Assembly (NCBI RefSeq): GCF_000255455.1
Contig: NZ_JH621247.1
Coordinates: forward strand, 37,434 to 101,433
DNA: 64,000 nt
Direction of reading: 5' to 3'
Source of the DNA: Aquimarina agarilytica ZC1
GTDB lineage: Bacteria > Bacteroidota > Bacteroidia > Flavobacteriales > Flavobacteriaceae
In this document: positions 1 through 64,000 of the stretch, piece after piece
How positions within the stretch are numbered: position 1 is the stretch's first letter
Layout: every line of letters starts with the position of its first letter
Made by a program: the position numbers and the translations under genes
Notes under the pieces: generated by a model
The model's input: only the letters and a program-made list of their open reading frames with translations
What the model was told of the DNA's origin: nothing
The model's database searches: none

Positions 1-84
1 ATTAGCTACGGTTGCTTTTTTTAACGCAAGAATGGTGAAAAAGAAACAGCATATATGCGAAATTCTTATCAGTAAATCGTATAA
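1..84 (+). repeat. dispersed repeat, copy 1
   Basis: This stretch aligns without gaps to 30369-30452, with 66 of 84 bases identical by my count. Its last 38 bases (47-84) recur at 280-317 with three differences. It contains the palindrome GCATATATGC and the block AGTAAATCGTATAA. No complete gene lies in it. It may begin before the window. Its function is unknown. Confidence 0.65.
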
Positions 85-357
85 AATATAAACAAGAAGG
101 TTTAAATCTTTATACATTTCTAAAAAGCACACAATATTTTATAACTTATTACTAGGGAATAAATTTAAAAAAAAAAATATATTTATTTTAACATGCATAG
201 GTTCTTCTAAGGCTATTTTTTTATGGGGAATTATTACTTTTAATGTGAGTAGAAATAATACGATTTGCAGATAATAATTCAGCATATATGCGAAATTTTT
301 GTTAGTAAATCGTATAAGCATTATTGTTTTTGTAATAGGGCTAATCTTTATCAAGAA
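85..357. other. non-coding stretch before the amidohydrolase gene
   Basis: This is AT-rich sequence with no convincing gene. The only features I see are repeat copy 2 (280-317) and an inverted repeat ATACGATTT (258-266) / AAATCGTAT (307-315) that brackets most of it. No TAnnTTTG promoter motif stands out before the downstream gene. Confidence 0.5.
280..317 (+). repeat. dispersed repeat, copy 2 (partial)
   Basis: These 38 bases match positions 47-84 with three mismatches. The right arm of the local inverted repeat, AAATCGTAT at 307-315, lies inside this copy and pairs with 258-266, so the copy could fold into a stem-loop. It sits 40 bases upstream of the amidohydrolase start. Confidence 0.65.
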
Positions 358-1089
358 ATGAAAATTTGTATAGCGCAAACGGAGCCAATCAAGGGAGATA
401 TTTTAAAGAATATTGAAAATCATAAAAAATTGATTATGCTTTCTGTTAAAAAGGGAGCAGATCTAATAGTTTTTTCAGAACTTTCTTTAACAGGATATGA
501 GCCCGAGTTAGCTCAAAAATTAGCAACAACTAAGGATGATCAAAGGTTTAATGAATTTCAGGAGATTAGTGATGTACATAAAATCACAATAGTAATTGGA
601 TTACCTACTAAAAATGATCAAGGTACCTGTATTAGTCTAATCTTATTTCAACCCAATAAGCCTAGAATGACTTATTCTAAAGCTTACTTACATCCTGGTG
701 AAGAAAAATATTTTATAACAGGGGAAAATTTAGCTCCAATTCCAATAGGCAATCATAAAGTGGCATTTGCAATATGTTATGAAACATCTATCACGGAACA
801 TATAGAAAAAGCGTTTAATAATAAAGCAGACGTGTACGTGGCTAGTGTACTCAATACAGTAAGTGGTGTTGATAAGGATATACATCGAATTTCGGAAATT
901 GCAAAAAAATATACAATGCTTGCGCTAATGTCTAATCTAGTGGGAGAATCTGGAGGTTATGATTGTGCAGGCAAAAGTTCGGTTTGGAATAAAGAAGGTA
1001 AATTAATAGGACAGCTGGATGATACCAATCAGGGGATTATTGTTTTTGATACAGCTACACATCAAGTAATGAAGGTTAAGGATGAATGA
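358..1089 (+). CDS. carbon-nitrogen hydrolase (nitrilase superfamily)
   Basis: The 243-residue protein has the full nitrilase-superfamily catalytic triad: E41 in FSELSLTGYEP, K108 in YSKAYLHPGEE and C140 in AICYETS. Members cleave amide or nitrile C-N bonds; the substrate cannot be read from sequence, and no signal peptide is seen, so it is probably cytoplasmic. I start at the ATG at 358 because MKICIAQTEP is a typical first beta strand of the family. An upstream in-frame ATG at 265 would add 31 unrelated residues that run through repeat copy 2. The gene is monocistronic and ends before a bidirectional terminator. Confidence 0.88.
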   Translation: MKICIAQTEPIKGDILKNIENHKKLIMLSVKKGADLIVFSELSLTGYEPELAQKLATTKDDQRFNEFQEISDVHKITIVIGLPTKNDQGTCISLILFQPNKPRMTYSKAYLHPGEEKYFITGENLAPIPIGNHKVAFAICYETSITEHIEKAFNNKADVYVASVLNTVSGVDKDIHRISEIAKKYTMLALMSNLVGESGGYDCAGKSSVWNKEGKLIGQLDDTNQGIIVFDTATHQVMKVKDE

Positions 1090-1098
1090 TTAAAATAT

Positions 1099-1134
1099 AA
1101 AAAGAGACTGCCTTTTATTAGACAGTCTCTTTTT
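1099..1134. terminator. bidirectional terminator
   Basis: The stem AAAAAGAGACTG (1099-1110) pairs with CAGTCTCTTTTT (1123-1134). A-tract and T-tract ends let it serve both convergent genes, the amidohydrolase (+) and the GH16 gene (-). Confidence 0.85.
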
Positions 1135-1161
1135 CATGTAACTTAAAAACTTTTATATGAA

Positions 1162-2934
1162 TTAATCTATTATTAATTTTAAAGAAGTACCAGTGTTAAC
1201 TTGTATAAAGTAAATACCAGATGCTAAATTAGAAGTAGGTATTACCTCCGTAGTATCTGTGGCAACCATGTTAACAAGTGCTGAACCTGTTGAATTTCGA
1301 ACTATAATAGTATCTCCTTGGTTAATTCCTTCCAAGAAAACATCATTACCTCCAAGTACAGGGTTTGGATAAGCAACCGTTTCAGTGGCTTCGGTGCTTG
1401 ATAATATTTTACCACCGCTTTCTCTTCTCCAATCAAATGTTTCCCATCCTAAAGGAGCATTTCCTCTAGGGAATAATGCAGCATTATTTTGATTCCATGC
1501 TGCCTGCACCCATTTGTTAACTTGTAAACTTCGTAGCGCTACTTTATTGTTTCCAACATTTCTCCACTCAAAACGTTCCCAGCTTAAGTCACTGTTTCCT
1601 CTTGCACGTACAATAACATTTTGGTTACTGTTATTGGTCTGTATGTATTTACGCGCAGACAAAGAGTATAATGCTACAACTCCAGAACGATGTCTGTCTA
1701 CTCTAAATCTTTGACGGTTACTTTCAACGCTAGTTTTATTAGCATACAAATCATTGTTTAATTCTGTTACAGCAGAAACAAATCTACGATCTCCACCTGA
1801 TTTCCTTAATGAAATTATACTTCCAATTGGAGCACCATCATTATTTGCTGTTGGAGGTGGGGGTGGTGGAGTAGAGCCTCCTCCGCCTCCGTTGATGTTA
1901 GGGCGGTACACACGTACCCAGTCCACTAACATCACATTTCTATTGTTATTATTTAAGTTGGCTACTGATTCTACAGGTCTACCCGCATGTGCTTCGGTAT
2001 CAATTATAATATGTGTAGGATCGTTGAATTGTCTGTTAGGATAAGGAACGCCTCCTCCGCTTTGTCCTTGTACATTTCTTAAAAGCGCTTCGGTAGTACA
2101 GTTTAAAACGGCTGCATTTGGACATTGTAATCTTGCGTCTGAAAACTTTCCAGTTAAATTCCTGGCAGCTCTACCTGGAACAAAATGTTGACCATCAAAC
2201 CTTGGTTGACCATCAATATAAAATTCAAGTTCAGTTGGACTAGCCCAATACACTCCAAAAGTATGGAAAGCATTTCTCCAGAAATCATTATTACTTGTGG
2301 TAAAGAATGTTTGGTAAGTAAAGTCGGTTAAATCCTGCCCACCACAGTTGGTAGCAGTTTGAGCGCCAGCATGAGATTGTCCCCCTCTACGATGCCACAA
2401 GTGAAAATTTGTTGACATTTGTTTTGAATAGAATTCATCTGGATCACCTCCATAACATTCCAAAACATCAATTTCTTCATTGTCACACTTGTTTAACATC
2501 CAAAAGTTGGATGAATTACGAATATTTGACACTTTAATTCGAGCTTCCATGTACACCGGATAACGAATTGTTCTTTTAGAAGATACAATACCGCAATTAA
2601 CTAGGCCTCCTGATCCAGGACGCGCTCTAACTTCCATTCGTCCGTTTCGTACTTCAACTAAATTTCCACCTTGCCAAACAGTTGAACCAGGTCCTCTAAA
2701 GCCAGGATCGGGCAAATAACTTTGTGCCCAAACATCTTGGAACTTTGCACTGTTTTTGTTGTTGTGATTAAAGTCATCCGATAATCCTGTAATTAAATCC
2801 CAAGAAGCAAAACTTTGTAGATTGTTTGGTAAGGGAGTGTTTCCAAAATTTAAGCCTCTGTCATTTCTTTGCGCATAAATGGCAGAGGATAAATACATCG
2901 CAAAAGCGAATAGTAATAGTGATTTTAATTTCAT
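1162..2934 (-). CDS. secreted GH16 glycoside hydrolase with fascin-like domain and T9SS sorting domain
   Basis: The 590-residue protein starts with a Sec signal peptide (MKLKSLLLFAFAMYLSSAIYAQ). Residues of about 30-345 form a GH16 jelly-roll; the active-site motif EIDVLE places the nucleophile at E154, D156, and the acid/base at E159. The nearby HLWH segment recalls agarases and porphyranases, so a red-algal galactan is the likely substrate class, but agarase, porphyranase and carrageenase cannot be told apart here. A Gly/Pro linker follows, then a beta-trefoil-like region (about 370-505) with paired W-E-x-F-x-W repeats resembling fascin-like modules, possibly carbohydrate-binding. The last 75 or so residues (YPNP start, SGIYFIQV near the end) are a type A T9SS C-terminal domain, so the enzyme is exported and attached or released at the surface. 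Confidence 0.87.
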   Translation of the reverse strand: MKLKSLLLFAFAMYLSSAIYAQRNDRGLNFGNTPLPNNLQSFASWDLITGLSDDFNHNNKNSAKFQDVWAQSYLPDPGFRGPGSTVWQGGNLVEVRNGRMEVRARPGSGGLVNCGIVSSKRTIRYPVYMEARIKVSNIRNSSNFWMLNKCDNEEIDVLECYGGDPDEFYSKQMSTNFHLWHRRGGQSHAGAQTATNCGGQDLTDFTYQTFFTTSNNDFWRNAFHTFGVYWASPTELEFYIDGQPRFDGQHFVPGRAARNLTGKFSDARLQCPNAAVLNCTTEALLRNVQGQSGGGVPYPNRQFNDPTHIIIDTEAHAGRPVESVANLNNNNRNVMLVDWVRVYRPNINGGGGGSTPPPPPPTANNDGAPIGSIISLRKSGGDRRFVSAVTELNNDLYANKTSVESNRQRFRVDRHRSGVVALYSLSARKYIQTNNSNQNVIVRARGNSDLSWERFEWRNVGNNKVALRSLQVNKWVQAAWNQNNAALFPRGNAPLGWETFDWRRESGGKILSSTEATETVAYPNPVLGGNDVFLEGINQGDTIIVRNSTGSALVNMVATDTTEVIPTSNLASGIYFIQVNTGTSLKLIID

Positions 2935-2975
2935 AATGTGAGCGTTTTTATAGGTTGTTTATAAAAATAATACTA

Positions 2976-2998
2976 CAAATATATACAAAAAACGTTTT
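2976..2998 (-). promoter_or_regulatory. putative promoter -7 box and palindromic operator of the GH16 gene
   Basis: On the minus strand TATATTTG (2983-2976) fits the Bacteroidetes -7 consensus TAnnTTTG. Just upstream is the palindrome AAAACGTTTT (2989-2998), whose CG centre and A/T arms resemble LacI-family operators. No good -33 TTTG is seen at the expected distance, so the promoter call is tentative. Confidence 0.35.
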
Positions 2999-3217
2999 CG
3001 TAGGAATTAATTTAAATATTTAACATTTGTCAATTTATTAAGTTTATTGTTGAGGTATCTTCTTTTTTTAACACTTTTTTGTGATAAAATATTAATATAA
3101 TTTAATTTTTTCATATCTAATATTTTGTTAAAACATTGTTTTTCAGCTGTTTGTGTTTTTAGATGTAAAGATTGTGTTATTTTGATTAGTTAAGTGTTAA
3201 AGTCGATTAAGTGCAAT
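2999..3217. other. non-coding AT-rich stretch upstream of the GH16 gene
   Basis: Together with the promoter region and the secA terminator this makes a gap of about 380 bases between the GH16 start and the secA stop. I see no gene, RNA or repeat in this part. Confidence 0.5.
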
Positions 3218-3260
3218 AAAAAAAGGTTATAATTATCAAGTGATAATTATAACCTTTTTT
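3218..3260. terminator. terminator of secA
   Basis: A 20-bp perfect inverted repeat (3219-3238 and 3241-3260) with a two-base centre has an A-tract on one side and a T-tract on the other. It lies 58 bases past the secA stop on the minus strand. Confidence 0.85.
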
Positions 3261-3318
3261 ATAAATTTTAGATTTTTTACAATAAAAAAACTAAAAAGTC
3301 ATTGAATATTGACTTATT

Positions 3319-6300
3319 TTATGCTTTTTGGACAACTACCCAACCTTTTTCAAGTAAAGGGATGGCTTGTTTAAACTTTAGAGTTTTGGTTTCGCCATTC
3401 ATTAAATTCTTAATAACAATTTTGTCATTACGACCAATTTTAGGTTCTTCCCTAACAATAGTTTCTACTGGAGCTTGTTGTTGCTGATGTTGTGCATCGG
3501 CAATAGCTCTATTTTGATTGGTACGCTCTTCTAAATTTTGAATCTCTTCCTTTTGAGTCTGCATTTCTTGCTGCTGGTGTTGCTCTGCAGCTTGAACATC
3601 ATCGGGGTTGGCAGATGGTAATTCAGCTTTAAATAAAAAGGATATTACTTCTTTATTTAAGCCTTGAAGCATGCTTTTAAATAATTCAAAGGCTTCAAAT
3701 TTATAGATTAACAACGGATCTTTTTGTTCATGAACTGCTAAACGAACACTTTGCTTTAACTCATCCATTTTACGTAAATGAGTTTTCCATGCATCATCAA
3801 TAAGCGCTAATGTGATATTCTTTTCAAAATCGGAAATAATTTGTTTTCCTTCACTGTTATAGGCTTTTTCTAAATTGGTACCAACGTTTAATGATTTAAT
3901 TCCATCAGAAAAAGGAACTCCAATACGCTCAAATTGGTTGTTGGGATCTTCGTATATCTGTTTGATTACTCGGTATACTTCTGCAGAAGTATGTTCCATT
4001 TTGCTCTGATAATGTTTCAAGGCAGCGTGATATACTTTTCCAGTTAATTTTTCAGCGTTAAGCGAATTAAATTCCTGTTCAGTTACTGGGCTTGGCATAG
4101 CAAAATAACGGATCAATTCAAACTCAAAGTTTTTATAGTCTTGCGATATGTTATTACCTTGAGCAATACTTTCCGATAACTCATAAAGCATGTTCGCAAT
4201 ATCCACCTTTAAACGTTCTCCATATAGGGCATGTCGTCTACGTTTATAAACTACTTCACGTTGGGCGTTCATCACATCATCATATTCTAATAAATGCTTA
4301 CGTGTACCAAAGTTGTTTTCTTCAACTTTTTTCTGTGCACGTTCAATAGAGTTAGAAAGCATTTTTGCTTGTAATACCTCTCCCTCTTCAATATTCATTT
4401 TATCCATTAGTTTGGCAATTCTTTCGGAACCAAACAAACGCATTAAATTATCTTCTAATGATACATAAAATTGTGAGCTACCCACATCTCCTTGTCGACC
4501 AGCACGACCACGTAATTGACGGTCAACTCGACGAGAGTCATGACGCTCTGTACCAATAATAGCTAAACCGCCAGCGTCTAAAACTTCTTTCGAAAGTTTA
4601 ATATCCGTTCCACGACCTGCCATATTAGTTGCTATAGTAACCACGCCAGGATTACCTGCTTCGGCAACGATATCTGCTTCCTTTTGGTGTAGTTTAGCAT
4701 TAAGTACATTATGTTTTACTTTACGCATGTTTAACATACGACTTAGTAATTCCGAAATTTCTACGGAAGTGGTACCAATAAGTACCGGACGACCAGCTTG
4801 TGCAATTTTTACAACATCTTCAATAACGGCATTGTACTTTTCACGTTTGGTCTTGTATATTAAATCCTGGCGATCATCCCTAGCAATAGGTTTGTTAGTA
4901 GGGATCTCAATAACATCTAGTTTGTAAATTTCCCAAAATTCACCAGCTTCAGTTACCGCTGTACCTGTCATACCAGATAATTTGTGGTACATACGGAAGT
5001 AGTTCTGTAGGGTAACGGTAGCTAAAGTTTGTGTAGCATCTTCAATTTTTACATTTTCTTTAGCTTCTAAGGCTTGGTGTAGTCCGTCGGAAAAACGACG
5101 TCCGTCCATAATACGACCCGTTTGCTCATCAACAATTTTTACTTTGTTGTCCATTACTACATATTCTACATCTTTTTCAAATAACGAATAGGCTTTTAAT
5201 AATTGAGTAATGGTATGAATACGTTCACTTTTTACGCTGTATTCACGGAAAAGTTCTTCTTTTTTAGCGGCTTCTTCTTCGGCGTTTAATCCTAATTTTT
5301 CAATTTTAGAAATTTCAACAGCAATTTCGGGTAAAATAAAGAAATCGGAATCTTCTTCTTTTGAAATATGTGCTATTCCTTTATCGGTAAGATCAATTTG
5401 ATTATTCTTTTCTTCAATAACATAATACAAATCAACATCAATAAGGTGCATGTCCCTATTGTTATCCTGCATATATTGATTTTCTGTTTTTTGAAGTAGT
5501 TGTTTTACTCCTTCTTCACTTAAATACTTAATTAAAGCCTTATTTTTTGGAATACCACGGTAAGCTTGTAGTAATTTAAAACCACCATCTTTAGTGTTTC
5601 CTTCTTTAATTAATTTTTTGGCTTCGGCTAAAACACCAGTTAAAAACTTTTGTTGTAAGCTAACAATGCTAGCAATACCTGGTTTTAGCATATCATATTC
5701 GTGAATATCTCCTTTAGGTACAGGACCAGATATAATTAGGGGAGTACGTGCATCATCAATTAACACGGAATCCACCTCATCCACAATCGCATAATTGTGT
5801 TTGCGTTGTACTAAATCCTCTGGCGCATGAGACATGTTGTCTCTTAGGTAATCAAAACCAAATTCGTTATTGGTTCCATATACAATATCACTATTATAAG
5901 CATTACGACGTGCTTCAGAATTTGGTCTGTGATTGTCAATACAATCAATTGTTAATCCATGAAATTGGAATAACGGAGCCATCCATTCACTATCACGTCG
6001 TGCTAGGTAATCATTTACGGTTACTAAATGTACTCCATTTCCAGTAAGTGCATTTAAGTATACCGGTAGTGTTGCTACCAAGGTTTTACCTTCACCAGTA
6101 TGCATTTCGGCAATATTACCATTATGTAATGCTACTCCACCTATTAATTGAACATCATAGTGGATCATATTCCAAGTCACTAATGTACCAGCTGCATTCC
6201 AGCTAGTAGCCCAGTTTGCATTAGTATCATTTATAGTAACATATTCTTTTGTAGCAGAAAGTTCACGATCATATTCGGAAGCAGTTACTTCAACAGTTTC

Positions 6301-6678
6301 ATTATTGGTAAAACGACGAGCGGTTTCTTTAACAACAGCAAAAGCATCAGGCAGAATTTCACTTAATTTTTTATCAGTAATTTCTAACGCTTTGGTTTCA
6401 AGAGAATCAATTTCTGTATATATGTCCTCGCGGGCATCAATATCAGCTGTATTGTTTGCTTTAACTTTTAAATCGTCGATTTGAGCAACGATATCAGCTT
6501 TAGCATCAATAATAATTTGTTTAAAAGCTGTTGTTTTTGCTCTTAATTCATCGTTAGTGATATTAACTAATGTAGCTTCTGCTTTTTTTATTTTATCTAA
6601 AATAGGCTGTATGGCCTTAACGTCTTTTTTGGATTTGTCCCCGACAAATACTTTAAGTACAGAATCTAAAATTCCCAT
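3319..6678 (-). CDS. secA: preprotein translocase ATPase SecA
   Basis: The 1119-residue motor drives post-translational protein export through SecYEG at the inner membrane. Walker A is at G195-T199 (TGEGKT) and the DEAD-like box is in DEVDSVLIDDARTPL. The preprotein cross-linking domain, the second helicase domain (NMAGRGTDIKL, QLRGRAGRQGD) and the helical scaffold follow. The long insert in the first part (about residues 330-480) is usual for Bacteroidetes SecA. The C-terminus lacks the CxCxSG zinc motif of proteobacterial SecA and ends in a short beta-rich tail (IKNLMNGETKTLKFKQ), a form I know from flavobacteria. It is monocistronic, with a palindrome in its leader and a strong terminator. 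Confidence 0.97.
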   Translation of the reverse strand: MGILDSVLKVFVGDKSKKDVKAIQPILDKIKKAEATLVNITNDELRAKTTAFKQIIIDAKADIVAQIDDLKVKANNTADIDAREDIYTEIDSLETKALEITDKKLSEILPDAFAVVKETARRFTNNETVEVTASEYDRELSATKEYVTINDTNANWATSWNAAGTLVTWNMIHYDVQLIGGVALHNGNIAEMHTGEGKTLVATLPVYLNALTGNGVHLVTVNDYLARRDSEWMAPLFQFHGLTIDCIDNHRPNSEARRNAYNSDIVYGTNNEFGFDYLRDNMSHAPEDLVQRKHNYAIVDEVDSVLIDDARTPLIISGPVPKGDIHEYDMLKPGIASIVSLQQKFLTGVLAEAKKLIKEGNTKDGGFKLLQAYRGIPKNKALIKYLSEEGVKQLLQKTENQYMQDNNRDMHLIDVDLYYVIEEKNNQIDLTDKGIAHISKEEDSDFFILPEIAVEISKIEKLGLNAEEEAAKKEELFREYSVKSERIHTITQLLKAYSLFEKDVEYVVMDNKVKIVDEQTGRIMDGRRFSDGLHQALEAKENVKIEDATQTLATVTLQNYFRMYHKLSGMTGTAVTEAGEFWEIYKLDVIEIPTNKPIARDDRQDLIYKTKREKYNAVIEDVVKIAQAGRPVLIGTTSVEISELLSRMLNMRKVKHNVLNAKLHQKEADIVAEAGNPGVVTIATNMAGRGTDIKLSKEVLDAGGLAIIGTERHDSRRVDRQLRGRAGRQGDVGSSQFYVSLEDNLMRLFGSERIAKLMDKMNIEEGEVLQAKMLSNSIERAQKKVEENNFGTRKHLLEYDDVMNAQREVVYKRRRHALYGERLKVDIANMLYELSESIAQGNNISQDYKNFEFELIRYFAMPSPVTEQEFNSLNAEKLTGKVYHAALKHYQSKMEHTSAEVYRVIKQIYEDPNNQFERIGVPFSDGIKSLNVGTNLEKAYNSEGKQIISDFEKNITLALIDDAWKTHLRKMDELKQSVRLAVHEQKDPLLIYKFEAFELFKSMLQGLNKEVISFLFKAELPSANPDDVQAAEQHQQQEMQTQKEEIQNLEERTNQNRAIADAQHQQQQAPVETIVREEPKIGRNDKIVIKNLMNGETKTLKFKQAIPLLEKGWVVVQKA

Positions 6679-6746
6679 GGTTATATTGTTAATGAAACTT
6701 ACCTTATACTATTTGTTAAAATAGGTTAAGGTATTCGTTAGGTTAG

Positions 6747-6764
6747 TTCCAACGTATGTTGGAA
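6747..6764. promoter_or_regulatory. palindrome in the secA leader
   Basis: TTCCAAC and GTTGGAA flank a GTAT spacer, 69 bases upstream of the secA start. It could be a small hairpin in the mRNA or an operator. No partner is known to me. Confidence 0.3.
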
Positions 6765-6794
6765 ACTGATATTGCTTTTGTGGCGTAATTTACG

Positions 6795-6823
6795 CAAAAA
6801 AAAAGCCTCTATCGAGACTTTTT
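6795..6823 (-). terminator. terminator of the DUF2795-type gene
   Basis: Read on the minus strand, AAAAGTCTC pairs with GAGGCTTTT around a GATA loop with one mismatch, followed by a long T-tract. It lies just past the stop at 6847. Confidence 0.65.
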
Positions 6824-6846
6824 GTGTTGTTTATTTAGGCTGAAGG

Positions 6847-7068
6847 CTAGTATTCATCTTCGTTCCAGAGATAATCTTCATCAGTAGGATAATCCGACCA
6901 AATTTCTTCTATGGAATCATATGAATCACCTTCGTCCTCAATTGCTTGTAGATTTTCTACAACTTCCAATGGAGCTCCCGTTCTGATGGCATAATCGATT
7001 AATTCATCTTTGGTAGCAGGCCAAGGTGCATCACTTAAATAAGATGCTAGTTCTAGTGTCCAATACAT
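6847..7068 (-). CDS. small acidic DUF2795-type protein
   Basis: The 73-residue protein begins MYWTLELASYLSDAPWPATK and has the DUF2795 pattern in which a short helical pair (WPATKDELIDYA, then GAPLEVVENLQ) is followed by a very acidic tail (DEDYLWNEDEY). It is found in many Bacteroidetes and its function is unknown to me. It has its own terminator and lies between secA and the adenosyltransferase gene, with no operon link. Confidence 0.8.
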   Translation of the reverse strand: MYWTLELASYLSDAPWPATKDELIDYAIRTGAPLEVVENLQAIEDEGDSYDSIEEIWSDYPTDEDYLWNEDEY

Positions 7069-7168
7069 TTGTCTATGATTTTTTTTGCAAAAATAAATTT
7101 TTACGTAACATAAGCAAGTAAAAACTTATTTTTTTATTATATGTTTTATAAGAACTTAGTGTTGAGTG

Positions 7169-7738
7169 TTATACCTCCTTGTTTGTTTTTTTAGGAATCC
7201 ATTTGATTTCCTCAACTGTTAATTCTTTTGACAACTTTCGTGCCAGTACAAATAAATAGTCAGAAAGCCGGTTTAAATATATTAAAACTTCTTTTTCCAA
7301 AGGTTCGTGATGATGTAATGCATAGGCTAAGCGCTCTGCTCGTCTACAAATAGATCGAGCAACGTGACAATATGACACGGTGACGTGTCCACCCGGTAAA
7401 ATAAAATGTGTCATTGGATTTAAGCTCGTATCCAAGTGATCGATTTCATTTTCTAAAGCTTCAATTTCTTCAATGCTGATTTTTTGAATATTTAATTTTT
7501 TCTTTTGATTATTATGTGGTGTAGCCAAAATAGAGCCAATGCTAAATAGTTCTATTTGAATTTGGGTTAAAAAGTTTTTATGCGTAATTGAAATTTCTTG
7601 ATCTCTTAATAGTCCAATAAATGAATTTAATTCATCAATGGTTCCATATGCGTCAATTCGATCATTACTTTTAGGAACACGTTTGCCTCCATATAAACTT
7701 GTAAAGCCTTCGTCTCCTGTTTTGGTGTATATTTTCAT
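7169..7738 (-). CDS. PduO-type cob(I)alamin adenosyltransferase
   Basis: The 189-residue enzyme transfers the 5'-deoxyadenosyl group of ATP to cob(I)alamin to make adenosylcobalamin. The N-terminal ATP-binding motif TKTGDEGFTSLYGG (residues 5-18), the DAYGTIDELNS segment (29-39), the CRRAER motif (131-136) and YLNRLSDYLFVLAR (154-167) are all present. The length fits the single-domain PduO family, which acts as a cytoplasmic trimer. No other cobalamin gene is near, so it probably serves salvage of exogenous B12. Confidence 0.93.
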   Translation of the reverse strand: MKIYTKTGDEGFTSLYGGKRVPKSNDRIDAYGTIDELNSFIGLLRDQEISITHKNFLTQIQIELFSIGSILATPHNNQKKKLNIQKISIEEIEALENEIDHLDTSLNPMTHFILPGGHVTVSYCHVARSICRRAERLAYALHHHEPLEKEVLIYLNRLSDYLFVLARKLSKELTVEEIKWIPKKTNKEV

Positions 7739-7861
7739 TGTTTTTTTCTGTGATTTTAGGCTTTTTTTTGGCTAGTGTAAATTCATAAATGCCAGTAGGT
7801 AATTATAAGCACTACTAAATATACAATTAATTCTATGTTTAAAAGCAAACTGTGATGCTAT

Positions 7862-8392
7862 TTATAAGCGGATAAAAAATTCTTCTTTAGCTTGTTGGTT
7901 TCTGTTAAAAATGAAACCAAAAAAATAAGTGTCAATTACAACATGAGCATTTTTATGAGTTTTAATAGCATTCCATTTTTTTTTATTCTCGTGTGGTAAT
8001 TCAATTATGGCAAGTGCATTAGGTTGAAGTTCGTCTATTTGTCTTGCGATGTGTGTGTTTTTGGAAATAAAAATTAAATCGGCATTGCTACTAGAGGTAG
8101 TGTCTATTTTTTTTTGATGCTTAATAAGGTGTGTTATGGGGTGATTGTTTTTGAAATCCCCGGCTATTTTGTTGATTTTAAAATAACAAATGATACGATC
8201 TAGTAATAGTATGTGTTTTGATTTTAGTTGTTTAGGGGTGTTTTTAATGGTGTTTTTTGGGAGTGGGCTTGTTTTTATGGGCTTGTAAAAGCAGCGTGTT
8301 ACTAAATTATAAACAAAAGGAGAGTGTACTCCATGTTCGTTTGTTGATTTTAATAAAAATAACCAGTAAGATTTTTTTAATAAAACAGACAT
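7862..8392 (-). CDS. shortened methyltransferase-like protein lacking the SAM motif
   Basis: The 176-residue protein keeps both ends of a flavobacterial class I methyltransferase family: an N-terminal EHGVHSPFVYNLVTRCFY segment and a C-terminal DTYFFGFIFNRNQQAKEEF segment. The middle is short, and the glycine-rich SAM-binding loop (E/D-x-G-x-G) expected there is not visible; the region reads NKIAGDFKNNHPITHL instead. I infer a degenerate or repurposed methyltransferase. The reading frame is intact. It lies downstream of the ABC-F gene with a microsatellite between them. Confidence 0.5.
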   Translation of the reverse strand: MSVLLKKSYWLFLLKSTNEHGVHSPFVYNLVTRCFYKPIKTSPLPKNTIKNTPKQLKSKHILLLDRIICYFKINKIAGDFKNNHPITHLIKHQKKIDTTSSSNADLIFISKNTHIARQIDELQPNALAIIELPHENKKKWNAIKTHKNAHVVIDTYFFGFIFNRNQQAKEEFFIRL

Positions 8393-8448
8393 TATTTTAA
8401 TGTTTATTCTTTTTATTTGTACTAATAAATAATGGAGATTAGTTTGTT

Positions 8449-8514
8449 AACCAACAACCAACAACCAACAACCAACAACCAACAACCAACAACCAACAAC
8501 CAACAACCAACAAC
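8449..8514. repeat. heptanucleotide microsatellite (AACCAAC)x9
   Basis: Nine perfect tandem copies of the 7-mer (8449-8511) plus three more bases lie between the ABC-F stop and the methyltransferase-like start. Such tracts change copy number by strand slippage. Because it is intergenic, any effect would be on transcript spacing or stability rather than reading frame. Confidence 0.95.
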
Positions 8515-8520
8515 TAATAG

Positions 8521-10401
8521 TTATCCCATTTTTTCGGCCAATTCCATCCAGCGCATTTCTTTTTCTTCAATGGCATTAGTGATTTTTCCTAATTCTTTTG
8601 ATTTTTCAATAAGTGCGTCTCCTTCAAAATTTTCGGTTGCAAATTGTTGTTCAATTTCCTTTTTTTGAAGTTCAAGTTTTTTTAATTCGCGCTCTATTTT
8701 GTTATACTCTTTTTGTTCATTAAAGGATAAAGAGGTGTTTTTTTGTTCCTTTTTCCATGAATTTTTGTGCTGTTTTACCTCGGGAGTAATTGTGGCTTCG
8801 GGTTCTTTTTTTGTTTTCGGACTATTCTCATAGGCGCGATAATCGGAATAGTTTCCAGGGAAATCTTCAATCACACCTTTGCCTTCAAAAACAAAAAGGT
8901 GATCTACAATTTTATCCATAAAATAACGATCGTGAGATACTACGGCTAAACAGCCTGGAAAGTCCAAAAGAAAGCTTTCTAGTACATTTAGTGTAACAAT
9001 GTCTAAATCGTTAGTAGGTTCATCTAGGATTAAAAAATTAGGGTTTTGAATCAAAACAGTGCATAAGTAAAGGCGTTTACGTTCACCTCCGCTTAGTTTT
9101 TCGACAAAATCATGTTGTTTTTTACGATCAAATAAAAATTGTTCCAATAATTGACCAGCCGAAATTTGTCTTCCTTTTTTTAAAGGAATGTAATCTCCAA
9201 ATTCGCGAATAACATCAATGACCTTTTGACCTTCCTTTACTTTAATTCCTTTTTGAGTATAGTAACCAATTTTAATAGTTTCTCCTGTAATAACTTTTCC
9301 ACTATCGGGTAATTCAATCCCTGTGAGTAGATTTAAAAATGAAGATTTACCTGTTCCATTTTTTCCAATAATTCCAATGCGTTCACCGCGTTGAAAAACA
9401 TAGTCGAATTTATTGGTAATAACCAAATCACCATAACTTTTAGAAACTTTGTGGAATTCAATAATTTTACTCCCCATGCGCTCCATGTTGATTTCAAGGG
9501 TAACTTGGTGATCAGCTCGGCGTTGGTGGGCTTTTTTCTTTATTTCAAAAAAATCATCAATACGGGATTTGGATTTAGTGGTACGCGCTTTTGGTTGGCG
9601 ACGCATCCAATCCAGTTCTTTTTTAAATAAGTGTTTGGCTTTGCTTAGTTCGGTAGCTTCGGCGGTAAGTCGTTGTTCTTTCTTTTCTAGGTAATAAGCG
9701 TAATTTCCTCTGTAATTGTATAGTTTGCCATGGTCTAGCTCAACAATTTCGTTACATACGTTTTCCAAAAAGTAACGGTCGTGAGTAATCATAAAAAGTG
9801 TAATCTTTTCTTTGGCAAAATATTCCTCAAGCCATTCGATCATTTCTAAATCTAAATGGTTGGTTGGTTCGTCCAAAAAGACCAATTCGGGCTTACTTAA
9901 TAAGACATTTGTTAAAGCTAAGCGTTTTTTCTGTCCACCAGAAAGTGATGCTACTTTAAGCGATAAATTATCTAATTTAAGTTTTGAAAGTATTTGTTTG
10001 TATTCTGTTTCGAAATCCCATGCTTGTGCTTGATCCATACGGTCAAAGGCAGCTTGAAAAGCGTCAGCATCTTCGGGGTTTAATACTGCTTTTTCATAAG
10101 CTTCAATGGCTTGTAAACTTTCGTTGTCGCCAGTAAAAATGGTTTCCTCAATACTAAGTTGAGGATCTAAATTAGGTTCCTGTGGCAAAAAAGCAACCTT
10201 TAATCCTTTGCGATACACTACTTGCCCTGTATCGGATGGGGCGCTTTTGGTGATAATATTTAATAGTGAGCTTTTTCCAGTTCCATTTTTGGCAACAAAA
10301 CCAATTTTCTGACCTTCATTAATACCAAATGAGATGTTTTCAAATAAAACACGCTCTCCAAATGCTTTGGAAACATTTTCAACAGAAACAAAATTTATCA
10401 A
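8521..10401 (-). CDS. ABC-F family ATPase, Uup-like
   Basis: The 626-residue protein has two ABC domains and no membrane segment. Domain 1 has Walker A (NGTGKSS, residues 39-45), signature LSGGQKKR and Walker B FLDEPTNHLD. Domain 2 has Walker A KNGTGKSS, LSGGERKR and LILDEPTNDLD. The linker between them is the ABC-F hallmark, and the lysine/glutamate-rich C-terminal 80 residues are predicted coiled coil, as in Uup. ABC-F proteins act on ribosomes or, for Uup, also at branched DNA. Which applies here is not decided by sequence. The gene is flanked on both sides by heptanucleotide tandem repeats. Confidence 0.9.
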   Translation of the reverse strand: MINFVSVENVSKAFGERVLFENISFGINEGQKIGFVAKNGTGKSSLLNIITKSAPSDTGQVVYRKGLKVAFLPQEPNLDPQLSIEETIFTGDNESLQAIEAYEKAVLNPEDADAFQAAFDRMDQAQAWDFETEYKQILSKLKLDNLSLKVASLSGGQKKRLALTNVLLSKPELVFLDEPTNHLDLEMIEWLEEYFAKEKITLFMITHDRYFLENVCNEIVELDHGKLYNYRGNYAYYLEKKEQRLTAEATELSKAKHLFKKELDWMRRQPKARTTKSKSRIDDFFEIKKKAHQRRADHQVTLEINMERMGSKIIEFHKVSKSYGDLVITNKFDYVFQRGERIGIIGKNGTGKSSFLNLLTGIELPDSGKVITGETIKIGYYTQKGIKVKEGQKVIDVIREFGDYIPLKKGRQISAGQLLEQFLFDRKKQHDFVEKLSGGERKRLYLCTVLIQNPNFLILDEPTNDLDIVTLNVLESFLLDFPGCLAVVSHDRYFMDKIVDHLFVFEGKGVIEDFPGNYSDYRAYENSPKTKKEPEATITPEVKQHKNSWKKEQKNTSLSFNEQKEYNKIERELKKLELQKKEIEQQFATENFEGDALIEKSKELGKITNAIEEKEMRWMELAEKMG

Positions 10402-10642
10402 AATCTATAATTTTTGGTAAAACTAAGTGTTAATTATCAAACTATGAATTATTAATTATAGGTTTTTTTGTTTCTTAACTAGAGGTTGCTGATAAATATG
10501 TTTGAGGTGATAAGCTTGTAAATGATAGAAGTGTTTGTATTTGATATTTTCTATACTATGTGATGGGTGTCAAATTTGTGGATGATAGTATTGAAAAAAA
10601 TAGGCTAAAGAACATAATAAGAAAACGAAAAGCCTGTTACTT

Positions 10643-10675
10643 CTTTACTCTTTACTCTTTACTCTTTACTCTTTA
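10643..10675. repeat. heptanucleotide microsatellite (CTTTACT)x4.7
   Basis: Four full copies and a five-base part copy run directly up to the stop codon of the PorV-like gene. It is the second period-7 tract in 2.3 kb. The rest of the gap (10402-10642) is AT-rich and shows no gene. Confidence 0.9.
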
Positions 10676-11794
10676 TTATCTAAAAAGGCTCCAGTCAATT
10701 CGGAGTGAAAACACATTTGAGTACAAGGAAACACTTTGGTCTCCTATATCTGTAAGAGCGTAATCCACGGATACTCCTTTGTAGTGGAAACCTACACCAA
10801 AATTAGGTTGAAAGCCAAGTTCATTAGTGTTGTCAAATTGTTTTACTTTTTGGAAGTTACCAACACCTCCTCTTAGGAAAATAAGTTTTCTGAAATTAGC
10901 TTCGAATCCGAAAGCGGGTGATATGCTAAAAGAAGCATTGCTAATTACATCGTTAGTTTGAGCAAAGCGAAAATTTCCGTCAGCTTCAAAATCAATAAAG
11001 ATATCCCTATTAATAGTAAATGTTTTGTTAAGTCCCATTCGAACACTAGGCAGGGTGATCTCAGTGGTTTCTGGAGCTTCTTGATTGTTTAAGGCATTTA
11101 TGGATCCGTTTCCTCTGGGGTCATCACCTAAGTCGTTGTCAAAAATACCATCTTCAATTTGCCATGAATTGTAAGTGGTGGTTAGGTCACGAACCATTAT
11201 TCCGAATTTCCAAGCTTTATTTTTGCTTGTAAGCAGAAGTCCAGCATCCAATCCGAATCCCCAAGCTGTAGCAAAATCACCGATTACTCTTCGGATAACT
11301 TTAGCATTTACTCCATAGCTAAAATTTTTATTGAAGGGTTTTCGAGAATAGGATAAAGTAAAAGCGTAATCGGCGGTTGAAAATCGAGGTAATTCTTCAA
11401 TGGGAGTAATATCTCCGCCAGAGGTTATTAAAGCTCTAGTGTCAAGAATGTCATCTACACCAAACCGTATCACGGAGACACCTATGGCACTCTTATCGTC
11501 AATAGGAGTGGCAAAAGCGGCATAATCGTAATTTGCAATATTTGCAAAATAAGAAGCGTGCATTAAAGCTAATTGTTTGTCTTTAATGTTAATTAATCCA
11601 GCGGGATTCCAATATCCTGAATTAACATCATTGGTAGAAGCAACCACAGCATTTGATTTTCCAAATGCAGCAGCATCAACCCCAATGTTTAAAAACTCGT
11701 TTGAATATTTACGAGTCTGAGATTTAACAGAGATGATTGTTCCTGTCAATAGCATGAAAAAAAATATGTTTCTCAAAGGCTGTTTTTTTTGCAA
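10676..11794 (-). CDS. PorV/PorQ-like outer membrane beta-barrel protein
   Basis: The 372-residue protein has a signal peptide (about 1-25) and then the family start EFLNIGVDAAAFGKSNAVVAS followed by SGYWNPAGL, the typical opening of PorV/UPF0164 FadL-like barrels. The rest alternates in beta-strand fashion and ends on an aromatic-rich strand, SLRIDWSLFR. In the T9SS, PorV is an outer-membrane shuttle that carries cargo to the sortase; this window has T9SS cargo but no other T9SS machinery gene. It may be PorV itself or a paralogue. It is divergent from pssA. Confidence 0.75.
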   Translation of the reverse strand: MQKKQPLRNIFFFMLLTGTIISVKSQTRKYSNEFLNIGVDAAAFGKSNAVVASTNDVNSGYWNPAGLINIKDKQLALMHASYFANIANYDYAAFATPIDDKSAIGVSVIRFGVDDILDTRALITSGGDITPIEELPRFSTADYAFTLSYSRKPFNKNFSYGVNAKVIRRVIGDFATAWGFGLDAGLLLTSKNKAWKFGIMVRDLTTTYNSWQIEDGIFDNDLGDDPRGNGSINALNNQEAPETTEITLPSVRMGLNKTFTINRDIFIDFEADGNFRFAQTNDVISNASFSISPAFGFEANFRKLIFLRGGVGNFQKVKQFDNTNELGFQPNFGVGFHYKGVSVDYALTDIGDQSVSLYSNVFSLRIDWSLFR

Positions 11795-11885
11795 AGATGT
11801 TACATTTTTGTAATATATTAAACTTTATTTACATCTCCTTATTGTATAAAGTATTTTAAGTAAATAAGTAAACACCTACAGTGAT

Positions 11886-12632
11886 ATGTCGTTAAAAAAA
11901 CAAATTCCTAATATAATTACCTTGTTAAATTTATTTTCGGGCTGTATTGCGGTTTACTTTGCTTGTATGAATCAGTTGTTTTTAGCAGCTGTATTTACAG
12001 CATTGGGAATATTTTTTGATTTTTTCGATGGTTTTTTTGCGCGTTTGTTTAATGCGAATAGTGAGCTTGGCTTGCAGTTGGATTCATTGGCGGATATGGT
12101 AACCAGTGGGGTAGTCCCAGGGGTGTTTATGTTTCAGTTATTGTTAGAATCAAGTGCGATTAATGATTCTTTTCCAATAGAGAATATAGGGGGGAATGTT
12201 ATAGAGTGGGTTCCTTTTTTAGGTTTTTTTGTAACCTTGGCTTCGTGTTATCGCTTAGCTAATTTTAATATTGATACGCGACAAACAAGTTCTTTTATTG
12301 GTTTGCCAACACCGGCAAATACTTTGCTTATAATAAGTATAGGTCTGGTTAGTATGTATCAGTCTTCGGGTATTATCGAGGTTTTGATGGATAATGTATG
12401 GGTATTACTGTCAATAGTAGCTTTGAGTTGTTATTTGCTTAATGCAGAAGTGCGACTGTTTGCTTTAAAATTTAAAAATTGGAATATTAAAGATAATTGG
12501 GTACGTTATTTACTTATAATTTCTTCGTTGGTTTTGATTTTGCTTTTTAAATATTTAGGTATAACTTTAACTATATTATTGTATGTTCTTTTGTCTTTGA
12601 TTTTCAGTGGAGAAGAAACCAATGGAGTTTAG
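11886..12632 (+). CDS. pssA: CDP-diacylglycerol-serine O-phosphatidyltransferase
   Basis: The 248-residue polytopic inner-membrane enzyme makes phosphatidylserine from CDP-diacylglycerol and serine, the precursor of phosphatidylethanolamine. The CDP-alcohol phosphotransferase motif is complete: D48-G49-x2-A52-R53-x8-G62-x3-D66-x3-D70. Hydrophobic helices before and after the motif fit the family. The length suits the short Gram-positive/Bacteroidetes type of PssA. It is a single gene just upstream of tRNA-Gln. Confidence 0.92.
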   Translation: MSLKKQIPNIITLLNLFSGCIAVYFACMNQLFLAAVFTALGIFFDFFDGFFARLFNANSELGLQLDSLADMVTSGVVPGVFMFQLLLESSAINDSFPIENIGGNVIEWVPFLGFFVTLASCYRLANFNIDTRQTSSFIGLPTPANTLLIISIGLVSMYQSSGIIEVLMDNVWVLLSIVALSCYLLNAEVRLFALKFKNWNIKDNWVRYLLIISSLVLILLFKYLGITLTILLYVLLSLIFSGEETNGV

Positions 12633-12667
12633 GCTTGAAAAAAAGTTTAATTTTTTGCTTAAAAAAA

Positions 12668-12698
12668 TTTGCCACAAGGGAATTAAGTTTTATATTTG
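12668..12698 (+). promoter_or_regulatory. promoter of tRNA-Gln
   Basis: TTTG (12668-12671), a 19-base spacer and TATATTTG (12691-12698) match the Bacteroidetes housekeeping sigma consensus exactly. The tRNA begins 18 bases after the -7 box. Confidence 0.9.
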
Positions 12699-12716
12699 CA
12701 CCCGTGTTTGAAACAC

Positions 12717-12789
12717 TGGTCTATGGTGTAACTGGCAACACGTCTGTTTTTGGTACAGAAGAGTCTAGGTTCGAGCCCTAGTAGACCAA
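12717..12789 (+). tRNA. tRNA-Gln (anticodon TTG)
   Basis: The acceptor TGGTCTA pairs with TAGACCA. The anticodon stem TCTGT/ACAGA encloses the loop TTTTGGT with anticodon TTG, and the T-arm is CTAGG-TTCGAGC-CCTAG. The U1-A72 pair is typical of tRNA-Gln. CCA is not encoded. The T-stem 3' side and acceptor form the attachment site of the mobile element, which rebuilds an intact gene. Confidence 0.97.
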
Positions 12790-12796
12790 CTTAAAA
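12778..12796 (+). repeat. attL: 19-bp direct repeat at the tRNA 3' end
   Basis: CTAGTAGACCAACTTAAAA begins in the T-stem, covers the acceptor 3' strand and runs seven bases past the discriminator base. The same 19 bases recur at 24517-24535. The bases on either side differ between the copies. Confidence 0.92.
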
Positions 12797-12832
12797 CCCC
12801 TTTAAAACATTGTTTTTTAGGGGTTTTTGTTT
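12793..12832 (+). terminator. terminator after tRNA-Gln, element-borne
   Basis: AAAACCCC (12793-12800) pairs with GGGGTTTT around a stem extended by A/T pairs, followed by T-rich sequence. It lies just inside the element, so the element supplies a new terminator for the tRNA it entered. Confidence 0.75.
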
Positions 12833-12884
12833 TTTTAGGGGGCGAAATAGGGGGGCTAATAATAATTCTTAACAAAATATCTAG

Positions 12885-13400
12885 ATGTCAAATACTATAG
12901 TTTACGAAGACAGATCTAAACGGTTTGACGAAAATATGATAAAAGGGCGTATAGCTGAAACTATTGTTGAGCAGATGTTTATACGCATGGGTTATGATAT
13001 TTATCGTTACGGTATGGAAAACACAGTTCCTGGTATAATACAAGACTTATACAACTGTAAACCTAAAGAAGTATCAGATGAAATTAGGAAGATGCCTGAT
13101 TTTATTATAAAGAATCCAAATGATAATTCTGTATACTATGTTGAAGTTAAATTTAGAGCAGATGGTAAATTTCTATTAAAAGAATTAGGTAAAAATTACC
13201 CTTATAAAAATGCATATATTTTAGTAGTTAGCAAAAAGCATATACGTTGTGTTCTTTATTCGGAACTTGAGGAGTCTGGTGAGCTATTAATGAAAAAAGA
13301 ATACCTATTAGGTTACAGAGAGGACTTCAAGACTAATAGAGAAATTATACTATATTTTTGTGAATTGGCTAAGAAATATTTTAGTTGTCTAGAAAGTTAG
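12885..13400 (+). CDS. PD-(D/E)XK nuclease-like protein
   Basis: The 171-residue protein is not one I can name. It shows the core pattern of a PD-(D/E)XK nuclease: E25 in a helix (GRIAET), then P71-D72 before a hydrophobic strand (DFII) and E87-V-K89 on the next strand (YYVEVKF). This layout is shared by resolvases, restriction enzymes and transposon-end nucleases. It is the only plus-strand gene of the element and the first after attL. Possible roles are defence cargo, DNA processing for excision, or Holliday junction resolution. The fold call rests on a short motif, so confidence is moderate. Confidence 0.55.
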   Translation: MSNTIVYEDRSKRFDENMIKGRIAETIVEQMFIRMGYDIYRYGMENTVPGIIQDLYNCKPKEVSDEIRKMPDFIIKNPNDNSVYYVEVKFRADGKFLLKELGKNYPYKNAYILVVSKKHIRCVLYSELEESGELLMKKEYLLGYREDFKTNREIILYFCELAKKYFSCLES

Positions 13401-13481
13401 TTCAACTGAAATATTTTACTACTATTTATGATTAAAGATTTAATTTGATTTTACAGGAATGATCTGGAGAATATTTTTGTA

Positions 13482-13640
13482 CTACCTTTTATTTCGTATA
13501 AAATAATAGATTAATAGTACTATCGTAACACATAAAGAAAGTAGAATGGCTGATGTTTTAAGTGTATCCAAGAAATCTTCAAGCAGATTATTTAAGTTTT
13601 CAAGTGGATTTTTATTTGTTAGTAGAAAAAAGAGTTTCAT
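13482..13640 (-). CDS. small single-pass membrane protein (52 aa)
   Basis: An intact 52-codon frame starts with ATG at 13640, nine bases after the stop of the HTH-ParA gene, and ends with TAG at 13482-13484. The protein begins MKLFFLLTNKNPLENLNNLL and has a predicted membrane helix at about residues 31-48 (AILLSLCVTIVLLIYYF) followed by a basic end (RNKR). The close spacing suggests co-expression with the ParA-like protein, which it might anchor at the membrane. I recognise no family. Its small size leaves the call uncertain. Confidence 0.5.
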   Translation of the reverse strand: MKLFFLLTNKNPLENLNNLLEDFLDTLKTSAILLSLCVTIVLLIYYFIRNKR

Positions 13641-13649
13641 AATTATTTT

Positions 13650-14681
13650 TTAAGATTTGTCAAGTATTTTTTGCCATTTAGCATTGCTTTTATGTTTTAG
13701 GTCTTCCATTATCAAATCGGCTCCAACTAAACTTTTTAAATGAAATATAACTTTTAAAGTCTCTACGATAAATGGATTATAATAAGCATTTTCAAGGTTT
13801 GATATTGGGTTTAGAGTATCACAAAATAAATCATGTTCTGGAAATTCCTTAAAGGTTTCTGGGATTAATACTATTTCTTGATCACTACAGTAATCATCGA
13901 ATTCATCATCTTCTATTTTTACTAAAAAAGGAATTAAGGAAAAAACAGTGTCATTATTTTTGAAAAGATTTCGATATTCAATAAACAAATCAAGTCGTCC
14001 TTCAGCTATATGTTTTAAATAATCTTTATTATTTTTAAAGGGCTTTTTTAACATACCTCTACCTTTGAAAGGTGAAATTACGAAATCACTTTGATTAGTT
14101 ATTTCCTCTATATAATCAGGGATATAAAAAAACCTAGGTAAATCAATTATGATATAGTCATAGTCTTTCTTTTTTTGATCTATATATTTGGCTAATTCTT
14201 TTGTTTCTATGGACGCAATACTATATAGTGGTTTTATATTTGGAAAAACTTCTAAATCTAATGCTCTTTTATCATAGCAAGAATTTTGATAATGTGAGTC
14301 GATAAATAATAATTTATAATCTTTGGAAATCTCATTTGCTAAGATTATTGACAAAGTAGAAACGCCCATTCCTCCTTTAAAACTTGTAAATGATATTACT
14401 TTGTTTTTTAACTTTTTGTTAGAAGTTATTTCTGAATTATGAGAGATTTTAATTTTGTTATAGCAAATTTCTAATACTTCATCAATTTTAATGTTTAGAT
14501 ATTTACATAACTTCACTACCTCGAATACCTTTATTTCTCTTCGTCCAGATTCAATATGACTAAAGGTAATTGGAGATATACCAATTTTGTTAGCCAGGTG
14601 CGATTGTGTGAGACCTAATTCTAACCTCTTTATTCGAATTTTTGAGATCAGTAAACTATTATACTCTTTGTTTGTATCCAT
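13650..14681 (-). CDS. HTH-ParA fusion protein with altered Walker A
   Basis: Residues 13-70 form an XRE-type helix-turn-helix (RIKRLELGLTQSHLANKIG, SHIESGRR). Residues from about 93 on look like a ParA/MinD ATPase: ISFTSFKGGMGVSTL (97-110), Walker A' LLFID (D128) and Walker B YIIID (D180). The deviant Walker A should read KGGxGK[ST]; here it is K102-G-G-M-G-V107-S-T. The signature lysine is kept but the P-loop lysine is valine, so ATP hydrolysis or binding is doubtful. The protein may repress its own promoter and partition the element or position transfer proteins. It precedes a 52-aa membrane protein gene. Confidence 0.72.
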   Translation of the reverse strand: MDTNKEYNSLLISKIRIKRLELGLTQSHLANKIGISPITFSHIESGRREIKVFEVVKLCKYLNIKIDEVLEICYNKIKISHNSEITSNKKLKNKVISFTSFKGGMGVSTLSIILANEISKDYKLLFIDSHYQNSCYDKRALDLEVFPNIKPLYSIASIETKELAKYIDQKKKDYDYIIIDLPRFFYIPDYIEEITNQSDFVISPFKGRGMLKKPFKNNKDYLKHIAEGRLDLFIEYRNLFKNNDTVFSLIPFLVKIEDDEFDDYCSDQEIVLIPETFKEFPEHDLFCDTLNPISNLENAYYNPFIVETLKVIFHLKSLVGADLIMEDLKHKSNAKWQKILDKS

Positions 14682-14799
14682 ATCGTATTATGTGTGATTG
14701 TAAATATAGTAAAATAATACAATATGTTATTTCGCTTAAGACTTTGTTATTTCTTAAATCAAATAAATTATTATCTTAAAAATAGTTTGTTAACTTGGA

Positions 14800-14818
14800 A
14801 ATAACCTTTAGGGTTATT
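14800..14818. repeat. short hairpin AATAACC/GGTTATT
   Basis: A 7-bp perfect stem with a five-base loop lies in the gap between the TraQ-like and ParA-like genes, 37 bases from the larger inverted repeat. There is no T-tract of terminator type. Confidence 0.4.
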
Positions 14819-14855
14819 CTAAATTAACGAACGTGCGTGCAATAAGACTATAGTT

Positions 14856-14919
14856 ATTGTATAAATTCATACCATGCGAGAAACCAATTATTATCTCCTG
14901 TGGTACAAATTTATACAAT
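14856..14919. repeat. 19-bp imperfect inverted repeat with 26-base loop
   Basis: The arms 14856-14874 and 14901-14919 match at 17 of 19 positions, with ATTGTATAAATT perfect in both. The loop holds a second possible stem GAGA/TCTC. It begins ten bases past the stop of the TraQ-like gene. No T-tract follows on either strand, so it is not a standard terminator. It could be a protein-binding site, a 3' mRNA stabiliser or a second-strand origin. Confidence 0.55.
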
Positions 14920-14928
14920 AGGTTACAT

Positions 14929-16041
14929 TTAAAAGTCAGTTTTGACGGTAACAGTCTTACTCACTTCAAAGCCAGTATTATTAAATACGGTAAAAATTAC
15001 TTCTCCAGGAACTACATTTCCTGAATAATTTAGAGAATACGAAAAAGTTTCATTTTGAATTCCTGAAAAGTTATCTAGTAATATATTTTCACCAAAAACT
15101 ATCTTTCCATTGTTGAATAAGATGTTTTCGGTCGTAGTTGAAATTCGTAAATAATAATCCAAGTCATAAAAGTATCCTGTTGCAAACGAAGGTCTATTTA
15201 ACGTCACATTTATAAAGTCGTTAATAGAGCCTGAGTTTATAGTTATAACGGTCTTAGATAAGCTAAAATCGAATTCTACGGGTTCTGCAGTTAAGCCATC
15301 AAAAGTTTTGGTTTTAGTAACTCCATTACTAGCAACAATAGTAACTGTAAAATTATTTTTTTCAATAACCTCTGTAGGTATATAGTCAAAAACATAATTA
15401 CCTTTTGAAAGATTCGAAATTGTCTCAGGTAAATTTGAGTAGCCAATCCAATTAATTTCTCCATTTGAGTTGCTGCTTATATTCATAGTATAAGTTAAGA
15501 GCTCATCAGAAGTTTGTTCTATATTAAGGTTTAAACTTGTTCTTTCTCCAAAAAGGACCTCTTCTTTCAATGGAGTAAAGCTAAATTTAAAATCAGTTAA
15601 TTCTTTGGTAACAGAATAAATAACTTTGGCAGTTGCTGAATGTTTCTTATTGTCATCAACGAAAATTTCAATTTCAATTTCTCCTTCTTCAGTTGGAACA
15701 AATTCAAGAGTATAGTCTAGACTTTTTATAGATAAATCATAGATTGTATTTTCTTGAATTTTAGTGCCATCAATTTTATAGTGCCCTTTATCATCAGCAT
15801 TATATGAAAATGAAAAAACAGTACTATCGACTAAGTTTTCAGGTAAAATGATTAATTCATTTTGAATTGTTTCAGATAGCAGAGCTTCATTAGTTCCAGT
15901 AACTGAAATTTGAAAAGGAAAGCTATCTATAATTGTACTTTCATCTTCACAAGCCAGTAAAAAAATAGAAAGCGTTGCGATTAATAAAGTATTAAAATGA
16001 TACTTTATTAAAATATTAAATTGTTTAAATAATAAATTCAT
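14929..16041 (-). CDS. TraQ-like (DUF3872-type) lipoprotein with three Ig-like units
   Basis: The 370-residue protein has a lipoprotein signal ending LLAC (C31) followed by acidic EDES, suggesting surface exposure. The first unit (about 45-145) resembles Bacteroides TraQ/DUF3872 in pattern: F-x-F-x-V start, FSFSYN, DGT, LEFVPTEEGEIEIEIFV. Two further units (about 150-255 and 256-370) have the same beta-sandwich layout, so it looks like a triple-length TraQ. It follows the TraO-like gene by 18 bases and closes the relaxase operon. I infer a role in transfer at the outer membrane. An alternative is an unrelated Ig-like surface lipoprotein. Confidence 0.55.
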   Translation of the reverse strand: MNLLFKQFNILIKYHFNTLLIATLSIFLLACEDESTIIDSFPFQISVTGTNEALLSETIQNELIILPENLVDSTVFSFSYNADDKGHYKIDGTKIQENTIYDLSIKSLDYTLEFVPTEEGEIEIEIFVDDNKKHSATAKVIYSVTKELTDFKFSFTPLKEEVLFGERTSLNLNIEQTSDELLTYTMNISSNSNGEINWIGYSNLPETISNLSKGNYVFDYIPTEVIEKNNFTVTIVASNGVTKTKTFDGLTAEPVEFDFSLSKTVITINSGSINDFINVTLNRPSFATGYFYDLDYYLRISTTTENILFNNGKIVFGENILLDNFSGIQNETFSYSLNYSGNVVPGEVIFTVFNNTGFEVSKTVTVKTDF

Positions 16042-16059
16042 AATTGTAAAAGTTTAAGA

Positions 16060-16764
16060 TTAAAAGTGATAGCGTATTCCGGCTCCGATAATGAACTTAT
16101 GTAATGAAACATCGCTAGTAGTAAAGAAGTTTGAATTGCGGAATACAGCAGATAGGTTATTGTTGATTTTGAAAAGAGAAAATATTCCTGTATAACCACC
16201 ATAGATTAGACCATCTTCGGTTTCTAGAATAGCACCGTTTGAGAGTTTGTCTTTTCCGTCGTTTAGTAATTCAGCACCTACAGCTCCACCAATTGTAAAT
16301 CTTGTAGTAATGGTGCTTGTTTTATTGCTTAAAAAACTAAGCTGTTTAGTGTATCCTAAATTCAAAATAAAGACTTCTGAAGGTATTTCTAATTCTTTGG
16401 CTAGTAAATCATTGTTGTCATAATACAATCCCATTTCAAGCCCCTTGTTTTTATCAGTATCTATTTCAATACTGAAATTCGCTTGATAACCTAGACCTTC
16501 ATTGTCTGTTATACCAATAATAGTTTCAAAGCTTGCATATGTGGTTTTCCTTGATTTTTCTTTTTTCATTAGCCTAAATGATCTAGTGCTATAGCTCTTT
16601 TGTAATAGTTTTAATTCATTTTCGATTTGCTTATTTTGCATCTGCAGACGATTTAATTGGAAGTGAAGGGTTTCTTCAGATTGCTTTTGTAATTCTGTTT
16701 CGTTTTGAGCAAATGCTCCCTGTGCCATAGCTATTACTGCTATGGAAAAAAATAGTTTTTTCAT
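16060..16764 (-). CDS. TraO-like outer membrane protein
   Basis: The 234-residue protein has a signal peptide (ending GAFAQ), a short coiled-coil stretch (about residues 22-58) and a beta-barrel-like remainder. The segment GGAVGAELLNDGKDKLSNGA followed by LIYGG, and the C-terminal strand FIIGAGIRYHF, parallel what I remember of CTnDOT TraO, a conjugation protein of the Bacteroidetes type IV system. The N-terminal coiled coil is not usual for TraO. It starts 16 bases after the coupling protein gene, in the same operon as the relaxase. The assignment rests on remembered family patterns and needs a profile search. Confidence 0.6.
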   Translation of the reverse strand: MKKLFFSIAVIAMAQGAFAQNETELQKQSEETLHFQLNRLQMQNKQIENELKLLQKSYSTRSFRLMKKEKSRKTTYASFETIIGITDNEGLGYQANFSIEIDTDKNKGLEMGLYYDNNDLLAKELEIPSEVFILNLGYTKQLSFLSNKTSTITTRFTIGGAVGAELLNDGKDKLSNGAILETEDGLIYGGYTGIFSLFKINNNLSAVFRNSNFFTTSDVSLHKFIIGAGIRYHF

Positions 16765-16780
16765 AATAAAAATTTAAATG

Positions 16781-18184
16781 TTAAAGATTGAATTTCTTAG
16801 TTAGAGTAGGTGTTGTAGTAGATTTTTTGAGTAAAAAATTTATGTCACTATAGACTTTTTCGTAAGCTCTTTGCTCATCAATATTTTTTTGAGGTTGGAT
16901 AGGAATGGGCTTAATTTTTTTTAAGTAGTGATTTCCATTCAATCGTTTGCCTTCAATAAGTCTTTCATTACCTTCAGCAATGATGGCAGTACACATACCT
17001 GCTTTATAATTAATAACTTTTTCACGTCTTAAAATGTCTCTCTCGATACTTGAATAACTATGAGTTGGACCATCTAAACTTAAACCTCCTTGTTTTTCTG
17101 AAATAGATGTTTTTTCGACTTCTCGTTTGCCTAATGTTTTTTGAAAATGATCTAAGGTTTCAGGGCTTGTGGTTCTGAAAAGAAATTGAGAGCCCATGTT
17201 GGCTATAATTGAGCTAGCTTCCTCTTTTCCGTACTTTAAAACTAGTTGACTAAAATCCTGTATGGCAATACAAGTAGCTATTTTGTTACTTCTTGCTGTC
17301 TCAGGGATATTGCTAAAATTTGGAATAGATAATACTGTAAATTCGTCAATAATTACAGCACTTTCGTGTTGGTCAGGGATATTCATCTTTTTTAGAATTA
17401 GACCAATAATTGAACTATAAATAGGGCTATAGATATCTCGCTTTTGTAAATTGAAGATTAAGTTTATTATACTTGGATTGTTTGGGTCGTTAGGTAATGG
17501 TAAATCAGTATCGGAAAGTAGGTTTCTAAATATTCGCGGTACATCTAACGAAGCAAAAAAAGCAGTAAAAGTACTCATCATAGAGCCTAAGAGTTTTTTG
17601 TCTCCTGAAACACTAGAAAGTACCTGTGCACTTCTTTTAGCTTCTTCGTCACTAAAAATCAGCTTGATAATTTGCTCAGGATTAGCAGTTAGAAATAATG
17701 CAATAATATGTGGGATACTACAGAATTTTGGGTGCTTTTTTCTTAAGAAAAGAATTGTTCCAGTTAGTATACTTTTTGCAGAATTAAAGAAGTACTTAGC
17801 TGCGTCGTTCTTTGGAATACCCACGATACCACTTAAAAAATAACTGCTGAATTCAATAATGTCTGATTTATCTTCACACAATGAAAGCACGTTAATAGTA
17901 TTAAAATTGTTATCTAAACTAAAATTGATAATAGGTTTTTCGTTTTGCTTAGCAATTCCATTTATTAGTGGTGTCAATTCTCCTTTTGGGTCAAAGGTTA
18001 TACAGCCTTTGTGTTTTACACAGTAAGAAAGTAATGGGTTTATGTACGAATACGTTTTTCCACTTCCTGCACCGCCTACGGCAATAGCTCCACGATTCAG
18101 ATTATTTATTCTGTAGTGTTTTGAAAACCTACCGCTCTTTAAATAGAATGGAGGTGTTTTTGGTTTTAAAAAATCTAATTTCAT
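16781..18184 (-). CDS. type IV coupling protein (VirD4/TraG/MobC-like), no membrane anchor
   Basis: The 467-residue ATPase brings the relaxase-DNA complex to a secretion channel. Walker A is GGAGSGKT (37-44), then the typical ITFDPKGEL (61-69), and Walker B is VIIDEF (D279-E280). The all-alpha region is near 120-220. The N-terminal membrane helices of VirD4 are absent. I start at the ATG at 18184 because it overlaps the relaxase stop as ATGA, a translational coupling signal; an upstream in-frame ATG at 18226 would add 14 residues inside the relaxase gene. Bacteroides IMEs often pair a relaxase with such a MobC protein. Confidence 0.88.
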   Translation of the reverse strand: MKLDFLKPKTPPFYLKSGRFSKHYRINNLNRGAIAVGGAGSGKTYSYINPLLSYCVKHKGCITFDPKGELTPLINGIAKQNEKPIINFSLDNNFNTINVLSLCEDKSDIIEFSSYFLSGIVGIPKNDAAKYFFNSAKSILTGTILFLRKKHPKFCSIPHIIALFLTANPEQIIKLIFSDEEAKRSAQVLSSVSGDKKLLGSMMSTFTAFFASLDVPRIFRNLLSDTDLPLPNDPNNPSIINLIFNLQKRDIYSPIYSSIIGLILKKMNIPDQHESAVIIDEFTVLSIPNFSNIPETARSNKIATCIAIQDFSQLVLKYGKEEASSIIANMGSQFLFRTTSPETLDHFQKTLGKREVEKTSISEKQGGLSLDGPTHSYSSIERDILRREKVINYKAGMCTAIIAEGNERLIEGKRLNGNHYLKKIKPIPIQPQKNIDEQRAYEKVYSDINFLLKKSTTTPTLTKKFNL

Positions 18185-18840
18185 CTTTCGTAAATTTGAG
18201 TGTGTTGCGGTTTGTCCTTTTTCCAAAGTTGTTCGTGTTTGGTTTTACTGCCTGCTTCACCTCTTTGCATTCCATATTTTTCCATTAATTCAGCATAGCG
18301 TGTTTGTTGTTCGGCTAAGGATTTTCTTCCATTAATAAATTCTTTAGCACTTAATCTTCCATCATTTGTGATTGGTACAATTACAGCATGTAAATGGGGT
18401 GTTGTTTCATCAAGATGTAAATGCATACTCAAAACATTTTCTTCGCCATATGTTTCAGATAGGAATGTTTTATTATCTTTCATCCAGCTTTGAACTAAGT
18501 TTTCGTCACTAAAGATTTCAGCCATTTTTGCGTTATCAGAAGTCATGATATAGTCAATAGCTTTTACAGCATCTTTTCGAATGTTTTTTTGAATTTTATA
18601 TCGTGATTTTATTTCATTTTGAATGCGGTCTTGAAATGGTGTTTTTTTACAATAATTAGCCCATTCTTTTTGTGTGTATGACTGCCCGTTTTTGTCCCAA
18701 TGTATATTGTTTAAAATGGCTCTATCTTGAATATTTGACGGATAGCATAATTCTCCATCACTTGTGCATCGATCAATATGATTGCCTAGTGATCCCGACA
18801 ATGATTTTATTTTGTTAAGTCTTAAAATTGCATAGCTCAT
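18181..18840 (-). CDS. MobV (Pre/Mob) family relaxase, short form
   Basis: The 219-residue protein nicks oriT and leads the DNA strand into the recipient. Its start (MSYAILRLNKIK) parallels MobM of pMV158, and H21 aligns with the catalytic histidine of MobM (H22). The metal-binding motif H142-L-D144-E-T-T-P-H149-L-H151 is complete. It ends soon after the catalytic domain, whereas classic MobV relaxases are about twice as long, so the membrane-association and dimer region is missing. It overlaps the coupling protein gene by ATGA. The oriT lies 68 bases upstream of the start. Confidence 0.92.
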   Translation of the reverse strand: MSYAILRLNKIKSLSGSLGNHIDRCTSDGELCYPSNIQDRAILNNIHWDKNGQSYTQKEWANYCKKTPFQDRIQNEIKSRYKIQKNIRKDAVKAIDYIMTSDNAKMAEIFSDENLVQSWMKDNKTFLSETYGEENVLSMHLHLDETTPHLHAVIVPITNDGRLSAKEFINGRKSLAEQQTRYAELMEKYGMQRGEAGSKTKHEQLWKKDKPQHTQIYER

Positions 18841-18907
18841 TTTGTATTATTTTTAATTTTACTATTAAACTATCTCCCCCTCGGAGAGCAAACTTCACCT
18901 TTCGGAG

Positions 18908-18936
18908 AAAGTGTAGTTTGTTACACTTTACACAGG
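18908..18936 (+). other. oriT of the pMV158/MobV type
   Basis: AAAGTGTA (18908-18915) and TACACTTT (18922-18929) form an 8-bp inverted repeat, with GTTTGT between. The pMV158 oriT, as I remember it, is AAAGTATA-GTGTGT-TATACTTTAC, nicked as GTGTG|TT. The match predicts a nick between 18920 and 18921 on the plus strand. Transfer would then lead with the replication and integrase end, and the relaxase gene would enter last, as expected. A further imperfect stem (CAAACTTCACC and its complement) and two copies of CGGAGA lie just to the left. Confidence 0.82.
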
Positions 18937-18944
18937 TTTGAAGT

Positions 18945-19517
18945 TTAGAAGTATCTATTATGGATAATTTGGCCTCCTTTTTTGGTATATAAAATGAAGT
19001 AATAAATAGCTATCCAGCCTAATGGAATATACCAGGCATAAAATATTTTATCCGTCTCAAAATAGATCCGAAGGAGATCATGTTCGCCAAGAACAATTCC
19101 TTGTTTTTTATTGCTCATAGCAATAGAATAACAACTATAAATTATGAGCTGTAAAACCCCTAATAATGAGGTTTTATAAAAGGCGTCTTTCCAGTTGTAT
19201 TTTTTTTGGAATTTTAGGAACGAAAACAAGACTATATTACATAGTGAAATAGATAAATTTTTGAGGTTAAAATCCAGGTTCCTTAAGAGGAAATAAAAAG
19301 CTTTTTTTCCTCTTAAATTTGTTTCTTTTAGACATTGTAAAGATTCTGTTGTTAAAGATTCAGCGAACAGAAAAAATAAACCGCTGATTATTGCTATTGG
19401 AAAAAATAAGATCATTACATTTCTGACTAATAGCTGTAGGAGCTGTAATTTCATTCTTGATGGTATCATGTTTTGTTTTTTAAGTTGAGTTTCTGATTTT
19501 TTAAAATCTACGATCAT
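18945..19517 (-). CDS. polytopic membrane protein of unknown function
   Basis: The 190-residue protein has three or four predicted membrane helices (about residues 30-52, 85-100, 112-135 and 158-178) and no motif I recognise. It begins at an ATG that overlaps the end of the DnaC-like gene by 17 bases; a second ATG at 19469 is an alternative start. Its position between the replication module and oriT suggests a role tied to transfer, entry exclusion or immunity, but this is only inference from context. Confidence 0.55.
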   Translation of the reverse strand: MIVDFKKSETQLKKQNMIPSRMKLQLLQLLVRNVMILFFPIAIISGLFFLFAESLTTESLQCLKETNLRGKKAFYFLLRNLDFNLKNLSISLCNIVLFSFLKFQKKYNWKDAFYKTSLLGVLQLIIYSCYSIAMSNKKQGIVLGEHDLLRIYFETDKIFYAWYIPLGWIAIYYFILYTKKGGQIIHNRYF

Positions 19518-20274
19518 TTCCTGTTAAAGGAATAATATTGAACATTTCATATAATCTACTTTTTACTTGAGGGGAGTATCTTTTTTCTAGTTTTTCAATG
19601 CTAAGATTTGTGGTAACAAAAGTTTTCTTTCCTAAATTTTTGAAATTGTTATATCTAATCTGTAAAATGCGATCGAAAAGTTCTTCTTTAATTCCCCAAG
19701 CTTGTACTTGGTTTTCAGTGCCTAAATCATCAAAATGAATAGTGCCTCTGGAATATTTTTCAATTACAGATTCACCACCATTTCCATACGCCTTACTTTC
19801 TTTGTTAAACTCAGTTATCACAGTATGAACCGAAGTGTTTTTAAAATAGATTTGCTTTAAATCATACTTTAGGCTTATGCTTTGAATAATATCAAATATT
19901 GAACTCTTTCCTGTTCCACACTCGCCATAAATTAAAAGCCCTTTTCTAAGCTCTCCATTTGTTATTTTTTCAAATTCGATATCGTCCGAAAAGTATCGAG
20001 AGATGATATCTAAAAAGAGCTTATTTTCACTATCAACATTGAAGTATCTCCCCTTTGAAGCAAAATATTTTTTGCCTTCTACCCAAATTTGTTTTTTTAT
20101 CCACTGAGTTGGAATTGGTGTTAATGGTCTAGGTTTGTTTTTTTCTTTCAGAGAATCAAAATATTGATTGCTTTTTTTGGTTTCTTCTTTTTTGAGCTCA
20201 ATTCTTTTTTTTCTTTCTTCCTCAGTTTCCAAACCCATTTGAATTTTTGCCTGTTGCCCTAGAGAGTTTTTCAT
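19501..20274 (-). CDS. DnaC/IstB-like AAA+ ATPase (helicase loader)
   Basis: The 257-residue protein has Walker A GECGTGKSS (117-125), Walker B TIHFDDLG (D182-D183), sensor TTN (221-223) and a probable arginine finger R240 (VKSRLYEM). This is the AAA+ form that loads replicative helicase or assists transposition. The start overlaps the stop of the winged-helix gene as ATGA, so the two are coupled. With that protein it likely forms an initiator-loader pair that replicates the excised circle using the host DnaB. Confidence 0.8.
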   Translation of the reverse strand: MKNSLGQQAKIQMGLETEEERKKRIELKKEETKKSNQYFDSLKEKNKPRPLTPIPTQWIKKQIWVEGKKYFASKGRYFNVDSENKLFLDIISRYFSDDIEFEKITNGELRKGLLIYGECGTGKSSIFDIIQSISLKYDLKQIYFKNTSVHTVITEFNKESKAYGNGGESVIEKYSRGTIHFDDLGTENQVQAWGIKEELFDRILQIRYNNFKNLGKKTFVTTNLSIEKLEKRYSPQVKSRLYEMFNIIPLTGNDRRF

Positions 20275-20702
20275 TTTTTTCTTGGATTAGCATTAATGAA
20301 TTTTCTTTTTGAATTTTTCTTTTTTAAATAATTATTAGATGTATTATTAATACTCGTATTATTATCATTCAAAATTTCTTGTATAGGTCTATTCAAATTA
20401 ATTTTACTAGGGTGGGAAAAAATTGTGATATACCTATGCAAAATTTCTTTACTACCATCAGCACGATAAATAAACCTTTCAATGTATCCGCATTCTTCCA
20501 ATTGAAGAAGCCAGTTATTGATAGTTTGTTTCGAAACTTGATAGAGTTCTTCAAAATATTTATTAGTAGACCAACAAATACGGTGATTATTAGTAAGAGC
20601 GGTTATTTCGGCAAAAAGAATCTTTGCAGCCGGCGATAACCTTTTGTCGTATCTTATTTCTGCAGGGAGTATTGCATAATAGTTTGGCTTGGATTTTTCC
20701 AT
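20271..20702 (-). CDS. winged-helix replication initiator-like protein
   Basis: The 143-residue protein starts with the phage/plasmid replication signature YYAILPAEIRYDKRLSPAAK and then a winged helix (WSTNKYFEELYQVSKQTINNWLLQLEECGYIER, given here as two adjoining helices, residues about 39-72). The tail is basic and low in complexity (SNNYLKKKNSKRK). It resembles DnaD/RepA-type N-terminal domains that bind the origin. It is coupled to the DnaC-like gene. No iterons are obvious in the upstream 100 bases, so the origin site remains unknown. Confidence 0.68.
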   Translation of the reverse strand: MEKSKPNYYAILPAEIRYDKRLSPAAKILFAEITALTNNHRICWSTNKYFEELYQVSKQTINNWLLQLEECGYIERFIYRADGSKEILHRYITIFSHPSKINLNRPIQEILNDNNTSINNTSNNYLKKKNSKRKFINANPRKK

Positions 20703-20765
20703 AGTAAATGATTTTGTAAATACAGTATCTTTGTGCTGTATTAATATGTTAGATGTTAATTAGAA

Positions 20766-20799
20766 AGTCTAAAAGAAGTGTCAGAAGCTATTTTAGACT
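20766..20799. terminator. hairpin after the excisionase-like gene
   Basis: AGTCTAAAA (20766-20774) pairs with TTTTAGACT (20791-20799). The T-tract that follows is on the plus-strand side, while the gene it would end is on the minus strand, so function as a terminator is uncertain. Confidence 0.4.
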
Positions 20800-20802
20800 T
20801 TT

Positions 20803-21105
20803 TTATTTTCTAGATGCTTTTACAAGCTTTGAGTTTTTTCTTGCTTGAGTTAAAAGCTCTTTTTTAGAATAGAATACAGTCCTGCCTATTTTATAGTAGG
20901 GTATGAGTTCTTTCTTTTTCCATTTAATTAAGCATTGCACTGAAACTCCAAGTAAGTCTGCTGCTTCTGTTTGGGTAAGTCTATCTTCTTCGGGATTAGC
21001 TGAGGATTCATCTATCAGCTCAGTTTTTCTAAGGCGATTCACCACTAATTCTATAGTGTGTTCTAAGTCCTTTTTTGAAAAACCGTATAATATTGGATTA
21101 CTCAT
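20803..21105 (-). CDS. excisionase-like HTH protein
   Basis: The 100-residue protein carries a MerR-like helix-turn-helix of the excisionase/HTH_17 class at about residues 44-90 (RLTQTEAADLLGVSVQCLIK, then YYKIGRTVFYSKKEL). In Bacteroidetes mobile elements such small proteins promote excision with the tyrosine integrase or regulate transfer genes. The N-terminal 40 residues look helical. It is separated from the integrase by the unknown 372-aa gene. Confidence 0.75.
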   Translation of the reverse strand: MSNPILYGFSKKDLEHTIELVVNRLRKTELIDESSANPEEDRLTQTEAADLLGVSVQCLIKWKKKELIPYYKIGRTVFYSKKELLTQARKNSKLVKASRK

Positions 21106-21243
21106 GTTAATTGATTTTTAAATAATTCATAGTTAACTTTTGTTAACACATCAAAACTATTTTTAAAATCACATGATAAATTATCGTTTTTGAAAAGATA
21201 ATTTTATTTGCTGATAATCAGATTTTTATATATTTAATTTTTT

Positions 21244-22362
21244 TTAAATAGATAATTCTTTCCAAGACATTGAGTAATTTAATAAAGTGTTTTTTTTAGG
21301 ATGGGTAGTGCTTTTATTGTAAATCTTTTTTAGCATAGGAATGGAAAGTTTAGTGTTAAAATAGCTATGTAGATTTCTTATAATTTGAATTTTCTTTGAT
21401 TTTTTAAGAGCGTTTTTTTCGGAAAGAAATAAGAACATTTCCATAATTTTTTCAAGTTGATCCCTATTTAGGTCTAATCTTTCATGATTAAAACTTTGTT
21501 TTACAAATAGAAAATCAAAAAAATCGTTGCTGTTTATTGGAAGTAGAGTGCAATATTCCTCAAAGAATCGTTTAATAAATTTTGATAGATTTTGTTTGCT
21601 AATTGTAGAGGTGTCAATATTGATTATTTGAGTCAGATAGTCTTGATTTGATTTTAAGTCTTCGTTTGATTGTAATTGAGTTAATAGTTCCCAAATTGTA
21701 GATTCTGTTAAATCAAGCAAACTTTTATTTGTTATTTTTTTATTCTCCAAGGTTAAAAAATCATTAGCAATTGTGGGATGCATATATTTGCTAGAATGGT
21801 TTACTATGGGTTCTTTATACTTTTTCAGTAAAAATTTTCTATACTGTAATCCAGTAGTAATTCCATATAGTATTTCTAAAATAGAATCTGGGTCTGTTTC
21901 TCCATTATTAAAATTATTTCCTGTTAAATAGATTTTACTTACGATTTTTTGTTGAATTCTAACATGGTAATTGTTGATTTCAAGATGATCTATGTTTTCA
22001 GGTTGATGAAGCCAATTAAAAGCTTCTAGTGCTGAATCATCACCTTGGGAATAATTATAATTGGCTTCATCTAGCATAAGTTTATCATATATCAGTAACT
22101 CATTAGTATGCGGATGTATTCTGCAATACTCTAAATCAAAAAACAGGTTAAAATGTCCTGGAGTGAATGGTAATGATAGAAGATCGTTGTCTTCAGGCAT
22201 ACCTAAAATTGAACCTAACAGTTTAATTCTATCCAAAAAAGGCAGATTAGCTATCATACCTTTAACGAGATAAAATTCGGGAGTTTCTTTTTCAGAGTTG
22301 GTATCTAACCATTCTAAACTAGTTACCATTTTTTTAATGTATTCTATATTGTACATATTCAA
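21244..22362 (-). CDS. unknown protein translationally coupled to the integrase
   Basis: I do not recognise this 372-residue protein. It is rich in leucine, asparagine and aromatic residues, with a central segment containing HFNLFFDLEYCRIHPHTNEL and a helical C-terminal part (MEMFLFLSEKNALKKSKK, IPMLKKIYNK). No signal peptide or membrane helix is seen. Its ATG overlaps the integrase stop (22359-22362, ATGA), so it is made together with the integrase. A role in integration or excision control is plausible. RteC was considered but I could not match its motifs. Confidence 0.6.
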   Translation of the reverse strand: MNMYNIEYIKKMVTSLEWLDTNSEKETPEFYLVKGMIANLPFLDRIKLLGSILGMPEDNDLLSLPFTPGHFNLFFDLEYCRIHPHTNELLIYDKLMLDEANYNYSQGDDSALEAFNWLHQPENIDHLEINNYHVRIQQKIVSKIYLTGNNFNNGETDPDSILEILYGITTGLQYRKFLLKKYKEPIVNHSSKYMHPTIANDFLTLENKKITNKSLLDLTESTIWELLTQLQSNEDLKSNQDYLTQIINIDTSTISKQNLSKFIKRFFEEYCTLLPINSNDFFDFLFVKQSFNHERLDLNRDQLEKIMEMFLFLSEKNALKKSKKIQIIRNLHSYFNTKLSIPMLKKIYNKSTTHPKKNTLLNYSMSWKELSI

Positions 22363-23594
22363 ATTTTATTCCAAGTATTATCCATTTCGTTTTTCTTAAA
22401 ATCATCAGCAATTTCTACATAGCGTTTAAACGACGATTCATCTTTATGACCAGTAATATTGCGTACTACCATTTCTTTCATTCCAAGAATTAAAGAGTTT
22501 GTCACAAAAGTTTTTCTAGCTGTATGACTAGTAATTAATTGATGTTTTGGAAACACTTTATCAACTCTTTTTTGACCAATATATCGTGTAGTGTTTACAG
22601 GAGTATCAATGCCAACTATTTTGCAACACTCTTTTATATACTGATTAAATTTTTGACCTGAGATTTTAGGTATAGGCTCGTAAAGAGTGTCTTTATACTT
22701 GTTTAAAATGGCTTTGGAAAAAGCATTTAAAGGTATTTTGTGGTCAATGGTCTTTGTTTTTTGAACATTAAGTTTTAGGTAATCTTCATAAATATTTGAA
22801 GGTTTAAGCTGTTTTATATCGCTAAATCTCAATCCTGAAAAGCAACCTAAACAATAAAAGTCTTTAACGTGTTCCAGGCGTTTAGATTCAAACTCGTAAT
22901 TATAGAGTTTCATCAGTTCATCCATGGTTAAATAAATTACCTCGATTGTATTGCTTACGGTCTTAAATTTTTTGAATTCTAAATTTTCATGGTATTTTCT
23001 TTCGTAAGACCAATTCATGAAAGTTTTAAGCACTGATATTATTCTGCCGTAATAATTATTGAGCGTGTTTCTTTCTTCAAAAGCGTAATCTCTAAAATCT
23101 TCGTAAAAATTAACGTCAACATTGTCAAATCTTAAGTTATATTTTTTTGCTACATCAAAATCCTTTATGAAATTTTTACAGGATATATATTTTTTAATTG
23201 TACCGTTTGCCTTAGTTGATTTATTGGTGTCAATAAATTCTTGGAATGATTCAAAAAAACTTGGAGCAATACTATTTGAATTTATGCTGTCGTTTTCAAG
23301 CTTGTCAATTACATATTCCTTAGTTAATGGAATGTTGTTTAGCAAGGCATGCCTATGAATTAGCTTAAGCTTGTTTTCAAGTTCATCAAGCTCCTTATTG
23401 AATTCAATATGGAAATTGTAATCTTCATTTTTAAGATTGGCTTTAACTCTTTGGTTTTTCCAGTCCTTTTGCTTGGTTCTTACGCTCTTTACGTTCCTAC
23501 GAATCCTTTCACCGTTTAGAGTGATAATCATACGAACAGGAATAAATCCGTCTTTGTTTATTTTATCTTTTCGTAATGTGAATGAAACTTGCAT
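22359..23594 (-). CDS. int: tyrosine recombinase (integrase)
   Basis: The 411-residue protein catalyses site-specific integration and excision. An arm-binding region (residues about 1-85, with NGERIRRN) precedes a SAM-like core-binding domain (110-205) and the catalytic domain. The active residues are R256 (SGLRFSD), probably K281 or a neighbour, H357 and R360 (SHTARKT), H383 (TGHKD) and nucleophile Y392 (KRYVEI). This is the Bacteroidetes phage-integrase/CTn type. Given the repeats at tRNA-Gln, that gene is its target. Confidence 0.95.
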   Translation of the reverse strand: MQVSFTLRKDKINKDGFIPVRMIITLNGERIRRNVKSVRTKQKDWKNQRVKANLKNEDYNFHIEFNKELDELENKLKLIHRHALLNNIPLTKEYVIDKLENDSINSNSIAPSFFESFQEFIDTNKSTKANGTIKKYISCKNFIKDFDVAKKYNLRFDNVDVNFYEDFRDYAFEERNTLNNYYGRIISVLKTFMNWSYERKYHENLEFKKFKTVSNTIEVIYLTMDELMKLYNYEFESKRLEHVKDFYCLGCFSGLRFSDIKQLKPSNIYEDYLKLNVQKTKTIDHKIPLNAFSKAILNKYKDTLYEPIPKISGQKFNQYIKECCKIVGIDTPVNTTRYIGQKRVDKVFPKHQLITSHTARKTFVTNSLILGMKEMVVRNITGHKDESSFKRYVEIADDFKKNEMDNTWNKI

Positions 23595-23648
23595 AAAATT
23601 TTAATTATTACCTGCTAAAAGCTATAAGTGCTAGTAAGGATAGATTAG

Positions 23649-23948
23649 CTAAACTGCTTGTTTTGTATAAGGTTGAATTTTATTAATGTCATCTTCTTTT
23701 TCAATTTGAGCTTTCCTAATTTCGTAGAAGGATTGTAAGTTTGACCAAAATTCTGGGCTGTTTCCAAAAAATTTGCTTAATCTTAATGCCATTTCGCCAC
23801 TTATACCCATTTCTTCACGTACAATTTTACCTACTCTAGAATCACTTACGCCAATACTTTTAGCCAATTTATAGGCTGTTATTCCCATGGGTTTTAAAAA
23901 ATCCTCTCTAAGCATCTCTCCAGGGTGTACGTTCATTTGCTTTTCCAT
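23649..23948 (-). CDS. higA: HigA-family antitoxin
   Basis: The 99-residue protein has the HigA/VapI start VHPGEMLREDFLKPMGIT and an XRE helix-turn-helix (AYKLAKSIGVSDSRVGKIV), ending with FFGNSPEFWSNLQ, which is standard for the family. It neutralises HigB and represses the operon. It follows higB by 12 bases, in the inverted toxin-first order typical of higBA. Its place beside attR fits stabilisation of the integrated element. Confidence 0.92.
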   Translation of the reverse strand: MEKQMNVHPGEMLREDFLKPMGITAYKLAKSIGVSDSRVGKIVREEMGISGEMALRLSKFFGNSPEFWSNLQSFYEIRKAQIEKEDDINKIQPYTKQAV

Positions 23949-23960
23949 TTTTACATCTTT

Positions 23961-24242
23961 TTAGTGATAATCTATAATTTCTACATCGTAAGCATTGTGA
24001 TTATTCCACTTGAAAATAATTCGCCATTGCATATTTATACTAATTGAGTGATATTCTTTTAAATTTCCTTGTAACTGGTGTAATCTATTGCCAGGCGGAA
24101 TCGTAAGATCATTTAAATCTTTTGATGAATGAATTTGTACGAGCTTTCTAAAAGCTTTTTTTTGAATTGATGCATCTATCTTTTTAGATGAATGACCCGC
24201 AAACAATTTTTCTGTTTCTTTATCGCCAAACGATTTTATCAT
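23961..24242 (-). CDS. higB: HigB-family toxin (RelE superfamily mRNA interferase)
   Basis: The 93-residue protein has the HigB pattern: IKSFGDKETEKLF at the start, LNDLTIPPGNRLHQLQG in the middle and WRIIFKWNN near the end, with EIIDYH closing. Family members cleave mRNA on the ribosome. Length and motifs are intact, so it should be active. It is the gene of the element nearest to attR, reading inward from the edge. Confidence 0.92.
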   Translation of the reverse strand: MIKSFGDKETEKLFAGHSSKKIDASIQKKAFRKLVQIHSSKDLNDLTIPPGNRLHQLQGNLKEYHSISINMQWRIIFKWNNHNAYDVEIIDYH

Positions 24243-24268
24243 TTCAATTATATGTTAGTAAATATACA

Positions 24269-24298
24269 CAACAAAAAGTTAGTAAACAACAAAAAGTT
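24269..24298. promoter_or_regulatory. direct repeats upstream of higBA
   Basis: CAACAAAAAGTT occurs at 24269-24280 and 24287-24298, 18 bases apart, just upstream of higB. On the minus strand a TATATTTA box follows. Tandem sites near the promoter are a good candidate for HigA autorepression. Confidence 0.5.
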
Positions 24299-24405
24299 TG
24301 TATGTAATTTTTTTTGTAATGTTTCATTATATTTATTGAAGTTTAACTTAAGCCTTATTAATATTGATTGTTATTAATTAATTAGGGGGTTAAAAAGGGG
24401 GATAA

Positions 24406-24445
24406 AAACTATGTTTAATACATTAAATAGTATTAAACATAGTTT
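24406..24445. repeat. 16-bp perfect inverted repeat near attR
   Basis: The arms 24406-24421 (AAACTATGTTTAATAC) and 24430-24445 are exact complements around an eight-base loop. On the minus strand a TTTTTA run follows, so it may stop transcription entering the element from outside. It could also be an integrase or excisionase arm site, as it lies 72 bases inside attR. The rest of the gap between higB and attR holds no gene. Confidence 0.6.
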
Positions 24446-24516
24446 GTGTAAACCCTTATGTGTTCAAATATAGGGAATTAAATGACATTAATAGGAGTTA
24501 AAAAAGTATGGTGGTT

Positions 24517-24535
24517 CTAGTAGACCAACTTAAAA
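24517..24535 (+). repeat. attR: 19-bp direct repeat
   Basis: This is the second copy of the tRNA-derived 19-mer at 12778-12796. Bases to its left (GTGGTT) do not continue the tRNA T-arm, so no second tRNA exists here. Confidence 0.92.
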
Positions 24536-24567
24536 GGAGCTTTCATTTTTGAAAGCTCCTTTTTTTT
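24532..24567. terminator. terminator at the right junction, probably the original one of tRNA-Gln
   Basis: AAAAGGAGCTTTCA pairs with TGAAAGCTCCTTTT around a TTTT loop and a T-tract follows. It overlaps the last four bases of attR. In the uninterrupted chromosome it would directly follow tRNA-Gln. It can now also stop the minus-strand stress-protein transcript. Confidence 0.8.
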
Positions 24568-24629
24568 GTTTATATGTGTAGGTTTTTTTGGGTGGCCTAT
24601 GTTGAGTAAGTTTTTGTCATATGTTAAGC

Positions 24630-25457
24630 TTATAGTTTGTAGGTGAGTATGGGGATTTGGGTATGGTTAATAAGGTCTTCACTAATACTTCCGTTTATAA
24701 AGTGCGATAGGCCTTTTCTTTCGTGTACGTCAACACATATTAGATTGGCATTTATGTCGTTGCTAAAATTAAGTACGCCTCGTTCAATGGTAGTATCGTT
24801 ATATATGTGGAGGTTGTCTTTTTTAAATGGGGTTTTGCTTAGAAAAGCTTTCATTTCTTCTTCAATAGCATGTGTTGTTTTGAAATTTCTAGGGGTGTTA
24901 ATATATAGTAAGTGAATTTTAGCATTCACTTCTTCTGAAAATTCGTGTAATGCATTAAGTGAACGAACTTCCTCATCTTTGAAATTACAGGCAAAAACAA
25001 TGTTTTTTACATTCTTTATGTTGGTGGGTTCTTTTACTACTAGAACAGGAGTGTTGGCAGTTCTAACAATTTTTTCTGTATTTGATCCAACGAACAGATC
25101 AGAAAAAGCTTCTTTTCCGTGGGATCCAACAACAATGAAATCGATTTCGTTGTCATTGCAGCTTTTTATAATTCCTTGAGGGATGGGTTGTGTGTTTACG
25201 TCTTCATGAGTTTTTAGGCCTTCAAGTAATGGGGAATCAATAAGTTCTTTGAATTTAGAGTGAATGTTTTTCATGAATAAAATGGCTTCGGGAAAATTGC
25301 CGTTAGAGCCAAGTATGGGGTCGTTAATGTGGGATGGAAGCTCCAGTAAATGAAGCAAGTGAATGGTGCTATCGTTTTTTCTTGCGAGTTGCGCCGCAAC
25401 CGATAGTGCGTTGTAGGCATCTGATGAAAAATCAGTGGGTACTAGTATGTTTTTCAT
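24630..25457 (-). CDS. tandem universal stress protein
   Basis: The 275-residue protein has two Usp domains. Domain 1 (1-145) starts NILVPTDFSSDAYNALSVAA and has the ATP-binding motif GSHGKEAFSDLFVGSNTEKI followed by TPVLVVK. Domain 2 (150-275) keeps the fold (IVFACNFKDEE, FINGSISEDLI) but its GxxG element is altered (VHERKG), so only domain 1 clearly binds ATP. Usp proteins aid survival under starvation or redox stress. It is the first chromosomal gene right of the element. Confidence 0.9.
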   Translation of the reverse strand: MKNILVPTDFSSDAYNALSVAAQLARKNDSTIHLLHLLELPSHINDPILGSNGNFPEAILFMKNIHSKFKELIDSPLLEGLKTHEDVNTQPIPQGIIKSCNDNEIDFIVVGSHGKEAFSDLFVGSNTEKIVRTANTPVLVVKEPTNIKNVKNIVFACNFKDEEVRSLNALHEFSEEVNAKIHLLYINTPRNFKTTHAIEEEMKAFLSKTPFKKDNLHIYNDTTIERGVLNFSNDINANLICVDVHERKGLSHFINGSISEDLINHTQIPILTYKL

Positions 25458-25545
25458 AACTAATTGATTTTTAATTGAATGTATCTAACAAGTTAATAAA
25501 AAATAATGAAAACTTCAAGCTTTTTATTTATTGAATATAATTAGC

Positions 25546-25553
25546 TATATTTG
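25546..25553 (+). promoter_or_regulatory. promoter -7 box of rimP-nusA-infB
   Basis: TATATTTG, followed by CAC, matches the Bacteroidetes -7 consensus. The -33 region at the expected spacing reads TTTA rather than TTTG. It lies 27 bases before the leader hairpin. Confidence 0.65.
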
Positions 25554-25579
25554 CACTGTTGAAAATGAAAAACAAGGGT

Positions 25580-25605
25580 GAGGGGACGGGAAGTCCCCTC
25601 TTTTT
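25580..25605 (+). promoter_or_regulatory. terminator-like leader hairpin before rimP
   Basis: GAGGGGAC (25580-25587) and GTCCCCTC (25593-25600) pair perfectly around GGGAA, followed by TTTTT. It sits between the promoter and the rimP ATG (25616), with no gene before it, so it is an attenuator-like leader. NusA, encoded by the second gene, acts on such hairpins, so feedback is possible. Confidence 0.7.
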
Positions 25606-25615
25606 ATACTAAAAA

Positions 25616-26080
25616 ATGTTCAAACAAAAAGTAGAGAGCTTATTAGAAGAAGCTTTAGTTGAAAGGTCTAATTTGTTTTTAATTAGTTTCCAAATAACTG
25701 GAGCAAATATTATTCAAGTGATTCTTGATGGGGATGAAGGAGTGAGTGTTGATGATTGTATTGAGATAAGCAGGGCTATAGAGCATAATTTAGATCGAGA
25801 GGAAGAAGATTTTTCTCTACAAGTAATGTCAGCAGGAATTACAGAAGGTTTAGTGCATATTAGGCAGTATCCTAAAAATATAGGACGAACTTTAAATGTA
25901 GTAACTGAAAAAGAAGAAATAGAAGGGGAACTTATAGCTACAACAGCGGATGATTTTACACTTCAATGGAAAGCCAGAGAACCTAAGCCGGTTGGTAAAG
26001 GGAAAGTAACTGTTCAAAAAACAAAGGTTATTCCTTATGGAGAAGTAAAAAAAGCGCACGTAGTCGTAAAATTTAATTAA
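25616..26080 (+). CDS. rimP: ribosome maturation factor RimP
   Basis: The 154-residue protein is needed for maturation of the 30S subunit. It has the RimP N-terminal domain (EEALVERSNLFLISFQITG, VSVDDCIEISRAIE, DFSLQVMSAGI) and the C-terminal SH3-like domain (NIGRTLNVVT, GELIATTADDFTLQW). It is the first gene of the conserved rimP-nusA-infB operon, 8 bases before nusA. Confidence 0.95.
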   Translation: MFKQKVESLLEEALVERSNLFLISFQITGANIIQVILDGDEGVSVDDCIEISRAIEHNLDREEEDFSLQVMSAGITEGLVHIRQYPKNIGRTLNVVTEKEEIEGELIATTADDFTLQWKAREPKPVGKGKVTVQKTKVIPYGEVKKAHVVVKFN

Positions 26081-26088
26081 TACAGAGT

Positions 26089-27321
26089 ATGGAAAACATT
26101 GCGCTAATAGACTCGTTTTCGGAGTTTAAGGACGATAAGTCTATCGACCGAGTTACGTTAATGTCTATTCTAGAGGAAACCTTTAGAAGTGCCTTGAAGA
26201 AAAAATATGGTTCAGATGATAATTTTGATATCATTGTAAATCCGGATAAAGGTGATTTGGAAATCTGGCGTAATCGTATTGTTGTCGATGATGGTGAAGT
26301 TGAGGATGAAAATCAAGAAATTTCAATTTCTGAAGCGCGTAAAATAGAGCCTGATTTTGAGGTGGGTGAAGATGTTTCTGAAGAGGTGAAATTGATAGAT
26401 TTAGGGCGTCGTTCAATTTTGGCATTGCGTCAAAATTTGATAGCTAAAATCCATGAGCATGATAATACAAACCTGTATAAGCAATTTAAAGAGCTTGAAG
26501 GGGAAATGTATACGGCAGAAGTGCATCATATTCGTCATAGAGCAGTAATATTATTGGATGATGATGGTAATGAAGTGATTCTTCCAAAAGAGAAGCAAAT
26601 ACCATCTGATTTTTTCCGTAAAGGAGAAAACGTAAGAGGGGTGATTGAAAAGGTGGAGCTAAAAGGGAATAAGCCTTCAATTATAATGTCAAGAACAGCT
26701 CCTTCGTTTTTAGAAAAATTATTTGAATCAGAAATCCCTGAAGTTTTTGATGGGTTGATTACAATAAAAAATGTAGTACGTGCGCCAGGTGAAAAAGCAA
26801 AAGTAGCTGTGGATACTTACGATGATCGTATAGATCCTGTAGGAGCATGTGTTGGAGTGAAAGGATCTCGTATTCACGGTATTGTTCGTGAATTAGGGAA
26901 CGAAAATATTGATGTCATTAATTATACAAATAATGTTCAGTTATATATTACTAGAGCATTGAGTCCTGCAAAGGTAACTTCGGTTAAAATTAATGAAGAA
27001 ACTAAGCGAGCAGAGGTAATGTTGAAGCCTGAAGAGGTGTCGCGTGCCATTGGTCGAGGAGGGCATAATATTCGTTTAGCAGGAATGTTAACAGGGTATG
27101 AAATAGATGTATTTAGAGAGGGAGTTGAGGAAGATGTAGAATTAACTGAATTCTCAGATGAAATAGATGCATGGATTATTGAAGAGTTTTCAAAAATTGG
27201 TTTGGATACTGCTAAGAGTGTATTGGAGCAAGATGTGGCTGATCTTGTAAAAAGAACGGACTTAGAAGAAGAAACCGTAAATGAGGTAATGCGTATTTTG
27301 AAATCGGAATTTGACGATTAA
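26089..27321 (+). CDS. nusA: transcription termination/antitermination factor NusA
   Basis: The 410-residue protein binds RNA polymerase and modulates pausing, termination and antitermination. The N-terminal domain (1-125) precedes S1 (about 130-200, with GVIEKVELKGNKPSIIMSR) and two KH domains (about 205-340, with GACVGVKGSRI and RAIGRGGHNIRLA). The acidic C-terminal repeats of E. coli NusA are replaced by a short helical tail, as is usual in Bacteroidetes. Confidence 0.96.
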   Translation: MENIALIDSFSEFKDDKSIDRVTLMSILEETFRSALKKKYGSDDNFDIIVNPDKGDLEIWRNRIVVDDGEVEDENQEISISEARKIEPDFEVGEDVSEEVKLIDLGRRSILALRQNLIAKIHEHDNTNLYKQFKELEGEMYTAEVHHIRHRAVILLDDDGNEVILPKEKQIPSDFFRKGENVRGVIEKVELKGNKPSIIMSRTAPSFLEKLFESEIPEVFDGLITIKNVVRAPGEKAKVAVDTYDDRIDPVGACVGVKGSRIHGIVRELGNENIDVINYTNNVQLYITRALSPAKVTSVKINEETKRAEVMLKPEEVSRAIGRGGHNIRLAGMLTGYEIDVFREGVEEDVELTEFSDEIDAWIIEEFSKIGLDTAKSVLEQDVADLVKRTDLEEETVNEVMRILKSEFDD

Positions 27322-27377
27322 ATAACAGACTTACCTTATAATAGTATTACATTAGATACAGAATAGAATAGGCATTT

Positions 27378-30233
27378 ATGGCTGGAGTTAACAACATGAG
27401 ATTAAACAAGGTTTTGCGCGAATTTAATATTTCGTTAGACAGGGCTGTGGACTTTTTAAGTGCAAAAGGTCACGAAATAGACGCGCGACCTACTACCAAG
27501 ATTTCTGCGGAAATTTATCAGTTATTGACTGATGAATTTCAGGGAGATAAATCTAAAAAGGTGGCCTCAAAGGAAAAAGGGGAAGAAAAGCGCAAAGAAA
27601 AGGAAGCGATCCGTATTCAAATTGAAACGGAGCAAGAAGAGAAGCGTAAAAAAGCACAATCCAATGAGGTTGTTAAAGCGAAAGCAAAACTTGATGGACC
27701 CAAACAAGTTGGTAAAATTGAGTTAAACAAACCAAACCAAGAAGCTGCTCCAAAAACAAGTTCAAAGCCCGAACCTGTGACAGAAACTGAAAAAGAGGCT
27801 CCTGTAAAAAAAGAAGTCCCTGTTAAAAAGGAGGTAGCTACTCCTAAGAAGGAGGTTGAAAAAGCTCCGGAAGAACCACAGGTAGTTTCAAATAGGCCTA
27901 AAAAGCAAGGGATAAAAATTACTGGTCAAGCACCAATTGCAAAACCAGTAAAGCCTAAAGTTGCAAAAGTTGACGAAGAAAAAGCGAAGGCGGCACCGGC
28001 TGCCAAGCAAGCTGCTGCTTCTCCAGCTGCGACATCTGGTCCTAAGCATGCCGAAGTTGGTGATGCACCATCTGAAAAGGTGAAAACACAATATAAAAAA
28101 CTTGATGGTCCTAATTTTACAGGTCAAAAAATTGATTTGTCTCAATTTAAAAAGCCTGAAAAGAAGAAGGATGATAAGTCGTCTTCAAACGATGCGAATA
28201 AGCGAAAGCGAAAGCGTATAAGTAAAGGGCCTAACCAAGGTCAAGGTGGAGGCCGTGGTGGTAATAACCGAGGTGGTGGTAAATTTCAACCACGTGGAAA
28301 ACGTGCGCCAATTGTTAAGGCAGAACCAACAGAAGAAGAAGTACAAAAGCAAGTACGTGAAACTCTTGAAAAACTTCAAGGGAAATCAGGTAAAGGTAAA
28401 GGAGCTAAATACAGAAGAGATAAACGAGATCAACACCGTCAAAAGACAGAGGAGGATCAAGCAGCTCAAGCAGCAGAAAGTAAAGTAATTAAGGTTACTG
28501 AATTTGTTACTGCAAGTGAGGTGGCAACTATGATGGATGTGAGTGTTACTCAAATTATATCGGCATGTATGTCGCTTGGAATGATGGTGACAATGAATCA
28601 GCGTTTAGATGCCGAGACATTAACTATTGTTGCAGATGAATTTGGATATACAGTTGATTTTGTAACAGCTGATATAGAGCAAGCAATTGAAGAAGTTGTT
28701 GATGCACCAGAGGATTTATTAGAAAGAGCGCCTATTGTTACGGTAATGGGACATGTTGATCATGGTAAAACATCGCTTTTAGATTACATTCGTAAAGAGA
28801 ATGTAATTGCTGGAGAGAGTGGAGGAATTACACAGCATATTGGAGCCTACGGGGTGCAGTTGGATAGTGGTCAAAAAATTGCCTTTTTAGATACTCCGGG
28901 TCACGAAGCCTTTACGGCGATGCGTGCACGTGGGGCTCAGGTGACTGATATTGCTATTATTGTAATTGCAGCGGATGATGATATTATGCCTCAAACAAAA
29001 GAAGCAATTAGTCATGCGCAAGCTGCTGGAGTGCCTATCATATTTGCAATTAACAAGGTAGATAAGGAAACGGCTAATCCAGATAATATAAAGACAAAAT
29101 TAGCGGCAATGAACTTGCTAGTTGAAGAGTGGGGTGGTAAAATCCAATCTCATGATATTTCAGCTAAAACAGGTTTAGGTGTTAAGGAGTTGTTGGAAAA
29201 AGTATTGCTAGAGGCTGAATTATTAGAGTTAAAAGCAAATCCAAATAGAATAGCAACTGGAACAGTTGTTGAAGCCTTTTTGGATAAAGGACGTGGATAT
29301 GTATCTACAGTATTGGTACAGTCGGGTACATTAAAAGTTGGTGATTACTTGTTAGCTGGTAAAAACAGTGGTAAGGTAAAAGCAATGCAGGATGAGCGCG
29401 GTAATCGTGTTTTGGAAGCTGGACCTTCAACGCCAGTATCTGTTCTTGGATTAGATGGAGCGCCTCAAGCGGGTGATAAGTTTAATGTGATGGATGATGA
29501 GCGTGAGGCTAAGGATATTGCTTCAAAAAGAGCGCAGTTACACCGTGAGCAATCTGTACGTACACAGCGTCATATTACACTTGATGAAATTGGTCGTCGA
29601 ATTGCACTTGGAGACTTTAAGGAGTTAAATATTATTCTTAAAGGTGATGTGGATGGTTCAGTTGAGGCATTAACAGATTCATTCCAGAAGTTATCTACCG
29701 ACGAAATTCATGTGAATATTATTCATAAAGCGGTAGGAGCAATTACAGAAAGTGATGTATTATTAGCTTCGGCATCTGATGCAATTATTATTGGATTTAA
29801 TGTACGACCAGCAGGTAATGCACGTATGGTTGCTGACAAGGAAGAAATTGATATCAGAATGTATTCAATCATTTATGATGCGATAAATGACTTGAAAGAT
29901 GCTATGGAGGGAATGCTTTCGCCAGAAATGAAAGAAGAAATTACTGGTACAGCAGAAATTCGTCAAACATTCAAGATTTCAAAAGTTGGTACAATTGCAG
30001 GTTGTATGGTGCTTACTGGTAAAATCTTTAGAAATAATCAGATACGCTTAATTCGTGAAAGTGTAGTGATCTACACTGGTGAATTAGCAGCCTTGAAACG
30101 TTTTAAAGATGATGTTAAGGAAGTGGCTAAAGGATACGATTGTGGTATGCAAGTCAAGAATTATAATGATATTAAAGAAGGTGATATTATTGAAGCTTTC
30201 CAAGAAGTGGCTGTGAAAAAGAAGTTGAAATAA
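27378..30233 (+). CDS. infB: translation initiation factor IF-2
   Basis: The 951-residue GTPase places initiator tRNA on the 30S subunit. Residues about 7-55 are the IF2 N-terminal helical module ([13 protein letters not shown]). A long Lys/Glu/Pro/Ala-rich linker (about 55-365) includes a Gly/Arg-rich patch near 290-305. The G domain begins with GHVDHGKTS at 458, with DTPGHEA and NKVD following. Domains II to IV complete the protein. The ATG at 27378 precedes a second possible start, M7. A strong terminator ends the operon. Confidence 0.97.
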
Positions 30234-30257
30234 CAATTTTACAGTAAAATAAGTATA

Positions 30258-30301
30258 AACCGAAATCACATTAATGTGGTTTCGGTTTTTTTTTTTTTTT
30301 T
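30258..30301 (+). terminator. terminator of the rimP-nusA-infB operon
   Basis: AACCGAAATCACA (30258-30270) pairs with TGTGGTTTCGGTT around TTAA with one G-T pair, then a run of about 16 T. Confidence 0.92.
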
Positions 30302-30646
30302 GCAAGTCAAAGACAGGGCAGTACGATAGTGATGAGTCAGTTGATGCTTGAAGGTAGAGGGAAATAGCTTTAGTTATTGTTTCATTTTTTAACGCATGAA
30401 TTGTAAAAAAGAAACAAGATATATGTGAAATATTTATTCGCAAATCCTATAATTTATTGTTCAAGGGCTAGGGTGTAGTATATATGTGGTGTTCTTATTT
30501 GTATCTTAATATTAGCCAATATTTTGACGCAACCTTTCTTCTGATTATTCATCTTATTGAGGTGAAGTCTAATTTAGGTATTCTGGTATTGAATAATGAA
30601 GAATTTTAAATGAAAACACAACATCAATATAAACTAAATATAAAAA
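30302..30646. other. non-coding gap between infB and the lipoprotein gene
   Basis: The stretch holds repeat copy 3 (30369-30452) and otherwise AT-rich sequence without a gene I can support. No clear TAnnTTTG box precedes the lipoprotein gene. Confidence 0.5.
30369..30452 (+). repeat. dispersed repeat, copy 3
   Basis: It aligns without gaps over 84 bases to positions 1-84 of the window (18 mismatches). The best kept parts are TTTTTTAACGCA, AAGAAACA, ATATATG and AAATC. Read in reverse, both copies can encode a similar short peptide (ISHI-CFFFTI-ALK), but both frames are broken nearby. Confidence 0.65.
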
Positions 30647-31141
30647 ATGAAAAAAATCAATCTATTACCCTTGGTATTACTAGCCTTGTTGCTTTCAAAT
30701 TGCTCTAATGATGATGATAATTCCAATTCAAAAGAAATGGATTTTAGTGGGGATTGGATAGGAACAAAGTTTCTGGTTAATGAAGCTTATGATTTTAATA
30801 ATGATGGAATTCCAAGTAGGGATTATAAGATAGAGTTGCCGTGTTTAATTCAAAATATAACTCTTAATCCAGATGGAACAGGTTTGTTTAAAGCTAATAT
30901 TCATGGACAGGCAGAAGGGCAGACAACTCCTTTTCCTTTAACTTGTGTTGAGTACGAAGAGAATCCCATGACTTGGTCTTTAAATGAGGAAGAAACAAAA
31001 ATACTGCTTAGGTTTTCTGAAACAGTTGTTGAGGAATTTCCAATTGTTAGTGAAGTTGTAATAGAGCGGTTTTCTGAATCGTTATTAGATGATACGATCG
31101 GTATTCCTGGAAAAGTAGTTTATGAAAAACAAACTAAATGA
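30647..31141 (+). CDS. lipoprotein of unknown function
   Basis: The 164-residue protein has a lipoprotein signal ending LLSNC (C19) followed by SNDDDN, an acidic start that in flavobacteria can direct lipoproteins to the cell surface. The mature part (FSGDWIGTKFLV, LPCLIQNITLNPDGTGLF) resembles the lipocalin-like lipoproteins common in Bacteroidetes, with two further cysteines (in LPCL and LTCVE) that might form a disulfide. Single gene, with a bidirectional terminator after it. Confidence 0.7.
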   Translation: MKKINLLPLVLLALLLSNCSNDDDNSNSKEMDFSGDWIGTKFLVNEAYDFNNDGIPSRDYKIELPCLIQNITLNPDGTGLFKANIHGQAEGQTTPFPLTCVEYEENPMTWSLNEEETKILLRFSETVVEEFPIVSEVVIERFSESLLDDTIGIPGKVVYEKQTK

Positions 31142-31182
31142 TAGAGGAGAAAACAGCTGAGTTTTTAAGTTGAATGCAAAAA

Positions 31183-31219
31183 AAAATACCATAATTAGAT
31201 ATTCTAATTGTGGTATTTT
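31183..31219. terminator. bidirectional terminator
   Basis: AAAATACCA-AATTAGA (31183-31199) pairs with TCTAATT-TGGTATTTT (31203-31219) around a three-base loop, between convergent genes. Confidence 0.75.
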
Positions 31220-31248
31220 GGTTTCTATACTTGTGATTTTATAGGGAT

Positions 31249-31650
31249 TTATTTCTCGGGTTTAAAAATAAAAGCATGGGGGAAATTTTTGCTTATTTTC
31301 ATTAGGGCTCTATCTGCTTCTAATCTTGTTTGGAAATTGCCTACCCAGACTTTGTAGTTGGGAGTTTCGTATTCTATTTTTCCAGGCCAATCGGTAAATT
31401 TTGTGTTGAAATTGCTTAAAACAGCGTGTGCTTTATTCAGGTTCCCGTAGTACAATTGTATTTTGTAATTGTCTTTATTGTTTTCAGAAAATTTAGTTTT
31501 GACTAATTTTTCAATATTTGGATCAACATTTATGTTAATTGTGGCGGGGCTATTGGTTTCAGAATTAGCGTTGTCAGAGCTATTTTGAGCTTGACTTGCT
31601 ATGCTTAATAGTAAAAAAAGGAATGAAAAAAAATTAAATCTGTCTTTCAT
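31249..31650 (-). CDS. SPOR-domain secreted protein
   Basis: The 133-residue protein has a signal peptide (about 1-21, ending ASQAQ), a Ser/Asn-rich linker and a C-terminal SPOR-like domain (about 58-130: NYKIQLYYGNLNKAHAVLSN, then YKVWVGNFQTRLEADRAL). SPOR domains bind denuded peptidoglycan, so it probably acts in the periplasm. The partner or enzyme is unknown. Confidence 0.8.
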   Translation of the reverse strand: MKDRFNFFSFLFLLLSIASQAQNSSDNANSETNSPATININVDPNIEKLVKTKFSENNKDNYKIQLYYGNLNKAHAVLSNFNTKFTDWPGKIEYETPNYKVWVGNFQTRLEADRALMKISKNFPHAFIFKPEK

Positions 31651-31757
31651 TGGGTTGTAATTTATGATGTATACAAATGTAAAAGAAAAGCTTATACTCT
31701 TATAGGAAATCTTTATTTAGAATTTTTATAAATTAGGTTTTAAGCTTTGGCTAACAT

Positions 31758-31787
31758 TTTGCGAACCGACTTTATGTAGTACTTTTG
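31758..31787 (+). promoter_or_regulatory. promoter of the act-cox respiratory operon
   Basis: TTTG (31758-31761), 18 bases, then TACTTTTG (31780-31787) fit the Bacteroidetes consensus well. It gives a 5' leader of about 80 bases before actA. Confidence 0.75.
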
Positions 31788-31870
31788 CTCTGCAAATTTA
31801 TGCATGCTTTTTTGTGATTAATAACTACAGAATTCATGCCAAAAATTAGATGATAACTCTATAATTTAAT

Positions 31871-33163
31871 ATGAGACAGGTAAAACACCGAAATTCGGTT
31901 TCTAAACTACTTCTTTTAGGTCTTGCGTTTCTACTTACGTTTTCGACAACAACAACTGCTTTCGCTCAAGCCGATGCGGGAAAAGGTAAAGAGTTGTTTA
32001 ATTCATTATGTGCAGCTTGCCACAAACGTTACAAAAAAGCAACAGGTCCAGCGCTATTTGGTGTTACGGAGCGTCATAGTACGGAGTGGCTTTATAAATG
32101 GATAAAAAATAGTACTGCTTTGATTGCTTCGGGAGACGCTGAAGCTATTGAGATTTATGAGCAATACAATAAGACGCCAATGAATTCATTTCCGCAATTA
32201 TCAAATGCGGATATTGATAATATATTAGCTTATGTAATGGAGCCAAAAGCAGCTCCTGCTCCAGGTGCAGTTCCTGTGGGTGGAGCTCAGAAAGCAACAG
32301 ATGACTCGGGTTCAGGTTCTGTGAATTCTTGGGTTTTAGGTTTGTTGGCTGTTGTGTTGCTTGTTTTGGTAGGGGTGTTGTTTATGGTGAACAAAACATT
32401 GCGTCAATTTGCGAAAGCTAACAATATTGACTTGCCAGTTAAAGAAGAAAGAAAGCCAATTTGGAAAGCTTTTATTGAGAATCAATTTCTATTATTGGTT
32501 TCTGCGGTATTTTTACTTTTGCTAAGTGGCTATTTTGTGTATGGGTATTTGATGCAGGTTGGCGTTGATCAAGGGTATGAGCCGGTGCAGCCAATTCATT
32601 ATTCGCATAGGATTCACGCGGGTGATAATAAGATAGATTGTAAGTACTGTCACTCGTCTGCTAGAGTATCTAAGCACTCAGGTATACCTTCGTTAAATGT
32701 ATGTATGAACTGTCATAAGTCAATTGGCGAGGTTGCTGAGGCGACACAAGCAGAAGGATTGGCTGAGTATGGAGTGGATTATAACAAACAGATTCAGAAG
32801 TTGTATAAAGCTGTGGGTTGGGATGCGGATAAGCAAGCTTACACAGGTAAAACAGAACCTGTAAAGTGGGTGCGTATCCATAACTTGCCAGATTTTGCAT
32901 ATTTTAATCACTCGCAGCACGTAATGGTAGCTGGAGTTGCATGTCAAAAATGTCATGGTCCTGTGGAGGAAATGGAGATTATGTATCAGCATGCGCCATT
33001 AACTATGGGTTGGTGTATAAACTGTCATAGAGAGACTAATGTAAAGGTGGAAGGAAATGCTTATTATGAAAAAATTCATGAGGAGCTTTCGAAAAAGTAT
33101 GGTGTGGATAAGCTTACGGCTGCTCAAATGGGTGGTTTAGAGTGTGGAAAGTGTCACTATTAA
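31871..33163 (+). CDS. actA: alternative complex III, multiheme cytochrome subunit ActA with added monoheme domain
   Basis: The 430-residue protein carries six CxxCH heme sites. The first (C47-x2-C50-H51) is in an N-terminal monoheme cytochrome c domain after a signal peptide that ends near residue 33. Two membrane helices follow (about 150-172 and 198-222). The C-terminal periplasmic pentaheme domain has hemes at C257, C278, C358, C382 and C425. ActA passes electrons from the quinol-oxidising core to cytochrome c or the oxidase. The fused monoheme domain is more than the minimal pentaheme ActA. First gene of an eight-gene operon. Confidence 0.92.
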   Translation: MRQVKHRNSVSKLLLLGLAFLLTFSTTTTAFAQADAGKGKELFNSLCAACHKRYKKATGPALFGVTERHSTEWLYKWIKNSTALIASGDAEAIEIYEQYNKTPMNSFPQLSNADIDNILAYVMEPKAAPAPGAVPVGGAQKATDDSGSGSVNSWVLGLLAVVLLVLVGVLFMVNKTLRQFAKANNIDLPVKEERKPIWKAFIENQFLLLVSAVFLLLLSGYFVYGYLMQVGVDQGYEPVQPIHYSHRIHAGDNKIDCKYCHSSARVSKHSGIPSLNVCMNCHKSIGEVAEATQAEGLAEYGVDYNKQIQKLYKAVGWDADKQAYTGKTEPVKWVRIHNLPDFAYFNHSQHVMVAGVACQKCHGPVEEMEIMYQHAPLTMGWCINCHRETNVKVEGNAYYEKIHEELSKKYGVDKLTAAQMGGLECGKCHY

Positions 33164-33261
33164 GAAGGTTTTTATTCTTGCCGAGAAGTCGGTCTACTCT
33201 TGAGATTGTATTGAGAGTTGGAAACTTTAAAAATAATTTAAGAAGCAAATAAGTTATATAT

Positions 33262-36200
33262 ATGTCATCAAACAAGAAATACTGGAAAAGTGTTGAGGAG
33301 CTAAGTGATAGCTCTATGGTTGAGGCGCTCAAGCAAAATGAGTTTTCTGAGGATATTCCTGTAGAGGAGTTTTTGGGAGATAAAGAAATGCTTGATGAAT
33401 CTTCTACATCACGTAGAGATTTTTTGAAGTATGTTGGGTTTAGTACTGCTGCTGCTACATTAGCGGCATGTGAAGGCCCAGTTGTAAAAGCTATTCCTTA
33501 TGTAGTGCAACCGGAGCAAATTGTTCCTGGGGTTGCTAACTATTATGCAACTACTATTGCAGATGGATTTGATTTTGCAAATGTACTTGTGAAAACTCGA
33601 GAAGGTAGGCCAATTAAAATTGAAAGCAATCGTTTAGCGGGTGCAAATGGAGCGGCTAATGCACGTGTGCATGCTTCGGTATTGTCAATGTATGATAATA
33701 CGCGTTTAAAAACTCCTCAAATTGGTGGTAAATCTACTGATTGGGCTAAGTTTGATAAACAATTAGCATCAAAGTTGAGTGGGGTTTCTGGTAAAATTGT
33801 GTTATTGACACAGACTTTTGCTAGTCCTTCAACGGATAAATTAATTGGTGAATTTGCTTCTAAATATCCAAATGTTTCTCATGTAATTTATGATTCAGTT
33901 TCTAATTCTGAAGCCTTAGCTGCTTATGAGCAGGTGTATGGTGTTCGTGGATTAGCTGATTATGACTTTGAAAAAGCGTCAACTATAGTAAGTGTTGGTG
34001 CTGATTTTGTGGGTGATTGGCAAGGTGGAGGATATGATGCTGGATATGCAAAAGGACGTGTTCCTCAGCATGGAAAAATGTCACGTCACGTACAGTTTGA
34101 AGCTAATATGACATTGTCTGGAGCAAATGCTGATAAGCGTATTCCGACTACGCCATCACAACAGAAGCAAGTATTGGCTGCGTTGTATGGGTATGTAATG
34201 GGGTATGCTGTAAATGCAAGCTTACCAGCTCCAATAAATGAAGCGGCTAAAAAAGCGGCACAACAATTAAAAGCTGCTGGTAGTAAAGCAGTGGTTGTTA
34301 CGGGTATTCAAGATAAAGATGCACAAGTAATTGCTTTAGCAATTAATAATAAATTAGGGAGTAAAGTATTTAATGCTGAGCGACCTAAATTAACCAGTCA
34401 AGGTGATGCTGCTAAGGTAAACGCTTTGGTTGCGGATATGAATGCTGGTAAAATTGGAGCATTATTAATAGCAGGAGTGAATCCTGTGTATTCATTACCA
34501 AATTCAAAGGAGTTTGTTAGTGGATTAAAAAAGGTAGGGGTGACAGTTTCTTTTGCTTCAAGTAATGATGAAACTGCCGCTTTATGTGAATTTGTTGCAA
34601 CAACTCCACATTATTTAGAATCATGGGGTGATGTTGAAATCAATAAGGGGGTGTATAGTTTGGTGCAACCTACTATTAGACCTTTATTTAAAACACGCCA
34701 ATTTCAGGATACATTATTGCAATTAATTGGTTCTGGTTTGACGTATGACGCGTACATGAAAAATGTATGGAAGTCTTCTATTTTAGGTGGAGCTTCGTTT
34801 AATAAAGCCTTGCATGATGGTGTGTTTAAAACAGCTGTTGTGTCTAGTGTTGCCGCTGAAGGTGATGTTGAAGAAGGTGCAGAGGCAGCTGCTTTTACAA
34901 GTTCGTTTGCTACATCTGTTAGAAGTTTAACTTCAGCGAAAGCGAAAGGTTTAGAGCTTACATTATATACAAAAACAGCTATGGGTAGTGGTAATCAAGC
35001 TGTTAACCCTTGGTTGCAAGAATTGCCAGATCCATTAACAAGAGCTTCTTGGGATAACTACTTAACAGTTTCTAAGGCTGATGCAGCAAGCTTAGGTTTG
35101 GAAAACAAAAATGTAGCTAACGGAGCATTAAATGGTAGTTATGCTACAGTAACTGTTGGTGGTGCTACCTTAGAAAATGTACCAGTGATCATTCAGCCAG
35201 GTCAAGCTAAAGGATCTGTAGGTTTGGCCTTGGGGTACGGAAGAAAGCAAGGATTAAAAGAAGAGATGCAAGTTGGGGTGAATGCTTTTTCATTGTATCA
35301 AAACTTTAATAATGTACAATCGGTTAAGGTTGATAAAGCTGGAGGAGAGCATGAATTTGCTTGTGTACAGTTGCAAAAAACATTAATGGGTCGTGGTGAT
35401 ATTATAAAAGAAACGACTTTAGAGATATTTAATACTAAAGATAAGCCAGTTTATAATCCGACTCCAATGGTTTCATTGGATCATGAGGAAACACCAGTAA
35501 CTTCTCCAGATGTGGATTTATGGGATGAGTTTGATCGAACAATTGGTCATCACTTTAATTTATCTATAGATTTAAATGCATGTACAGGTTGTGGGGCGTG
35601 TGTAGTAGCATGTCATGCAGAAAATAATGTGCCTGTTGTTGGTAAGTCTGAGGTACGTAGGTCTCGTGATATGCACTGGTTGCGTATTGATAGGTATTAT
35701 TCTTCGGAAGAAACATTTGAAGGGGATAACGAAACTAAAGATGGATTTGATGGTTTAGGTGATAGTTTATCTGGATTTGGAGAGCTTGAAGTAGCTTCAG
35801 AGAATCCTCAGGTAGCTTTTCAGCCTGTAATGTGTCAGCATTGTAATCATGCACCATGTGAAACAGTTTGTCCAGTAGCGGCAACTTCTCATGGTAAGCA
35901 AGGTCAAAATCATATGGCATATAACCGTTGTGTAGGTACACGTTATTGTGCAAACAACTGTCCTTATAAAGTGCGTCGTTTTAACTGGTTCTTGTATAAC
36001 CAAAATGACGAGTTTGATTTCCATATGAATAATGATTTAGGTCGTATGGTGGTTAATCCAGATGTAACAGTGCGTTCTCGTGGGGTAATGGAAAAATGTT
36101 CAATGTGTATGCAAATGACGCAGAAGACTATTTTAGATGCTAAGCGTGATGGACGTGTCATTAAGGATGGTGAATTCCAGACTGCATGTTCAAATGCATG

Positions 36201-36357
36201 TGTTAGTGGCGCTATTACATTCGGAGATATTAATGATAAGTCAAGTAAAGTGGCAAAATCATTAGAAGGAGATCGTATGTATCACTTGTTAGAGCATGTT
36301 GGAACAAAACCAAATGTGCAGTATCAAGTAAAAGTACGTAACACAAAAGAAGCTTAA
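33262..36357 (+). CDS. actB: alternative complex III, iron-sulfur subunit ActB
   Basis: The 1031-residue protein begins with a Tat-type region (SRRDFLKYVGFS, RR at 51-52) that ends in a lipobox (LAAC, C70), so it is exported folded and may be lipid-anchored. Residues about 75-730 resemble molybdopterin oxidoreductases, which in ActB bind no molybdenum. The C-terminal part has four cysteine clusters for Fe-S centres: CTGCGACVVAC from C774, CQHCNHAPC from C858, CVGTRYCANNC and the CSMCM/CSNAC set. It links ActC to the hemes of ActA and ActE. Confidence 0.95.
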   Translation: MSSNKKYWKSVEELSDSSMVEALKQNEFSEDIPVEEFLGDKEMLDESSTSRRDFLKYVGFSTAAATLAACEGPVVKAIPYVVQPEQIVPGVANYYATTIADGFDFANVLVKTREGRPIKIESNRLAGANGAANARVHASVLSMYDNTRLKTPQIGGKSTDWAKFDKQLASKLSGVSGKIVLLTQTFASPSTDKLIGEFASKYPNVSHVIYDSVSNSEALAAYEQVYGVRGLADYDFEKASTIVSVGADFVGDWQGGGYDAGYAKGRVPQHGKMSRHVQFEANMTLSGANADKRIPTTPSQQKQVLAALYGYVMGYAVNASLPAPINEAAKKAAQQLKAAGSKAVVVTGIQDKDAQVIALAINNKLGSKVFNAERPKLTSQGDAAKVNALVADMNAGKIGALLIAGVNPVYSLPNSKEFVSGLKKVGVTVSFASSNDETAALCEFVATTPHYLESWGDVEINKGVYSLVQPTIRPLFKTRQFQDTLLQLIGSGLTYDAYMKNVWKSSILGGASFNKALHDGVFKTAVVSSVAAEGDVEEGAEAAAFTSSFATSVRSLTSAKAKGLELTLYTKTAMGSGNQAVNPWLQELPDPLTRASWDNYLTVSKADAASLGLENKNVANGALNGSYATVTVGGATLENVPVIIQPGQAKGSVGLALGYGRKQGLKEEMQVGVNAFSLYQNFNNVQSVKVDKAGGEHEFACVQLQKTLMGRGDIIKETTLEIFNTKDKPVYNPTPMVSLDHEETPVTSPDVDLWDEFDRTIGHHFNLSIDLNACTGCGACVVACHAENNVPVVGKSEVRRSRDMHWLRIDRYYSSEETFEGDNETKDGFDGLGDSLSGFGELEVASENPQVAFQPVMCQHCNHAPCETVCPVAATSHGKQGQNHMAYNRCVGTRYCANNCPYKVRRFNWFLYNQNDEFDFHMNNDLGRMVVNPDVTVRSRGVMEKCSMCMQMTQKTILDAKRDGRVIKDGEFQTACSNACVSGAITFGDINDKSSKVAKSLEGDRMYHLLEHVGTKPNVQYQVKVRNTKEA

Positions 36358-36390
36358 TTAATTAACAAAGAAACTAATAGATAGTATATT

Positions 36391-37839
36391 ATGTCTCATT
36401 ACGAAGCACCTATACGAAGACCTCTTGTAACAGGCGATAAAAGTTACCACGATGTAACTTTGGACGTTGTCGCGCCTGTGGAAGGAAAAGCAAATAAACA
36501 ATGGTGGATTGTGTTTTCAATTGCCTTTGTAGCTTTTGCATGGGGATTGGGTTGTATGACCTATACCATTTCAACTGGAATTGGTACTTGGGGATTAAAT
36601 AAAACAGTAGGATGGGCCTGGGATATTACCAACTTTGTATGGTGGGTAGGTATCGGACACGCAGGAACATTAATTTCAGCAGTATTATTATTATTCCGTC
36701 AAAAATGGCGTATGGCAATTAACCGTTCTGCGGAGGCTATGACCATATTTTCGGTAATGCAAGCAGGTTTATTTCCAATTATACACATGGGGCGTCCATG
36801 GTTAGCATATTGGGTATTACCGATACCTAACCAATTTGGTTCGTTATGGGTAAACTTTAACTCGCCATTACTTTGGGATGTATTTGCAATTTCAACTTAC
36901 CTTTCGGTTTCATTAGTATTTTGGTGGACTGGTTTGTTACCTGATTTTGCAATGATACGTGATAGAGCGGTAACACCATTTACAAAACAGATTTATAGCG
37001 TACTTTCTTTTGGTTGGTCTGGTCGTGCTAAAGACTGGCAACGTTTTGAAGAAGTATCATTGGTATTGGCAGGTTTAGCAACTCCATTAGTACTTTCTGT
37101 ACATACCATTGTATCCTTTGACTTTGCTACATCGGTGATTCCAGGTTGGCATACGACAATTTTCCCTCCTTACTTTGTGGCAGGGGCGATTTTCTCAGGT
37201 TTTGCCATGGTAAATACCTTACTTATAATCATGCGTAAGGTGTGTAACTTAGAAAATTATATCACACTTCAACATATCGAGTTAATGAATATCGTTATTA
37301 TGTTAACGGGATCTATTGTGGGTGTGGCATATATTACTGAGCTTTTTGTAGCATGGTATTCTGGAGTAGAGTATGAGCAGTATGCTTTCTTAAACAGAGC
37401 AACTGGACCTTACTGGTGGGCATACTGGTCAATGATGACTTGTAATGTGTTTTCACCTCAATTTATGTGGTTTCCTAAGTTGAGAAGAAGTATTATGTTT
37501 TCTTTCTTTATATCAATTGTGGTAAACATAGGAATGTGGTTTGAGCGTTTTGTGATTATTGTAACATCACTACACCGTGATTATTTACCATCATCATGGA
37601 CTATGTTTTCACCTACATTTGTTGATATCGGAATATTTATTGGTACCATTGGTTTCTTCTTTGTGTTATTCTTGTTGTACTCGCGTACATTCCCTGTAAT
37701 TGCTCAAGCGGAAGTGAAATCGATACTTAAATCTTCAGGTGAGAAGTATAAGAAATTAAGAGAGGCCGGAAAGCCTACTTATGAAAGAGCTGAAGGAATT
37801 GTTGAATTATTAGCGGATAGTCAAGACGACCATCACTAA
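36391..37839 (+). CDS. actC: alternative complex III, NrfD-like membrane subunit ActC
   Basis: The 482-residue polytopic protein of the NrfD/PsrC family has about ten membrane helices and carries the menaquinol site. Recognisable segments are the N-terminal YEAPIRRPLVTGDKSYHDVT, WAWDITNFVWWVGIGHAGTL and WHTTIFPPYFVAGAIFSGFA. It follows actB by 33 bases. Confidence 0.95.
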   Translation: MSHYEAPIRRPLVTGDKSYHDVTLDVVAPVEGKANKQWWIVFSIAFVAFAWGLGCMTYTISTGIGTWGLNKTVGWAWDITNFVWWVGIGHAGTLISAVLLLFRQKWRMAINRSAEAMTIFSVMQAGLFPIIHMGRPWLAYWVLPIPNQFGSLWVNFNSPLLWDVFAISTYLSVSLVFWWTGLLPDFAMIRDRAVTPFTKQIYSVLSFGWSGRAKDWQRFEEVSLVLAGLATPLVLSVHTIVSFDFATSVIPGWHTTIFPPYFVAGAIFSGFAMVNTLLIIMRKVCNLENYITLQHIELMNIVIMLTGSIVGVAYITELFVAWYSGVEYEQYAFLNRATGPYWWAYWSMMTCNVFSPQFMWFPKLRRSIMFSFFISIVVNIGMWFERFVIIVTSLHRDYLPSSWTMFSPTFVDIGIFIGTIGFFFVLFLLYSRTFPVIAQAEVKSILKSSGEKYKKLREAGKPTYERAEGIVELLADSQDDHH

Positions 37840-37858
37840 ACTATAAAAGTAACTATAG

Positions 37859-38386
37859 ATGGCTTCAAAAGTTGTTCATGCCTATTACCTTGATGACGAG
37901 GTACTGATGGATGCAGTAAAAGCATTAAAAATTAAGCACTACCACATTGAAGAGGTGTTTACACCTTTTCCAGTGCACGGATTAGATAAATTGATGGGCT
38001 TGCCACACACACGTTTGGCTATATGCTCTTTTTTATATGGATTAGTTGGTTTAACTGTAGCCGTTACCATGATGAATTACATCATGATTGAAGACTGGCC
38101 ACAGGATATCGGAGGGAAACCAAGTTTTAGTTATATCGAAAACTTGCCTTCGTTTATTCCAATTATGTTTGAGCTTACGGTATTTTTTGCAGCTCACTTA
38201 ATGGTAATAACATTTTACATGAGAAGTAAATTGTGGCCATTTAAAAAAGCTGAAAACCCAGATGAGCGTACTACTGATGATCATTTTTTAGTAGAGGTTG
38301 ATGCAAGTCATACAAATGTCGATGAGTTAACAGCATTTTTGAAGGATACTGGTGCTGTAGAAATTAATTTAAAAGATAAGGAGTAG
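37859..38386 (+). CDS. actD: alternative complex III subunit ActD (DUF3341)
   Basis: The 175-residue protein has an N-terminal cytosolic domain, two membrane helices (about 50-78 and 95-120) and a short C-terminal tail. The phrases VFTPFPVHGLDKLMGL and PHTRLAICSFLYGL are typical of ActD. It is a structural subunit without cofactor. Confidence 0.93.
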   Translation: MASKVVHAYYLDDEVLMDAVKALKIKHYHIEEVFTPFPVHGLDKLMGLPHTRLAICSFLYGLVGLTVAVTMMNYIMIEDWPQDIGGKPSFSYIENLPSFIPIMFELTVFFAAHLMVITFYMRSKLWPFKKAENPDERTTDDHFLVEVDASHTNVDELTAFLKDTGAVEINLKDKE

Positions 38387-38390
38387 CTTT

Positions 38391-39179
38391 ATGAGAACAT
38401 TAATTAATTCACTATTTGCGTTTGCAGCTGTTGCATTGGTTACTTCTTGTAATAGTAAGAAAAAGCCAAACTATCAGTATTTTCCAAATATGTATGAGTC
38501 TGTAGGCTATGAAGCTTATAGTTCTCACGAAGTATTTGCCGATAATAATACATCCGAAGCTTTGTTACCTGTCGAAGGTACAGTTAAAAGAGGATGGTTG
38601 CCATATGACTATACAAATTCTCCAGCAGGTTATGCGTCTGCTAAAGCAGGATTGAAAAATCCACTGCCTTACACCAAGGAGAATGCAGCTAAAGGAAAAG
38701 CATTATATGATATTTACTGTGCTATTTGTCATGGTGGTAAAGGAAACGGAAAAGGAACTTTAGTAAAAAGAGAAAAAATATTGGGGGTACCTAGTTATGA
38801 TGACCCAGGACGTAATATAACTGCTGGTAGTATATATCATGTAATGTATTATGGTATCAACTCTATGGGGTCATATGCTGCTCAAACAAGCATTGAAGAG
38901 CGTTGGCAAATTGCTCAGTATGTGGAGTCTTTAAAAGCTTCATTAGAGGGTAAAAAACCAAGAATAGATAAAGTTTCTGGTAGTAAATCAGATGTTTCAA
39001 TAGTTGACGCTTTATTAGCTAATACAGAAGGATATTATAGTTCCGATGTAGAGTTTGAAGGTGAATTTGATGAGCATTCAGAGATTAAAGAAGATGTAAA
39101 AGATAAAGTTTCTTATAGTAAGAAAGATCTATTGGGAGGTAAATCACATCATTCACACAAAGAAGCTGGTAAAAAATAA
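38391..39179 (+). CDS. actE: alternative complex III, monoheme cytochrome lipoprotein ActE
   Basis: The 262-residue protein has a lipobox ending VTSC (C20) and one heme site C110-x2-C113-H114 (CAICHGGKGNGKG). The C-terminal 70 residues are acidic then His/Lys-rich. It faces the periplasm and receives electrons from ActA. It starts four bases after the actD stop. Confidence 0.93.
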   Translation: MRTLINSLFAFAAVALVTSCNSKKKPNYQYFPNMYESVGYEAYSSHEVFADNNTSEALLPVEGTVKRGWLPYDYTNSPAGYASAKAGLKNPLPYTKENAAKGKALYDIYCAICHGGKGNGKGTLVKREKILGVPSYDDPGRNITAGSIYHVMYYGINSMGSYAAQTSIEERWQIAQYVESLKASLEGKKPRIDKVSGSKSDVSIVDALLANTEGYYSSDVEFEGEFDEHSEIKEDVKDKVSYSKKDLLGGKSHHSHKEAGKK

Positions 39180-39208
39180 TTAAGCACGATTAACGATTTT
39201 TTTAAGAT

Positions 39209-40594
39209 ATGTATACGTTATCAAAAAATTTAAAATTAATTCCTATCATATTGATGGTTGTAGGAGCTATTGGGTTAGCTATAGGTTTTACTACTACACC
39301 TAGTACAATAGAGGAAGTAAAAGAGCAATTAGCAAGTCATCATGATGCTCATGGAGCAGCTCATGCACCTGCAGCAGCTCACGGAGCTCATGACAAAGCA
39401 GAACATGGGCATGGTCACGACACTCATAAAGCAGCAGATACGCATGGTGCACACGCTGCTAAATCTCATGATGCGCATGATAGCGATAAACATTATGAAC
39501 ATGTATTGCATCAATTACAGAATAAGCCTTGGGCTGCATTATATGTAGCAGCTTTCTTTTTCTTTATGATTGCATTAGGGGTATTAGCATTTTATGCGAT
39601 TCAATTTGCTGCCCAAGCTGGTTGGTCACCATTGTTATTAAGAGTAATGGAAGGTATTACTGCTTACTTATTACCTGGAGGGATTATACTATTTGTGATT
39701 CTAGCATTGTCTGGTTTCCATATGAATCACTTGTTTGTTTGGATGGATCCAGAAGTTGTTGCTCATGATGAGCTAATACAAGGGAAATCGGGATGGTTAA
39801 ATGTACCTTTCTTTTTAATTAGAGCAGCTATTTACATTGGAGTGTGGAGTTTATATCGTCACTTTGCAGTAAAGTATTCTCGTAATCAAGATGAAAGTCC
39901 AGAAGGGAATGTATGGTACAAAAAGAGTTTTAAATTAGCAGCCGTATTTTTGGTATTCTTTATTTATTCAGAATCAATGATGTCATGGGATTGGATTATG
40001 AGTTTTGATCCTCACTGGTTTAGTACATTGTTTGGATGGTATGTGTTTGCAAGTTTATTTGTAAGTGGAATTACTGTAATTGCATTAGTTACTATTTATT
40101 TGAAATCTAAAGGATATTTAGAGCAGGTAAATGATAGTCATATTCACGATTTAGCTAAATTCATGTTTGGTATTAGTGTATTTTGGACGTATTTATGGTT
40201 TTCTCAATTTATGTTAATATGGTACTCAAACATACCTGAAGAGGTAACGTATTTTATAACACGTATAAATGACTTTAAATTACCATTCTTTGGTATGTTA
40301 ATAATGAATTTCTTATTCCCAATATTATTATTAATCAATTCAGATTACAAAAGAATCAATTGGTTAGTAGTTATGGGAGGAATTGTAATATTATTAGGTC
40401 ACTATATTGATGTGTTTAATATGGTAATGCCTGCTACAGTTGGTAAATCATGGTTTATTGGAATTTCTGAAATAAGTGCAGTATTATTATTTTTAGGAAT
40501 TTTCATTTACGTTGTGTTTAATGCACTAACAAAAGCACCATTAGTACCTAAAGGGAATCCATTACTTGAAGAGAGTAAACATTTCCATTATTAA
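39209..40594 (+). CDS. actF: alternative complex III, membrane subunit ActF
   Basis: The 461-residue polytopic subunit is related to ActC. A notable loop at about residues 43-101 carries some 16 histidines with Ala, Gly and Asp between the first and second helices. Such His-rich loops occur in flavobacterial ActF and may bind metal, but this is not established. The rest has about nine helices, with WDWIMSFDPHWFSTLFGWYV as a family landmark. Confidence 0.93.
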   Translation: MYTLSKNLKLIPIILMVVGAIGLAIGFTTTPSTIEEVKEQLASHHDAHGAAHAPAAAHGAHDKAEHGHGHDTHKAADTHGAHAAKSHDAHDSDKHYEHVLHQLQNKPWAALYVAAFFFFMIALGVLAFYAIQFAAQAGWSPLLLRVMEGITAYLLPGGIILFVILALSGFHMNHLFVWMDPEVVAHDELIQGKSGWLNVPFFLIRAAIYIGVWSLYRHFAVKYSRNQDESPEGNVWYKKSFKLAAVFLVFFIYSESMMSWDWIMSFDPHWFSTLFGWYVFASLFVSGITVIALVTIYLKSKGYLEQVNDSHIHDLAKFMFGISVFWTYLWFSQFMLIWYSNIPEEVTYFITRINDFKLPFFGMLIMNFLFPILLLINSDYKRINWLVVMGGIVILLGHYIDVFNMVMPATVGKSWFIGISEISAVLLFLGIFIYVVFNALTKAPLVPKGNPLLEESKHFHY

Positions 40595-40627
40595 TAGAAT
40601 TTAGACATTAAATTAAGATAGATTACA

Positions 40628-41686
40628 ATGACGATTTTTTTAATCTTACTAGTAGTAGCCCTTTTGGGTATCACTTTTTGGCAACTTTCTAAAATATTAG
40701 AATTGTCTCAAGGATCAGCCGATAATTCACAAGTGGCTAATGATAAAGACAATTCCATGCAAGGAAAGCTCATGCTTGCATTTGTAGGTTTTTTATATTT
40801 TTTGACAGTTTGGTGTTTTGTAAAGTACGATAGTTATTTTTTACCTGAAGCTGCCTCTGAGCACGGAACAGATTATGATAGATTAATGATGATCTCGGTA
40901 GTGTTGATCATGTTTGTTCAAATCATTACACAAGGTTTATTACACTTTTTTGCTTATAAATACCGTGGAAAAAAAGAAAATAAAGCTACCTTTTTTGCAG
41001 ATAGTAATTTACTTGAGATTATTTGGACAGCTATTCCAATTGTTACATTAGCAGCATTAATTATCTACGGATTGTATACATGGGTAGATATTATGAGTAT
41101 TGATGATGATGAAGATGCTTTAGTAGTTGAATTATATGCTTATCAGTTTGACTGGAGAGCACGTTATGCTGGAGCGGATAATGAATTGGGAAAAGCAAAT
41201 GTCCGTTTTATTGAGGGCGTAAATATTTTAGGTGTAGATGCTTCTGATAACTATGCTCAAGATGATATTATTGTTAATGAATTGCATTTACCAGTAGGTA
41301 AAAAAGTGATTTTTAAGATGAGATCTCAGGATGTATTGCATTCAGCTTACATGCCTTTCTTTAGAGCACAAATGAATGTGGTACCAGGAATGATTACTGA
41401 GTTTTCATATACGCCTACAAAAACTACTGAAGAAATGAGAACTTCTGAGTTTATGGTAGAAAAAGTTGAAACAATTAATACAATCAGAAAAGCTAAGAGT
41501 AAAGATTTGTTAGCTAAAGGTGAAGAAGCATTAGAGCCTTATGAATTTGATTACTATTTATTGTGTAATAAAATTTGTGGAGCATCGCACTTTAATATGC
41601 AAATGAAGATTATCGTTGAATCTGAAGAAGATTATAATAATTGGATAGCAGAACAAAAAACATTCAGACAAGTAGTTTCTAAATAA
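40628..41686 (+). CDS. coxB: cytochrome c oxidase subunit II
   Basis: The 352-residue protein has three hydrophobic segments (residues about 2-18, 47-65 and 83-105), a further one at about 130-150, and a periplasmic cupredoxin domain. All CuA ligands are present: H238 (VLHSAYMP), C313, E or main chain in between, C317, H321 and M324 (CNKICGASHFNM). It takes electrons for subunit I. No cytochrome c domain is fused, which fits direct transfer from alternative complex III in a supercomplex. Confidence 0.95.
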   Translation: MTIFLILLVVALLGITFWQLSKILELSQGSADNSQVANDKDNSMQGKLMLAFVGFLYFLTVWCFVKYDSYFLPEAASEHGTDYDRLMMISVVLIMFVQIITQGLLHFFAYKYRGKKENKATFFADSNLLEIIWTAIPIVTLAALIIYGLYTWVDIMSIDDDEDALVVELYAYQFDWRARYAGADNELGKANVRFIEGVNILGVDASDNYAQDDIIVNELHLPVGKKVIFKMRSQDVLHSAYMPFFRAQMNVVPGMITEFSYTPTKTTEEMRTSEFMVEKVETINTIRKAKSKDLLAKGEEALEPYEFDYYLLCNKICGASHFNMQMKIIVESEEDYNNWIAEQKTFRQVVSK

Positions 41687-41795
41687 ACATAGGAGCAATT
41701 TAACAAGAGAAGTATAATTTTATAATTTGTTCGATATATAGTATCAATAATTTATAAGATATTTATAATAGAAAACATACAAAAGGTTTTAAATT

Positions 41796-43583
41796 ATGTC
41801 AGCAGACGGACACGGACATCACAAAGAAACATTCATCACTAAGTATATTTTTAGTGAAGACCATAAAATGATTTCAAAGCAGTATTTAATTACTGGTTTG
41901 CTTATGGGTATTATAGGTATTGCAATGTCGATATTATTCAGAATGCAAATTGCATGGCCTGAACAATCTTTTGCAATTTTTGAGGTATTGTTAGGGAAAT
42001 GGGCTCCTGATGGAGTGATGGATCCTAATGTATATTTAGCTTTAGTAACAATTCATGGTACCATTATGGTATTCTTTGTACTTACAGCAGGATTGAGTGG
42101 TACATTTAGTAACCTATTAATTCCATTGCAAATTGGAGCACGTGATATGGCTTCAGGTTTTTTAAACATGGTGTCTTATTGGTTATTCTTTTTGAGTAGC
42201 ATTATCATGGTCTTTTCTTTATTTGTAGAGGCTGGGCCAGCAGCTGCAGGTTGGACAATATATCCTCCATTAAGTGCTTTACCACAAGCAATGCCAGGAT
42301 CTGGAATGGGAATGACATTATGGTTAGTGTCTATGGCAATATTTATTGCTTCTTCATTATTAGGATCTTTAAATTATGTAGTAACTGTAATTAATTTACG
42401 TACAAAAGGAATGTCAATGACGCGTATGCCTTTAACAATTTGGGCATTCTTTGTTACTGCAATTATCGGTATTGTTTCTTTCCCAGTATTATTATCGGCA
42501 GCATTGTTATTAATTATGGATAGAGGTTTTGGTACTTCATTCTATTTAAGTGATATTTTTATTAAAGGTGAAGTGTTACATAATCAAGGGGGGTCACCAG
42601 TATTGTTTGAACACTTATTTTGGTTCTTAGGTCACCCTGAAGTATACATTGTATTATTACCAGCTTTAGGTATAACTTCTGAAATTATTGCGACAAATTC
42701 TCGTAAACCAATTTTTGGTTACCGTGCCATGGTAGGATCAATCATTGCGATTGCTTTCTTATCTACAATTGTATGGGGTCATCATATGTTTGTATCTGGA
42801 ATGAATCCATTCCTAGGATCGGTATTTACATTTACAACATTATTAATTGCAATACCATCTGCTGTAAAATCATTTAACTATATTACTACATTATGGAAAG
42901 GTAATTTACAGTTTAATCCAGGTATGTTATTTTCAATAGGTTTAGTATCTACATTTATAACAGGAGGTTTAACAGGAATTATTTTAGGAGATAGTACATT
43001 AGATATTAACGTGCATGATACTTATTTTGTAGTTGCACACTTCCACTTAGTAATGGGGATATCTGCATTGTATGGTTTATTCGCAGGGGTTTACCATTGG
43101 TTCCCAAAAATGTACGGTCGTATGATGAATAAGAACTTAGGATATGTACACTTTTGGGTAACGGCTATAGGTGCTTATGGAGTTTTCTTTCCAATGCATT
43201 TTGTAGGAATGGCTGGATTACCTCGTAGATATTATACGTATACTAATTTCCCATACTTTGATGATTTAGCTGATACCAATGTTTTGATTACTGTTTTTGC
43301 AATCATAACTGCAGCAGCTCAATTGGTTTTCTTGTATAACTTTATATCATCAATTTTTTATGGTAAAAAAGCAACACAAAACCCATGGAAATCAAATACC
43401 TTAGAATGGACTACACCAGTTGAGCATGTACACGGTAACTGGCCCGGTGAACTGCCAACTGTGTATCGTTGGGCATATGATTACAGTAAAACAAATGCTG
43501 ATGGTGAGTATGTAATAGCAGGTCAGGATTATGCGCCTCAAGTAGTTCCTTTACAGGAAAACGAAGAAGAATTGCATCACTAG
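41796..43583 (+). CDS. coxA: cytochrome c oxidase subunit I
   Basis: The 595-residue heme-copper oxidase core has H280 and Y284 (GHPEVY, CuB ligand and crosslinked tyrosine), H329-H330 (WGHHM), H415 for heme a3 and H417 for heme a (VAHFHLVMG). The tyrosine in GHPEVY marks an A-type oxidase with a K-channel. The extended N-terminus is His-rich (GHGHHKE). It closes the act-cox operon; subunit III and assembly genes are not in this window. Confidence 0.96.
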   Translation: MSADGHGHHKETFITKYIFSEDHKMISKQYLITGLLMGIIGIAMSILFRMQIAWPEQSFAIFEVLLGKWAPDGVMDPNVYLALVTIHGTIMVFFVLTAGLSGTFSNLLIPLQIGARDMASGFLNMVSYWLFFLSSIIMVFSLFVEAGPAAAGWTIYPPLSALPQAMPGSGMGMTLWLVSMAIFIASSLLGSLNYVVTVINLRTKGMSMTRMPLTIWAFFVTAIIGIVSFPVLLSAALLLIMDRGFGTSFYLSDIFIKGEVLHNQGGSPVLFEHLFWFLGHPEVYIVLLPALGITSEIIATNSRKPIFGYRAMVGSIIAIAFLSTIVWGHHMFVSGMNPFLGSVFTFTTLLIAIPSAVKSFNYITTLWKGNLQFNPGMLFSIGLVSTFITGGLTGIILGDSTLDINVHDTYFVVAHFHLVMGISALYGLFAGVYHWFPKMYGRMMNKNLGYVHFWVTAIGAYGVFFPMHFVGMAGLPRRYYTYTNFPYFDDLADTNVLITVFAIITAAAQLVFLYNFISSIFYGKKATQNPWKSNTLEWTTPVEHVHGNWPGELPTVYRWAYDYSKTNADGEYVIAGQDYAPQVVPLQENEEELHH

Positions 43584-43599
43584 GATGTACTTATATATT

Positions 43600-43628
43600 G
43601 AAAGCCCTCTTTTAGAGGGCTTTTTTTG
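43600..43628 (+). terminator. terminator of the act-cox operon
   Basis: AAAGCCCTCT (43601-43610) pairs with AGAGGGCTTT (43614-43623), followed by a T-tract. Confidence 0.92.
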
Positions 43629-43692
43629 TTTTTGTTAATTCCTTATTTATGAAGTTTACCTATTTTTATAATCTACATTAGATACAGTTATT

Positions 43693-44715
43693 TTGAATAG
43701 TAATTTAGACGCAACGGGAGAGAATTTTACTCCACAAGAACATGATATTGAAAGAGCTTTACGTCCATTAAGCTTTGGTGACTTTGCGGGACAATCTCAA
43801 GTACTCGAAAACTTAGAGATATTTGTAAAAGCCGCTAATATGAGAGGGGAGTCTTTGGATCATACGTTGTTTCATGGACCTCCAGGATTAGGAAAAACAA
43901 CACTTGCTCATATATTGGCAAATGAGCTTGGAGTGGGCATTAAAATTACTTCGGGTCCTGTATTGGATAAACCGGGTGATTTGGCAGGATTGTTAACTAA
44001 TTTAGAGCCCAGAGATGTGTTATTTATTGATGAGATTCATCGTTTAAGTCCCGTAGTAGAAGAGTATCTTTATTCGGCAATGGAGGATTTTAAGATTGAT
44101 ATCATGATAGAAAGTGGCCCTAATGCTAGAACAGTTCAAATTCATTTAGATGAGTTTACTTTAATTGGTGCTACTACACGTTCCGGGTTGTTAACTTCTC
44201 CTATGAGAGCACGTTTTGGAATTCAGTCCAGATTACAGTATTATACTACTGAATTATTGGCAGGAATTGTAGAACGAAGTGCTTCGATATTAAATGTACC
44301 TATTGATGAACGAGCTGCATTCGAAATTGCAGGTCGTAGTAGAGGAACACCTAGGATAGCTAATGCATTATTGCGTAGGGTACGTGATTTTGCCCAAATT
44401 AAAGGGAATGGATCTATTGATATTGAAATATCTAGATTTGCGCTTAAAGCGCTTAATGTAGATGCTCATGGTTTGGATGAAATGGATAATAAGATTTTAA
44501 CCACACTTATTGATAAGTTTAAAGGTGGACCTGTTGGAATCACTACACTGGCTACCGCAGTTAGTGAAAGTGCCGAAACTATTGAAGAGGTTTATGAGCC
44601 TTTTCTAATTCAGCAAGGTTTTATTATGCGTACACCTCGTGGAAGGGAAGTAACGGAATTAGCCTATACACATTTAGGAAAGACAAGAGGTTCTGTTCAA
44701 GGGGGCTTGTTTTAA
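43693..44715 (+). CDS. ruvB: Holliday junction branch-migration helicase RuvB
   Basis: The 340-residue AAA+ motor drives branch migration with RuvA. Walker A is GPPGLGKTT, Walker B is LFIDEIHRL, sensor 1 is IGATTRSG and the C-terminal winged helix ends [16 protein letters not shown]. The frame starts with TTG at 43693; the residues after it ([11 protein letters not shown]) fit the flavobacterial RuvB N-terminus, so I accept this non-ATG start. RuvA and RuvC are not nearby. Confidence 0.96.
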
Positions 44716-44786
44716 CTAGTATGTTTAAAGCATTAAAAGTAGGGTGTAAAAGTAAGACACCCTATTTTTAATGCTTTAAACTAGTT
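44714..44786. terminator. very long bidirectional terminator hairpin
   Basis: An imperfect stem of about 30 bp pairs 44714-44747 with 44757-44786; the left arm has a three-base bulge. It starts inside the ruvB stop codon and ends one base before the stop of the LRR gene, so it serves both convergent genes. Confidence 0.85.
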
Positions 44787-47327
44787 TTAAAGTTTAATTA
44801 GCTGAGTAGTAAATAGACCTTTATTAGTTTGAATTTTTACAAAATAAGTATTAGGAAATAAATAGCTTATGTTCATTGTGCGCATAATTCCCGGGAAAAA
44901 TCCTACTATATTACCATTAATATCATATAGGGTAATTGTAGTAGGTTTTATATTTGTATCCAATAACTCAAGGTTTATTATGCCTGTTGTGGGATTAGGA
45001 GTTAAAGAAAAGTAATCGGAAAATGTAGGGACTTCAATAACTTCTCTTTTCACTGTTACAATTTCATCTTCGGTGATTACAGGAGGATTAAAATCAAAAT
45101 AAATACCAGCCCCATTAACAATTTGATCACCTTCAACTAAGTTATCTTTTGATTTAATTTTAAATAGCACATAACCATCATTATTAGCATCATCAAAAGG
45201 GAGGTTAATATTGTTGAAATGGAAATTTACAACCTTATTATTAGTCACAGTAGTAGTAAATAAATGACTAGAATTTAAAGGGCTAAAAGATTTAATGTCA
45301 AGTTTTGTGGTATCAATATCATCCTGAACTCTAATGTTAACCGCTTCAGCTGTTCCTTTGTTTTCAAAACGAATTAAATAATGTAAATACTCACCTACAT
45401 CATCAGGGTCTAATATGTCCCCTTCAAGACAAGTTTTATCATTAGGATCGTATGAGTTAACAACAGTTTGAGTTAGTTTAGCGATGTTATTTTCTGGAGT
45501 TTCTTCATCTAGAGATGCTGTTACTTTAGCTGTATAATTGAGTATATCTCCATTGTTTAAAGCAGGACTATCAGTAGGAGTGTTTAACCTATAAGTAACA
45601 ATAATATCTTTGGATTGCATAGGAGCAAGGTTTGTGAAACTCCAAGTTAATAAGCCATTAGTATTACTATCTATTGTTGGGCTTGCTGTTGAGTAGGTTA
45701 ACACGTCATTTTGATATGTCAAAGTTACCTCTCCCGACTGAGTTGTTGTACCAATATTTTTATAAGTTACTTTGTATATGGCACTAAAACCAGGTCTAGC
45801 TCTTGTAAGTGGAATAATAGAAATTTCAAGGTCATTAAAAACACCTACAGGTTGAATACAAAAATCAGTAGTAATAGAATCAATTTGTTCAGGAATATTG
45901 AAAGAATCATTTATTGGATCAAAAATGATAGTAGGAAAAAAAGTAAAATAAGCCGAATTAGCTATGTTGTTAAACATTAAATAATTATTTCCATCAGGGA
46001 CGTGAAAAGTGTATTCTCCTTCTCTATCAGGGAAAACAGTATAAAAGCCTGCTGGTCCAGCCAATGAAAAGCTAACACTTTCGGTAAAAGCTTCATCTTG
46101 GTTATCACAGCCATCACTTTCATTATCGTAAGTGACACTACCAGAAATTCTATTGTGAGGGGTTTCACAATCGTTTGATAATAACACATCAGTTTGATTA
46201 GCTTCTTTTAAGAGCTCATATATAGCGCTTAAATATTGTTGATCAGCACAAATGAATTCTAAGTTTTGTCGATTATTATATAGTCTGATATTAATTTCAC
46301 CATTTGCTCTAAATTGAAAAGGTTGTCCTGTCATATAAACTTTTTTTAAGTTTCTGTTAGAGTCAAAATGAAAATTCAGAAGTTGGCATTTGCGTACATC
46401 AATTGTTTCTAATAAGTTACTATTTAAATGTAAGTACTGAATTTTAGTGTTTTCTGAAAGATTAATAGTATTTATTTTGTTGTTATTAAGATATAAATAA
46501 ATTAGTTCTTTGTTATTAGTAACATTAATAGTTGATATTTGGTTTTGTCCCGCAGATATAAGTTCTAATAAAGTATTGTTGTTTACGTTTAGTTCTGTTA
46601 TTTGGTTGATTCCAATATTTAATCGCTCTAACTTTGGATTGTTTGTAATGTTAATGTTAGTCAATTGATTATTTCTAACATATAGTGTTTTTAGTTCTGG
46701 ATTCTGTGAAACATCTAATTCAGTAATAATATTATTGCTTAAAAATAAACTTTCGAGTTTTGAATTATTTGATACATCTATTTGAGAAAAATTATTACTA
46801 AATAACGATAGATTTTTCAATAAGATGTTTTTAGATAAATTTATAACACTCAAATTGGCTTCGTGTGCAGCCAGTTCTTCTAATTTTACATTTTTAGTAA
46901 TATCAATAGAAGAAATTTGGGTTATAGAAATAATTAATTCTTTTAAATTAATATTTTGGCTAACATCTAAGTTGGTAATAGGGTTTTTACCTATATTAAA
47001 TTTTTGTAATAGTTTATTGTTCGAAATATCAATTTCTTGAATATTATTACTAAACAGAGAGAGTTCTTCTAACTTAGTAAAGTTCTCTATTCCTTTAACG
47101 CTAGTTAAGTTTTTTAGATTTAAATTGATTCTTTTTATATAGCTAGCTTCTTGCGAGTCAATTTGTCCATCATTATTCCTATCTAATGAATACCATGTAC
47201 CATTATCATTATAGGTGATTTCTAATAGCGCAGCTTTAAAGTTAGGATCAGGGAAATCAATAATTTGTGCATTTCCGGTAGTAAATAAGCATACTGTCAT
47301 GCTCAAAAATAAAAGTAAATTTTTCAT
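44787..47327 (-). CDS. secreted leucine-rich-repeat protein with T9SS sorting domain
   Basis: The 846-residue protein has a signal peptide (1-21), an EF-hand-like loop DRNNDGQIDSQE (49-60) and a long array of short leucine-rich repeats of about 21-22 residues (about 65-350; NLxxLxLxxNxIxxIDxSxN type). A carboxypeptidase-like or SdrD-like beta module (about 390-460) and DUF11/DUF7619-type modules (about 490-750, with YDPNDKTC) follow. The end (SLTPNPTTGIINLELL to the C-terminus) is a T9SS type A domain. It is probably a cell-surface adhesion or binding protein. Confidence 0.88.
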   Translation of the reverse strand: MKNLLLFLSMTVCLFTTGNAQIIDFPDPNFKAALLEITYNDNGTWYSLDRNNDGQIDSQEASYIKRINLNLKNLTSVKGIENFTKLEELSLFSNNIQEIDISNNKLLQKFNIGKNPITNLDVSQNINLKELIISITQISSIDITKNVKLEELAAHEANLSVINLSKNILLKNLSLFSNNFSQIDVSNNSKLESLFLSNNIITELDVSQNPELKTLYVRNNQLTNINITNNPKLERLNIGINQITELNVNNNTLLELISAGQNQISTINVTNNKELIYLYLNNNKINTINLSENTKIQYLHLNSNLLETIDVRKCQLLNFHFDSNRNLKKVYMTGQPFQFRANGEINIRLYNNRQNLEFICADQQYLSAIYELLKEANQTDVLLSNDCETPHNRISGSVTYDNESDGCDNQDEAFTESVSFSLAGPAGFYTVFPDREGEYTFHVPDGNNYLMFNNIANSAYFTFFPTIIFDPINDSFNIPEQIDSITTDFCIQPVGVFNDLEISIIPLTRARPGFSAIYKVTYKNIGTTTQSGEVTLTYQNDVLTYSTASPTIDSNTNGLLTWSFTNLAPMQSKDIIVTYRLNTPTDSPALNNGDILNYTAKVTASLDEETPENNIAKLTQTVVNSYDPNDKTCLEGDILDPDDVGEYLHYLIRFENKGTAEAVNIRVQDDIDTTKLDIKSFSPLNSSHLFTTTVTNNKVVNFHFNNINLPFDDANNDGYVLFKIKSKDNLVEGDQIVNGAGIYFDFNPPVITEDEIVTVKREVIEVPTFSDYFSLTPNPTTGIINLELLDTNIKPTTITLYDINGNIVGFFPGIMRTMNISYLFPNTYFVKIQTNKGLFTTQLIKL

Positions 47328-47732
47328 AAGAATTTAGTTATTAAAATAGATTTAAGTTTAAGTGAAGATACCTTTGATTTGTAAATGTTTAGTTATCAAT
47401 ATGTTAAATGTTGTTGTGTTGAGTTACAAAGATTTGTTAATTCAAGGTTTGAATGAATTTAGAGTAGAGAAAAAATGATGGTTATGGTGTTATATAGGAA
47501 AGCAAATTAAAGAAAAACAAAAGTTAGATTGTTTTATATCAAAATAGAGTGGAGTTAGTTTAGAATAGTAAAAGGAAATTACATATGTAAATTGATTTTA
47601 ATGTGGATAGGCTTAGATGTGTTAATATTTTATTGAAAAACTAGTTTTTGATTAGGTGAGTTTGTTGTAAAATTTAAAACATTTACTAGATATTTATCAT
47701 TTTGTATAGAGCTTAAAAAGCAGAATTTATAT
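47328..47732. other. 405-base gap without a gene
   Basis: AT-rich sequence. A plus-strand TACCTTTG near 47371 faces no gene. I see no RNA, repeat or strong hairpin. Confidence 0.5.
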
Positions 47733-49016
47733 TTATTCTTTTGTAAAGAAATATTTCCTGAACCATATAACAAGTACAAAAAAATAGGAACTATAACATA
47801 CTAAATACCCAATGGCAGCACCTTCGTATCCGTAATTGTTTATAAAATAAATACTAGAAAAATACCATATTACCGCAGATAATATTTCGGTAAAAACGTA
47901 ACTTTTCGTCATTTTTTTTGCCATAAATTGATAAGCAAGTACCGAGGATAAAATTCTAAAAAAATCACCTGTTAATTGCCAAGAAAATAACCGTTGCATA
48001 GGTAAAAATTCTGATGTCAATAGGAGCTTAATAAAAAAGACTCTAAAGAAATAGAGTATAAGCAGTCCTATAATTACTAGTGGCATTAATGTTTTATAAA
48101 AGCTAAAAATTTCTTGTTTAAATTGTTTTGTAGTTTTTACAGCCGATAGTTTAGGAAATAAATATAAACTGAGTAATGAAGTAACAAATACTAAATAATA
48201 ATTAGAAATTCGATTCATAGCTTCCCAATAACCCATTTGGGTTAAGCCTTCAACATCTACAATATGATTTCTGATAGCAATAATAGTTGGAGGAATAATA
48301 ACAGCGGTTAACAATGCCATTAAACTGTATTCTATTAGCTTTTTAGAGTAGTCCCAACTTATATTAGATGCTTTTAAAAGTTGTACGAAGCTTTTTTGCT
48401 TAAATATGATGATCAAAGTAATAAATAATGCAAGGGCAGGGGTGATTACTATAGCATAAAGCATTCCCTCTAGTCTGTATTGCCATAGTAAAATAACAGT
48501 TACAATTAGACTAAAAACTGTCGTTGTAATATTGAGTATGGTATATACTTTATAACGGGAAAAACCATTTATAATAGCCAAACAAAAATAGTCGACAATC
48601 ATTAATGAAATTCCTGCAGCTAATATTTTGATAACATGTGCATAATCCGAAGAATTTAATACATAACTACTCCAAAATGGCGCAAAAAAATATAAAATCA
48701 TAGATGTGCCTAACATGGCTATAAAGCCTAAATAATAGCTAGTAGATAAGATTTTACTTAATTCTTTGATATTATTTTTATGTTCTGCAACATATTTAAC
48801 AACGCCGTTATAAAAACCTAATGAAGCGATGGTTTGAATACTATTTATAAAACTACGAAGGTTACCAATAATGCCTAAACCTTGTGGTCCTATAAAAATA
48901 GCAATAGCTTTTGATAAAATAAAGCCTGTAACTAAACGGACAAGAACGGCAATCGAATTGATTGACATTACTTTTAGTAATTGTTTATTAGGAGTGTAAT
49001 TTTTTATTCCTGGCAT
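47733..49016 (-). CDS. Wzx-like polysaccharide flippase
   Basis: The 427-residue protein has about twelve membrane helices and the start MSINSIAVLVRLVTGFILSK followed by GPQGLGIIGNLRSF, typical of the MOP/Wzx family that moves lipid-linked O-units across the inner membrane. Its start overlaps the aminotransferase gene by 13 bases. It ends a four-gene minus-strand operon. Confidence 0.9.
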   Translation of the reverse strand: MPGIKNYTPNKQLLKVMSINSIAVLVRLVTGFILSKAIAIFIGPQGLGIIGNLRSFINSIQTIASLGFYNGVVKYVAEHKNNIKELSKILSTSYYLGFIAMLGTSMILYFFAPFWSSYVLNSSDYAHVIKILAAGISLMIVDYFCLAIINGFSRYKVYTILNITTTVFSLIVTVILLWQYRLEGMLYAIVITPALALFITLIIIFKQKSFVQLLKASNISWDYSKKLIEYSLMALLTAVIIPPTIIAIRNHIVDVEGLTQMGYWEAMNRISNYYLVFVTSLLSLYLFPKLSAVKTTKQFKQEIFSFYKTLMPLVIIGLLILYFFRVFFIKLLLTSEFLPMQRLFSWQLTGDFFRILSSVLAYQFMAKKMTKSYVFTEILSAVIWYFSSIYFINNYGYEGAAIGYLVCYSSYFFVLVIWFRKYFFTKE

Positions 49017-50122
49017 GTATAATTGTTTAATACCTGAATAATATAATCAATTTCTGACACCTCTAAAATTGGATTTAGTGGAATGCTAACTATTTCGTTA
49101 CTTATTTTTTCGGTTATGGGAAATGATTGATTTTTAAATTCATTTGTAAGTGCCTTTTGTTTATGAGGAGGAATTGGGTAATGAATCATATGACCTATTT
49201 GGTTTTCATTTAAATAGTTGCAAAAATTAATTCTATTTTTTACCCTTATAACATAAACATAAAAAACATGATTTTTACTACCATTCCAAAATGGCAATTT
49301 TATGTTTTCATTTGTTATTTCATTTGAATATCTAAGGGCAATTTCTCTACGTTTGTTATTGTCATCATCTAATAAATTTAATTTTTCAATTAAAAAGGCA
49401 GCCTGAAGTTCATCCAAACGAGAATTGATCCCGATTAATTCATTTCTATATTTTTCCGATGTACCGTAGTTCCTTAATTTTTTTATACAATTAGCTAATT
49501 CGGTGTTATTGGTAGTAATAGCGCCACCATCACCTAAAGCACCAAGGTTTTTTGAAGGATAAAAGCTAAAAGCAGCTGCATGAGCAATGCTTCCCGCTTT
49601 ATTTCCATTTTGATCAATAGCTCCGTGTGCTTGAGCGGCATCGGCAATTAAAAGTAATTGCGCATTTGAGCAAAATTCTTTCAATTCATCCATTCCATAA
49701 ACTTGACCGTACAAATGGGTTGTAATTATTGCCTTAATTTTAGGGGTGATTTTTTGTTGCACATTCCTCACATTAATAATAAAAGAGTCTTCATCTGGTT
49801 CAATTAAAACAGGAATGAGTCCCGCTTGTTTTACAGAAAGTAGGGTTGCAATAAATGTGTTTGCGGGTACAATTACTTGATCACCTATATTTAATTTCCC
49901 TAGTTCGATATAAGCTTTTAATATGAGCGTAAGTGCGTCTAATCCATTGCCCGTACCAATACAGAAAGAAACATTACAATAACTAGCAAAAGCATTTTCA
50001 AATTCAGTTAGTTTAGTGCCTAAAATATAATGTCCACTAGTTAAGAATGTATCAAATTGTGATTTGAAATTGTTTTCAAATCGTTTGTTGAGTTTGTGTA
50101 GATTTAAAAAAGGTATTCTCAT
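49004..50122 (-). CDS. fdtB: DegT/DnrJ/EryC1-family sugar aminotransferase, FdtB-like
   Basis: The 372-residue PLP enzyme has the catalytic lysine K191 (FYPSKNLGALGDGG) and the PLP-contacting D161 (IADAAQAHGA). It would aminate a dTDP-keto-sugar. FdtA-type 3,4-ketoisomerase is encoded at 60538, so the pair could make dTDP-3-amino-3,6-dideoxy-galactose (Fuc3N), the FdtA/FdtB pathway, or the QuiN isomer. The substrate isomer is not fixed by sequence. Confidence 0.75.
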   Translation of the reverse strand: MRIPFLNLHKLNKRFENNFKSQFDTFLTSGHYILGTKLTEFENAFASYCNVSFCIGTGNGLDALTLILKAYIELGKLNIGDQVIVPANTFIATLLSVKQAGLIPVLIEPDEDSFIINVRNVQQKITPKIKAIITTHLYGQVYGMDELKEFCSNAQLLLIADAAQAHGAIDQNGNKAGSIAHAAAFSFYPSKNLGALGDGGAITTNNTELANCIKKLRNYGTSEKYRNELIGINSRLDELQAAFLIEKLNLLDDDNNKRREIALRYSNEITNENIKLPFWNGSKNHVFYVYVIRVKNRINFCNYLNENQIGHMIHYPIPPHKQKALTNEFKNQSFPITEKISNEIVSIPLNPILEVSEIDYIIQVLNNYTCQE

Positions 50123-50149
50123 TTAGTAAATGAATAAAGAAATTATCAA

Positions 50150-51259
50150 CTATTTTTTGAATAGTTTTTTTTCAATTATTTGATGTGAAAATTCAGATAT
50201 TTTATGTTCAAAATGTGTACTATCAATAATTACTTTAAATTCAGAACTAGGGCTTAACTTTTTAACTTTTTCTTCAACAAAAGAAGCATAGCTTTTATAC
50301 ATATAGCCTGAGCAGCATTTCGGGTCGTATAAATTCAAAATTTGATACTGTTTTCTGTTTTCTCCTAGACACGATAAAATATACATATCTAGATAATTTA
50401 CTTTTTTAAATAAAGCGCTATGGGCTCCTTCGAAATGGCCATAATTTAAATAAGGATCTTGAAATCGAATATACATTGGATAAGTTCCAGCAACGGGAAA
50501 ACTATTTTTTATTCGTTCATCTATTGCGGCAGCTATGGTAGTTGCCCATCCTCCTCCACTAATACCAATCATATTAATCTCATTGTACCCTTTTGATTCA
50601 AGTATATCTAAAATGTTAATAATCGGATTGATAAAAAAACTAATAGGATCATCTAGATGTTCCATAAATTTGTGGTTATTTAAAACTACATTACCAAATT
50701 TTTTTAAATAAATGCTGGGAGTATTATTAAAGCCTACCAAAGGTAAATCAAGTGCTGCTACTGTGAAACCTTGTTTAACTAAAAAATGAATAGTTTTTTT
50801 TCCTAACAAAAAATTTCCTCTATGACCTTGATGATAGATAAAAGATTTGCCATTACTTTTTTTTGGATAAAAAATATAAGCTATTGAATTTATATGATAT
50901 GATTGTTCAATATAGACTTTATCAATGTTTGCTAAATTTTCTAAATTATTATAATCTTTGTCAAAAATGTTTTTTTTGATCTTATATGATGAAGTTTTAT
51001 TACCAAAAATAGTTTTTCTTAGTTCAGCTCTTATTTCGGTATAATTATCTTTTGTAACGGATAATATACTATCTAAGTTTGGAACGTGTAAGTCTGTAAC
51101 ATCGTATGCATTTTTTTTTAGAATTTTTAATTTAATATTCTGATTTATATTTCTTAATTGGTTGTAAGGAAATAATTTATATTGAGTGATGATCATACCT
51201 AAAAAAATAGATATAGGCACAATTAAAGATATATGTAAAATACTAAATTTAAACTTCAT
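50150..51259 (-). CDS. membrane-anchored alpha/beta hydrolase
   Basis: The 369-residue protein starts with a membrane helix (about 8-26) and continues as a periplasmic-side or cytoplasmic alpha/beta hydrolase. The nucleophile elbow is GISGGGWA with S234; a probable oxyanion region is YHQGHRGN, and H near the end (DSTHFEHKI) may complete the triad. Within a glycan operon it might act on acyl groups of the polysaccharide. The gene overlaps the one before by 11 bases. Confidence 0.7.
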   Translation of the reverse strand: MKFKFSILHISLIVPISIFLGMIITQYKLFPYNQLRNINQNIKLKILKKNAYDVTDLHVPNLDSILSVTKDNYTEIRAELRKTIFGNKTSSYKIKKNIFDKDYNNLENLANIDKVYIEQSYHINSIAYIFYPKKSNGKSFIYHQGHRGNFLLGKKTIHFLVKQGFTVAALDLPLVGFNNTPSIYLKKFGNVVLNNHKFMEHLDDPISFFINPIINILDILESKGYNEINMIGISGGGWATTIAAAIDERIKNSFPVAGTYPMYIRFQDPYLNYGHFEGAHSALFKKVNYLDMYILSCLGENRKQYQILNLYDPKCCSGYMYKSYASFVEEKVKKLSPSSEFKVIIDSTHFEHKISEFSHQIIEKKLFKK

Positions 51260-52199
51260 TAGTTTGGTCTATTGAAAGTTGATAAAAATCTTGAAGATAC
51301 TGATTACAACCCAATTCTTCTTTTTGTTTTAATAAGCTTATATTTCCAGCTATAATACCCATATCGAAAAACTTATATCCTTCACTTTTATATTTTTTTA
51401 TTAAATAGATAAAGAGAAATTCTAAAGCCCTTAGCTTTTCTCCATCGTTAGTTGTTGCTCCATATTGAGACTTTACAACGGTATCTGTTTTAAAAATAGT
51501 AATTCCAGCTAGTAATTTATTTTCTAAAAAAATATTAAACTGTTTGATGTTATTAGGGAATTTACTTTTTAAAAATAATATTTCGCTTTCTGTATGAACA
51601 GGTTTAGCATTGTGTTTTGTTTTTAGTCTAGGTTTTAAAATTTCCTCCCAAAAGTCAGTAAAATTATCTGTTTCTATAATCTTAAAATTTAAGTGTTGAT
51701 TTTTCTTATAATTTTTAAGTTTAGTTTTATGTATTTCAAATGGCAAGTTATAGTCAATGGCAAAATTTTGCTCCCTTCTAAAAATTTTAGCTCCAAGCTT
51801 GAGGAATAATGATTCTAATTCAAAACTAGGCGCTTTATGATAAAATACAGGAAGTGTTTTTATCCGAATTGTTGAAAATTGATTCCTTTTCAAATATTCT
51901 ATAATAGTCAAAAAAATAGTTTCAACTTTTGTTACACCAATACTTTTTAAAAGTAGTAATCCTCCATAAGTAAGCCCTTGGTGGGAATAGAAAGTAGTAT
52001 CATTTTTATTCGCAGGAACTAAAGCAACAATAGTTTGTTTTCTTAATACAAGTAAAGAATGATCTTCAAAACGATCATTATGATACTCCATAAAATCTCG
52101 ATGGAATAAAAAAGTGCTGTTTTTACTATTTTCAATAAAAGTATTCCAGCTTTGATAATGTGTTTTATTGTATTTTTTTACGGTATATTGTTGAATCAT
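51249..52199 (-). CDS. FemAB/GNAT-like acyltransferase
   Basis: The 316-residue protein resembles FemAB-type double-GNAT enzymes: an N-terminal half with WNTFIENSKNSTFLFHRDFM and a C-terminal half with LLAGITIFKTDTVVKSQYGA and FDMGIIAG. In O-antigen clusters such proteins transfer an amino acid or acyl group to an amino sugar. Here it may act on the product of the FdtB-like enzyme. First gene of the operon. Confidence 0.72.
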   Translation of the reverse strand: MIQQYTVKKYNKTHYQSWNTFIENSKNSTFLFHRDFMEYHNDRFEDHSLLVLRKQTIVALVPANKNDTTFYSHQGLTYGGLLLLKSIGVTKVETIFLTIIEYLKRNQFSTIRIKTLPVFYHKAPSFELESLFLKLGAKIFRREQNFAIDYNLPFEIHKTKLKNYKKNQHLNFKIIETDNFTDFWEEILKPRLKTKHNAKPVHTESEILFLKSKFPNNIKQFNIFLENKLLAGITIFKTDTVVKSQYGATTNDGEKLRALEFLFIYLIKKYKSEGYKFFDMGIIAGNISLLKQKEELGCNQYLQDFYQLSIDQTNEV

Positions 52200-52339
52200 T
52201 TTTTGGAATAAATAATTTTAGATATTCTTTACGAGAATAGTATTTTTTAATATAAAATAATCTAATGCATAACTATATTATATATAATTTAGCCAATATA
52301 GAAAAATATTAGTACGATTTACCGTTGATATGAGCAGAA

Positions 52340-52367
52340 TTATCACAGTAAATTTTTACTGTGATAA
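52340..52367. promoter_or_regulatory. 13-bp perfect inverted repeat between divergent genes
   Basis: TTATCACAGTAAA (52340-52352) and TTTACTGTGATAA (52355-52367) are exact complements with two bases between. It ends 24 bases before the ATG of the membrane protein gene at 52392. No T-tract of terminator type follows, so an operator or a translation-controlling hairpin is more likely. Confidence 0.5.
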
Positions 52368-52391
52368 ATTAAAATTTGATAAGGCTGCTCC

Positions 52392-53690
52392 ATGTTTAAA
52401 GTTATGATTAAAAAAATTACATTCCTTTTTTATATACTCTTTTTTATTTTTAATGTTGTTGTAGTTATTGACAAAGGTTATGTGTTTACTTATGATACTG
52501 CTAGTTATTTGTATATCCGTCCCAATGTACAGCCTGCGTACTCCATTTTTCTAAATATAGTGAAGCGTATATTTGGAATAAATTATAAGGAAGCAACTAT
52601 TGGTATTCAATTGCTGATGTCTTATTTGACAATGCTATACTTTAGTGAGGTGTTAAAAAAATATTTTAAGTTTAATTCAGTAGTTATGATTTTATTATTC
52701 ATGCTTTTAACATACCCTATTTATGGTTCGTATGGCATGTGTAATAAGTTGGTCACTAAATCATTGTCAACTACTTTTTTTCTTTTTTTTATGGCTTCTT
52801 CTGTAAAATGGTTTTTTACAAAGAAGAACAAGCATATTTTTTTTATGATTACTTTTTTAGTTCTTTTACAATTAACAAGGGCGCAATTTTTAAGTATTTC
52901 AATAGCATTGGTTTTGTTTGTCTTTTACATGTGGAGTTTAAAAGAACTTAAAAAAAAGATGATTTTAGTTGTCTTAATATTGAGTATTCCTCTTATTTCA
53001 GGTTTATTAGAAAAGACAATTTATGGAGTGTTTCATGGGCATTACACTTCTAGGCAGTTAGGTAATGTGAGTATAAGTACATTGCCTTTTTATTTGTCTG
53101 AATTACAGGATTATAAATTGATGCCTGATGAAGAGGTAGTACAATATTTTAGATGTGTACATGGCTCTTTAGAAGAAAAGAAATTATTATTATGTCAATT
53201 ACCCAAAAATTCCTCTTTAAAAGAAAAGCACCAATTTTATCATGATAATTATCCTAAAATAATGAATCAAACCATAGAGTATGAGGCCAAGTCTATGTAC
53301 AGAGGTAAAGAGATGAGTTATGCAGCATCCTATAAAAATGTTGATAGAATTGTAGGAAAAACTCTTATCCCATTATTTATGGCTAGGCCTTTAGCATGGA
53401 GTGAAATGTTTTATATGAATTTAGCGTTCCCTTATTATTCAATTATCCCCGTTATTTTTCTTATTCTATTGGTGAGCTATCTTTTTTTTAAAAAGAAGTC
53501 TAAAATATTACAATTCCAAGGATTAATATATTTCTTTTCATTATTGATTCTAGGTAATTTATTTCTTATTAGCATATCGTTGCATTGTATACGAAGGTAT
53601 TTTATGTATTACGATATTGTATTTGCTCTTTTGGCTTTATTGCTATTATGTAATTTTAGACCCATCAAAAAATATATTATGCAGGTATAG
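52392..53690 (+). CDS. polytopic membrane protein, possibly a glycan-processing GT-C-like enzyme
   Basis: The 432-residue protein has about ten membrane helices and one long extramembrane loop (about residues 225-320). An early YDTASYLYIRPNV acidic segment after the first helix recalls GT-C enzymes such as PMT/ArnT, but the DE/DD motif is not clear. Polymerase (Wzy) function is another option because the cluster otherwise lacks one. I cannot decide. ATG at 52404 is an alternative start. Confidence 0.5.
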   Translation: MFKVMIKKITFLFYILFFIFNVVVVIDKGYVFTYDTASYLYIRPNVQPAYSIFLNIVKRIFGINYKEATIGIQLLMSYLTMLYFSEVLKKYFKFNSVVMILLFMLLTYPIYGSYGMCNKLVTKSLSTTFFLFFMASSVKWFFTKKNKHIFFMITFLVLLQLTRAQFLSISIALVLFVFYMWSLKELKKKMILVVLILSIPLISGLLEKTIYGVFHGHYTSRQLGNVSISTLPFYLSELQDYKLMPDEEVVQYFRCVHGSLEEKKLLLCQLPKNSSLKEKHQFYHDNYPKIMNQTIEYEAKSMYRGKEMSYAASYKNVDRIVGKTLIPLFMARPLAWSEMFYMNLAFPYYSIIPVIFLILLVSYLFFKKKSKILQFQGLIYFFSLLILGNLFLISISLHCIRRYFMYYDIVFALLALLLLCNFRPIKKYIMQV

Positions 53691-53705
53691 TAATTAAAAA
53701 AAATG

Positions 53706-53743
53706 AAAAAAGAGGTTCGAACAATTGTTCGAACCTCTTTTTT
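53706..53743. terminator. bidirectional terminator, perfect 38-bp palindrome
   Basis: The halves 53706-53724 and 53725-53743 are exact complements, with A and T tracts at the ends (core GAGGTTCGAACAA). It lies between convergent genes. Confidence 0.9.
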
Positions 53744-53763
53744 GTGAATGTATAAATTGTAGT

Positions 53764-54354
53764 TTATATTTTTTCTAAAGTAACAATAATTTGTCCTTTT
53801 GGGTTAGTAGTTGTAAATCCATTTAAATCAAAACCTTCTTCTATTATCGAAATAAAGCTAGTTTGTGCGATGTCTAGTTTATACTGAATTTCGTTTTTAG
53901 TAAATTTAATGATTTCAGCTTTTGAGCCAGCTATAACGGAATCCCCTTCGCTAATAGACCAATCGTTTAGTGTCGAAGTGCCCCCTAAAATTTTGCTTGA
54001 TTCAAACGTATCTTCGCGAGTTGTAGGCTGGTTTATCATTAAAGGTGTTACAAAGTTTGTATTTGCTTTAAAAGTACCATCAAATGTTACTTTATTAGGA
54101 GTAGTTTCAAATAAAGCAGTGGTGTTAAATTCAGAACCTTCAGTGGTAAAAGGAATTTCTATAGTTGTTTCGTCAACTTTTAAGTCGACAGTACCATTAC
54201 TAACTTCAAAATTTGTAAGTTTCCATTTTCCAACTAGGTTTTCATCAACTAGGTCTATTACGGGTTTAATTGGTGCTCCGGCATCATCCCCAGAGCAAGA
54301 AACTATAAATAGGGTAACTAGGGTTAATAAAGAGCTAAAAAAAAGATTTTTCAT
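53764..54354 (-). CDS. lipocalin-like lipoprotein
   Basis: The 196-residue protein has a lipoprotein signal ending FIVSC (C20) followed by SGDD, and then ENLVGKWKLTNFEVSNG, the usual opening of Bacteroidetes lipocalin-like domains. Several beta strands follow. Its ligand and role are unknown. It lies downstream of typA but has its own start region, with a terminator between. Confidence 0.75.
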   Translation of the reverse strand: MKNLFFSSLLTLVTLFIVSCSGDDAGAPIKPVIDLVDENLVGKWKLTNFEVSNGTVDLKVDETTIEIPFTTEGSEFNTTALFETTPNKVTFDGTFKANTNFVTPLMINQPTTREDTFESSKILGGTSTLNDWSISEGDSVIAGSKAEIIKFTKNEIQYKLDIAQTSFISIIEEGFDLNGFTTTNPKGQIIVTLEKI

Positions 54355-54374
54355 AAGTTAAAGTTTAGGAAAGT

Positions 54375-54415
54375 AAAAAGGTATCATATTCTATGAATAT
54401 AACACCTTTTTATTG
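54375..54415 (-). terminator. terminator of typA
   Basis: AAAAAGGT-ATATTC (54375-54391) pairs with GAATAT-ACCTTTTT (54395-54411) with an internal mismatch. It lies past the typA stop on the minus strand. Confidence 0.65.
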
Positions 54416-54437
54416 TTTTTATTATTTTTTAAATGAA

Positions 54438-56240
54438 TTAAGCTATTTTGTTGCGCTTACGTTCATTTTCTGTTAAATATATTTTTCTTAATCTTAGGTA
54501 ATTAGGTGTTACTTCAACATATTCATCTTTCTGTATAAATTCTAAAGCTTCTTCTAAAGAGAATTTAATTGCAGGAACAATTTTAGCTTTGTCATCTGCT
54601 CCAGAAGAACGGACATTAGATAATTTTTTTGTTTTTGTAATATTTACAGTCATATCATCACCTCGAGAATTTTCTCCAATAACTTGACCTTCGTAAATAT
54701 CTTCACCTGGATCAACAAAGAAACGACCTCTGTCCTGTAATTTATCAATAGAATAAGGAATTGCTTTTCCTAATTCCATAGAAACTAATGATCCGTTTTG
54801 ACGTTCTGGAATACCGCCTCGCATTGGTTGGTATTCAGTAAATCTATGTGCCATAATAGCTTCTCCGGCAGTGGCAGTTAATAATTGATTACGCAAACCA
54901 ATAATACCTCTTGAAGGAATAATAAATTCACAAATCATACGGTCACCTTTAGTTTCCATACTAAGGAGTTCTCCTTTTCTAAGCGTAACCATTTCAACAG
55001 CTTTACCTGATACGTTTTCTGGTAAGTCAATAGTTAACTCCTCAACAGGTTCGCATTTAACACCATCAATTTCCTTAATGATTACTTGTGGCTGACCTAT
55101 TTGTAGTTCGTAACCTTCTCTACGCATAGTTTCTATAAGTACAGAAAGGTGTAATACTCCACGTCCGAAAACTAAAAATTTATCGGCACTATCGGTTTCA
55201 TTTACACGTAAAGCAAGATTTTTTTCAAGCTCTTTTGTTAAACGATCTTTAATATGGCGTGATGTTACAAATTTTCCATCTTTTCCAAAGAAGGGAGAGT
55301 CATTAATGGTAAATAACATACTCATAGTTGGTTCATCAATGGCAATAGTTTTTAAAGCCTCAGGGTTTTCTATGTCAGCAACGGTATCACCAATATCAAA
55401 ACCTTCTAAACCTACTAATGCGCAAATATCACCTACTTGAACCTCAGAAACTTTTTTACGGCCTAAACCTTCAAAACTATGAAGTTCTTTAATTTTTGAT
55501 TTTAAAATAGAACCATCCCTTTTTACTAAAGATACTTGCTGTCCTTCAACTAAGCTACCTCTTTGTAAACGTCCAATAGCTATACGACCAGTAAACGAAG
55601 AGAAGTCTAATGAAGTAATAAGCAATTGAGTGGTCCCTTCATCAAATTTTGGTGCAGGAATATGTTCCAAAACCATATCTAATAATGGTTCTATGTTTTC
55701 AGTTTGGTTTTTCCAATCGGTACTCATCCAATTGTTTTTAGCAGAACCATAAACCGTTGGGAAATCTAATTGCCATTCTTCTGCGCCAAGCTCAAACATT
55801 AAATCAAATACCTTTTCATGGACTTCATCGGGAGTACAATTTTCCTTGTCCACTTTGTTTACAACTACGCATGGTTTTAAACCAAGATCAATAGCTTTTT
55901 GCAATACAAAACGAGTCTGAGGCATTGGTCCTTCAAAAGCATCAACAAGTAATAAAACCCCATCGGCCATGTTTAATACACGCTCAACTTCACCACCAAA
56001 ATCGGCGTGACCCGGAGTGTCGATAATGTTAATTTTTGTTCCTTTATAAGTAACCGAAACGTTTTTAGACGTAATGGTAATACCACGTTCACGTTCTAAA
56101 TCATTATTGTCAAGAATTAAATCTCCTGTGTTTTCGTTTTCACGAAACAATTGACAGTGATACATGATTTTATCAACCAAGGTGGTTTTTCCGTGGTCAA
56201 CGTGTGCAATAATGGCTATGTTTTTAATCGTATTACTCAT
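54438..56240 (-). CDS. typA: ribosome-associated GTPase TypA/BipA
   Basis: The 600-residue translational GTPase acts in 50S assembly and stress adaptation. The G domain has HVDHGKTT (13-20), DTPGHADFGGEV and NKVDKENC. Domains of the EF-G type follow, and the BipA-specific C-terminal domain includes RGIIGLRNQLLTATAGEA. Length and order are canonical. Confidence 0.97.
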   Translation of the reverse strand: MSNTIKNIAIIAHVDHGKTTLVDKIMYHCQLFRENENTGDLILDNNDLERERGITITSKNVSVTYKGTKINIIDTPGHADFGGEVERVLNMADGVLLLVDAFEGPMPQTRFVLQKAIDLGLKPCVVVNKVDKENCTPDEVHEKVFDLMFELGAEEWQLDFPTVYGSAKNNWMSTDWKNQTENIEPLLDMVLEHIPAPKFDEGTTQLLITSLDFSSFTGRIAIGRLQRGSLVEGQQVSLVKRDGSILKSKIKELHSFEGLGRKKVSEVQVGDICALVGLEGFDIGDTVADIENPEALKTIAIDEPTMSMLFTINDSPFFGKDGKFVTSRHIKDRLTKELEKNLALRVNETDSADKFLVFGRGVLHLSVLIETMRREGYELQIGQPQVIIKEIDGVKCEPVEELTIDLPENVSGKAVEMVTLRKGELLSMETKGDRMICEFIIPSRGIIGLRNQLLTATAGEAIMAHRFTEYQPMRGGIPERQNGSLVSMELGKAIPYSIDKLQDRGRFFVDPGEDIYEGQVIGENSRGDDMTVNITKTKKLSNVRSSGADDKAKIVPAIKFSLEEALEFIQKDEYVEVTPNYLRLRKIYLTENERKRNKIA

Positions 56241-56272
56241 AAAAGCTAATTTATTGATACTAAAATTTGGCG

Positions 56273-56280
56273 CAAAGGTA
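56273..56280 (-). promoter_or_regulatory. putative promoter -7 box of typA
   Basis: On the minus strand TACCTTTG, followed by CG, matches the TAnnTTTG consensus 32 bases before the typA ATG. The -33 element is not clear. Confidence 0.5.
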
Positions 56281-56413
56281 CGTTTATTTGGTTAATTACT
56301 GTGTAGTGAAGTGTTTTTGTTGTCTTCTTCTTTATTTAAATAAGGATTTTACAAATAAGAATAGTATTTAAATTAAAAAATCTAAACAATTTTTAGTTGG
56401 AAATGAAGGGCAT

Positions 56414-56460
56414 TTCTGTAGACTGATTACCCTGATTTAGGTGAGTGCAGTTGCACAGAA
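56414..56460. promoter_or_regulatory. compact structured patch upstream of kdsA
   Basis: TTCTGT (56414-56419) pairs with ACAGAA (56455-56460). Inside lie TTACC/GGTGA (56427-56431 and 56440-56444) and GTGCA/TGCAC (56445-56449 and 56452-56456). The patch ends 15 bases before the -33 box of kdsA. It is either an operator region or part of a longer RNA. No known family comes to mind. Confidence 0.45.
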
Positions 56461-56475
56461 TACTGTTTTATAATG

Positions 56476-56506
56476 TTGGTATAGTTTTTTAATTAAATTA
56501 CTTTTG
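56476..56506 (+). promoter_or_regulatory. promoter of kdsA
   Basis: TTG (56476-56478), 20 bases, then TACTTTTG (56499-56506) fit the Bacteroidetes consensus. The kdsA ATG is 17 bases downstream. Confidence 0.7.
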
Positions 56507-56522
56507 TGTAAACTGAAATAAA

Positions 56523-57341
56523 ATGCAACTAAACAATATTCCTAAAATAAAAAATTTAGATAGTAATAATTTTTTTTTACTAGCTGGTCCATGTGCGATA
56601 GAAGGGGAAGAAATGGCGCTTAGAATTGCTGAAAAAGTAGTTCAAATAACATCGGATTTAAATATTCCTTATGTGTTTAAAGGCTCTTTTAAAAAAGCAA
56701 ATCGTAGTCGTGTAGATAGTTTTACCGGAATAGGTGATGAAAAAGCCTTGAAAATTTTAAGGAAAGTATCAGAAACATTTGATGTTCCTACAGTGACAGA
56801 TATTCATACTAATGAGGATGCTGCTAAGGCGGCAGAATATGTGGATGTGTTGCAAATTCCTGCTTTTTTAGTGCGTCAAACAGATTTAGTGGTAGCAGCA
56901 GCAAAAACTGGAAAAACGGTAAATCTAAAAAAAGGACAATTTATGAGTCCTGAAGCTATGCAACATGCGATCAGAAAAGTGCACGATAGTGGTAATGATA
57001 ATGCTATGATTACAGATCGAGGTACGATGTTTGGATATCAGGATATGGTAGTAGATTTTAGAGGGATACCTACCATGAAACAGTATGGAACTACGGTGTT
57101 AGATGTTACACATTCATTGCAACAACCCAATCAATCAAGTGGAGTAACTGGAGGAAGGCCAGATATGATTGAAACCATTGCTAGAGCTGGAATTGCAACA
57201 GGAGTAGATGGTTTGTTTATCGAAACTCATTTTGACCCTTCAAAAGCAAAAAGTGATGGTGCTAATATGTTGCACTTAGATTATTTGAAAAATTTACTAA
57301 CTAATTTAGTGGCTATTAGGCAAACTATAAATAGTTTGTAA
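56523..57341 (+). CDS. kdsA: 3-deoxy-D-manno-octulosonate 8-phosphate synthase
   Basis: The 272-residue enzyme condenses phosphoenolpyruvate with arabinose 5-phosphate to give Kdo 8-phosphate for lipopolysaccharide. Family landmarks are LAGPCAIEGE, FKGSFKKANRSRVDSFTG, VLQIPAFLVRQTDL, NLKKGQFMSPEAM and IETHFDP. It is convergent with a glycosyltransferase gene that ends seven bases away. Confidence 0.97.
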   Translation: MQLNNIPKIKNLDSNNFFLLAGPCAIEGEEMALRIAEKVVQITSDLNIPYVFKGSFKKANRSRVDSFTGIGDEKALKILRKVSETFDVPTVTDIHTNEDAAKAAEYVDVLQIPAFLVRQTDLVVAAAKTGKTVNLKKGQFMSPEAMQHAIRKVHDSGNDNAMITDRGTMFGYQDMVVDFRGIPTMKQYGTTVLDVTHSLQQPNQSSGVTGGRPDMIETIARAGIATGVDGLFIETHFDPSKAKSDGANMLHLDYLKNLLTNLVAIRQTINSL

Positions 57342-57348
57342 ATTGGAG

Positions 57349-58497
57349 TTAGTCTAAACTCCATGCTTTTAGGTATTTTTTTGCTACTTCGGTACATTCG
57401 TGATGTTGCTCAATAAATTTTCGAGCTCTTTTCGAAATAGCTAACATTTTATCAGGGTTTTCAATAAGCTCTGATAATTTGTTTACTAAATAATCTACAT
57501 TAGGCCTAGCTTCAACTAATGGCATGGTTGCTTCAGTGAGGTTGTAATAATTTTTAAAATCCTCATTAGCTCCGCTAACTACGACTTTCCCTTTAGCCAT
57601 AGCTTCTCTACCATTATAGCCTTGATCGTAACTCAAACATTGGTCTAGTAGAATATGGGATTCATTATACACTTTCATATACTCGTTATAGGGTAAATTT
57701 CGAGTAATTTTTACAGTTACTTTGCTTGGGTATTTTTGTTTAATAATATCAAGCGCATCTAAAAAATAGGGAATTCCTTTGGCCAGTTGATTAGTAGTAT
57801 TAATGCCACAAAAAATATTGATTTTATTACTCAAGTCTAAAGCTGTAAATTTTAGTTTTGATAGATCAATAGGGGTAGGGATCATGTTTAGGGCCTTAGG
57901 AGTGCCTTTGTAAACAATTTCATAATCAATATCGCTTGGTATTATCCCTTTAATATGGTTTAATAAATAATTGAAATGGTTTACATGATTTGTTTCAAGA
58001 TATTTTAAGGCATATTGAAATTCTTTTTTTAAGCTCTTATCTTTTATGTAAGGAGTTAAACTAGAAAAACTTATATGCTTGTTAAGCATATAATCTACCC
58101 ATGGAGTTTCCATACTACCTCCATGTAAATAGATGTTTTTATTATATGCTGTAATACTATTAAATAATACTTTTTCAGTTTTAGGAGTTCCTAAAAAAGC
58201 GATGCTATTTATAAATTGAATAGCGTCGTACTTTTCAAGTAATGGAACTGTTTTTTTAAATTGATTTCTTAATTCAAGCATTGAAAGATCAATTTTAAAA
58301 AATGTATAAAACCCATTTTTTATAAAATTTAATAAACGGTTTTTTTTAAAATATTTGATGCCTAAATTAATATCTACAGGATAATTTTTAAATCCATCTC
58401 CATGAGCAATAATAGTAACTTCGTGACCTAAATTTGTAAGGCCTTTTTTTAATGAATTATGGAAACCACTGTATTCTCCAACTAAAAGTATCTTCAT
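57349..58497 (-). CDS. glycosyltransferase, GT4-like
   Basis: The 382-residue protein has the GT-B opening KILLVGEYSGFHNSLKKGL and the C-terminal GREAMAKGKVVVSGA segment with the acidic pair expected for nucleotide-sugar binding. It adds an unknown sugar to a surface glycan at the cytosolic face. Its ATG overlaps the stop of the dioxygenase-like gene as TAATG, so the two are coupled. Confidence 0.8.
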   Translation of the reverse strand: MKILLVGEYSGFHNSLKKGLTNLGHEVTIIAHGDGFKNYPVDINLGIKYFKKNRLLNFIKNGFYTFFKIDLSMLELRNQFKKTVPLLEKYDAIQFINSIAFLGTPKTEKVLFNSITAYNKNIYLHGGSMETPWVDYMLNKHISFSSLTPYIKDKSLKKEFQYALKYLETNHVNHFNYLLNHIKGIIPSDIDYEIVYKGTPKALNMIPTPIDLSKLKFTALDLSNKINIFCGINTTNQLAKGIPYFLDALDIIKQKYPSKVTVKITRNLPYNEYMKVYNESHILLDQCLSYDQGYNGREAMAKGKVVVSGANEDFKNYYNLTEATMPLVEARPNVDYLVNKLSELIENPDKMLAISKRARKFIEQHHECTEVAKKYLKAWSLD

Positions 58498-59345
58498 TAA
58501 TCTTCTTTTTTATCAAAACGGAGTTCTAAAGCAATTCTTGTAACATCGGTATTTTTATTGATAGCAGCACCGTGAATTAAAAATGGAGAAAAAATTAAAG
58601 CTTCATTTTTTTTGGGATTTGGTCTAAACATTTTGAAAGGACCATTTGTTGTTTTGATAATACAAGGAACATAGTATTGATTACCATTTATATATGCCCC
58701 CTTAGCTTTGGTGCGAATAATTTGATCTTCAGGAATAAGGTGGCTTCCTTCAATTACAGGTAGGGAAGAGTGTTCATTGCAACCTGCAATAGGAATCCAA
58801 ATATTTAAAATATTCTTCCAATAATCAAGGTAGCCATCTCTATGGGGAGGATTGATGTCTAAGCTATTTGGGCGACTTATTCGTATTTGAATATGAGAGC
58901 TTTGTAATTGTTTAATATATGGGGTTAGTTTTGTATTTGTGTGTTTACTAAATTTTAAAGCTAATTTTTCAAAATCAAGATCGAAATCTTCATTTCTTAA
59001 GTTTTTGGTGTGATTAATTACCTTTAAATGATTCTCTTGATTGGTTATATATTTATGGTAATCTCCAATGTTAAAATCGTTTTCAGTAACGGTTATACCT
59101 GCTAATTTGATCCCTTTTAATATATTTTTTTTAATTGAATTACTTAATAATTTAAATTCGATATCAGAAAAAGCAGAAATTATTTTAAACCCTTCAGATT
59201 CCCATTCAGTATTTTCTAAAATATTGCCTTGAGATTGATAAAGCACTTCTGGCTTTCCTTTAAAAAATGATCCAGAAACATTAAATGAAAATGGCTCATT
59301 ATCAATTAAAAGAGCGCAAGTGTGTTTTTCTAGTGAATTATCCAA
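58497..59345 (-). CDS. phytanoyl-CoA dioxygenase-like Fe(II)/2-oxoglutarate oxygenase
   Basis: The 282-residue protein has the facial triad of 2-oxoglutarate oxygenases: H168-x-D170 (PHRDG), distal H258 (LIHGA), with R270 (VTRIALE) for 2-oxoglutarate. The fold in between (LNIWIPIAG, PVIEGSH) fits the PhyH family. It is coupled to a glycosyltransferase, so it may hydroxylate a sugar or lipid of the glycan. The substrate is not known. Confidence 0.78.
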   Translation of the reverse strand: MDNSLEKHTCALLIDNEPFSFNVSGSFFKGKPEVLYQSQGNILENTEWESEGFKIISAFSDIEFKLLSNSIKKNILKGIKLAGITVTENDFNIGDYHKYITNQENHLKVINHTKNLRNEDFDLDFEKLALKFSKHTNTKLTPYIKQLQSSHIQIRISRPNSLDINPPHRDGYLDYWKNILNIWIPIAGCNEHSSLPVIEGSHLIPEDQIIRTKAKGAYINGNQYYVPCIIKTTNGPFKMFRPNPKKNEALIFSPFLIHGAAINKNTDVTRIALELRFDKKED

Positions 59346-59434
59346 AATTAAAATAACTAAGTTGGTTTGTGTTGAAAATAATAAATTGAAATATTATTCG
59401 ATATATTAGTGCAAAATACTAATAATTTACATTA

Positions 59435-60541
59435 ATGATATCATCCAAAATGAATAAGCTAAACGTAGCAGTCATTGTTATTTCATTATCAAGAGGTGGA
59501 GCAGAGCGTTCAACGGGGACCATTTCTAAAATTTTAGAAAATTTAGGTCATTCTGTTACTTTGATTTCGATTATTGATGAAAATGAATTTGAGCATGGGG
59601 GTGAATATTACGCTTTAGGGAGTACTAAAAATTATAAAACAGTTTTTGGAAGAAAGATCAGTAAGTTTTTAGATGCTTATCAACTATTCCAAAAAATAAA
59701 TTTTGATGTTGTTATTGATGGAAGAACACGACCACTTTTTTTAAAAGAATTGATTTTTAACAATTTAATATTTAAAAATATTCCTGTTGTCAGAATTATG
59801 CATAATTCATATTTACCTCAAAGTTTTCCAAAATTAAAATGGCAAGCAAGATATTTATATAAGAATGATTCTTTAATTGCTGTTTCTAAAAAAGCCCAAC
59901 AAATTGTGGAGGATACTTATGGCTTTGATAATGTAAGAACAATTAACTACCCGGTTTCTCAAAAAAAGATAGTTGAAAGTGCTCAAGCCGAATTAAATAT
60001 TTTGGAAACCAATTATGTTTTATTTTATGGAAGATTTGATAACGAAAGTAAAAATCTACTTTTTTTATTGGAAGCTTATTCTATGTCTAAATTATCTGAA
60101 TTGGGGATACCACTGATTTTGGTGGGAAAAGGGCCAGATAAACCGACTATAGAAAATAAAATAAAGGAACTAAATTTAATTTATCATGTTATATTTAAAA
60201 ATTACACACCTAATCCAATGCCATATGTTAAAAAGGCATTATTTACAGTAATGACTAGTAATTTTGAAGGTTTTCCGATGACGTTAATTGAGTCGCTAAC
60301 TTTAGGAACACCTGTAGTAACACTAGATTTCATTTCTGGGCCTTCAGAAATTATAGAAACAGGGGTAAATGGTATTTTAGTGACAACAAAAACAACTAAA
60401 GCTTTTAGTTTAGCTTTAAATAAAATGGTTGAAGATGTTGAGTTTTATAATAAATGTGTACAAGGTACATTTGAAAGCATAAAATATTTTGATAATTTTT
60501 ATATTGCCAAAAAATGGGAGACTTTATTAAATGAATTATGA
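59435..60541 (+). CDS. glycosyltransferase family 4
   Basis: The 368-residue GT-B enzyme begins with AVIVISLSRGGAERSTGTI, the standard acceptor-side loop, and has SNFEGFPMTLIESLTLGTPV near residue 285, with the conserved E-x7-E motif for the donor. The ATG at 59450 is an alternative start. Its stop overlaps the fdtA start as ATGA, which ties it to the amino-sugar pathway. Confidence 0.88.
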   Translation: MISSKMNKLNVAVIVISLSRGGAERSTGTISKILENLGHSVTLISIIDENEFEHGGEYYALGSTKNYKTVFGRKISKFLDAYQLFQKINFDVVIDGRTRPLFLKELIFNNLIFKNIPVVRIMHNSYLPQSFPKLKWQARYLYKNDSLIAVSKKAQQIVEDTYGFDNVRTINYPVSQKKIVESAQAELNILETNYVLFYGRFDNESKNLLFLLEAYSMSKLSELGIPLILVGKGPDKPTIENKIKELNLIYHVIFKNYTPNPMPYVKKALFTVMTSNFEGFPMTLIESLTLGTPVVTLDFISGPSEIIETGVNGILVTTKTTKAFSLALNKMVEDVEFYNKCVQGTFESIKYFDNFYIAKKWETLLNEL

Positions 60542-60966
60542 AAAAGACAAGAATTAATGATTGTCACATTATTGAGCTCGATAAAATAGAAGGAGACGAT
60601 AGTAGAGGGAGTCTCTCTGTAATTGAAAAAGATAGTATTCCTTTTGAATCGAAGCGGATCTATTATTTATATGATGTTCCAAGTGATGCTAGGCGTGGTG
60701 GACATGCCCACAAAGAATTGCATCAATTTTTAATTCCAGTTAGTGGTAGTTTTGATATAATTTTAAACGACGGAAAAAAAGAGCAAACCTTCACAATGAA
60801 TAAGCCTAACAAAGGTTTATATTTATGCCCTGGGATATGGCGCGAAATTGAAAATTTTTCTTCTGGAGCTGTCTGTTTAGTATTAGCTTCCGAAGTTTAT
60901 TTGGAGGAGGATTATATTAGAGATTTTCATACTTTTTTAAGATTAAAATTACCTAAAATTCAATAA
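60538..60966 (+). CDS. fdtA: dTDP-4-oxo-6-deoxy-glucose 3,4-ketoisomerase, FdtA/WxcM-like
   Basis: The 142-residue cupin has DSRGSLSVIE, RIYYLYDVP, then the catalytic histidines in RGGHAHKELHQFLIPVSG and the closing LVLASEVYLEEDYIRD. It moves the keto group from C4 to C3 of the dTDP sugar, which is the step before FdtB-type amination. The partner gene lies 10.4 kb away at 49004. It overlaps the convergent glycosyltransferase gene by 18 bases at the 3' ends. Confidence 0.85.
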   Translation: MKKTRINDCHIIELDKIEGDDSRGSLSVIEKDSIPFESKRIYYLYDVPSDARRGGHAHKELHQFLIPVSGSFDIILNDGKKEQTFTMNKPNKGLYLCPGIWREIENFSSGAVCLVLASEVYLEEDYIRDFHTFLRLKLPKIQ

Positions 60967-61857
60967 TAACTTTATCAACCAATGAGGTAAATGTAATAGT
61001 ACTAATCTTTTAAAAGATAGATTGCTTAAGTTGATTTGTGATTTAAATTCTTTGAATTTTCTTTTTTTTCCTAAAATTTTGTATTGATTAGCAATAGCAA
61101 ACCTATTTTGGTCTAAATAAGATTTTAAATAAGGTGTATTGCCTTCAGAATTTTTATTTTTTGAAATTAATAGCGCTTTATTGTCTATATTTTTTGAGTC
61201 GGATAAAGAATCAAAAACAAATAGTGCATAAATTGTTGTTTCTCTTTTGTTAAATATAAATGAATGTTTTATTCCTAATCGAGTCCATAAGTCGATATCT
61301 TGTATGGATATAATATCTGGATCAAAAAAGAAATCATTATCAAGTATTAATTTCTTTTCAATACAAACTGCAGAGGTCCATGCGATATCGGCAATTAAAC
61401 TGCTTTTAAAGTAATTTTGAATAATGTATAAGTCTTCAAATTCTGGTTTAGGTAAATAACTAAAACGGTTTTCTTTATACGTGTTTTTCTTAGTTTCTAC
61501 TTTATAATTGTTACAGAAAATTTTATACTCTGGATATGCGGAAATAGCTCTATTTAATTCAGAAAGATGATTAGGAAACCAATAATCATCAGCATCTAAA
61601 AAAGCGATGTATTTTCCATTAGCAAATTTTATCCCATTATTACGTGCTGTTGAAACACCGCTATTTTTTTGAGAATAAATTTTAATTTTTTTATCATTTA
61701 TTTTTTCAACAACAGATAAGCTGTTATCTGTTGATCCATCATTTATAATTATTATTTCATAATCAATGAAATTCTGTTTTAAAGCAGAATCTAGTGTGGT
61801 CTTTATAAAATCTTCTTTATTGTATAATGGTATTATTACTGAAAAAAATGGTGTCAT
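60949..61857 (-). CDS. glycosyltransferase family 2
   Basis: The protein has the GT-A core: FSVIIPLYNKEDFIKTTLDS, the nucleotide-binding IINDGSTDNS and FLDADDYW as the DxD-like motif. I start at the ATG at 61857 because MTPFFSVIIPLYNKE is the normal opening of the family. An in-frame ATG at 61902 would add 15 hydrophobic residues of unclear purpose. Donor and acceptor are unknown. Confidence 0.88.
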   Translation of the reverse strand: MTPFFSVIIPLYNKEDFIKTTLDSALKQNFIDYEIIIINDGSTDNSLSVVEKINDKKIKIYSQKNSGVSTARNNGIKFANGKYIAFLDADDYWFPNHLSELNRAISAYPEYKIFCNNYKVETKKNTYKENRFSYLPKPEFEDLYIIQNYFKSSLIADIAWTSAVCIEKKLILDNDFFFDPDIISIQDIDLWTRLGIKHSFIFNKRETTIYALFVFDSLSDSKNIDNKALLISKNKNSEGNTPYLKSYLDQNRFAIANQYKILGKKRKFKEFKSQINLSNLSFKRLVLLHLPHWLIKLLLNFR

Positions 61858-61941
61858 AAAAATTAAAAATATAAGTAAATAAAAGTAATTTTTTCTAGAC
61901 AAAGAAAATTACTAATATTTGTTTTAATTAAGATTTAAGTT

Positions 61942-63069
61942 TTGGCATCAAAAAAAATTCAAATTATAGCATTTAATAATCCTTACCCTGTAAATTATGG
62001 AGGGGTTATTGATGTTTTTTATAAGATAGAGGCACTAAAAGAAATAGGTTATCAGGTATATTTGCATATTTTTTATGATGATAGAGTTAATATCTCGGTT
62101 TTAGAAAAACTATGTGAAGAGGTTTATCTGTACAAAAGAAACAAATTATTTTATAATTTTTTTAGTTTAATACCTTTTAGTGTTAAATCAAGAAATTCAA
62201 AGGAGTTGTATGCAAGGATAACAAATAAGACAAATATTCCTGTGCTTTTTGAAAGTATTCAAACTACATATATTCTTAAAAAGTTTCATTTTAATAATGA
62301 AACTTTAGTAAGAACTCACAATATTGAGCATGAATATTATTTTGGTATAGCTAAGAGTGAGTCTTGTTTTTTTAAAAAGCTTATTTTTTATATAGAAGGT
62401 TGGAAGTTAAAAAGATATCAGTCTGTGTTGAAAAAAGCGGATATAATATTGACACTTTCGGAAAGAGATACGAGTTATTTTAATTCGATTTTTAAAGGGA
62501 AAACACTATTCCTGCCTGTGTTTCATGGAAATAAAAAGGTGAAAGAAACTATGAATTCTAAAAGCAAATTCGCTCTTTATCATGGTGATCTTTCAATTTC
62601 AGATAATGTAGAGTCGGCAATTTTTATATGCTCACTTTTTTATAATTTAAAACAGGAACTGGTTATAGCTAGTTCTGTTTTGCCAAATCGTATCAAGAAA
62701 ATTATAAAAAATTATTCAAACATAAAATATATAAATATTAGAGAAGAAGAGGTTTTAGAAGATCTGTTGGCAAAAGCACATGTTAATATATTAGTATCAC
62801 TACAAGAGTCTGGAACTAAATTAAAGGTGTTTAATGCTTTGTATAAAGGGAAATATTGTATTGTGAATGCTAATATAGTTGATGATAAAAATATACTAAA
62901 ACTATGTTATGTAGCCAATACAAAATCTGAATTCCAGAAAAGTATACAAGAAATTTTTGGTAAGGATTATCAATTTTCAAGTGAACGAGCTCGCGTATTG
63001 AAAAATTATGAATCGTTGAACTTGGTTAAAAAGTTATCCTACTACCTTGAGACTAATAAAATCACATAG
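61942..63069 (+). CDS. glycosyltransferase, GT4-like
   Basis: The 375-residue protein has a GT-B start (IIAFNNPYPVNYGGVIDVFYK) and a C-terminal ESGTKLKVFNALYKGKYCIV segment like that of the GT1/GT4 donor domain. The frame begins with TTG at 61942; no ATG is near that would keep the first strand. The gene faces away from the GT2 gene, with 84 bases between. The following 178 bases (63070-63247) show no gene. Confidence 0.8.
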   Translation: MASKKIQIIAFNNPYPVNYGGVIDVFYKIEALKEIGYQVYLHIFYDDRVNISVLEKLCEEVYLYKRNKLFYNFFSLIPFSVKSRNSKELYARITNKTNIPVLFESIQTTYILKKFHFNNETLVRTHNIEHEYYFGIAKSESCFFKKLIFYIEGWKLKRYQSVLKKADIILTLSERDTSYFNSIFKGKTLFLPVFHGNKKVKETMNSKSKFALYHGDLSISDNVESAIFICSLFYNLKQELVIASSVLPNRIKKIIKNYSNIKYINIREEEVLEDLLAKAHVNILVSLQESGTKLKVFNALYKGKYCIVNANIVDDKNILKLCYVANTKSEFQKSIQEIFGKDYQFSSERARVLKNYESLNLVKKLSYYLETNKIT

Positions 63070-63247
63070 TTTTGTTAGTCTTGAATAAATTAACGTTAAT
63101 ATTTTTATAATAGAAGCATGATTGTTATGAAACTATTTAAAAAAAAGATAAACGTTTTTTAGTGTATTATGTATGAATTTAACCTTAGTTCGTGTTTTTT
63201 GAAACAAAGCGATCTAGAGTTTTTATTGAATACAAAATGATTTAAAA

Positions 63248-63931
63248 TTAATTTTTTCTTTGTACCACCTCAAAAATCTTTTGATTTTCGCACTTTAAGG
63301 TTTTTGAAGGATATTTTAAAAGTAATGCATAATCATGTGTGGCCATTAAAATAGTATTCCCATTGGCATTAATTTCTTTGAGTAGGGCCATTACTTCCAG
63401 GGAAGTTTGTGGGTCTAAGTTTCCAGTAGGCTCATCGGCTAAAATAAGTTCGGGATTATTTAATAAAGCCCTAGCAATAGCAATACGTTGTTGCTCACCG
63501 CCCGAAAGTTGATAAGGGTAAATAGTACCCTTTGATTCCATGCCAACTTTTGTGAGTACTTCCTTAATGCGGTTTTCTATTTTGTCTTTTTCTTTCCATC
63601 CCGTAGCTTTTAGAACAAATGCCAAGTTATTATTAACAGTACGATCATTAAGTAATTTGAAATCTTGGAAAACAACACCAAGTTTTCTTCTTAAAAAAGG
63701 GATTTTTTTTTCTTGTAGTCCATTAAGTTTAAAATTTACGATTTCTCCTTCACCTTGGACAAGCGCTAAATCTCCGTAAAGTGTTTTTAAAAAACTACTT
63801 TTTCCAGAGCCAGTTTTTCCGATAAGATACACAAAGTCACCTTTTAAGACTTGTAAGGAAACGTTGGATAATACTGCTTTTTCACGTTGAAAAATAGTAA
63901 CATTAGTTAATTTTAGCACTGCTTCACTCAT
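63248..63931 (-). CDS. ftsE: FtsE-like ABC transporter ATP-binding protein
   Basis: The 227-residue ATPase has Walker A GKTGSGKS (38-45), the Q-loop in VVFQDFKLL, signature LSGGEQQR and Walker B LILADEPTGNLD. Size and the QDFKLL stretch fit FtsE, which with FtsX controls peptidoglycan hydrolases at the division site. FtsX is not in the window, so a LolD-like role cannot be ruled out. Confidence 0.8.
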   Translation of the reverse strand: MSEAVLKLTNVTIFQREKAVLSNVSLQVLKGDFVYLIGKTGSGKSSFLKTLYGDLALVQGEGEIVNFKLNGLQEKKIPFLRRKLGVVFQDFKLLNDRTVNNNLAFVLKATGWKEKDKIENRIKEVLTKVGMESKGTIYPYQLSGGEQQRIAIARALLNNPELILADEPTGNLDPQTSLEVMALLKEINANGNTILMATHDYALLLKYPSKTLKCENQKIFEVVQRKN

Positions 63932-64000
63932 AATACTCCTGTAAATTGTAATGGTAAAATTATAAAACTAAATCAGTTTGCAAAATAAAGTAAAGGTTTT

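Follow-up and report, generated by a model that had tools for sequence, protein, structure and literature searches.

The locus studied here raises the question of what TraO and TraQ, two conjugative transfer proteins, do in an operon with a relaxase and a coupling protein (T4CP) when no secretion channel is encoded beside them. The window, i.e., the whole stretch of 64,000 nt that was analysed, holds an 11.8-kb element (positions 12778-24535) within a tRNA-Gln gene of a probably marine bacterium. It is bounded by 19-bp ends, which are the longest exact repeat shared by the regions 12600-12900 and 24000-25000. Respective features are listed in Table 1. Gene calls and coordinates agree with the order given in the preliminary description, i.e., relaxase, T4CP, TraO and TraQ with gaps of -4, 16 and 18 bases, all on the minus strand.

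Table 1. Features of the element and its integration site (window positions)
Feature	Position	Strand	Evidence
tRNA-Gln(TTG), integration site	12717..12790	+	ARAGORN; Rfam tRNA
Left end, 19-bp direct repeat CTAGTAGACCAACTTAAAA, overlaps tRNA 3' end	12778..12796		longest exact repeat
Cargo ORF, weak VRR_NUC-like match	12885..13400	+	0.021, below cut-off
HTH_3 + ParA-like ATPase fusion	13650..14681	-	HTH_3 5.7e-12, AAA_31 1e-7
TraQ, lipoprotein	14929..16041	-	PF12988 1.3e-7 over residues 18-138
TraO	16060..16764	-	PF10626 8.6e-14
T4CP, VirD4-like ATPase, 467 aa from ATG	16781..18184	-	PF02534 (T4SS-DNA_transf) 4.6e-25; PF12696 1.2e-21
MobV relaxase, 219 aa	18181..18840	-	NCBIfam MobV NF041497 2.4e-49, over cut-off; Pfam Mob_Pre 4.9e-34
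Hairpin 5' of relaxase gene, candidate oriT	18889..18920	-	DNA fold
Multi-pass membrane protein, 190 aa	18945..19517	-	three hydrophobic segments, simple Kyte-Doolittle scan
DnaC-like ATPase	19501..20274	-	NCBIfam PRK06835 2.1e-14, below cut-off
HTH_36 protein	20271..20702	-	1.3e-11
Excisionase-like helix-turn-helix protein	20803..21105	-	HTH_17 9.6e-9; NCBIfam excise 0.00011, below cut-off
Unnamed ORF, overlaps integrase	21244..22362	-	no Pfam match over cut-off
Tyrosine integrase	22359..23594	-	Pfam Phage_int_SAM_5, Phage_integrase, Arm-DNA-bind_5
HigA-like antitoxin	23649..23948	-	HTH_3 1.2e-8; name from position beside HigB
HigB toxin	23961..24242	-	PF05015 4.6e-22
Right end, second copy of 19-bp repeat	24517..24535		longest exact repeat

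The element carries the integration and excision genes of an integrative and mobilizable element, IME (integrase and excisionase-like protein, with the 19-bp ends at tRNA-Gln) and mobilization genes without a complete T4SS (MobV and T4CP in a genome without TraG or TraM matches). TraO and TraQ are homologues of helper-class MPF parts, as encoded by SGI1-like IMEs. Canonical Bacteroidetes IMEs, in contrast, have neither a coupling protein nor an MPF protein, while T4CP, TraO and TraQ are all present here. For a defence role of the cargo, PADLOC gave weak matches only; the Rfam scan returned tRNA only, and the promoter/terminator scan stayed near chance level. Several relatives have long unnamed ORFs at the place of the one that overlaps the integrase gene.

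The T4CP has two possible starts, an ATG with a 4-base overlap to the relaxase stop codon and the TTG at 18226 used in the ORF list. No hydrophobic segment was found in it, i.e., it has no transmembrane domain, and the 190-aa membrane protein may be its membrane partner. The latter has no homologue among the compared loci or in the plasmid collection; two relatives (L236, L237) have other small membrane proteins. The hairpin region (18841-18944) shows a DNA-fold z of -2.72 with 3/200 equally stable shuffles, and the hairpin itself is a candidate oriT.

We then assessed whether the two proteins belong to the families they had been assigned to from the sequence alone, and both score over the curated Pfam cut-offs, which supports the preliminary description on this point. 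TraO reaches 52.2 bits against PF10626 (cut-off 25) and covers profile positions 22-167 of 168. The PF12988 match of TraQ is weak yet passing (32.1 bits, cut-off 27; profile positions 5-126 of 133); its domain sits in the N-terminal part of the protein, which has an LLAC lipobox-like signal (read by eye). NCBIfam holds no match for either. TraO has a signal peptide and a helix (residues 29-67); eight strands are predicted in a low-confidence structure model (pLDDT 55, pTM 0.45), and its best PDB matches are 8-stranded outer-membrane barrels of the OmpA/NspA type. The TraQ model is too poor for use (pLDDT 42, pTM 0.30). TraQ is 41% identical to that of relative L237. According to genome searches, the pair comprises the genome's only TraO and only TraQ.

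That no secretion channel accompanies the operon holds genome-wide for the two families searched, i.e., neither TraM (PF12508) nor the TraG P-loop domain (PF19044) has a match. Since the same profiles gave matches in other genomes (TraM in 9/15, TraG in 2/8), the searches are able to detect these families. No helper was detected in the window genome. Nor are helpers enriched in those genomes of the genus that bear elements (TraM in 3/10 vs. 24/56 others).

At 17 distinct element loci, 11 of them in the host genus, TraO follows a T4CP while neither TraN nor TraM was detected in the vicinity; such recurrence of the T4CP-TraO order exceeds what chance would give. TraQ comes next in 12/17 loci, with lengths of 251-473 aa. 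The TraQ Pfam scan of relatives covered L030 (= L080), L083 and L084, where the first two pass and L084 has no Pfam match; its TraQ and all remaining ones are named from BLAST. Open reading frames are intact in all 17 loci. For four of them (L080-L083), dN/dS ranges from 0.10 to 0.14 for TraO and from 0.11 to 0.31 for TraQ, which indicates purifying selection on both.

Three kinds of relaxases occur in the unit, namely MobV (window), DUF5712 (Pfam; L030 and L084) and PF03432 (Pfam; L109), and a DUF5712 gene adjoins the T4CP on a plasmid typed MOBB. The L080 T4CP shows 42.7% identity to that of plasmid NZ_CP103117 (6.7 kb) and 52.0% to that of NZ_CP041688 (66 kb). Like the element, both plasmids have a relaxase and a T4CP, the first with a DUF5712 gene. 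Neither has a TraO among its ORFs (15 kb of NZ_CP041688 examined) or appears among the TraO matches listed for the plasmid collection; that is, some related plasmid T4CPs have no adjoining TraO.

To see which genes travel together, we compared the 12/17 element loci with TraQ. Relaxase and T4CP co-travel (rank r 0.82; 6 elements), as do TraO and TraQ (rank r 0.55, p 0.0002; 9 elements), whereas co-travel of T4CP and TraO is weaker (0.21, p 0.10; 9 elements; 0.48, p 0.01 with near-copies). L084 and L240 are 84% identical in relaxase and 77% in T4CP, but only 33% in TraO and 30% in TraQ (AU p 5e-5). Grouping by backbone is rejected in TraO trees (AU 1.6e-5, 5.4e-5). The TraO-TraQ pair is exchanged as a unit between relaxase-T4CP backbones. 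The tip of TraQ is variable. The integrases of L084 and L240 differ too.

The 47-row TraO tree (six near-copy ICE rows out, 5/30 orphan regions in; ICE regions L226 and L228 left aside, as were the element rows L110 and L158) shows two lineages. The 12 element TraOs with TraQ form a lineage of their own (89/97, not starred) and are not recent copies of the sampled ICE TraOs, while the elements of genus g128 hold a second lineage in the same slot, beside ICE and plasmid TraOs (100/98). In smaller trees, element TraOs also fall in two, with one clade not rejected (AU p 0.052 for 33 rows, 0.076 for 39 rows). The 33-row tree is based on a 53-row set, from which 18 rows of a distant clade, one copy and the row of the window were taken out; the 53-row set is without L101 (no TraO by BLAST), without L012 and L023, whose TraO match lies within a longer ORF, and without loci represented by longer stretches. 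Given these trees, two TraO lineages in the element slot are likely. A recruitment of TraO from helpers of the same genome was rejected, as it fits the g128 elements only (genome G704 carries both kinds).

In the first T4CP tree, a branch (94/97) sets all 11 TraO-neighbour rows (8 elements, 3 ICE rows) apart. The window T4CP is a long branch therein and its placement is unsure. After adding plasmid T4CPs and leaving out the window row (using 10/27 TraO-less T4CP rows of the first tree), placing the ten element rows together was rejected (AU 5e-8); we thus dropped the claim of one clean clade, with which a single origin of the TraO slot had been considered.

How could such a unit work? The reading we favor, and to which we give about an even chance, is an IME that supplies T4CP and TraO-TraQ to an MPF_B helper machine, replaces the helper's pair and gains a changed surface. 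Here, the element would be excised by its own integrase and nicked by its own MobV relaxase, and its coupling protein would dock it on a conjugation machine of the Bacteroidota type (MPF_B) that a co-resident helper provides. The same operon would make TraO, as outer-membrane barrel, and TraQ, as its surface lipoprotein partner, which may enter the helper machine in the donor and displace the helper's own pair. That is, two machine ends would come from the element, and the inner-membrane and core middle from the helper. The gain would probably be a changed surface that either opens up other recipients or lets the element past the exclusion of cells already holding the helper.

Recurrence, purifying selection, pair exchange and the variability of the TraQ tip are consistent with an outer-membrane module that is related to transfer and diversifies, and with the analogy to SGI1. 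TraO and TraQ sit within MPF_B sets in L033 and two plasmids, and plasmid NZ_CP053591 of the host genus carries a TraG...TraN-TraO-TraQ set. For F plasmids, the swapping experiments covered in PMC10939261 still gave DNA transfer with exchanged T4CPs or outer-membrane core parts, often without pili, while inner-membrane parts were not swappable. Five element loci of another genus have a different lipoprotein in the TraQ position, an observation that speaks against this reading, as do the lack of a detected helper in the window genome, the missing TraM enrichment and the separate lineage of the TraQ-linked element TraOs.

On the other hand, TraO-TraQ may act without a channel, since 33/51 TraO places in the host genus lack a detected T4CP, TraN or TraM in the stretch read; many of these are recurring chromosomal positions. 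This leaves a surface-only role open, as in surface exclusion or interference, where outer-membrane TraO-TraQ would never join a channel but keep related ICEs, plasmids and other elements from entering or from forming mating pairs. The commonness of TraO places without detected channel genes would suit such a role, an arms race would account for pair exchange and the variable TraQ tip, and exclusion genes lie among transfer genes elsewhere (TrbK between TrbJ and TrbL, in the examples of PMC5704250). Nevertheless, we consider it rather unlikely: an operon shared with relaxase and T4CP suggests action in donors, both proteins are homologous to machine parts (the TraO domain being nearly complete) and not short exclusion proteins, and the seven chromosomal TraOs of this kind from the genus that entered the 47-row tree form a separate clade with L048 (100/99).

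Still less probable, to our judgment, is a self-contained adhesin in which TraO anchors TraQ, holding a mating pair or biofilm partner beside the helper machine. The low-confidence barrel model with its OmpA/NspA-type matches is compatible with it, as is the great length of TraQ in many of the flavobacterial ICEs and plasmids examined (582 to 2062 aa; 9051 bp on pGSB-24) and the Ig, PKD and cadherin-like domains of a TraQ-like protein in the L113 cluster. However, TraQ length is not general, because element TraQs are short and the ORF after TraO has only 140-143 aa in ICE loci L190 and L191. Furthermore, TraO is found by TraN or TraM in 25/30 TraO loci examined in genus g128, and likewise on two plasmids, as for a machine part. 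Decay is frequent among mobile elements, and neither TraO nor TraQ has a known role without a helper. Even so, we regard it as very improbable that they are functionless passengers left from a decayed ICE, given the open frames in 17 loci, dN/dS well below 1 in the four loci compared and the likely presence of two TraO lineages at this position.

Returning to the replacement of helper subunits, that relatives keep and exchange the TraO-TraQ pair suggests that the elements alter the machines they borrow. As a more tentative extension, for which we see somewhat less than an even chance, Flavobacteriaceae might hold a large family of mobilizable elements that own both exchangeable ends of the MPF_B machine (T4CP inside, TraO-TraQ outside), and the pair might be a specificity cassette traded between these elements, which would give any helper a new surface for recipient choice or for bypassing the exclusion of the elements' own helpers. 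If the favored reading is right, this would be a natural subunit-swap experiment, done many times, and elements with like relaxase-T4CP and unlike TraO-TraQ (e.g., L084 and L240) would offer an entry to the role of the outer-membrane end (recipient choice, exclusion). Helper remodelling, known from Proteobacteria, would extend to Bacteroidota.

The preliminary description knew of no comparable case in Bacteroidetes, which agrees with the IME sections of a 2017 review (PMC5704250) and with a search of the open-access literature; the papers it turned up hardly deal with what TraO and TraQ do in the conjugation of Bacteroidota. According to these sections, NBU1, NBU2, Tn4399, Tn4555 and Tn5520 are likewise Bacteroidota elements with their own relaxase (MobV for Tn5520), and MPF_B ICEs mobilize NBU1, NBU2, Tn4399 and Tn4555. 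The few Bacteroidetes IMEs then found are, however, described as being without coupling protein and MPF protein, while the window element has both. The review also distinguishes a class of non-canonical IMEs with a relaxase and some T4SS proteins. Among these comparisons, the IncP island of Burkholderia glumae shares with our element a canonical relaxase of its own and a few MPF parts (in the island TrbJ, TrbK and TrbL); these are VirB5/VirB6-type and exclusion parts of MPF_T, with no T4CP named there, in contrast to the T4CP, barrel and lipoprotein of the window. GISul2 is listed without a relaxase, whereas the window element has MobV.

SGI1, which replaces TraN, TraH and TraG of its IncC helper (as reported in PMC5389848), is similarly a mobilizable island with some helper-class machine parts and no complete machine. 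Its replacement parts help the island; replacement is demonstrated for SGI1, while the window element would do so by analogy. The two differ in that SGI1, as treated in the 2017 review (PMC5704250), has neither a relaxase-related protein nor a coupling protein, and that its parts are MPF_F parts from Gammaproteobacteria instead of MPF_B outer-membrane proteins. The best reading is that the window element brings two ends of a machine and borrows its middle; SGI1, GISul2 and the IncP island do the like by other means.

Between the two copies of an exact 19-bp repeat, the putative integrative and mobilizable element (IME) of the window carries genes for an integrase, an excisionase-like HTH protein, a DnaC-like protein and a HigBA pair, together with the relaxase operon and a few cargo ORFs. 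A gene for an HTH_3-ParA-like ATPase fusion, a candidate regulator or partition protein, adjoins the operon (positions of features are listed in the table). The gene order MobV relaxase, coupling protein (T4CP), TraO and TraQ of the preliminary description, with gaps of -4, 16 and 18 bases, was borne out, and TraO (8.6e-14) and TraQ (1.3e-7) both score above the Pfam cut-offs. A whole-genome search (4.25 Mb, 89 contigs, 99.3% complete) identifies them as the sole TraO and sole TraQ of the genome. The claim that no channel is encoded alongside also holds genome-wide for two channel families, with neither TraM nor TraG P-loop matches found by searches that, as a control, detected TraM in 9/15 and TraG in 2/8 genomes.

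With the window TraO as query, matches are found in 22/397 genomes of the family (own genome counted); the T4CP matches in 123/397, and the best two other loci carry TraO too. TraO scans yield 6 loci in one genome collection and matches in 17/395 genomes of the phylum, in 46/299 of another genus (g128, perhaps Flavobacterium) and in 33/66 of the host genus (51 places). TraO located behind an element T4CP, with TraN and TraM undetected among the neighbours, is observed for 17 distinct loci: 11 of the host genus (window, L084, L236, L083, L081, L082, L238, L239, L237, L240, L241), L080 from a further genus, and one each in the g128 genomes G704, G627, G776, G953 and G827 (TraO identical between G627 and G953). 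The host-genus loci and L080 (12 in total) show TraQ after TraO based on Pfam or BLAST. The 5 g128 loci have an ORF of 160-164 aa at this place, which in the two compared (L109, L156) has a lipoprotein-like start and does not resemble TraQ significantly (best E 0.02). Among 30 TraO loci of g128, 5/30 are behind a T4CP and 25/30 near TraN or TraM. The 51 host-genus places comprise 11 element loci, 7 with TraN or TraM and 33 without such a neighbour detected in the 5-11.5 kb read (16-20 kb for genome G177), some of which may be ICE fragments.

In the 12 TraQ-accompanied elements, relaxase and T4CP tend to stay paired, with TraO-TraQ being traded. Identities of relaxase/T4CP/TraO/TraQ are 84/77/33/30% for L084 vs. 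L240 and 57/66/29/28% for window vs. L236; those of T4CP/TraO/TraQ are 31/52/29% for L236 vs. L080, 43/56/61% for L239 vs. L240 and 32/43/34% for window vs. L241. Without near-copies (n=9), rank correlations are 0.55 for TraO-TraQ (p 0.0002), 0.21 for T4CP-TraO (p 0.10) and 0.21 for T4CP-TraQ (p 0.13); for all 12, the respective values are 0.57 (p 0.002), 0.48 (p 0.01) and 0.45 (p 0.01). Within a tree of 47 TraOs, grouping by backbone (relaxase and T4CP) is rejected for window, L236 and L237 (AU 1.6e-5) as well as for L084 and L240 (5.4e-5), where p values are not blind since the groups were picked after the BLAST labels were known. The TraOs of window, L237 and L241 cluster together (100/99).

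For L080-L083, dN/dS is 0.10-0.14 for TraO, 0.11-0.31 for TraQ and, where computable, 0.05-0.08 for relaxase and T4CP, with several dS values saturated. L080 and L081 are 94% identical in T4CP, 65-66% in TraQ and 32-34% in the last 100 residues of TraQ, which are also least alike in L082 and L083 (64-68%). The element TraOs of window, L236, L237, L080-L083 and L240 span 217-241 aa compared to about 178-194 aa for most ICE TraOs examined. The added residues precede the predicted barrel domain and form a helix in the window TraO model; in L238 and L239, a one-pass protein of 96 aa is instead encoded separately, after T4CP and before TraO. AbiD-like cargo was perhaps exchanged between elements: the genes of L238 and L239 are 93% and 86% identical to that of L080, their TraOs just 36% and 35%.

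The 12 TraQ-accompanied element TraOs form a single lineage (89/97) separate from the sampled ICE TraOs, and the 3 g128 element TraOs in the tree group with two ICE TraOs of G704 and the TraO of Flavobacterium plasmid pGSB-24 (100/98). Among related T4CPs, some plasmid ones lack an adjoining TraO. The T4CP of NZ_CP041688, sister to 4/5 g128 element T4CPs (100/99), is directly followed by a GIY-YIG gene; in L109, TraO and lipoprotein are placed between T4CP and a GIY-YIG-like gene (35% over 97 residues to that of NZ_CP041688). These placements indicate that the TraO slot gained or lost its content at least twice. Another TraO clade (100/100) unites L047, L113, L042, L022 and L028, the latter two covered by 3.4 kb each. 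L047, L113 and L042 (20 kb each) hold TraN-TraO-TraQ clusters, with TraG and TraM not found by BLAST; L047 shows three consecutive TraQ-like genes, and a TssC gene of type VI secretion (784.7 bits) lies close to the L042 cluster, which has no further channel gene by BLAST in 19.9 kb.

The T4CP itself is possibly split into an ATPase without membrane domain and a separate small multi-pass membrane protein, a pair that would act as an undivided T4CP. A hydrophobic segment is absent from the T4CPs of window and L236, while that of L237 has one at its extreme N-terminus (start codon doubtful). In all three MobV elements, the operon contains or adjoins a gene for a small multi-pass membrane protein, and window and L236 share the order membrane protein, MobV, ATPase. 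The three membrane proteins are not necessarily homologous; that of L236 is similar to the N-terminal part of an ordinary T4CP (31%, 8e-4; placed by eye). T4CPs without membrane domain are a subfamily described in PMC7434980, some acting with small membrane proteins.

Positions of features within the window and in loci (L) of other genomes and plasmids
Locus	Feature	Position	Remark
Window	tRNA-Gln gene	12717-12790	holds first repeat copy
Window	19-bp repeat, copy 1	12778-12796	over 3' end of tRNA-Gln gene
Window	19-bp repeat, copy 2	24517-24535	
Window	ParA-like ATPase fused with HTH_3 domain	13650-14681	within element
Window	small membrane protein	18945-19517	190 aa
L236	small membrane protein	9238-9666	142 aa
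L237	small membrane protein	11700-12197	165 aa
L080	AbiD-like abortive-infection gene	15250-16155	5.8e-79 (as L030)
L238	AbiD-like abortive-infection gene	8233-9138	
L239	AbiD-like abortive-infection gene	6736-7653	
L082	defence-like cargo	15365-18499	PDC-S60 candidate (4.9e-96)
L084	defence-like cargo: restriction-like gene beside DNA methyltransferase-like ORF	14499-17547	REase_II 8.7e-84; ORF by eye only
L042	TraN-TraO-TraQ cluster	7180-13478	genome G080
L155	TraQ family gene	15549-24599	9051 bp; plasmid pGSB-24

According to PMC10939261, DNA transfer of F plasmids persists, often pilus-less, after T4CP or outer-membrane core swaps between distant systems, with inner-membrane parts not swappable there. 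For SGI1, PMC5389848 describes that the helper's TraN, TraH and TraG are replaced by its own, such that transfer is gained and exclusion apparently disabled. From this swap tolerance and the SGI1 analogy, we infer that the element would dock on a helper through its own T4CP and that the helper's machine would receive a new outer-membrane module from it. A candidate helper in the host genus is plasmid NZ_CP053591 with annotated TraG, DUF4138 (TraN), TraO and TraQ in one run, and TraM is found in 27/66 host-genus genomes. Against this reading, TraM is not enriched in element-bearing genomes of the genus (3/10 vs. 24/56 others), and TraM and TraG profile searches of the whole genome detect no helper.

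Alternatively, the element's TraO-TraQ may be confined to a surface role. In the host genus, TraO often occurs with no channel gene detected nearby (T4CP, TraN and TraM undetected near L045 and L046 of G177, L192-L194, L196-L198, L202-L206, L209-L225, L227 and L232), and many of these loci carry TraQ-like genes. A fumarase gene adjoins 6 of those examined (L045 and five other regions), 8 host-genus genomes have two TraO places 145-173 kb apart on one contig, and 17 have TraO without TraM. The 7 TraOs of such loci in the tree form a separate clade, joined by L048. Such loci are possibly domesticated surface modules; should they work only at the surface, the same may hold for TraO-TraQ of the element. 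In the reading that we prefer, the element brings T4CP and TraO-TraQ and would borrow a helper's channel; the elements carry the same part classes that tolerated swapping in the F plasmids of PMC10939261.

Within the open-access literature searched, including PMC11104534 and PMC12857230, we found no such TraO-bearing element. The 2017 IME review (PMC5704250) describes the few Bacteroidetes IMEs as all without coupling protein or MPF protein. In contrast to these, the window IME carries both a T4CP and TraO/TraQ. IMEs with MPF parts are already known from Proteobacteria according to the same review, and the window element is a Bacteroidota case.
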